This document shows positions 1 through 33,586 of a stretch of 33,586 nucleotides of DNA, in pieces (positions within the stretch are counted from its first letter, which is position 1; each line of letters opens with the position of its first letter). The notes under the pieces were generated by a model. The model did not search any database. It saw only the letters and a list, made by a program, of their open reading frames with translations, and was not told where the DNA came from. The translations under genes and the position numbers were made by a program. This DNA is from Parcubacteria group bacterium GW2011_GWB1_40_14 (GTDB lineage Bacteria > Patescibacteriota > Minisyncoccia > Terrybacterales > GWB1-40-14), in NCBI GenBank assembly GCA_000996085.1, contig LBYG01000015.1:4326-37911 (forward strand), written 5' to 3'.

Positions 1-1
1 T

Positions 2-142
2 GGTTATCGCGTGCTTGGAGAAGATAGGGTCGGATTATTTTATCACACTACTGAAGCCTATGATCCTCAAAATCCCGATGAAGAGAGAATTTCTTGGGAC
101 GATCCCCAGATAGGTTTTGATTGGAGCACCAAGAATCGTTAA
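2..142 (+). CDS. rfbC: dTDP-4-dehydrorhamnose 3,5-epimerase, C-terminal fragment (truncated by window edge)
   Basis: Open frame from base 2: GYRVLGEDRVGLFYHTTEAYDPQNPDEERISWDDPQIGFDWSTKNR*, typical RmlC C-terminus; followed by rfbB and rfbD. Confidence 0.8.
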   Translation, partial: GYRVLGEDRVGLFYHTTEAYDPQNPDEERISWDDPQIGFDWSTKNR

Positions 143-377
143 TTTATATTAAAAATTAGATATCAAATATCAAAATTCAGAAAGTTCGCCGAAGGCGAAG
201 TACAAAAATTTTGATTTTTGCATTTTGATTTTTTATTTTAAAAAGTGAAACTTTTTGTTACAGGCGGAGCCGGCTTTATCGGCTCTCATTTCCCGTCATT
301 GTTCCCTAAGCTTGCGAAGGGTTACAATGACGCGGAGTCGCCTCTGGAGACTTACAATAAATTTTTACAAATTTAAT

Positions 378-1394
378 ATGAAGTTATTCATAACCGGGGG
401 TTGTGGTTTCATCGGCTCTCATTTTATTCGATATATACTAGAGAATCATCTGGAAGATTCTGTTCTTAATTTTGATAAACTCACTTATGCGGGTAATCTT
501 AAAAACTTGGAAGACGTGGAGAAAAATTTCTCTTCGCGTTATTCTTTTGTTAAAGACGACATCGCGGATAATTCCAAAGTTATGGCGCAAGTAGCTGCGT
601 ATAAGCCCGATGCTGTAATAAATTTTGCCGCAGAAAGTCATGTTGACCGTTCCATTCTTGATCCCGAAGCTTTTGTGCGGACCAATATCGTAGGCGTTCA
701 TTCTTTGTTGGAAGCGGTGCGTAAATTATCCATACCGCGTTTTTTGCAGGTTTCAACCGATGAGGTGTATGGCGAGGCGCATGAGGGTTCGTTTACAGAA
801 AATACTCCTCTGGCGCCACGCAGTCCTTATGCCGCCAGCAAAGCAAGCGGGGATATTTTAGCGTTATCGTATTTCACCACATTCGGCACCCCCGTAGTTA
901 TTACTCGGTCAGCTAACGCATACGGTACCCATCAATATCCGGAAAAGCTCATTCCGTTGCTTATAACCAATCTTATTGAAGGCAAGAAAATACCTGTTTA
1001 TGGGGACGGGTTGCATACTCGCCATTGGACCCATGTTTTAGATCATTGTTCAGGGATAAATACCGCTTTACGTAAAGGTGAACCGGGGCACGTTTATAAC
1101 CTTGCAAGCGGGGAGGATAAAGAATATACAAATTTAGATATTGCGAGGATTATTTTATCAGAATTCGGTAAAGACGATTCTTGGATAGAATGGGGTCGCG
1201 ATAGGCTAGGTCACGATCGTCGTTATAGGGTTAATGCTTCAAAATTGGCGTCGTTGGGATGGAAAAGCCGGCACGAATTACAAAATAATATAGCCCATCT
1301 TGTTAAATGGCACAGAGAGAACGAATCTTGGTGGAAGCCGTTAAAATCCGGAGAACATAAGGCGTATTATGAAAAGCAATACCAAACCGCGTAA
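378..1394 (+). CDS. rfbB: dTDP-glucose 4,6-dehydratase
   Basis: MKLFITGGCGFIGSHFIRYIL Rossmann motif, STDEVYGE, SPYAASKASGD; start at ATG 378 rather than the 255 ORF start. Confidence 0.93.
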   Translation: MKLFITGGCGFIGSHFIRYILENHLEDSVLNFDKLTYAGNLKNLEDVEKNFSSRYSFVKDDIADNSKVMAQVAAYKPDAVINFAAESHVDRSILDPEAFVRTNIVGVHSLLEAVRKLSIPRFLQVSTDEVYGEAHEGSFTENTPLAPRSPYAASKASGDILALSYFTTFGTPVVITRSANAYGTHQYPEKLIPLLITNLIEGKKIPVYGDGLHTRHWTHVLDHCSGINTALRKGEPGHVYNLASGEDKEYTNLDIARIILSEFGKDDSWIEWGRDRLGHDRRYRVNASKLASLGWKSRHELQNNIAHLVKWHRENESWWKPLKSGEHKAYYEKQYQTA

Positions 1395-2259
1395 AACCGT
1401 AAAAAAAGATAAGATTTTAATTTTAGGAGCCAAGGGTATGCTTGGCTCTATGCTTTGTAATATATTCAGTGATCAGGAAATTTTTGCGTGGGACAGAGAA
1501 GATCTTGATATTTGCGACGAGAATGCGGTTAAAATTAAAATATCCGAACTTAATCCCAAAATAATTATCAATGCCGCCGCTTATACAAATGTTGATGGCG
1601 CGGAGAAAAATAAATCCGATGCGTTTCGCGTAAACGCCGAAGCCGTCCGTTATTTAATAAATGCTGCGTTCGATGTCGGCGCAATATTTGTTCACTACTC
1701 AACTGATTATATTTTTTCGGGAGCAAATCCTTTGGGCTATAAAGAAGATGATAAGCCGGGTCCGCCGCTTAATATATACGGTCTTTCAAAATTACGCGGT
1801 GAAGAACTTTTGCAAGTATCGGCTAAATCCAGAAATGGGGCAAAATGGTATCTGATACGCACTTCGTGGCTGTTTGGTCCTAGCGGAAAAAATTTTGTAA
1901 AAACTATATATAATTTGGCAAAAGAAAATAAGGAATTAAAAATTGTTAATGACCAGCACGGCAAACCCACATATACAAAAGATTTGGCTTTGGCTACGCA
2001 GCAATTGATTCTTAAAAATTTTCCTTCAGGCATATATCATTTTACGCGCGGCATCTCTTGGTTCGAATTTGCCAAAGAAATAATAAAATTATCACATTTT
2101 GCTTCAGATATAGTTCCTGTAGGGAGTAATACTTTGGAAAGGGCCGCTAAACGTCCGCAGTTTTCTTTGCTGATAAATTCTAAATTTACCGCGTTGCCGG
2201 ATTGGAAAATATCTTTGGAAGAATATATTCACGATTATCTGCTCTCCGGAAAAGAATAA
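1369..2259 (+). CDS. rfbD: dTDP-4-dehydrorhamnose reductase
   Basis: ILILGAKGMLGSML, YSTDYIFSG, YGLSKLRGEE; overlaps the rfbB end. Confidence 0.9.
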   Translation: MKSNTKPRKTVKKDKILILGAKGMLGSMLCNIFSDQEIFAWDREDLDICDENAVKIKISELNPKIIINAAAYTNVDGAEKNKSDAFRVNAEAVRYLINAAFDVGAIFVHYSTDYIFSGANPLGYKEDDKPGPPLNIYGLSKLRGEELLQVSAKSRNGAKWYLIRTSWLFGPSGKNFVKTIYNLAKENKELKIVNDQHGKPTYTKDLALATQQLILKNFPSGIYHFTRGISWFEFAKEIIKLSHFASDIVPVGSNTLERAAKRPQFSLLINSKFTALPDWKISLEEYIHDYLLSGKE

Positions 2260-2299
2260 TATAAATAATTTTGTAAACTTTCGCATTTGTATTTTTGAG

Positions 2300-2450
2300 C
2301 GGTTTTTGACCCGTTCGACCCGGCTCAGGGTCATGGTGAGCGAAGTCGAATCCATGAGATTGTTTTGGCATGGTCTCCGAGCGAAGCGAGGAGCAAAACA
2401 ATTGAAACCTCGGAGCGCCTCGTTGGAGGCGCGAGAATGAGCGAGAAAAT
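2300..2450. repeat. Nested modular hairpin, relative of 22886-22995
   Basis: GAGCGGTTTTTGA..ATTGTTTTGGCATGGT..CAAAACAATTGAAACCTCGGAG..GCGAGAATGAGCGAGAAAA. Confidence 0.75.
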
Positions 2451-2541
2451 ATAAATACGAAAGTCTTGTGTATTGCTCTAGCTGGCGACTTTTGTTATAG
2501 TATCACAGCTATAAGTTTAGTATTTGTTTTTTACACTTTTT

Positions 2542-3366
2542 ATGGACACCTCTAACCATTTACTTATAAATATTGCCAAAGATGTTATGAATTTGGCCGA
2601 TAAGCTTCCCTTGCACGAAGTTTCATTAAGTAACAGGTTGCGCGATCGTTCTCTTGAGGTAATAGAGGATGGTTTTTTGTATTTATCCACGAAAGAACAC
2701 GTTTTTTTGCATAAAAAAGAGTTTTTGCCCCAATTATTGGCGAAAGTAAATGTTTTGTCAGCTCTGGTTTCTGTTGTTAACGAAAGAAAATATTTTGAAG
2801 AAGAAATTTTGAAAAAAATATATGAGGATATAAACACATTTGCCAAAGAGCTCAATTCTGGGCTTGAGTTTAATACTTCAAATATTTCCGTGGAACAAAA
2901 AACTCATCTAGTTACTCCCAATTCGGTGACGTCGCCAGGCGCAACCTCAAAACAGCATTACGTAAACGAAACTAAAACAGGTTATCCACAGCCGCAAGTT
3001 AGTGAATTGCCGATAGCTCAAGCGGTAGCCGTATCATCTGTGGATAACTCTATAGCGCAGACTATGACCAATGAAGCTCCTGGCACCCCGCACCCCTTGG
3101 CGTCGGGGCAGGCTGTATCTGTTGTATGGAAGAGCGGTGGCATAGCTACAAAGGGTTGGAATTTTAATGAGGGTCTCTTGCCGGATAGGCAAAGGCACAT
3201 ATTTATACTTATGCGTGAAAAAAGAAGGAGTTCTTTGAAGGAAATTTGTCAGCTTTTCCCGAATTTATCTGAAAAAACGATACGGAACGATCTAAATATT
3301 CTTTGCGAGAGGGGCTTGATACAACGCGTAGGCGTCGCACCGCGAAGCTATTATATTACCGCATAG
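2542..3366 (+). CDS. Predicted DNA-binding protein with C-terminal winged-helix/DeoR-like HTH
   Basis: C-term RQRHIFILMREKRRSSLKEICQLFPNLSEKTIRNDLNILCERGLIQRVG; ATG at 2542. Confidence 0.6.
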   Translation: MDTSNHLLINIAKDVMNLADKLPLHEVSLSNRLRDRSLEVIEDGFLYLSTKEHVFLHKKEFLPQLLAKVNVLSALVSVVNERKYFEEEILKKIYEDINTFAKELNSGLEFNTSNISVEQKTHLVTPNSVTSPGATSKQHYVNETKTGYPQPQVSELPIAQAVAVSSVDNSIAQTMTNEAPGTPHPLASGQAVSVVWKSGGIATKGWNFNEGLLPDRQRHIFILMREKRRSSLKEICQLFPNLSEKTIRNDLNILCERGLIQRVGVAPRSYYITA

Positions 3367-3464
3367 TTACCGCACTTTTCCTTACTATTACCGCATGCCG
3401 ACATTGTTAGCGAGCGAAAGCGAGCTTTACAATGACGAGCATCCAGTTGGAATTTCGTTTTAAA

Positions 3465-3592
3465 AATCAAGATACAAGTAACAATAACCAGACAAATCCC
3501 AATAACTAATTTTCAATAACCAAACACGTTTGTATTTAAAATTTGGAATTTGAATATTGTCTGTATCTTGTCTCTTGTACCTTGTATCTTAT
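3465..3592. repeat. Dispersed CAAGATACAAG..CTTGTATCTT inverted-repeat element (ORF-less)
   Basis: aagatacaagtaacaataaccagacaa ... attgtctgtatcttgtctcttgtaccttgtatctt; similar at 14335-14462, 23140-23225, 25345-25445. Confidence 0.8.
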
Positions 3593-4645
3593 TATGCGCG
3601 CTATAATCACCGCAGGAGGCAGGGGCACTCGTCTTCGTCCTCTTACCTTTACTTTAAATAAACATTTGGTACCCATCGCGAATAAGCCGATGATATTTTT
3701 TGCGTTGGAAAAAATAGCACATGCCGGAATAAAAGAAGTGGGTATTATTATTAATCCGGGCGATACTGAATTGCCGACACAAATTGGAGACGGTTCAACT
3801 TGGAGGAAGGCGGCGCTTTAGGCCTTGCGCATGCGGTGGCCAGCGCAAAGAAATTTGTGGATAATGAGCCGTTCTTGTTTTATCTGGGAGATAATATTGT
3901 TTTGACGGATCTGACCTTTTTAATAGACCGCTTTAACAGAGATAATTTATCCGCTTTGCTGGCTTTTTCTAAGGTTCACGATCCTCAGCGTTTCGGTGTT
4001 CCGGAGTTTGATGGAGATAAGCTGGTAAGAGTTATAGAAAAACCGGCTAATCCGACAAGCGATTTTGCTGTTACCGGTATATATATCTATAGTCCCGATA
4101 TTTTTGATGCGGTAAGTAATATAAAACCAAGCCATAGGGGAGAGTTAGAGATATCAGATGCCCACACATGGCTGCTTGAGAATGAAAAAGCGGTTTCTTG
4201 GGAAGAAATAACAGGATGGTGGAAGGATACCGGAAAACCTGAAGATCTTCTTGAGTGTAACCAATTGGTTCTGGATAATTTGAATTTAGGTGAGAGGGGA
4301 GAAAACATCTTAATGTCCGCCTCAGCAAACATACAAGGCCGCGTTTCTATTGGTTCTAACGTAACAATAGGGGATAATACATTAATAAACGGCCCCACGA
4401 TAATAGGGGACAATTGTGTTGTGGAAAATAGTTATGTCGGCCCATATACTTCTTTGGGCCCAAATGTAAAGGTTTTTAATACGGAAATTCAGAATTCCAT
4501 AGTTTTGAGCGGAGCAGACATTAATGCTCATGCCAACATTGTTGCCAGTCTTATCGGAACAAATGCTTTTATTCGTTCAGCAAAAGAATCAATACCTCTG
4601 GGTCACAAGCTTATCGTAGGCGACAATTCAGTATTAGAGCTTTAG
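3593..4645 (+). pseudogene. rfbA: Glucose-1-phosphate thymidylyltransferase (long form with left-handed beta-helix C-terminus), frameshifted near 3800
   Basis: MRAIITAGGRGTRLRPLTFTLNKHLVPIANKPM...IGDGSTW in one frame, EEGGALGLAHAVASAKKFVDNEPFLFYLGDN in another; junction lacks the usual residues between GDGS and EGGALGLAHA. Confidence 0.8.
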
Positions 4646-4755
4646 AAAGCGTAAAGTGCAAAGCGAAAAAATAAGAGAGTGTAAAGCGCAAAGTGAAAAG
4701 CTTAAAACAGCGTTAAAGATACAAATACCAAGAAACAAGATACAGACAAGCTTCA

Positions 4756-5142
4756 ATGACCAATAATCAACCACCAAAAACTACACGAAATAACTTTGAT
4801 CTTGAGCATAGAACTACCGAATTTGGTAAAATGGTTGTGCGTCTTTGTCGACAATTGCCAAAAGATTCAATAAATAGTCGTATTGCAGGACAATTGGTGG
4901 GTTCCGCAGGTTCTGTGGGCGCAAATTATAGGGAAGCTAATGATGCTTTGGGTAAGAAAGATTTTCTCAATAGACTACGCATTGCTCGAAAAGAGGCTAA
5001 AGAAACACTGCACTGGTTAGAATTACTAGTTGAAGCCAATCCGGAGCAAAAAGAAGGAGCAAGGAAGCTATGGAAAGAAGCCGAAGAGCTTAAAAATATA
5101 CTTTCAGCTATTATTAAGAAGGTAGAAACCAAGCTCAATTAG
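4756..5142 (+). CDS. Four-helix bundle protein (S23/IVP family)
   Basis: FGKMVVRLCRQLPKDSINSRIAGQLVGSAGSVGANYREANDALGKKDFLNRLRIARKEAKETLHWLELL is typical of the family. Confidence 0.9.
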   Translation: MTNNQPPKTTRNNFDLEHRTTEFGKMVVRLCRQLPKDSINSRIAGQLVGSAGSVGANYREANDALGKKDFLNRLRIARKEAKETLHWLELLVEANPEQKEGARKLWKEAEELKNILSAIIKKVETKLN

Positions 5143-5318
5143 TCAGTGTTTGTTATTTGTATCTTGTGATTTGTTTATTGTTTGTACCTTGTTTCTTGTA
5201 TCTTGGTTATTCAGAAAGCACATTCGTGCTTTCTGATGCGGAAATTGATACGGTAACTATAGTCTCATTACCTATATATATAGCAAAAGACTTCAAATTT
5301 AATTTTTAATTTAAATCT

Positions 5319-6179
5319 ATGAGCAAAATCAACACAGCAATTTTCCCGGTCGCAGGCTTCGGAACCCGCTTTTTGCCGGCTACAAAAGCCCAGCCAAAAG
5401 AAATGTTAACGGTTGTAGATAAGCCCCAAATCCAATATTTGGTGGAAGAAGCCGCAAATTCCGGTATTCGGGATATTATTTTTATCACCGGTCGCGGGAA
5501 AAGAGCAATTGAAGATCATTTCGATGAATCCTTTGAATTAGAAAGCGCGTTGGTTGAAAAAGGAAATAAAAAAGCGCTTGAAGAAGTAAAAAAAGTTTCT
5601 CGTCTCGCGAAATTCGCGTATGTTCGCCAGCCCCGACCGCTCGGGCATGGCGACGCGATACTTCGCGCGGAACATTTAGTGGGAAGAAATCCTTTCGCGG
5701 TAATTTTCGGGGACGATCTTATTGACAGTAAAGTTCCCGCGTTAAAACAAATGTTTCCTACTTTTGAAAAATATGGCGATCCGGTCGTTGCGTTAAAAAG
5801 AGTTCCGCATAATATGACGCATCTGTATGGTATTGTTTCCGCAAAAAAAGTAGGGGACCACGCATGGCAGATTACCGATATTATAGAGAAACCTAAACCT
5901 TCTGAAGCTCCTTCAAATTTAGCTATCGTCGGAAAATATATTTTAACTCCGGAAATTTTTGATGTTTTAAGAAAACATAAAAAACCGGGCAAAGAATTGG
6001 ATATTGGCGACGGATTAAAATATTTTTTGAAGAAAGGTGTTATTTATGGGCATGAATTAGATGGAGATTGGTACGATTGCGGCAGTAAAGTAGGTTTTCT
6101 GCGTGCCAATATTGCTTTTGCGTTAAAACATCCTGAATTAAAAAAAGAATTCCGCAAAATATTACGCGAGTATATATAG
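5319..6179 (+). CDS. galU: UTP-glucose-1-phosphate uridylyltransferase
   Basis: AIFPVAGFGTRFLPATKAQPKEMLTVVDKPQIQYLVEEA...IIEKPKPSEAPSNLAIVGKYILTPEIF. Confidence 0.95.
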   Translation: MSKINTAIFPVAGFGTRFLPATKAQPKEMLTVVDKPQIQYLVEEAANSGIRDIIFITGRGKRAIEDHFDESFELESALVEKGNKKALEEVKKVSRLAKFAYVRQPRPLGHGDAILRAEHLVGRNPFAVIFGDDLIDSKVPALKQMFPTFEKYGDPVVALKRVPHNMTHLYGIVSAKKVGDHAWQITDIIEKPKPSEAPSNLAIVGKYILTPEIFDVLRKHKKPGKELDIGDGLKYFLKKGVIYGHELDGDWYDCGSKVGFLRANIAFALKHPELKKEFRKILREYI

Positions 6180-6203
6180 GTAGTCCCGTAGTTATTATTT
6201 ATC

Positions 6204-6235
6204 CGGCTCTAATTTTAAATTTAAAATTAGAGCCG
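6204..6235. repeat. Perfect 32-bp palindrome CGGCTCTAATTTTAAATTTAAAATTAGAGCCG (AGCTCTAATTT family)
   Basis: Read directly; related palindromes at 6584-6615, 22910-22940 and, split by an insert, 27386-27466. Confidence 0.9.
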
Positions 6236-6499
6236 AGTTTGTTTCTTCGTTAATTGCCGCATTTTTCGTTAGCATTATTATTGCGCTCTTTTTCATAGTC
6301 TATAGAAGATATTTGTCGTTAATTGCGAAAAGCAGAGCCGGATTTGCAGATTGTTTTTTGAATTTTGAGTTTTAGTCATTGAATTGGCATTTAGGCTTTG
6401 GAATTTGGATTTTGAGTAGTGTCTGTATCTTGTTCCTTGTACCTTGTATCTTTGTCATTTGGTCGGCATTGTAACCCGTTTCTTTTACTCTTTATCTGC

Positions 6500-6760
6500 A
6501 GAAGATGCCTAGAGCATTAGGCGACATATGAGGAGATGTAAATTGGCGCGCTAAACTGGATACCGCAAGGCACTGTTTGAGGACCCAGCTCTAATTTCGA
6601 AAAATTAGGGCTGGGGACGAGTTTGCCGGAAGGCATTTTGCTCAGCGCCCTGCCAATGATCATCCCCGCAGAAGGCGCGAATAGGATTACTGCTTGCCAT
6701 TCCCTCTACCCGCTAGCCGCCAAGAGGTAATGTTGAATGGTACACTCTTGCACGAATAAA
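6500..6760. ncRNA. Possible structured RNA or decayed gene, unassigned
   Basis: GC-richer island with several local hairpins (GCCTAgagcatTAGGC and others) and an embedded AGCTCTAATTT palindrome; no convincing plus-strand ORF. Confidence 0.25.
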
Positions 6761-7957
6761 TGCTTTTATGTATACTGGTTCGGGTGCTGATAAAATACTC
6801 TTTTCAGATAAGGCTTATTGGATTTACTTATCCACAGTTGTCTTATTTGTTGGGTTTTTCTAGCGTGGTATAATTTAAGTATCGAAAATGCCTTGTTAGA
6901 TGGGGCATTCGATATCGTTTATACGAGATGTTTATATTATCCTAAACTCAAAGAAGAGGCCGCTTTTTACGGCTGATTTCTAGTAGTGAGCAGGGTCGAA
7001 CTACGAGTAGTGTGAAATATTTTCCGGAGTTAAACCTTTTAGAGCAAAAGATAATACAAAATTTCGTCAAGTTTACAAATCAAAAAAGCAGTTTCTAGTT
7101 TTTTCTTTTCTTTATAGATATTCTGTGCCTGCACTGAGTGAACGAAAGTGAATCGAAGTGCCTGCACTGAGTGAATCGAAGTGTAAGAATCACTCGTCAG
7201 GAACGTCTTAGTAGGTGTACAGAAATAACCAAAAAGAAAAGAGAACGCCACGAAAGTGCGGTTCTCAATAATTTTCGGAAAGAATCTTTACAAATAAATA
7301 TGGATGCTGTGCATACATGTGAGACATGTAAAATTAAGTATGCTTGTGGTGAGTTAGTCCTGAGTTTTATCGAAGGATTTATCGAACTACGAGCCATACA
7401 AAAATATCTTTTCAGTTTCATCTTTTTAATGTTTTCCAGTGTAAAAGTGTTTAGAATTTAAACATTTAAACATTGATTGAAAATTTAAAATTTAAAATTG
7501 AAAATTGATATCGTTAGAAATAGTTTATCGGTCTTCATTTCTTCTGCAGCTTGTGGTGAGTTTAATCGAACCATAAAAAAACAGAAAATTGGAGAATGTT
7601 TAGTAGTTATTAGTAGAAGTAATCCGGTCGATGATGGCTTTGTTCGCCGACTTGCCCGCCGTAACTTTAGTGAAGGCGGGAACATACAGAAGGCGAATCA
7701 CAAATCACCTCGCGATGAAACTACGCTCTTAAATATTTCTTGTGGTGAGTGAAATCGAACCACGAATTATTTAAGAGAAACAAAATTGCAATTGCCGTTG
7801 TTGTTCTCAAGCGTAAGCGAGAGATTACAACAACGTGCATCCCGACATTTTTCGTCGGGATGACAATTGGTAAAAAAATCAAAATTAATTTCCGTGTGCG
7901 TCGTTCTGAAAAATATTTTTAGCCCGCCGTGCACAAATTCTAAAAGGAAAAATATAT

Positions 7958-10900
7958 ATGAATCATTTAATAAAAAGAGGACAGCTTAGACGCGCAGCGT
8001 CCAAGACTCTCTCTGTAACGCTCTCTGCAACAACTACAGTGTGGTTGGTGGGAAGTTCACTCTTTATGGGTGTTCCTTCAGCACTCGCATCAAACGATGC
8101 GGTTGTTTCAGACATTACATCGACAAATCCTCGAATTGCTCCTCTTGGTGAATCCGAACTTGCGGTGTTGGGAATCAACATCGTAATGGATGCCAATGAT
8201 GGAACTCATAGTAAAGCCCTGCAATCATTCGTTGTGCAGTTAAAATCTGACGACGGAGCAGGAAACGGCGAAGCGGCTCTTTCAAATATTGAAACCGCCC
8301 GTTTCTATTCTGACTCCGGACTTTCCGGAACAGGCGGCGTGTTTGACAGCAACGATGCGTTAATTGATGCTGTGTCTCGCGCAAGCGCAACCGATGCTGA
8401 TGCTGATGGCGATACCGTTAACACTACGCTTATTGCGCAGACAGCGCTGGCCGCAGTATTTGCCGACTCGTTCGGGCACGGCATTGCAGCGCCGACGACA
8501 ACTATTTGTCTTGATGACGCGGCAGCCGCTGGCTTGGCGGTTGGTGATGCGATTACATTCTTAGACGCAAGCGCAGCTCTGGCATTCAACCGGATTGTTA
8601 CTGTAGTGACGGATATCACAAACGCCACAGCTGCGGCTAACGCGTGTGTTGCGGCCGCAGGAGCTGTGGCCACGCATACACTGATTACTGTTGATTCGGC
8701 GATGGCAGGAGTTGCGGAAGCAGCTGCTGACTCGACCGACACGGTTACCGAAGTCGCAAACTACCCGGCAGGAATCACTGCCCTTCAACTCACATCCGAA
8801 GCAGATGCTGATGCTGATGACTTTGTAAAAGTTGGTGCTGGTTTGACAGCCGAAATATTGACCCTTGAAGCCAGTCCTGTTGGAACAATTTGGACAATTG
8901 ACGGTATTCCTGGTGGTGGTTTAACGGGTACAGTATTTGCTCATGCGAACTTAGATGCCGTAGTTGAAGTTGCTGATCAGGTTCCTTTGGCAGATTCTAT
9001 TAATGAAGGTTTCAGTGATTTTGCTGATGCCACATTGCATGCCGGTTATGAAATGGGTATTGCATGGGGCGACACGCTTGGTGATGACGATCCGGACGTT
9101 TTAGCTTATACTCCTCCGTCAGTTGATACAGGAAATGATGCGGGCAATGATATGTTCATCACCTTCCTTACAAGAGGTGGTGTTGCCGACCAGACATTTG
9201 CCGCGGCTATTTGGGGCGATGCATTAACCGGTCTTAAGTTGAATGACACTACTGCCAATACACGTAACATGGCGGTTGGTTCAAATACTACAGGCAACGA
9301 ATCAAAGACCATAACATTCGGTTCAGATAACGTTGCTCCGACAATTCAGAATGTTTGGACATACGATAACGATGGCGACGGAAATGTTGACCGCGCTCGC
9401 GTTAAATTCTCTGAATCAATGGCTGCCGTTGTTACACTTACAGATGACTTTGCGAGTGCGATAGGCGGAAATGCCAATAATATTGAGTCCACGCCTGCTT
9501 CTGTTGATGAAATAGATTTGCTCGCGAACGGCACATGGCAGACAACTACAGTATTGAACGACACCTTCCAAATTGATTTTGCGGGTGACGGACAGTCTGC
9601 GGATTGTACTGCCGAAGTGGTTGGTACATATTGTAATGCCACTGCTTCAACAGGCGACACCTGGACAGTTGTTTACGATTTCACGGCCGGTGGTGCTAAT
9701 GATCTTACTGACGCAACCGGTACAGTATTGGCTGACCAGACAATAACGACTACAGACAAGGCCCGTCCGGTAATTCTTGCCGCTTCAGATGTGCGCGACA
9801 CAGAAGGCGACTCACAAGTTGACCAGTTGCGTGTCGTGCTTTCCGAAGCAATGGCAGGCACTTCAACTTCGTCAGGTTTGGTTTTGAGGAACACAACTAA
9901 CGTTCCTTCAACGACCTATACATTGGGCGCGGTATCAGGACTTTCAACCTCAACCGGCGCTGTTGCCGCTGCTGGTAACGCCGCGACTGCTAACGCAAAC
10001 GATACAGTATCTGTGGCAGTTACGGAGTCGGGCGGTAATGATGTTGCTAACGTCTTTACTCTTGACTATACTGCCGCTTCAACTTTGTCTGATACTGCGG
10101 CTAACGAAGCTCGTTCGGTAACAGGCTTTGCGCTTGTAACCGGTTCAGTTCCGTTCGTTATTTCCGCTTACTTTGTTGACTTGGATGACGTTGCGGCCGG
10201 TGTCGCGGCAATTGCTGCCGATAACGATGCCGATGGTCAGCTTGACGGTTTGTTCGTAACATTCAACCAAAATGTTGATGTTGATAACGGCGCGGTACCT
10301 TCTATAGACATGACTTTGTCAGGCGGATATGCCTTTGCCGCAGTTGCTCCTTTGACCGAAGACGATAATACCGTTTTGGTCTTCCCGATAACTCAGTCCG
10401 GAGTTGTTGATACCAATAATATTCCTGATTGGACCTATACTGACGACGGCGCCGCTGATGGTTCAGCTATCTGCGCCTTAGGAGATGCCGATAACGACTG
10501 TGCTGATTCAGTAAGCTTGCTTGGCAGTATCGTTTCTTCAACGGTAGTTGAACAAGAACTTGCGGGACCTCGCATTATATCTGCAAGTCTCTATGAAACA
10601 ACTGCTGATGATATCTGGCAGTCCGGTGAGACAATGACACTTGTCTTCTCCGAGCCGCTTGACCCCTCAAGTATGAGGACTTCCTGGACCCTTGATAGCT
10701 TATTGGTTGGTCCTTCGGACTTCGCGTGGGGAACTGTTACAGCCGCTGAAATGCCTGACAACGGTACTATCTCTGTTTCAGGACGCACCGTAACATTCAC
10801 AGCTACTGTGAGCGCTAACGTTGCTCTTGCGGCCGCAGATACTATTCAAGCGCAAACAAATGAGATTGTTGATATGCATGGAAATACCTCATCCAATACC

Positions 10901-12277
10901 GTGGCTGACACTTCAACCCAGCTTGGAAACGCAGCCGATCCTATGAACGACCAGGTTGCCGCTACTTTGTTGACCGTTACCCCGGCAGTTGCTCCTCTTG
11001 TGTTGCGCGTTCAGAATAATGACGCCAACGGCGACGGACGTCTTGACTCGTTCATCGTTGAGTTTGGCGGTCTCTTAAACGCATCCACAATTGTTGCTAC
11101 TGACTTTACCGCCGCTCGTGGTTCTAACTTTAACGTAAACAGTTTGGGTCTTGCTGTGGCGGCTTGCGCCGGAGCAATTGGTGATTACCGTGCTTGTTCA
11201 AACAGCAACGTAACGCCTGACCTCACTATCGCGTCTGTTACTACTGTTAATGGCGGAACTGATTCCCGTTTGCTTGTTAGCTACACGGAAGTCGGTGAGA
11301 ACACCGGTTCGTATCCTCAATTGAAGTACGTACAAGGTACTTTGGCTGACCCGTCCGGAAACAAGATCGCGACATTCAACGTTGCCCCAGCCGATAACAT
11401 GAAATTCGATGTGTTGATCGGGGACGGCGCTGCTGAATTCGCAACCCGCGACTTGGTCTTACCGTTGACAGTGCATAAACTTCTTAAGGATCGTGATTTG
11501 GATGGCAAGATAGACCAATTGGTCCTTGTCTTCTCCGAAACAATCTTGAACGGAGCCGGTACTGTTGTTAATGCCGCGTTGTCAACTAGTGGTTGGGCTG
11601 TTGCTGGCAAGACTCTTGCCGCGAACGGTTTGACTTCAAACAACCTGTCATACACCCAGTACACTTTTGCTACTGTTAACAACGTATTTTCATTTGACGT
11701 AACAGAAGGTACTGCTGTTGATACTTCAGCTCCTGCGGTGACCTATGTGTCATCTGGTCAGGTACGTGATACAGGCGGTAACCTTTTGGGTAATGTGCTT
11801 GGTGGCGGTGAAGCGACAGACATTACGGTCGTTGCTCCTCCTTCTACGATGGCTGATGGCGCCTTGTTCCAAGGAACAGGTGCTGAAGTTTGGATTGCCA
11901 AACACGTTGGTTCTCAGATGTTCAGGCGACATGTCTTGTTCTCAAACTTTGACACATTCTATCCTCACTTAGCCCCATTCTGGAGCAACGTGGAGATGGT
12001 TTCAGATGCCACAGTTACAGCACATAGCTTGTCTGCTTGGGTCCGTGTTGTGGGAACAGCTCCTGTATACGAGATCAACGATGACAATACCAAACACTGG
12101 ATAACATGTGCTGACGACAGCGTTGTTGGTCAGGACTGTGCCAATGAATGGAGTATGTCAGGACGCAATTCAGCTGGTATCTATGACGTCAATACTGCCG
12201 AGTTCAATTCGTATGTAACCGGCGCGACTGTCATAATGCCCGAACTAATGAACTTTAACCCGTCAACCATCTTGTGA
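7958..12277 (+). CDS. Giant secreted/surface protein with repeated Ig-like modules and Asp-rich (DxDGDGxxD) motifs
   Basis: Signal-peptide-like N-terminus; recurrent NDGDGNVDRARVKFSE, DANGDGRLDSFIVEF, DRDLDGKIDQLVLVFSE; C-terminal domain shared with the 17344 and 23251 ORFs. Confidence 0.88.
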   Translation: MNHLIKRGQLRRAASKTLSVTLSATTTVWLVGSSLFMGVPSALASNDAVVSDITSTNPRIAPLGESELAVLGINIVMDANDGTHSKALQSFVVQLKSDDGAGNGEAALSNIETARFYSDSGLSGTGGVFDSNDALIDAVSRASATDADADGDTVNTTLIAQTALAAVFADSFGHGIAAPTTTICLDDAAAAGLAVGDAITFLDASAALAFNRIVTVVTDITNATAAANACVAAAGAVATHTLITVDSAMAGVAEAAADSTDTVTEVANYPAGITALQLTSEADADADDFVKVGAGLTAEILTLEASPVGTIWTIDGIPGGGLTGTVFAHANLDAVVEVADQVPLADSINEGFSDFADATLHAGYEMGIAWGDTLGDDDPDVLAYTPPSVDTGNDAGNDMFITFLTRGGVADQTFAAAIWGDALTGLKLNDTTANTRNMAVGSNTTGNESKTITFGSDNVAPTIQNVWTYDNDGDGNVDRARVKFSESMAAVVTLTDDFASAIGGNANNIESTPASVDEIDLLANGTWQTTTVLNDTFQIDFAGDGQSADCTAEVVGTYCNATASTGDTWTVVYDFTAGGANDLTDATGTVLADQTITTTDKARPVILAASDVRDTEGDSQVDQLRVVLSEAMAGTSTSSGLVLRNTTNVPSTTYTLGAVSGLSTSTGAVAAAGNAATANANDTVSVAVTESGGNDVANVFTLDYTAASTLSDTAANEARSVTGFALVTGSVPFVISAYFVDLDDVAAGVAAIAADNDADGQLDGLFVTFNQNVDVDNGAVPSIDMTLSGGYAFAAVAPLTEDDNTVLVFPITQSGVVDTNNIPDWTYTDDGAADGSAICALGDADNDCADSVSLLGSIVSSTVVEQELAGPRIISASLYETTADDIWQSGETMTLVFSEPLDPSSMRTSWTLDSLLVGPSDFAWGTVTAAEMPDNGTISVSGRTVTFTATVSANVALAAADTIQAQTNEIVDMHGNTSSNTVADTSTQLGNAADPMNDQVAATLLTVTPAVAPLVLRVQNNDANGDGRLDSFIVEFGGLLNASTIVATDFTAARGSNFNVNSLGLAVAACAGAIGDYRACSNSNVTPDLTIASVTTVNGGTDSRLLVSYTEVGENTGSYPQLKYVQGTLADPSGNKIATFNVAPADNMKFDVLIGDGAAEFATRDLVLPLTVHKLLKDRDLDGKIDQLVLVFSETILNGAGTVVNAALSTSGWAVAGKTLAANGLTSNNLSYTQYTFATVNNVFSFDVTEGTAVDTSAPAVTYVSSGQVRDTGGNLLGNVLGGGEATDITVVAPPSTMADGALFQGTGAEVWIAKHVGSQMFRRHVLFSNFDTFYPHLAPFWSNVEMVSDATVTAHSLSAWVRVVGTAPVYEINDDNTKHWITCADDSVVGQDCANEWSMSGRNSAGIYDVNTAEFNSYVTGATVIMPELMNFNPSTIL

Positions 12278-12305
12278 GTGGTTGGAGGGATTGAAAAAGA
12301 GGATT

Positions 12306-12347
12306 ATCCCGCATCATGATTGCGAAAGCAATCTTGGTGCGGGGTTT
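12306..12347. repeat. Hairpin CCCGCATCATGATTGC-GAAA-GCAATCTTGGTGCGGG (CCCGCA..TGCGGG family)
   Basis: Inverted arms read directly, downstream of the surface protein gene. Confidence 0.6.
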
Positions 12348-12493
12348 CCTAGTGAACACAAACCCAAAATAATTTCTGGTTTAGATTGGAAATCTTTTAA
12401 AAATCTTATTCTTTGTCCCTGCTATTCGCTTAGGCGATAGTGTAGATAAAGCGAGATTTTTAAAAAGATTTTCTTCTTTTACCTTAAATTATC

Positions 12494-12520
12494 AAAAAGC
12501 CTTCTTTCGAAGGCTTTTTG
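12494..12520. terminator. Bidirectional-type intrinsic terminator AAAAAGCCTTCtttcGAAGGCTTTTT
   Basis: Perfect stem with A/T tracts. Confidence 0.85.
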
Positions 12521-12560
12521 TTTTGCCCCTGCCCAGCTCATATGAAATATGGGCTTGGGC

Positions 12561-12588
12561 TTGACAAGGATTTTGTAAGCAGTATAAT
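12561..12588 (+). promoter_or_regulatory. Consensus sigma70-type promoter TTGACA-16-TATAAT for sRNA-A
   Basis: Exact -35 and -10 hexamers; predicted +1 at about 12595. Confidence 0.85.
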
Positions 12589-12594
12589 GAAGTT

Positions 12595-12670
12595 AGTTGA
12601 CAGACAGCCGAAACCATTATGGTTTCTGCGACTGCTAAAAACAGCGCGCCGAAAGGTACGCTGTTTTTTT
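12595..12670 (+). ncRNA. sRNA-A: bipartite antisense small RNA (14-nt arm, GAAACCA-TTA-TGGTTTC hairpin, 9-nt arm, terminator)
   Basis: GTTGACAGACAGC is the exact reverse complement of tRNA-like 12743-12755; GCGACTGCT is the exact reverse complement of 12757-12765; own promoter and terminator (AAAAACAGCG..CGCTGTTTTTTT). Confidence 0.8.
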
Positions 12671-12717
12671 GTTTGGATTTTCTATACTTTATCGTAGTAT
12701 ATATTTGGAGACGGAAA

Positions 12718-12788
12718 GGGGACGTAGCGTAGTGGTAACGCAGCTGTCTGTCAACCAGCAGTCGCGGGTTCGATTCCCGCCGTCTCCA
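12718..12788 (+). tRNA. tRNA-like gene A, anticodon GTC (tRNA-Asp-like), no encoded CCA, discriminator A
   Basis: GGGGACG/CGTCTCC acceptor, GCGT-AGTGGTA-ACGC D-arm, anticodon loop CTGTCAA, T-arm GCGGG-TTCGATT-CCCGC; one stem mismatch T31-C39. Confidence 0.75.
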
Positions 12789-12795
12789 TGCAATT

Positions 12796-12829
12796 CTCGT
12801 CACTCGTGAAGAGTGGCGAGTTTTGTTTT
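12796..12829 (+). terminator. Intrinsic terminator after tRNA-like A
   Basis: CTCGtCACTC-gtgaa-GAGTGgCGAG-TTTTgTTTT. Confidence 0.8.
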
Positions 12830-12856
12830 AATTTGCATCTTATTTCCTCGTCTAGC

Positions 12857-12884
12857 TTGACTCTATATAACCGTTGTGTATACT
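12857..12884 (+). promoter_or_regulatory. Promoter TTGACT-16-TATACT for the TA operon
   Basis: Near-consensus hexamers upstream of the RelB/YafQ-type pair. Confidence 0.7.
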
Positions 12885-12892
12885 ATGGGTAT

Positions 12893-13036
12893 ATGCCAGG
12901 TAGTGAAAATTCGATCGTTTCGCCTATGGCGAAACAAAGAAATAATCGCACTTGGTATTTGAGATAAAGATAGTATATTTTATTAAAGTTAAGAAGAAAT
13001 TTGATAGATAAAAATCGAATTTCTACTACCTGGTAT
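12893..13036 (+). promoter_or_regulatory. Leader bounded by 23-nt inverted repeat whose right arm covers the antitoxin start codon
   Basis: 12893-12915 atgccaggtagtgaaaattcgat vs reverse complement of 13014-13036 ataccaggtagtagaaattcgat (2 mismatches). Confidence 0.8.
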
Positions 13037-13310
13037 GCCCAAAACTGTTATAAATATAAAAGTTGATAAGGAAGTTAAGGAAAAAGCTCGTACGCTAGCT
13101 GAAGCGTTGGGTCTTCCTTTGAGTACAATAGTGAACGCAAATCTTAAGGAATTCATTCGTAGTGGTGAGGCGACTTTTTCTATTGAGCCTAAGCTTCGGC
13201 CGAAAGTATGGGAAGAGTTGAAGAAAGCAAGCGCGGATTATCAAGGGAAAAAGAATATTTCCCGTGCTTTTGTAAACGTAAATGAGGCTCTCGACTATTT
13301 GAACAAATAA
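13035..13310 (+). CDS. RelB/DinJ family antitoxin
   Basis: MPKTVINIKVDKEVKEKARTLAEALGLPLSTIVNANLKEFIRSGEATFS. Confidence 0.85.
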   Translation: MPKTVINIKVDKEVKEKARTLAEALGLPLSTIVNANLKEFIRSGEATFSIEPKLRPKVWEELKKASADYQGKKNISRAFVNVNEALDYLNK

Positions 13311-13311
13311 T

Positions 13312-13572
13312 ATGAGTATTGTTTTCCACGATGGTTTTAGGAAAAAATATCGTAAATTGATACGCAGTGAGCAGAAAAAGGTGCAGCAGCGTCTGCGCCT
13401 TTTTATCGAAGATCCAAAAAACCCAATTCTTAATAATCACGAACTTATTGGTAAATATTCAGGTTATTATAGTATTAATATTACGGGTGATCTTCGGGCG
13501 TTGTATCAGATTATTGGAAAAAATGTTACGTTATTTATCACTATCGGGACGCATAGCCATCTTTACGAATAA
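13312..13572 (+). CDS. RelE/YafQ-family mRNA interferase toxin
   Basis: FHDGFRKKYRKLIRSEQKKVQQRLRLFIEDPKNPILNNHELIGKYSGYYSINITGDLRALYQI..VTLFITIGTHSHLY. Confidence 0.87.
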   Translation: MSIVFHDGFRKKYRKLIRSEQKKVQQRLRLFIEDPKNPILNNHELIGKYSGYYSINITGDLRALYQIIGKNVTLFITIGTHSHLYE

Positions 13573-13856
13573 TGTTTATTATTATAAATATACAATAAGT
13601 TGATATTCTTAAACTTTAAACATTTGAACTCTTAAACTCTTCAATCCTTAATTGTTGAACTTTAAACGTTTGAACATTTAAACTTTTCTCAAATCATGTT
13701 TTCCAGACGCAAATCCACCAACAATTCACTTTTAATTCTTCTGTATTCTGGCAATTCTATCAAACTAATTTTTATATTCATTTCGGCTCAACATCAGGAT
13801 GGAAAGAACAAGTTGCCGAAACAAGTAATATTTCATTCCGCTATCCGTCAGATAAG

Positions 13857-14312
13857 ATGGAAGTAATAGTTCCTCAAGACCAGATAAAATATCCCGTATC
13901 TGTAGTTAAGAAAGGGGAGCGCGGTGAAAGTGTTTTAATTCAGCTGGGTACGTGGAATACGGAAGTCTTTAATAATTTAGAAGACGCCGTAAAAAAATAT
14001 CAAAGCGCCACAAGCAGCAAAAGACAAAGCGAAAAAATTGAAGAACTTATAATAGATGGCAGAGGAGGAGTTCTTTTTGTACAGAATGAAAATAGTGGTC
14101 GTCGAATTTTAGAAGCCCTTATTTGGGACCCCGTCCCAACCGGACAAAGTGAGAATTCTGTTCCGGTTACCGTGCAAGGCAGCTTCGTTTCACCTGGCTC
14201 TGCGCGTGAAATTTCTTTACAACTTCCCGGAACCGCCACAGCCAATGACCGCATTTTATACGAAAAACTCTACCGCGAAATTTTAAATTCCATAAAATTC
14301 ATAAAAAGATAG
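13857..14312 (+). CDS. Small secreted/membrane-associated hypothetical protein, 5' end possibly lost
   Basis: Open frame extends upstream of ATG 13857 (..GSTSGWKEQVAETSNISFRYPSDKMEVIVPQDQIKY) without a recognisable start. Confidence 0.55.
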   Translation: MEVIVPQDQIKYPVSVVKKGERGESVLIQLGTWNTEVFNNLEDAVKKYQSATSSKRQSEKIEELIIDGRGGVLFVQNENSGRRILEALIWDPVPTGQSENSVPVTVQGSFVSPGSAREISLQLPGTATANDRILYEKLYREILNSIKFIKR

Positions 14313-14464
14313 CTTAAACTTTTTAAGAATAACCAAACACCAAGATACAAGATACAGACAATTCGCTAACCCGCGAATCAATAATCAAACCCGTGTTTTA
14401 AATTTGGAATTTGAATATTGTAATTTGTCTGGTAATTGTCTCTTGTTTCTTGTATCTTCTAAGT

Positions 14465-15088
14465 ATGACCAAACTTCCTCCTCCAAAAATACTTATTTTT
14501 ATTATCGCCTTTGTCTTTTCGGTTATCATTGTTATAGGCGGTATATTTTGGTATATAAATAATAGGCGCGTTGATACTAATATTCCTCCTGTTTCTCAAC
14601 TTGAGCGTTCTCCGGAAGTGCCTGCAAACTGGAAACTTTTGGAAGCCAGACCCGAAGGTTATTGGCTCTATTATTCTCCTTCATGGATCATAGATTCAAG
14701 TTTAGAGGAAAGCACAGAATTAAAAGCTTTTTGGATTGGAGATTCTGCCTCACCCGATGGGCTCTATATTATAAGCGTGATAAAAGAACCGACGCGGGGA
14801 ACTTTGGAATATCTTGATACAAATTTTGCGAATGCTTTCAGGCAGCAAACCGTTCAAGATACACTAATAGAGGAAAAAGTTGGCGTGCAGGGGAGAGATG
14901 CTATTTCTCTTGAAGGTAAAATAACAAATGCGGAAACCAAAGAAGTAGTTAACGCTAATTTGCTTTTAATTTCTGCCAAAGACGGCAAACCCGCATACGC
15001 AATTTCCGCAGTTTTAAGAAATAATTCAACGTATGAAAAGTATTTGCAAGAAGTTCTTTTAATGACCCTATCGTTACGCTTCTTTTAA
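14465..15088 (+). CDS. Membrane-anchored hypothetical protein (single N-terminal TM)
   Basis: MTKLPPPKILIFIIAFVFSVIIVIGGIFWYI then soluble domain. Confidence 0.75.
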   Translation: MTKLPPPKILIFIIAFVFSVIIVIGGIFWYINNRRVDTNIPPVSQLERSPEVPANWKLLEARPEGYWLYYSPSWIIDSSLEESTELKAFWIGDSASPDGLYIISVIKEPTRGTLEYLDTNFANAFRQQTVQDTLIEEKVGVQGRDAISLEGKITNAETKEVVNANLLLISAKDGKPAYAISAVLRNNSTYEKYLQEVLLMTLSLRFF

Positions 15089-15281
15089 ATTTTTCTATAG
15101 AAAAATTTACACTGAGCCTGTCGAAGTGTTACGATATTATTGATTTTAAATATTTGAATTGAACCTTTAACTTTTGTCCGCCACCGATTTTATGGTCGCT
15201 TGCGACCAAATAAAAGCGGATCCGCCTCTGGCGGAAACTCTTGAACATTGACCTTAATTTTTTAATATTAACCTATAAAAT

Positions 15282-15965
15282 ATGTTTAATCTTCTCAACC
15301 ACATTCCATTTTTAAACCGCCGTCCGGTTTCAACCCGCGACAAGTTCATATTTGTAATAGGTCTTATTTTGGCCTTTCTCGTAATTCTTTTTACCCTTTT
15401 CGTTATAATGAGCAAGCAGGCTGTAGCACCCGCGCCTTCCGGTGAAGAGACTCAGCGAGGTTTTTCTTATGAAACAAAAACTGCACCTTGCGCAGATGAC
15501 CCACAAGTTCTTTGCGATAAAATTTTGCGGCCAGATTATAAATTTTCTGCTGTCGCTCCCAAAGACTGGACGGTTTCCCAACCAAATTCAGGTACGCTTA
15601 CTTCAAGTAAAGACGGTTTGGATTGTTCCGCGAGTTTAATTTTAGGTAGTAATGAAAACTACGTTTCCGCTTCAGGTTGGGTGGATATTTTAAATCCGCC
15701 CGGCAAAAAAAGTGCTTCGATAGATCAGATAACGGGTAGTGTAGTTAACGTTGGGCCGGAATTGTGGCCTGTGGCTGTTATGACAACAAAAGGAAAATTC
15801 GCGAATTTCAAAAAAGAAGCTTATATTCCTGTGGGGAATGTGGTATTTATCTTAACTTCAGAAATAAAAGGGTTGGTTGAACAGAATAAATTTACAGTCA
15901 ATCCGCAAAAAGTAGAATGCGATAAGGCTTTCGATGATTTGATAAATTCTATTAGAGTACGTTAA
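15282..15965 (+). CDS. Membrane-anchored hypothetical protein
   Basis: N-terminal TM helix FIFVIGLILAFLVILFTLFVIM; coherent 227-aa ORF. Confidence 0.75.
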   Translation: MFNLLNHIPFLNRRPVSTRDKFIFVIGLILAFLVILFTLFVIMSKQAVAPAPSGEETQRGFSYETKTAPCADDPQVLCDKILRPDYKFSAVAPKDWTVSQPNSGTLTSSKDGLDCSASLILGSNENYVSASGWVDILNPPGKKSASIDQITGSVVNVGPELWPVAVMTTKGKFANFKKEAYIPVGNVVFILTSEIKGLVEQNKFTVNPQKVECDKAFDDLINSIRVR

Positions 15966-16008
15966 TATTTTTGCCGCATGAAGGAATTATAAGTTATTTT
16001 TAAAACCC

Positions 16009-16704
16009 TTGATAGACATAAAATCTTTATTCATCAAAAAAAATAAGAACGGAACATTAAGGTGGGGTATAACAACGCTCCTCCTTTTTGTTTCTTTAAT
16101 ATTCGTTCAGCGCGTATTTTCTCCTCATTCCGACGTTTCATTAAACAAACCGCAGAGTGAGCAAGTTATAACTTTTTCTATTGAACCCGCCGGACCCGAT
16201 CCCGCCTCATACAGCACCTTTTTGGATTTCGGTAAAGGAAAATATTCTGTTTTTTGGATACATCCGCCCAACGAAGATTTAATTGTAGATACTATTCGTG
16301 TACGCAAGCAGGGCGTAAGCGATGAAGATATGCCTTATGCGTGGTTGCGCTTGAACGGCATTCGTTCGTACGTTCGTACTCCGTTCAGGGACAACCTGGC
16401 AATTTTTCATATTTTCCCTGAACCAAAACCGCCTGAAGGTACGTATGAAACATACACAAGCAAACAAGAAACTCAAAAGTTAACTTTAATTGGCGCGCCA
16501 AATAATTTTACTGTTTCTACAAAAAAAGATGTTTCTGTACAAATATATGGGCAATTTGGTTTGGATATTGCTCTGCGCGAGCAGATAAACGGTATTCGTT
16601 TTTGCGTGGAAGAAGTTTCAGGAACCATTGCATCAACCGGTCAAAAGGCATCAACTCAACTGGCTTCACCGCTTTGTTTCAACAAAATGGGCATTAAGGA
16701 ATAA
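16009..16704 (+). CDS. Membrane-anchored hypothetical protein
   Basis: N-terminal TM (LRWGITTLLLFVSLIFVQRVF), coherent 231-aa ORF. Confidence 0.7.
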   Translation: MIDIKSLFIKKNKNGTLRWGITTLLLFVSLIFVQRVFSPHSDVSLNKPQSEQVITFSIEPAGPDPASYSTFLDFGKGKYSVFWIHPPNEDLIVDTIRVRKQGVSDEDMPYAWLRLNGIRSYVRTPFRDNLAIFHIFPEPKPPEGTYETYTSKQETQKLTLIGAPNNFTVSTKKDVSVQIYGQFGLDIALREQINGIRFCVEEVSGTIASTGQKASTQLASPLCFNKMGIKE

Positions 16705-16999
16705 AAAATTTAGTTTTGATCATTATCAATCATTTAAATATTTAACCAATTTTCTAATACTTATTCGTGCGAATGTGCGAATTATTCTAAATTTTAGCAA
16801 TGTTCACATTCGCGCAACCCATACAAAGCATCGATAGACTTGTTCGCACGCCTGCCCGCCTCCGGAGAGCCTTTGGGGGATGCACTAGCACCATTCGCAG
16901 TTCATTTAGATGGCTTGTACATTTTTGTGTTTCGTTAGACTTATTCGTACGAATGTGCGAATATAAGGAGAGTTTATCAATTCATTACCCGCAAATTTT

Positions 17000-17260
17000 A
17001 TGAAAGAATTAGAAAAAATATTTAAAGCATTCGCTAATAAAAGGCGTTTGGCAATATTAGCCTATTTAAAGAGGAGCGGTGAAGCTACGGTAGGCGATAT
17101 AGCCGCGGAGATAAAATTGTCTTTTAAATCGACCTCAAAACATCTTTATGTCTTAGCCGCGGCCGATATTATAGAAAAAGACCAACGCGGTCCCCAAGTA
17201 TTTTATCAGCTTACCCCCAACCCAAGATCCAGCGTTCGTCAGCTTATTGATTTAATATAA
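17000..17260 (+). CDS. ArsR-type winged-helix transcriptional regulator
   Basis: IFKAFANKRRLAILAYLKRSGEATVGDIAAEIKLSFKSTSKHLYVLAAADIIEKDQRGPQVFYQL. Confidence 0.88.
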   Translation: MKELEKIFKAFANKRRLAILAYLKRSGEATVGDIAAEIKLSFKSTSKHLYVLAAADIIEKDQRGPQVFYQLTPNPRSSVRQLIDLI

Positions 17261-17343
17261 TGTTTCCAGAAGAGCATATTTTTGTATGCGCATGGCTTGG
17301 TGTATAATACATTATGTAACAATTTATATATTTATTTTTATTA

Positions 17344-20300
17344 TGCTGAAAATTAAATCATTTTTTCAAACTATTTTGCACGCTTTAACTGTTATTTCTC
17401 TCGTGTTATATCAGTTGAGTTTCGGTCTTATTTATCCCGGCACAGCTTATGCGGCTTCGCCGGTTTTTGTTAATAACGGAACGGCGAACTCGGGCAATGT
17501 TTATCCGAGTAGCCAAAACGTTTTAGGTTTGAATATATCACTTCCTCCTATCGATTCCGATACTTTTATTGATGGCGATGGAACAGTTGTTAGCACCGGA
17601 ACGCTGGACACAACGTGGGATACCGATGGCATTCAGACCTATAATTCAAGCGCCGGGTCGGATATCGTTAAAGCGGTCCTTTTTGATTCAGTGAATAGTA
17701 AGTTTTATGTTGCCGGTTACCAACAGACAAATGGATATGATGCCGTAGTTTTGCGTTACAATGCCGACGGTTCGCTCGATACCACTTGGGATAGTGATGG
17801 TATTGCAACATTTAATTCTGGCGGGACGCAGATCGATGAAGCATTAGCCATCGCATTTGATTCTGCGAATAATAAATTATACGTTGGTGGTCAGCAAGGA
17901 ACGAACGGCGAGGATATCCTTATCATGCGCTATAACGCAGACGGTTCGCTTGATACTTCGTGGGATGGCGATGGTATTGTGACTCATAATTCGAGCGGAA
18001 CGCAAAGCGATATTGTGCAGGCCCTTGTGTTGGATTCCGGAAATAGTAAACTTTATGCCGCAGGAGTATACGGAACAGGCGGCTTAGATTTCGCAGTACT
18101 GCGGTACAATTTAAACGGCGCGCTTGATACGTCTTGGGACTCCGATGGCATCGCGACCTATAACTCCGGAGGGTCGCAGATCGATATGGCTAATGCCATC
18201 GCATTCGATTCCGGGAACAATAAACTCTACGTTGCAGGCGAACAGGGAACGAATGGGAAGGACTTCGCCGTTTTACGTTACGATTCGACGGGCGCGCTTG
18301 ATACGTCTTGGGACTCTGACGGCATCCAGACGTTCAACTCCGGTAGCACTCAGGAAGACATCGCAAACGGTCTTGCCTTTGACTCCGCCAACAATAAGCT
18401 TTATGTTATCGGCCAGCAGGCTACGAACGGGATAGATTTCACTATTTTACGTTACGGTTCGACGGGCGCGCTTGATACGTCTTGGGACTCTGACGGCATC
18501 CAGACGTTCAACTCCGGCGGAGTGCAGCAGGATACCGGTTATGCTATTGCATTCGATTCCGCAAACAGCAAGGTCTATGTGCTGGGAGTACAGGGAACAA
18601 ATGGAAATGATATTCTTGTTCTTCGGTACACGACCGGCGGGGCGCTAGATAGCACGTGGGATTCCGACGGCATTCAGTCGTATAATTCTGGCAGCTCACA
18701 GGGCGATGCCGCATTGGCAGGTTATTTGGACGCCGCGAATAATAAGCTCTATGCAGCCGGATACGTTGGGGTTAACACGCAGGACTTTGTTGTTTTGAGA
18801 TATTTTATCAATAACGCCGGGAATCAGGAAACTATAGCGGCCGGCACGGCCTTGTCAAAGCTCGCAATGCCGGCAGGAACAGCATTGTGTGGTAACACTA
18901 ACGGAACCACCGCGCCGGCGAATATCGTGTACGAGCCGGATGGAGACTGCAGAGATGGTTTAGATGTGAAGTCTTTGGTGGATTCAGTGGGTAACGTCGG
19001 GACGTATTCTACTTCTCTTGCTTTAGATACCAGCGGATTTCCTGTCGTATCTTATTATGATGAAACGAATGGAAATCTTAAAATACTTCATTGTAACGAC
19101 ACCGATTGCGTTGGAGGAAATGAGAGCATAGAGGCCGTTGATACAATCGGCGACGTCGGCAGATACCCTTCCTTGAGGCTTGATTCTTTGGGATATCCGG
19201 TTGTCAGTTATTTTGATGGCACAAATGGCAATCTCAAGATTTTACACTGCAACGACGCAAACTGTGCGGGCGGAAATGAAAATATCTCTACCGTCGATTC
19301 AACGGGAATTGTTGGATACTATACCTCTTTAGCGCTTGATGAGAATGGTTATCCCGTAGTGGGCTATTACGATTTTACAAATCAGGACTTCAAGATACTT
19401 CATTGCAACGATGCTAATTGCGCTGGCGGTGATGAGAGCATCGAAACCGTGGACAGCATCGGAAACATTGGATACGACCAGAAATCATTGGCCTTGGATA
19501 ACGCCAATCCTAAAAGGCCGGTTGTTAGTTATCACGACGATACGAATGGTGATCTCAAAATCCTTCATTGCAACGACGCAAACTGTGCGGGTGGAGATGA
19601 GAGTATCGTTGCAGTCGATACGACGGGAGATGTGGGCAATAATTCATCGCTCGTTCTTGATTCTTCCGGCTTCCCGGTTGTTGCGTACGATGACGTTACT
19701 AACACCAATCTCAAAATCCTTCATTGTAACGACGCAAACTGTGCGGGCGGAAATGAAAATATAGTTGTTGTTGATGGCGACCCCGGCAGCTTGCCGCATC
19801 CTTCCATCGCCTTGGATGCATCCGCTTTTCCCGTTGTGAGTTATCGCGCTCCCTTCAGCAATCTTAAGATTCTCCATTGTAGTGATGTTAACTGTGCCGG
19901 CGGCAGCATTGTAGAGGTTAGCGATGGAGATAGCGGCGGATATTATTCATCTTTGGCTCTTGACGGTTTTGGATTTCCAGTTGTGAGTTCTTATGACGTT
20001 ATAAATACGGGTTTAAGGGTTCTTCATTGCGGTGACGTAAATTGCGCGGCAGACGGGCGGACAGTTGTCTTGGGCACTGATACCGGAGCGACGAATGATT
20101 TAGCGGCAACGGCGTCGTTGATCGCTTTCCGCGACACGAGCAGTAACGGTACATGGGCATCGGGCGAGGATCTCTACCTCGATGTTGACGATAGCGGCTG
20201 GTACAACCGCGACGAGCTTGACGCGATAACGGTGCGCAATGCCGGCACGGCCATAGATACTATCGATATCGCTGTTGTTAAAATGTGGTTGGAATCGAGT

Positions 20301-21866
20301 TTAAACAATACTTTTGGAACCGATGATGTTCTTGTTGATAGTATTTGCGGTTGGGACGGTATAGATGATTGGCAGTGTGGAGATAATACTAGCGTGACCA
20401 TAACAGGTGCTGGTTCAATATCGCGTATTTATATCACATATGATGTTGCGGGTTCCAATAGTGTTACATTTGGTAATACTATACAATTACGTGTTGCAAC
20501 CCTATCTGATTCTGGCACCACAGGCGCTTTTGATACCGGCGATACGGGAATATTTTTCTCTAAAGCCGGTGCGGCAAATACCGGAAATCACGATGGGCCG
20601 ACAAGCGCAATCACAAATGACAGCACCAATACTATAGCCGTTTTATCTGGTAGTACGGCGACTCCAACGCAAAACGGCGTTCCAATAATCGGCGGTGTTC
20701 CGGAAACACCGTTGATTACGAATACAGAAACTAAAACTATAGATACTGACACAGGCGGTTCGGTTACGGAAACCGCTGCAAATGATGGCAGTACCGCAAC
20801 AGTGTCTGTTGAGCCGGAAACCACAAGCGCTGACACTTCATTTACAGTAGAAACGTATATTGCCTCAGAAGTATTTAACGATAACCCCCTGCCTTCCGGT
20901 TTAGATGCGGGCACCAAAGCTGTTTATGATATTGTCGCAACCGCAGGAGGAGAGAATGTTGAAACATTTTCTAAACCTCTTGAATTAACTTTTTCATATC
21001 TTGAAAATAATTTGTCTTCCGGTGTTAATGAGGGCGATTTACGCCTAGCCGTGTTTGATGAAGTAGAAAGTAATTGGTACGTACTTGAAGATGCCGTTGT
21101 TAATACTTCAACAAATACTATAAGTTATGTTTCAGACCACCTTACCCGTTTTGCTATAGTGCGCCCAGCCGACATAATAAGACCTTCTTTGCCCACTAAT
21201 GTTGCAGCCGTCGCTGTTTCCGGTGGCGCTAAGTTATCATGGCAAAATCCTCCTACAGATTTTCATCATGTGCGTATAACGCGAGGTTTAACTGCTCAAG
21301 ATGCAGGAACTCTTATTGCCGGTGACGTGAGAGGAACATCTTACGAGGATATATCTGTTTCAAATGAGCCGGTTTATTATAATCTTGTGAGTGTTGATTT
21401 GGCCGGCAACAGATCCGGACCGGCTATGGTTTTGTTCGATCCGTCTTTGTCATCTTATAGTGATGGCGATCTTTTAAGAGGCGAGAGCACTTCAGAGGTT
21501 TGGATAATACATAACTCTGGCGGCAAAATGTTCAAGAGACATGTTTTGTTCTCAAACTTTGATACTTTTTATCCTCATTTAGCCCTATTCTGGAGCAACG
21601 TGAAAGTGGTTTCGGATTCCACGGTTGCGGTTTACAGTTTGTCTGCCTGGATCCGTCTTGATGGAACTTCTGCTGTTTACGAAATTAACGATGACAACAC
21701 TAAGCATTGGATAACCTGCGCAGACGACAGTGTTATCGGCCAGGATTGCGCCAATGAATGGATTTTATCCGGCCGCGACTTTGACGGCGTTTATATAGTA
21801 AATTCTACAGAGTTTAACTCTTACGTAACCGGTCCGACCGTCATAATGCCGGATGTTGAGAATTAG
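17344..21866 (+). CDS. Giant surface protein with delta-60-type repeats, a second NCAGG-containing repeat array and shared C-terminal domain
   Basis: Signal peptide at MLKIKSFFQTILHALTVISLVLYQLSFGLIYPGTAYA; repeats LDTSWDSDGIQTFNSGG...NNKLYVxGxQGTNGxDFxxLRY and VVSYYDxTNGNLKILHCNDANCAGG. Confidence 0.9.
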
Positions 21867-21882
21867 TTAGGATTGGCTTGAC

Positions 21883-22160
21883 CCCGCACCTATTTAAGAC
21901 CATGTATTACGTATATATTTTGAAAAGCGAGACAAGAGAAACGCATTATATAGGCTGGACAATAAATTTAGTTAGAAGATTAAAGGAGCATAATTCAGGA
22001 TTATCATCTCACACTAAGAAATATTTACCTTGGAAATTGGTTTATTTTGAAGGCTACGCCAATGAAGAGGATGCAAAAGAAAGAGAAAAACAACTTAAGC
22101 AATTCGGTAAGGCTTATACTCAACTCAAACTAAGAATTGAGCGTAGCCTTCAGTCTTAAA
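21883..22160. mobile_element. Inverted-repeat-bounded element carrying a GIY-YIG nuclease
   Basis: CACCTATTTAAGAC left and GTCTTAAATAGGTG right (14-bp perfect IR) flank the ORF. Confidence 0.65.
21902..22159 (+). CDS. GIY-YIG domain endonuclease (URI-type small protein)
   Basis: MYYVYILKSETRETHYIGWTINLVRRLKEHNSGLSSHTKKYLPWKLVYFEGYANEEDAKEREKQLK. Confidence 0.92.
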   Translation: MYYVYILKSETRETHYIGWTINLVRRLKEHNSGLSSHTKKYLPWKLVYFEGYANEEDAKEREKQLKQFGKAYTQLKLRIERSLQS

Positions 22161-22175
22161 TAGGTGTTCGCTGGG

Positions 22176-22316
22176 TTGACCCCGCACCTATCTAGCATCG
22201 AAGGATCCTGTTTAGGGATCCTTCCGAAGGTTTAGGAAAAAGACATTTAATGCCACTAACAATAATTTAGTGTTTAACGGTTCTTCGCAAGAAATAAATG
22301 CTAGATAGGTGCGGGG
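22176..22316. repeat. ORF-less sibling of the GIY-YIG element, 20-bp terminal inverted repeats
   Basis: ACCCCGCACCTATCTAGCAT ... ATGCTAGATAGGTGCGGGGT. Confidence 0.75.
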
Positions 22317-22344
22317 TTGACAAAATGACCCTATCTGCTATACT
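22317..22344 (+). promoter_or_regulatory. Promoter TTGACA-16-TATACT for sRNA-C
   Basis: Consensus -35 placed at the edge of the inverted repeat; predicted +1 22351. Confidence 0.75.
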
Positions 22345-22350
22345 GTAGCC

Positions 22351-22420
22351 ATAGTGAGTGTTCTCGAAAGAGGACTCTTTCTAGGTAGGCGAAAGACCTT
22401 GGGGTTTTCCAAGGTTTTTT
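22351..22420 (+). ncRNA. sRNA-C: third member of the bipartite sRNA family, no cognate tRNA-like gene found in the window
   Basis: 14-nt ATAGTGAGTGTTCT, C-GAAAGA-GGAC-TCTTTC-T hairpin, 9-nt AGGTAGGCG, terminator CCTTGG-ggtttt-CCAAGG-TTTTTT. Confidence 0.7.
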
Positions 22421-22492
22421 GCTATTTTAGAGAACGCAATGCTCCCTAAAATAGCCCTGAGCATGTCGAATGGGCTATTTATGGATCAAATC

Positions 22493-22520
22493 TTGACAGA
22501 AGCATATTATGGAGTATAAT
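22493..22520 (+). promoter_or_regulatory. Consensus promoter TTGACA-16-TATAAT for sRNA-B
   Basis: Exact hexamers; predicted +1 22527, first base of the antisense arm. Confidence 0.85.
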
Positions 22521-22526
22521 GAAAAT

Positions 22527-22602
22527 ACTTGATAGGTAGCCGAAACCATTACGGTTTCTGCGATCACTAAAAACAGCGCATCTCTTTGACGCGCTGTTTT
22601 TA
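22527..22602 (+). ncRNA. sRNA-B: bipartite antisense small RNA
   Basis: ACTTGATAGGTAGC is the reverse complement of 22655-22668; GCGATCACT is the reverse complement of 22669-22677; terminator AAAAACAGCGC..GCGCTGTTTTT. Confidence 0.8.
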
Positions 22603-22629
22603 TTTGTTAAAATATTTTTGGAGACGGAA

Positions 22630-22700
22630 GGGGACGTAGCGTAGTGGTAACGCAGCTACCTATCAAGTAGTGATCGCGGGTTCGATTCCCGCCGTCTCCA
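22630..22700 (+). tRNA. tRNA-like gene B, anticodon ATC, no encoded CCA, discriminator A
   Basis: Same backbone as tRNA-like A; anticodon arm GCTAC-CTATCAA-GTAGT; differs from A only between the D-arm and T-arm. Confidence 0.7.
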
Positions 22701-22703
22701 TGT

Positions 22704-22733
22704 AAAAATCCTAACTTATTGTTGGGATTTTTT
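22704..22733 (+). terminator. Intrinsic terminator after tRNA-like B
   Basis: AAAAATCCtAAC-ttatt-GTTgGGATTTTTT. Confidence 0.8.
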
Positions 22734-22885
22734 GTTATTTGCGCCTCTTTTCGTTTTAGTATGTTATGCGAGATTTTGGGCTTTGCGGTAATAATTTTCT
22801 ATGACAGTAATTATGTGAGCGACATTTATGAAGCTGTGTTTTGGATCTTATAGTTTATAATTTACGCGGTTACTTTTTTGAGCGG

Positions 22886-22995
22886 TTTCTGAGGTTGTTT
22901 TGGCATGGTTCCAGCTCTAATTTTATAAATTAGAGCTGGACAAAACAACCGAAGCCTCGGAGTCCTGCGCTGGCGGGACGAGAATGAGCGAGAAA
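22886..22995. repeat. Nested modular hairpin (GGTTGTTTTG..CAAAACAACC enclosing AGCTCTAATTT palindrome)
   Basis: Outer arms 22893-22902 / 22941-22950; relative at 2300-2450. Confidence 0.8.
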
Positions 22996-23250
22996 AATGA
23001 TAAGCGCGGAAATTATATTTCTATAGACGCCTTCCGACTTGTTAATCACTCGTGTTATAATATTTATTACCGGGAGGGCTGGCACTCACTTAATACCTAG
23101 TATTGGAGTAAAACCCCCTCCTGGTCTTGAGAGAAGTTACAAACACCAAGAAACAAGTTACAGATAACGTGTTTGGTTATTGATTATTGTAAGGTGTTTG
23201 GTAATTGTTTCTTGTATCTTGGTTATTAGAACTGCGAGAGATAAGATTTT

Positions 23251-25332
23251 ATGCTAAATATTTTGAAACGACGCAAGATACTTTCTTTGCTGTTCCCACT
23301 GATTGTTTGTGGGTTTTTTGTTATTTATCCTCCAAGCGCAAACGCAACGGTCCTCGGAGATTTTTACGGAACACCGCTTGATTTTGCGCCCAAATATAGT
23401 TTCAGTAATGTTTTGCCGGTTACGTGGGGTGCTGCGGTAGGGGATACGGTTAATTTCAATGTGGACAGATCTTACGACGCGGCAGGCAGAACACAACTTA
23501 CCGCAACATTAAAAATTGTCGGCGCGCACTCATATTTTTATGTTGAAGATGCTTATTTTTCTTCACTAAGTGCAGGGGATCAAAGTTCATTTTTGGCTTC
23601 GCTTCAAACTTTAGCAAATGAATTTGATAATGTTATTTACCCGAAAGAAATTGAGTTTTTCGGAACAATGTGGGAACCGGGAATTGATAATGATTCTCAT
23701 ATTACGATATTGGTAAGTAAGCTCATAGATACTGCCGGAGGATATTTCCGTACGGATGATGAATATCCCCGCACACAGGTTCCTTCAAGCAATGAACGGG
23801 AAATGGTATTTATTAATGCCACGCAAATTTTTAATTTTACCAAGGTCAGGAATTTTTTGGCTCATGAATTTCAGCATCTAATAACTTTTTATCAAAAAGA
23901 TAAGCTGCGTAATGCGGATGACGAAGTTTGGCTCAACGAAGCGCGTTCAGAATACGCGCCGACTATTCTTGGCTATAACAACACATGGTCCGGTTCTTAT
24001 TTGCAGTCGCGTGCTTTAGCTTTTTTGGCAAAACCAACGGACAGTTTGACTGAATGGACCAACCAGACGGCTGACTATGCCGCAGTTATACTTTTTGCGC
24101 ATTACTTAGCCGATCAGTATAGTCCGAGCATTTTGAGCAGATCCCTACAAAGGGTCGAGGGAGGCATTGCCAGTATAAACGCCGCATTGGTCGAACTTAA
24201 CCAAACTGATACATTCAGCGATATTGTTTTAAATTGGCAAATAGCTAATTACATAAATTCTACGCAAGCAGGAGAAAGGTATGGGTATAAAAATATAAAT
24301 TTAAACGCCACCAACTTCAAAGTTACTGCGCCTACAAATTCCTATTCATTGACCGGTTCAGCAAGCGTAAATGTTGGGTTGGGCACAAAAGATTGGGCTG
24401 GCTCATGGATAAATATTTCAGGAGGCGGTTCAAAGACACTTAAATTGGGATTTACGCCTGCCAATTCAAGCGATACTTACAAGAACGCTGTCTTATTAAA
24501 TAAAAATAATATTTATGAAGTGCGTAAATTGAACACAGCGCAGGAGCAAAAAGAGGTTTTGGTAGATGGTTTAGGCGGCGCAGTAGCCAACGTAATTTTT
24601 GTGCCTATTGGCCAGGTTAAAACAACAAATTTCACTGACAATGAACCGTCCAGAACTTATAATCTTTCCATGTCGTTAATTGATCCTGCCGCCGCGGCTT
24701 TTTCTGTAAGCTCTGTTTCTCCAAAAGTGATTTATATAGATGGCGGTCAAACTATTACGGTAAACGGGTCGGGTTTCAAAAGCGGTCTCACGCTTAAAGT
24801 TAACGGCACTTTAGTTAGTGCTGTATTTGTTAACAGTTCTACGTTTACTTTTGCTGCGCCCAAAAGCATAATTGGAAATGCCTGTTTGGATATAACAAAT
24901 AGCGATGGCGCGATAATTCAAAATTGTACACTGCTTAAATATATTTCATATTCAGATGGAACATTGATCCGTGCAGTAGACGACACAAAGGTCTGGATAA
25001 TTAAAGGTTCATGGCGTCGGCACATAGTAAACCCGACAGTACTCACTTTTTATCCTCATCTTGGATTTAGTTCTGTACGCGATGTTGAACAAGCCGAAGT
25101 TGATGCATTTAAGTTAAGCGCATGGACGCGCGTTGAGTTAACCCAAGACCCGGTAACTTGGCGCGTGTATGAAATAAATGGCGACGCAACTCGTCATTGG
25201 ATAACATGCGCTGACCCCGATAATTGCGCCTCAACTTGGTTGGCCAGAGGCGGAAACCCAGATGGTATCTATACAATAAACGAGCAGGAAATGAATTATT
25301 ACACTGAAGGAGCGCGCGTTTTTCTTCAGTAG
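23251..25332 (+). CDS. Secreted zinc metallopeptidase with IPT/TIG domain and shared surface C-terminal domain
   Basis: Signal peptide; FLAHEFQHLITFYQKD..EVWLNEARSEY (HExxH with downstream E); SVSSVSPKVIYIDGGQTITVNGSGF; C-term YEINGDATRHWITCADPDNC. Confidence 0.87.
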   Translation: MLNILKRRKILSLLFPLIVCGFFVIYPPSANATVLGDFYGTPLDFAPKYSFSNVLPVTWGAAVGDTVNFNVDRSYDAAGRTQLTATLKIVGAHSYFYVEDAYFSSLSAGDQSSFLASLQTLANEFDNVIYPKEIEFFGTMWEPGIDNDSHITILVSKLIDTAGGYFRTDDEYPRTQVPSSNEREMVFINATQIFNFTKVRNFLAHEFQHLITFYQKDKLRNADDEVWLNEARSEYAPTILGYNNTWSGSYLQSRALAFLAKPTDSLTEWTNQTADYAAVILFAHYLADQYSPSILSRSLQRVEGGIASINAALVELNQTDTFSDIVLNWQIANYINSTQAGERYGYKNINLNATNFKVTAPTNSYSLTGSASVNVGLGTKDWAGSWINISGGGSKTLKLGFTPANSSDTYKNAVLLNKNNIYEVRKLNTAQEQKEVLVDGLGGAVANVIFVPIGQVKTTNFTDNEPSRTYNLSMSLIDPAAAAFSVSSVSPKVIYIDGGQTITVNGSGFKSGLTLKVNGTLVSAVFVNSSTFTFAAPKSIIGNACLDITNSDGAIIQNCTLLKYISYSDGTLIRAVDDTKVWIIKGSWRRHIVNPTVLTFYPHLGFSSVRDVEQAEVDAFKLSAWTRVELTQDPVTWRVYEINGDATRHWITCADPDNCASTWLARGGNPDGIYTINEQEMNYYTEGARVFLQ

Positions 25333-25464
25333 AAGAAAAACTCAAAGATACAAAAATCAAGAAACAAGATACAGATAGCGTGTTTGGTTATTGAAAATTG
25401 GAATTTGAATTTGTTTGGTGTTTGTTTCTTGTAACTTGTATCTTAGTTAATGTATCTTATAGTT

Positions 25465-26385
25465 ATGAACATTACTGATTTCAAAACCGATGTTAAATTG
25501 GCTCCTTACACCTCAATCGGTGTCGGTGGTCCTGCCGATTATTTTTATGAGGCAAAGACTGCGGATGAATTGAAAGATGCGGTATTGACCGCAAAAGAAA
25601 AAAATATCCCGTATATTATTTTTGGTGGCGGTACAAACGTTTTGGTTTCAGATGACGGTTTTCGCGGTTTGGTCATTGTGGCGCGCAATAATAATTATGA
25701 GATCAATGGAGAGAATATTGATGCGGGTGCCGGTATTGTATTGGGAGTTCTTTTAGGCGTTTCGGTAAAAGCAGGTCTTCAGGGATTGGAATGGTCGGCA
25801 GGCCTTCCGGGCTCTCTTGGCGGAGCGATTTACGGAAATGCCGGAACGTTCGGTAAAAGTATCGGTCAATTTATTGAAGAAGTTACTGTTCTTGAGCCCT
25901 CAGGCGATATTAGAAAATATACTCCTGACGAATGCGGATTTAGATATAGGCAAAGTAATTTTCAAAATATGCCGGGAACAGTAATTATTTCCGCGAAGCT
26001 TAAATTACAACAGGGGAATGTTGAACGACTAAAGGAAGAAATAAAAAAGAATGCTTTGTGGCGCGCGCAGAATCATCCTCCATATAAATCTTGTGGTTGT
26101 GTTTTTCGCAACGCTACTTTTACTAAAGAAGCACGTTTGCCGCAGGATGAAAATGAACCGGTTCAATGGTTTGATAAAGTTCCCGTAGGCTGGCTGATCG
26201 ATCAAGCCGGCTTGAAGGGTAAGAAATTAGGCGGCTTTACTGTATCAGATGTTCACGGTAATTTTTTGATAAACGACGGAACAGGAACAGCAGAGCAACT
26301 TGAACAGCTTATTTCTGAAATTAAAAAAGATATCAAAGATAAATTTAATTTAGATCTTGAAGAAGAAGTAAGAAGGGTGGGGTAA
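25465..26385 (+). CDS. murB: UDP-N-acetylmuramate dehydrogenase
   Basis: TSIGVGGPADYF, GGGTNVLVSDDGF, GLQGLEWSAGLPGSLGGAIYGNAG, RYRQSNFQ. Confidence 0.96.
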   Translation: MNITDFKTDVKLAPYTSIGVGGPADYFYEAKTADELKDAVLTAKEKNIPYIIFGGGTNVLVSDDGFRGLVIVARNNNYEINGENIDAGAGIVLGVLLGVSVKAGLQGLEWSAGLPGSLGGAIYGNAGTFGKSIGQFIEEVTVLEPSGDIRKYTPDECGFRYRQSNFQNMPGTVIISAKLKLQQGNVERLKEEIKKNALWRAQNHPPYKSCGCVFRNATFTKEARLPQDENEPVQWFDKVPVGWLIDQAGLKGKKLGGFTVSDVHGNFLINDGTGTAEQLEQLISEIKKDIKDKFNLDLEEEVRRVG

Positions 26386-26562
26386 GCGCAAGATTTCGTG
26401 TCTCGCGATTACGCTTACGCATTTGGCAAAATTTATTTCGCACTGCATGAATTTACGGAGCGGGCCGCTCTACGGTGCGTTTCCTTTCCGTAAATTCATT
26501 TGCGCTTAATATGATTTTGCTGCAAATGCTTTCGCTAGGTCGCTTAGACACGAAATCTTGCT
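26386..26562. repeat. Long bulged inverted repeat (about 175 nt)
   Basis: AAGATTTCGTGTCT/AGACACGAAATCTT, GCATTTggCAAAAT/ATTTTGctgCAAATGC, ATGAATTTACGGA/TCCGTAAATTCAT. Confidence 0.9.
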
Positions 26563-26569
26563 TATTTTA

Positions 26570-26757
26570 TATTGGAAGTAGTATTGTGCATAACTACACA
26601 CTGGAAAATTTTTTTACTATGTGTAGAATTGGAAGTACAGAGTTCTTTTAGTCTTCTAGCTTTAAAAGAGTTTAGTAACTCTTCTTTGGGCTTGGGAACC
26701 CGATCTTTTAGATTGGGAACATCTAACAGCACCCCCACATGTATATGTGGGGATTTT
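26570..26757 (+). ncRNA. Candidate structured RNA upstream of hpf/raiA ending in an intrinsic terminator
   Basis: CTACACA..TGTGTAG, CTTTTA..TAAAAG, AAGAGTTtagtAACTCTT, CCCGATCttttaGATtGGG and CCCCACATgtatATGTGGGG-ATTTTG. Confidence 0.4.
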
Positions 26758-26962
26758 GCTTATTTGACTGCGTTTGGCGAATTCAAATTAGTCCTGAGCT
26801 TGCTTGCAGTGAGCCTGTCGAATCTGTCGAAGGGCTACATTACAAAATCAAAGTCCCGTACCCTGCCCAAGGCTCTGGTGCGGGGCTATTTATATATAAA
26901 ATGCTATAATAAATAAAGTAAGGTTACTTTTAATTTTTCGCTTTACGCTTTAAACTTCTAAT

Positions 26963-27358
26963 ATGAGACTCATAATCAAAGCCACAAATTTTTCATTGAC
27001 CCCTTCTCTTTCCGACTTTATTGAAAAGAAGATAGGCGGCGAAATTAATAGTCTTTTAGCCTCAAAATTCGGATCCTCTAAGATCAAGAAAGGTAAAGAA
27101 GCTCTTGAAGTTAAAGTTGAGGTGGCTCGGACAACACGACATCATAAAAAAGGTGATATTTTTCGCGCCGAAGCTACAATAAGGCTTCCCGGTAAAAAAA
27201 CTTTACGTGCTGAAGCTGAAGAATGGGATGTTCGTGTAGCGTTGGATCGCGTACGCGACGAATTATTTATGGAGATCAGTAAGTGGAAGCAAAAGAGATT
27301 AGCAGCTGTCAGGAAGGGCGGACGTAAATTTAAGAATAGCCTGAAAGGACTTAATTAG
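26963..27358 (+). CDS. hpf: Ribosome hibernation promoting factor / RaiA family
   Basis: MRLIIKATNFSLTPSLSDFIEKKIGG...ALEVKVEVARTTRHHKKGDIFRAEATIRLPGKKTLRAEAEEWDVRVALDRVRDELFMEISKWKQK. Confidence 0.92.
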   Translation: MRLIIKATNFSLTPSLSDFIEKKIGGEINSLLASKFGSSKIKKGKEALEVKVEVARTTRHHKKGDIFRAEATIRLPGKKTLRAEAEEWDVRVALDRVRDELFMEISKWKQKRLAAVRKGGRKFKNSLKGLN

Positions 27359-27693
27359 TATTTGATGGTTTGCTTGTTCAGCCTACCCAGCTCTAATTTT
27401 AAAAATTTTATACTTATATTGTTTGCCGAGTTTTCAGATCTATAAGAATATAAAATTAGGACCGGGTGGAGCTGGATTGAAAAAAACGAGATGTATGTTA
27501 AGGTGAAAATATAGTAATTTTATATTTGTTATTAAAAGAAAGAGAATTTAAAAAAAATAGCGGTTAGGATAGGTTTTATTAAAAAAATAGTACTAAACCC
27601 TAAACCCTCTACCCTAAACTCCAAAATATGAATCCCGTTAGAGACAGCTTAGCGGGAAATTATAAGTAGTTTAGTGATATTTATAGATAGTAA

Positions 27694-28260
27694 TTTTTTT
27701 GCAGGATCAAACGCAATATTACGGAAGACGAAGAGCTTGCGGCATTTGAGGTCGCGTTACGCGATGCCGGTATTGCTAAATATAATCTTGTACACGTCTC
27801 ATCCATTTTTCCTCCGGGGTGCAGACGCATTTCACGAGCAAAGGGTCTTGAATATTTATCTGCGGGAGAAATTGTTTATTGTGTAATGGCGCGCATAGCT
27901 ACCAATGAGCCCAATAGGCAACTTTCTGCGGCAATAGGTGTCGCTTTGCCAGCGGACGAAAGGCAATACGGTTATTTATCCGAACATCATTCCTATGGCC
28001 AGACTGGTGAAAAAGCGGGGGAATACGCTGAAGATTTGGCCGCTTCAATGTTGGCTTCAACGTTAGGCATTAAATTTGATCCGGATGAAGCGTGGGATTC
28101 CCGCCGTCAGGCTTTTAGACTTTCGGGTAAAATTGTTCGCACGTCCAATATTGTTCAATCTGCCCGTTCAGACTCAAAAGGCAAATGGACATGTGCCATA
28201 GCTGCCGCGGTTTTAATTTTACCCGACAGCGTTTTGATCCACGATAACGGTAACGCATAA
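27694..28260 (+). CDS. pdaD: Pyruvoyl-dependent arginine decarboxylase, start codon unclear
   Basis: [31 protein letters not shown]...[29 protein letters not shown]; frame open from 27694 without ATG before the catalytic Ser region. Confidence 0.88.
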
Positions 28261-28285
28261 AAAATTAAATAAATTTTAATATTTT

Positions 28286-29122
28286 ATGATACGGCAAACT
28301 TTTCTTGGAATTGAAGAGCCATCATACGAAAAGGCGCGGGCGGTTATTATCCCCGTGCCTTATGACGTTATGGCTTCATATGGAACCGGTGCCAGATTTG
28401 GTCCCGACGCCATTATCCGTGCTTCACAACAGGTTGAAACTTATGATGAAGAATTGGAAAAAGATCTTGACCATTTGCCTTTGTTTACTCATGAACCGTT
28501 AGCTCCGGACAAATCTTCTGCTGAAGCCATGATGGATAAGCTCGAAGCAATAGTTAAAGAGGTAGACGAAGACGGTAAAATACCCGTTGTTTTAGGGGGA
28601 GACCATTCGCTTTCAATTGCGCCAAGCCGGTATTTTGCAAAAAAATATCCCGGTGTTGGAATTTTGCATCTTGATGCGCATAGCGATTTGCGTACAATTT
28701 GGGAAGAAAGCCCATTTAGTCACGCAAGTTCTATGCGTCACGCATATAATTTGGGCGCAAATATGGTTCAGGTAGGTATCCGTTCAATGCCCAAAGAAGT
28801 TGTGGATGAATGTAAAGAACATCGTAAAGTATTTTTAGCTCCAGATGTTCCGGTAGAAGAAATACTCGCAGCCCTACCCGATAAAGTTTATATTTCTCTT
28901 GATATTGATGTTTTGGACCCCTCATTAATTCCTGCAACAGGGACCCCTGAGCCGGGTGGTATCGGTTGGTATGATCTGTTAAAGCTTTTGCGCGCTGTAG
29001 CCACAAAAAAACAAGTTTTGGGTTTTGATCTGATGGAATTGTCTCCTGTGCCGGGATTAATTCATCCGGAATACGCCGCGGCGCGTCTTTTGACCAAATT
29101 TTTCGGTTATTTATTGGCTTAA
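28286..29122 (+). CDS. speB: Agmatinase (arginase/ureohydrolase family)
   Basis: GGDHSLS, GILHLDAHSDLR, SLDIDVLDPSLIPATGTPEPGG. Confidence 0.95.
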   Translation: MIRQTFLGIEEPSYEKARAVIIPVPYDVMASYGTGARFGPDAIIRASQQVETYDEELEKDLDHLPLFTHEPLAPDKSSAEAMMDKLEAIVKEVDEDGKIPVVLGGDHSLSIAPSRYFAKKYPGVGILHLDAHSDLRTIWEESPFSHASSMRHAYNLGANMVQVGIRSMPKEVVDECKEHRKVFLAPDVPVEEILAALPDKVYISLDIDVLDPSLIPATGTPEPGGIGWYDLLKLLRAVATKKQVLGFDLMELSPVPGLIHPEYAAARLLTKFFGYLLA

Positions 29123-29283
29123 TTATCGTTTCAGGGTAATACTATTTTAGTTTGCGGTCTTTTTTATGGCCGTTTTCTTTTTGGGATAATTCTGCTATTG
29201 TTTATTTACGATTAATTTGATTCCCGACGCTGCGGTCGGGATGCGCATTTTCGCATCCACTCGCTAGCGCTCGCGGGCGAAAA

Positions 29284-32076
29284 ATGGCATTTAAACTCGA
29301 AAATTTATTCGGAGACGCAAACGCCAAAGAAGTAGATAAATTAAGTCTTATTGTTGAATTGGCAAATGCTAAGGAAGAAGAAATGAAGGCGCTTAGCAAT
29401 GACGGTTTGCCGACAAAGACAGAAGAGTTCAAAAAACGTTTGAAAGAGGGCGCAACTCTGGACGATATTTTGCCGGAGGCTTTTGCGTTGGCGCGTGAAG
29501 CCGGCCGAAGAACTTTGGGACAGCGGCATTATGATGTTCAGCTTATGGGCGGCATGGTTTTGCATAGCGGTAAAATAGGAGAAATGAGAACCGGTGAAGG
29601 AAAAACTTTAGCGGCAACCGCGCCCGCATATCTTAACGCGTTATCCGGTGAAGGTGTTCATGTCGTAACCGTAAATGATTATTTGGCTAAACGTGACACA
29701 GTATGGATGGGACAAATTTATAGTGCATTGGGTTTAACTGTGTCATGCGTTACTCAGGAAGGTTCATATTTATACGACGCATCTTTTTCCGCCAAAGGCG
29801 GATCCGCCTCTGGCGGAAATGTAACCATAGAAGAAGAAGATAAAGAACGGGATACAAAAGGCGCATTCGAAGTAGTTGCGGATTTTTTGCGTCCGGTTTC
29901 AAAAAAAGAAGCTTATGCGGCTGATATAACATACGGCACTAATAACGAATACGGATTTGATTATTTGCGGGTGGTTTTGTCTGAAGCAGAAATGTCCCAG
30001 CGCGGTCACAATTTCGCTATTGTCGATGAAGTAGACTCTATTTTAATAGATGAAGCACGTACTCCGCTTATTATTTCTTCGCCCGATACCCAAGCCTCAA
30101 AAAAATATGAAGAATTTTCCCGTTTAGTTCCGCGTCTTAACGAGAACACAGATTATAACTTGGATGAGAAAACTAAATCCGTTTTACTTACTGAAGAAGG
30201 CATTTCGAAAGTTGAAAAACTTCTTGGTATAGCTAATCTGTATGCGGATTCTGATCCGAGGATTGTCCATCATTTGGAACAAGCTTTACGCGCTCATGTT
30301 TTTTATAAGCTGGACAGGGATTATGTCGTAAAGGACGGCGAGATAGTTATTGTAGATGAATTTACCGGTCGCCTAATGCCGGGACGCCGTTGGTCTGAAG
30401 GGTTGCATCAGGCGGTTGAGGCAAAGGAAGGGGTACGCATACAAAGTGAGTCCCGCACTTTGGCCACAATAACTTTTCAGAATTACTTCCGTATGTACAA
30501 AAAGCTTTCCGGTATGACCGGAACAGCTGTTACCAATGCCGAAGAGTTCCATAAGGTTTATAAATTGGAGGTTGTCGTTGTTCCGACAGCAAAGCCAATG
30601 GTAAGGAAAGACCAGGCGGATCTTATATATAAAAACGAAGAAGCAAAATATAACGCGGTAGTAGAAGAGATAAAAGAGAGACATTCAACCGGTCAGCCGG
30701 TCCTTGTCGGTACGGTTTCTATTCAAAAAAATGAACTTTTGTCAGCTCTGCTTAAACGCGATGGCGTACCTCATCAGGTTTTGAACGCAAAAAATCACGA
30801 ACAAGAAGGCGCGATAATTGCGCAGGCCGGAAGATTGAGCGGAGTAACAATTGCGACCAATATGGCAGGACGCGGTGTTGATATTATTTTAGGCGGAAAT
30901 CCTAAAGTTGAAGAAGATGCCCAAAAAATCCGTGAGCTGGGAGGATTGCACGTTATTGGAACTGAGCGTCATGAGGCTCGCAGGATCGATAATCAGTTGC
31001 GCGGTCGTGCCGGACGACAGGGGGATCCGGGTTCGTCAAGATTTTTTGTTTCTTTGCAGGATGATCTAATGCGTATTTTCGGTGGAGACCAATTGGGCGG
31101 TGTTATGCAAAAGCTCGGCGTTCCCGACGATATGCCCATTGAAAGCAAAATTGTTTCCAAAGCAATTGAAGGCGCGCAAGCCAGGATAGAGGGCTTTAAT
31201 TTTGATTCAAGAAAACACTTGCTTGAATATGACGATGTAGTAAATAAGCACAGAAACGCGATATATACGCGGCGCAGGCATACGCTCAAAGGTACCAAAG
31301 ATGAATTAACCGAGCGGATGAAAGAACTTATTGCCGAGGAAATCGAAGCTATTGTGGATGCGCATACCCCCGGGGATTATTGGAACGATTGGAGCATAGA
31401 AGAATTAGTTGAGAATGTTAAAACTATCAGTCCTTTGCCGGATAATTTTCACGCGGAGCTTCTTGAGGTTGCTCAGAAGGGTAAGGTTTTTACTGAAGAT
31501 AAAGAAGAAAAAGAAGATAAAGATTCTTTTACTAATGACCCGCAAGACAGGAGAGAAGCTGCAAGAAAATTTGTTCTTTATACAATATATAAATATTTGG
31601 ATGATAAAATAAAACAATTCGGTGATGTTGCCACTGATGTTTTTCGTTTTGTTTTACTGCGTTCAATGGATGGCGCATGGATGGATCACTTAGATGCAAT
31701 GGAAGCTTTACGCGATTCAGTAAGTTTGCGTGCTTATGGCCAGCGAGATCCCTTAGTTGAATATAAGAATGAAGGCAGAAGGTTGTTTGATGAACTCATG
31801 AAGGTTATGCGCGCCCAAGCCGTCCGTATGGTTTTTAGGGTAGAGCCGAGAGTCCAGGTTGCCCAGCCGGCAAATATACAAACCGTTCATCAATCCGGCA
31901 GTCTTTTGGATAAAAATTCTCATGCTGGTCATAACCATACACAACCCGTTGTAAGCGGTCAGCAGCACGTCGGAAGAAATGATCCGTGTCCTTGCGGAGC
32001 GGTGAATCCACAGACAGGAGAAGTATACAAGTATAAGAAATGTGGATTGATTAACGCCCCGCACCACCGCAGATAA
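29284..32076 (+). CDS. secA: Preprotein translocase subunit SecA
   Basis: MRTGEGKTLAATAPAYLNAL, VNDYLAKRD, VDEVDSILIDEARTPLIIS, GRAGRQGDPGSSRFFVSLQDDLMRIF, C-terminal SEC-C CPCG..KKC. Confidence 0.98.
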   Translation: MAFKLENLFGDANAKEVDKLSLIVELANAKEEEMKALSNDGLPTKTEEFKKRLKEGATLDDILPEAFALAREAGRRTLGQRHYDVQLMGGMVLHSGKIGEMRTGEGKTLAATAPAYLNALSGEGVHVVTVNDYLAKRDTVWMGQIYSALGLTVSCVTQEGSYLYDASFSAKGGSASGGNVTIEEEDKERDTKGAFEVVADFLRPVSKKEAYAADITYGTNNEYGFDYLRVVLSEAEMSQRGHNFAIVDEVDSILIDEARTPLIISSPDTQASKKYEEFSRLVPRLNENTDYNLDEKTKSVLLTEEGISKVEKLLGIANLYADSDPRIVHHLEQALRAHVFYKLDRDYVVKDGEIVIVDEFTGRLMPGRRWSEGLHQAVEAKEGVRIQSESRTLATITFQNYFRMYKKLSGMTGTAVTNAEEFHKVYKLEVVVVPTAKPMVRKDQADLIYKNEEAKYNAVVEEIKERHSTGQPVLVGTVSIQKNELLSALLKRDGVPHQVLNAKNHEQEGAIIAQAGRLSGVTIATNMAGRGVDIILGGNPKVEEDAQKIRELGGLHVIGTERHEARRIDNQLRGRAGRQGDPGSSRFFVSLQDDLMRIFGGDQLGGVMQKLGVPDDMPIESKIVSKAIEGAQARIEGFNFDSRKHLLEYDDVVNKHRNAIYTRRRHTLKGTKDELTERMKELIAEEIEAIVDAHTPGDYWNDWSIEELVENVKTISPLPDNFHAELLEVAQKGKVFTEDKEEKEDKDSFTNDPQDRREAARKFVLYTIYKYLDDKIKQFGDVATDVFRFVLLRSMDGAWMDHLDAMEALRDSVSLRAYGQRDPLVEYKNEGRRLFDELMKVMRAQAVRMVFRVEPRVQVAQPANIQTVHQSGSLLDKNSHAGHNHTQPVVSGQQHVGRNDPCPCGAVNPQTGEVYKYKKCGLINAPHHRR

Positions 32077-32085
32077 AAGCGAAGT

Positions 32086-32182
32086 CCAGCACTGTGCTTG
32101 GCTCTAGTGCTGGGCGAAGTCCCGCATCGTGCTTGCCTGCCCAGCATCGTACTTGTTCTGGTGCTGGGCTCTGGTGCGGGAC
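32086..32182. repeat. Cluster of nested CCAGCA..TGCTGG and CCCGCA..TGCGGG hairpins
   Basis: CCAGCAC 32086-32092/GTGCTGG 32107-32113; CCCGCA 32121-32126/TGCGGG 32175-32180 enclosing CCAGCA/TGCTGG. Confidence 0.8.
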
Positions 32183-32310
32183 GGTTCAGGAAAGAAGTAC
32201 AAGAAGTGTCATGGGGCATAGGGATAAAGAAAAAAGCCCGATCGAAAGACCGAGCTTGCATGGAAGGATTTGTAGCTGGTTATTCTAACCAACCGAGATC
32301 TCATTGATTC

Positions 32311-32493
32311 TTATGCGCACCATATTACTTCGTATAAATTTCGATCATCATGCTTGAAATCGTACGGATCACGGTCACCGGCTGATTTAATCATGCGTAC
32401 AGATGCATTCTTTGGTGCTCCAGCAAGATCCCGAGCGGTTTCAGGAAATCGAGCAAGGACTTTAATCTTACGCTCAACCTTCTGTTCTTCCAT
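32311..32493 (-). CDS. Small conserved-looking hypothetical protein (60 aa)
   Basis: Minus strand, GGAG 7-8 nt before ATG, followed by terminator-like hairpin AGCTCGGTCtttcGATCGGGCTTTTTT at about 32234-32260. Confidence 0.65.
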   Translation of the reverse strand: MEEQKVERKIKVLARFPETARDLAGAPKNASVRMIKSAGDRDPYDFKHDDRNLYEVIWCA

Positions 32494-32657
32494 TTTAAAT
32501 TCTCCGTTAAATGTGCTGACGGCAGAATAACACTTTTAAAATATAAATGTCAAATAAGAATCTCTGTTGTATTTCGTTGACTGGAAGAAGTTACAGAGAT
32601 ATCATGGCGCATAACAACGCATAATTATAAGGTAGAATTTATAAACACTATACCAAT

Positions 32658-33050
32658 ATGATAAATGAGTATGAAAATTTTGAAGTCAGTCCGCAATATT
32701 CATATCAACAGTATCAAGAGCTTGGAGGTATTATCAATGAAAATGATTATCAGAATGCTCTTGATCGTGCTCAAAATGCGGTTATGTTAAATAATAAAAC
32801 CTTGATAGGGCAAGCAGAATCTATTGCGAGAGTATCGGGAATCACCTTACATAATGCAGATGGCGTTTTGGATAAAAGGATTATTTTATACGGTAAATTG
32901 CGGACAGATACTAATCCCGGAGTGGAATATCATCATAGTCAAATGTGCGATCAGCAGTTGTTTGCTGAAGCGCTACGAATGTTAGGAGATGCGGATGCGT
33001 TGAAAAAAATAATTGAAGCATATCCCAATATTTTTAATACTATTAAATAA
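32658..33050 (+). CDS. Hypothetical protein
   Basis: 130-aa coherent ORF directly abutting the maf-like gene. Confidence 0.65.
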   Translation: MINEYENFEVSPQYSYQQYQELGGIINENDYQNALDRAQNAVMLNNKTLIGQAESIARVSGITLHNADGVLDKRIILYGKLRTDTNPGVEYHHSQMCDQQLFAEALRMLGDADALKKIIEAYPNIFNTIK

Positions 33051-33586
33051 ATGAAAATTATTTTGGGCTCACAATCAAGAGGCAGAAGAAAGATGCTTCA
33101 AGAAATGGGATATGAGTTTGAAGTAGAGTCAGCAAATATAGATGAAAAAGCAATAAGAATTGACGATCCAAAAGAACTTACACTGGCTTTGGCCCGAGCA
33201 AAAGCAGAAGCTCTTCGAGCGCAATTTTTGGAGAATGCGATACTCATAACGTCAGACCAGGTTGTTGTGTGGAATGGAGAGATCAGGGAAAAGCCGCAAG
33301 ACGAAAAAGAAGCTAAAGAATTTTTAGAAGGATATAATACCCATCCCGCGCAAACAGTTACTGCGGTTGTTGTTATAAATACTGCAACAGGCAAACAAGC
33401 TCAGGGTGTAGATATCGCAACAGTTTATTTTTCTACATTTTCAGAAAAAGATATCAGGGAAATTATAGAGGATAAAAGTTTATTTGAAATGGCCGGAGGC
33501 TTTACCGTTGAAGGTGAATTATGGGAGCGTCATATAAATAAAATTGAAGGAAAGCGCGATAGCGTAATAGGATTACCCAAAGAGCT
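33051..33586 (+). CDS. maf: Maf-like nucleotide pyrophosphatase, truncated by window end
   Basis: MKIILGSQSRGRRKMLQEMGYEFEVESANIDEKAIR...LITSDQVVVWNGEIREKPQDEKEAKEFL. Confidence 0.9.
   Translation, partial: MKIILGSQSRGRRKMLQEMGYEFEVESANIDEKAIRIDDPKELTLALARAKAEALRAQFLENAILITSDQVVVWNGEIREKPQDEKEAKEFLEGYNTHPAQTVTAVVVINTATGKQAQGVDIATVYFSTFSEKDIREIIEDKSLFEMAGGFTVEGELWERHINKIEGKRDSVIGLPKE

Follow-up and report, generated by a model that had tools for sequence, protein, structure and literature searches.

The window analysed here, a 33,586-nucleotide stretch of contig C15 from the genome of Parcubacteria group bacterium GW2011_GWB1_40_14 (G000; 944 kb in 38 contigs, with 54 tRNA matches), carries two loci of identical plan. 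Locus A (12595–12788, from sRNA-A arm 1 to the end of tRNA-A) lies 9.9 kb upstream of locus B, and each combines a predicted small RNA (sRNA), in which two short arms flank a hairpin, with a tRNA gene. The promoters and terminators of both loci were identified as consensus matches only. The parts of locus B are:

22493–22520 (+): sRNA-B promoter, TTGACA-16-TATAAT, 12/12 consensus
22527–22540 (+): sRNA-B arm 1, ACTTGATAGGTAGC, starting at the predicted transcription start site (TSS, ~22527); pairs with 22655–22668
22542–22558 (+): sRNA-B hairpin, GAAACC-ATTAC-GGTTTC, 6 bp; same in A bar one loop base
22560–22568 (+): sRNA-B arm 2, GCGATCACT; pairs with 22669–22677
22569–22601 (+): sRNA-B terminator hairpin and T-run, overlapping the -35 of the tRNA-B promoter
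22586–22613 (+): tRNA-B candidate promoter, TTGACG-16-TAAAAT, 10/12, with TG before the -10; consensus match only
22620–22629 (+): tRNA-B leader, GGAGACGGAA, a copy of the 5' acceptor strand; perfectly complementary to the 3' acceptor CGTCTCC
22630–22700 (+): tRNA-B, with Ala acceptor identity (G2-C71, G3:U70, G4-C69, A73) and anticodon AUC (Asp)
22655–22677 (+): sRNA-B target in tRNA-B, spanning the entire anticodon stem-loop and the V loop and reaching 2 nt into the T stem
22704–22732 (+): tRNA-B terminator

The predicted length of sRNA-B is ~75–80 nt, and a gap of ~20 nt separates its terminator from the tRNA-B leader. Locus A repeats this plan:

12561–12588 (+): sRNA-A promoter, 12/12 consensus
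12595–12608 (+): sRNA-A arm 1; 13/14 pair with 12743–12756
12610–12626 (+): sRNA-A hairpin
12628–12636 (+): sRNA-A arm 2; pairs with 12757–12765
12637–12670 (+): sRNA-A terminator
12707–12717 (+): tRNA-A leader, GGAGACGGAAA
12718–12788 (+): tRNA-A, body as in tRNA-B, anticodon GUC (Asp)
12743–12765 (+): sRNA-A target in tRNA-A
12796–12820 (+): tRNA-A terminator

Each sRNA sits immediately upstream of its tRNA on the same strand, and for tRNA-A we found only a weak promoter candidate (8/12), as would fit a single read-through transcript in which pairing controls termination or folding in cis. We consider this arrangement very improbable, given the strong terminator hairpin between sRNA and tRNA, the separate 10/12 promoter of tRNA-B, and the location of the 23-nt target outside the terminator.

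Complementarity and compensated divergence

A first-pass annotation made from the letters alone had described the two sRNA-B arms as perfect complements of a 'tRNA-like segment'. We rechecked the coordinates and found that arm 1 is the exact reverse complement of 22655–22668 and arm 2 that of 22669–22677, and that these 14 + 9 nt cover the 23-nt target without a gap, as claimed. The segment itself belongs to a complete cloverleaf tRNA, as does its counterpart in locus A (ARAGORN; Rfam scores of 69 and 71 bits, 69 for tRNA-B), and the target, which runs from tRNA nucleotide 27 to 50, takes in the entire anticodon stem-loop, all 4 nt of the variable loop and the first two bases of the T stem.

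The order of the arms, which that annotation had not stated, is permuted in the manner of a padlock: arm 1, at the 5' end of the sRNA, is complementary to the 5' section of the target and arm 2 to the 3' section, whereas a contiguous antisense would show the opposite order. As a result, the 5' terminus of the sRNA meets the 3' terminus of arm 2 in mid-target, and the sRNA hairpin joins the outer ends of the target, which adjoin at the base of the anticodon stem in the folded tRNA. This geometry suggests a four-way junction in which two intermolecular helices would take the place of the tRNA anticodon arm. In a chance scan of 1.16 Mb (G000 and G001, the one comparison genome of the same genus) covering 4084 promoter-like sites, loci A and B, with 22 and 25 paired nt, were the top two matches to a permuted 'promoter-arm-hairpin-arm' pattern, and the next match had 19.

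Between the two loci the target differs at 8/23 positions and the arms at 7/23, and all 7 arm changes fall in the 8 target columns and run in the compensating direction, in agreement with the earlier reading. The hypergeometric probability of this coincidence is 3.3e-5 on position alone, and lower with nucleotide identity counted; only the 5'-terminal A of sRNA-A, which faces C in tRNA-A, breaks the pattern. The near-identity of the backbones was likewise confirmed, with tRNA bodies matching at 48/48 positions and the sRNA hairpins differing by one loop base. Divergence is thus concentrated in the target (8/23 vs 0/48 in the tRNA body; Fisher 4.6e-5), and the spacer between terminator and leader has diverged and aligns poorly.

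Matching arms and targets could also have been produced with no selection on pairing, by DNA template switching or gene conversion that homogenised inverted repeats, leaving the tRNAs as passive extra copies. The repeats lie ~90–150 nt apart, which suits such events, and the two loci offer a single contrast, with no homologue in which to test independence. We nevertheless judge this improbable: the permuted order demands a separate event per arm per locus, the matches extend no further than the predicted TSS and the terminator, and promoter, hairpin, terminator and tRNA body have been kept while the spacer has not. The C-terminal regions of the upstream surface-protein genes share 68% nucleotide identity, with 18/42 four-fold sites identical, so neutral sequence would be near saturation if the modules are equally old. 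If the modules date from the duplication of these surface genes, the tRNA body would have been frozen by selection while target and arms drifted together.

Cofolding, in an energy model that does not score the permuted complex, gave a ddG of -14.9 kcal/mol for sRNA-B with tRNA-B and -9.6 kcal/mol for sRNA-A with tRNA-A, as against -0.4 kcal/mol for sRNA-B with tRNA-A and 0 for sRNA-A with tRNA-B; the genuine tRNA-Asp gave 0 with either sRNA. The two pairs are therefore predicted to be strictly orthogonal. Arm duplexes amount to -21.9/-13.5 kcal/mol in B (sum -35.4) and -23.1/-15.5 kcal/mol in A (sum -38.6), and opening the anticodon arm and V loop costs 11.6–14.5 kcal/mol, which is below these energies. 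Cofolding also predicts pairing between the sRNA hairpin loop and the tRNA D arm; random hairpins equalled it in 26/1000 and 89/1000 trials, and we therefore do not claim this contact. Selection on base pairing, as proposed in the first-pass annotation, is supported by the 7 compensating changes, the frozen backbones, the diverged spacer and the cognate-only cofolding, all within a single evolutionary contrast between two loci of one genome. We regard the pairing of arms and target as well supported at the sequence level.

Complementarity is symmetric and the sRNA promoter is strong, so the sRNA might instead be the active molecule, acting elsewhere, with its cognate tRNA as sponge or antidote. 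Outside the sRNA loci, however, we found no further stretch of at least 13 nt complementary to the arms of either sRNA in ~755 kb (~80%) of G000. The ordinary tRNA-Asp shows no cofold interaction, and a sponge would have no need of an intact tRNA with Ala identity. We think a sponge or antidote role improbable.

Acceptor identity, anticodon and leader of the tRNAs

In bacteria, the acceptor-branch determinants of Ala identity are G2-C71, G3:U70, G4-C69 and A73, and the anticodon is no determinant (PMC9976931). All of these acceptor elements are present in both tRNA-A and tRNA-B. Among the 95 tRNAs of G000 and G001, the combination of G3:U70 and A73 is confined to tRNA-Ala and these two, and the bodies closest to theirs are those of tRNA-Ala. 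The E. coli core determinant G20 is U in both, as it also is in the CGC and UGC tRNA-Ala of G000 itself. The NGC anticodon of tRNA-Ala is absent; tRNA-A carries GUC and tRNA-B AUC, both Asp. Position 73 is A in both, and an ordinary tRNA-Asp(GUC) with G73 is encoded separately in G000 (L009:1885–1961). The anticodon loops are canonical (CU[G/A]UCAA). Decoding efficiency is uncertain in view of the unusual A34 of tRNA-B and of a U31.C39 mismatch in tRNA-A. Searches with patterns for this chimera returned only these two genes in 380 genomes of the phylum and in 364 of the class, and 0 matches in IMG/VR.

Each tRNA leader is a duplicate of the 5' acceptor strand in which position 3 is A, not G, and it is fully complementary to the 3' acceptor strand. 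With this leader of 10–11 nt included, the predicted minimum free energy structure at both loci is a rod (-34.0/-34.1 kcal/mol) in place of the cloverleaf (-26.9/-28.5 kcal/mol), and maturation of the tRNA may therefore be regulated or poor. Both loci have kept the leader but not the spacer, so the leader may act as a maturation switch.

The leader also bears on a different role for the sRNA, namely action on the pre-tRNA, by shifting the balance between rod and cloverleaf or by guiding RNase III or RNase P, with the tRNA serving as a regulated non-ribosomal Ala donor or a signalling tRNA. Its presence in both loci, the predicted advantage of the rod (5.6–7.1 kcal/mol), and an anticodon arm that drifts freely apart from pairing, as expected if decoding is irrelevant, all fit. 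Against this stand canonical anticodon loops that in both tRNAs read Asp codons, and among the selected neighbours checked at the loci we found no aminoacyl-transferase. We consider a processing role unlikely.

Neighbouring elements and searches for homologues

The window is syntenic with G001 over 13857–32076 (G001:C8:2328–18087). Locus B is nested between an sRNA 'C' and a structured RNA 'D', both of which also occur in G001 with identical cores; in the syntenic slot between these conserved flanking elements, the module is absent from G001.

22317–22344: promoter of sRNA 'C'; RNA at ~22351–22425 (G001 counterpart L099:8932–9025)
~23068–23126: structured RNA 'D' (G001 counterpart L099:9270–9330)

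sRNA 'C' has the plan of sRNA-A and sRNA-B (arm, 6-bp hairpin, arm, terminator), and 'D' lies directly upstream of the surface-protein gene 23251–25332. In both species the arms of 'C', AGTGAGTG and CTAGGTA (8 and 7 nt), match CACTCACT and TACCTAG of 'D' in permuted order, leaving a gap of 3 nt. This match is within noise by length and shows neither cofold gain nor covariation; we therefore treat it as a lead only, possibly a cousin of the A/B module.

A C-terminal domain (GDLL...NFDTFYPHL...YEINDDNTKHWITC) is common to three large secreted-type proteins (7958–12277, 17286–21866 and 23251–25332). Two of these, encoded directly upstream of loci A and B, are rich in Asp (9.2 and 9.7%). A small two-gene operon (13035–13572) with a YafQ/ParE-like toxin (PF15738) follows directly after locus A, where the synteny with G001 has its edge. 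An inverted repeat at ~12890–13037 (ATGCCAGGTAGTnGAAAATTCGAT / ATCGAATTTCTACTACCTGGTAT), whose end recurs in contig C5 (L142), is possibly a miniature mobile element. Between a surface-protein gene and sRNA 'C' lies an ORF with a GIY-YIG domain (21878–22159; PF01541) flanked by short repeats GACCCCGCACCTAT; a related ORF occurs elsewhere in G001 (L099:2814–3065). The gene at 4756–5142 encodes a protein of the 23S rRNA-intervening sequence (IVP) family (PF05635).

BLAST with a 227-nt query against 55 relatives returned, besides A and B, only ordinary tRNAs and matches to tRNA 3' ends. The sRNA hairpin pattern had 7 matches in IMG/VR and 37 in GTDB, which we judged to be chance because none came with a tRNA and matching arms. 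An sRNA covariance model run on 384 genomes of the class recovered A, B, a minus-strand echo inside B and a weak match in one further genome (G227) that had no tRNA. A tRNA D-arm pattern found only unrelated viral tRNAs in IMG/VR, phage and plasmid collections yielded no homologue, and against Rfam 15 the sRNAs matched no family above gathering, with tRNA matches only.

Known systems and the proposed module

Type I toxin-antitoxin systems resemble these loci in having a small antisense RNA with a strong promoter beside its target, and in forming insulated paralogous pairs. Their target is the mRNA of a toxic peptide, whereas that of the module is a tRNA; the module contains no ORF, and its arms are permuted and split by a hairpin. 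We rejected membership on the basis of the tRNA target and the lack of any other complementary stretch in the ~755 kb searched.

The CreT toxin of CreTA likewise affects tRNA availability as RNA only (PMC8501985); it works via rare codons placed in tandem within a mini-ORF, and a CRISPR effector represses it (PMC8501985). In the module, by contrast, the tRNA would be the effector, bound by direct antisense pairing, and we noticed no CRISPR repeat at loci A and B. Streptomyces tRNA-ProX is likewise a naturally occurring bacterial tRNA with an anticodon at odds with its acceptor identity (PMC10365949); it has Pro identity, Ala, Asn or Thr anticodons and a position beside ProRSx (PMC10365949). 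The module differs in its Ala identity, Asp anticodon and dedicated antisense RNA. Its Ala-type body, and the absence of a synthetase among the neighbouring ORFs scanned, led us to reject membership.

Box C/D and H/ACA guide RNAs carry two antisense elements split by a hairpin and have targets in tRNA or rRNA; the module sRNA, with two antisense elements around a hairpin and a tRNA target, is similar. An H/ACA pocket binds the 5' side of its target with the 3' arm and the 3' side with the 5' arm, leaving a UN unpaired between them. The arm order of the module is the opposite, and its 23 bp are gapless with no unpaired target base. Topology and motifs stand against C/D, H/ACA and RNase P guide readings, and by eye we saw no C/D or ACA boxes. 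We know of no natural sRNA that is dedicated to, adjacent to and co-evolving with the anticodon arm of one tRNA, and a limited literature search found none.

We propose that each locus is a self-contained module of two RNAs and no protein, in which the antisense RNA would mask a potentially mistranslating Ala-tRNA(Asp), either as a toxin-antitoxin-like pair or as a switchable mistranslation device. The anatomy, complementarity, compensation, predicted orthogonality and Ala acceptor elements of this proposal were read from the DNA; we infer that the RNAs are transcribed and pair in the cell, that the tRNA is alanylated, mistranslates and is toxic, and that it can be released. The Ala-type tRNA, if it is made, if it is charged by AlaRS, which disregards the anticodon, and if the ribosome accepts it, would place alanine at Asp codons. 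The sRNA, expressed from its consensus promoter, would unzip and cover the anticodon arm and variable loop of its tRNA with its two arms while its hairpin bridges the base of the anticodon stem in a four-way-junction or padlock geometry; with the anticodon arm covered, the tRNA would be unable to decode. A stable tRNA would thus be restrained by its cognate antisense RNA, on the assumption that the tRNA outlasts the sRNA, and co-drift of arms and target would insulate each pair from its paralogue, as in toxin-antitoxin families. Ala-tRNA(Asp) might be harmful or useful under stress, and its restraint by a strongly expressed, sequence-specific antisense RNA is the simplest account in which every part has a use. 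In E. coli, AlaRS errors are reported to be poorly tolerated (PMC9976931), so an unrestrained module tRNA could be costly. Our confidence in this proposal falls slightly short of even.

The loci look like a previously undescribed lock-and-key RNA system without a protein. More tentatively, and with doubt outweighing confidence, they may represent a new class of RNA-only addiction or regulated-mistranslation modules, in which padlock antisense RNAs silence chimeric tRNAs and compensated drift of the anticodon arm yields orthogonal pairs. If the proposal is true, a minimal-genome lineage would possess a toxin-antitoxin-like or mistranslation switch made of RNA alone, and its modules would readily supply orthogonal antisense/tRNA pairs with which to control translation. 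Programmed Asp-to-Ala mistranslation in bacteria becomes directly testable.
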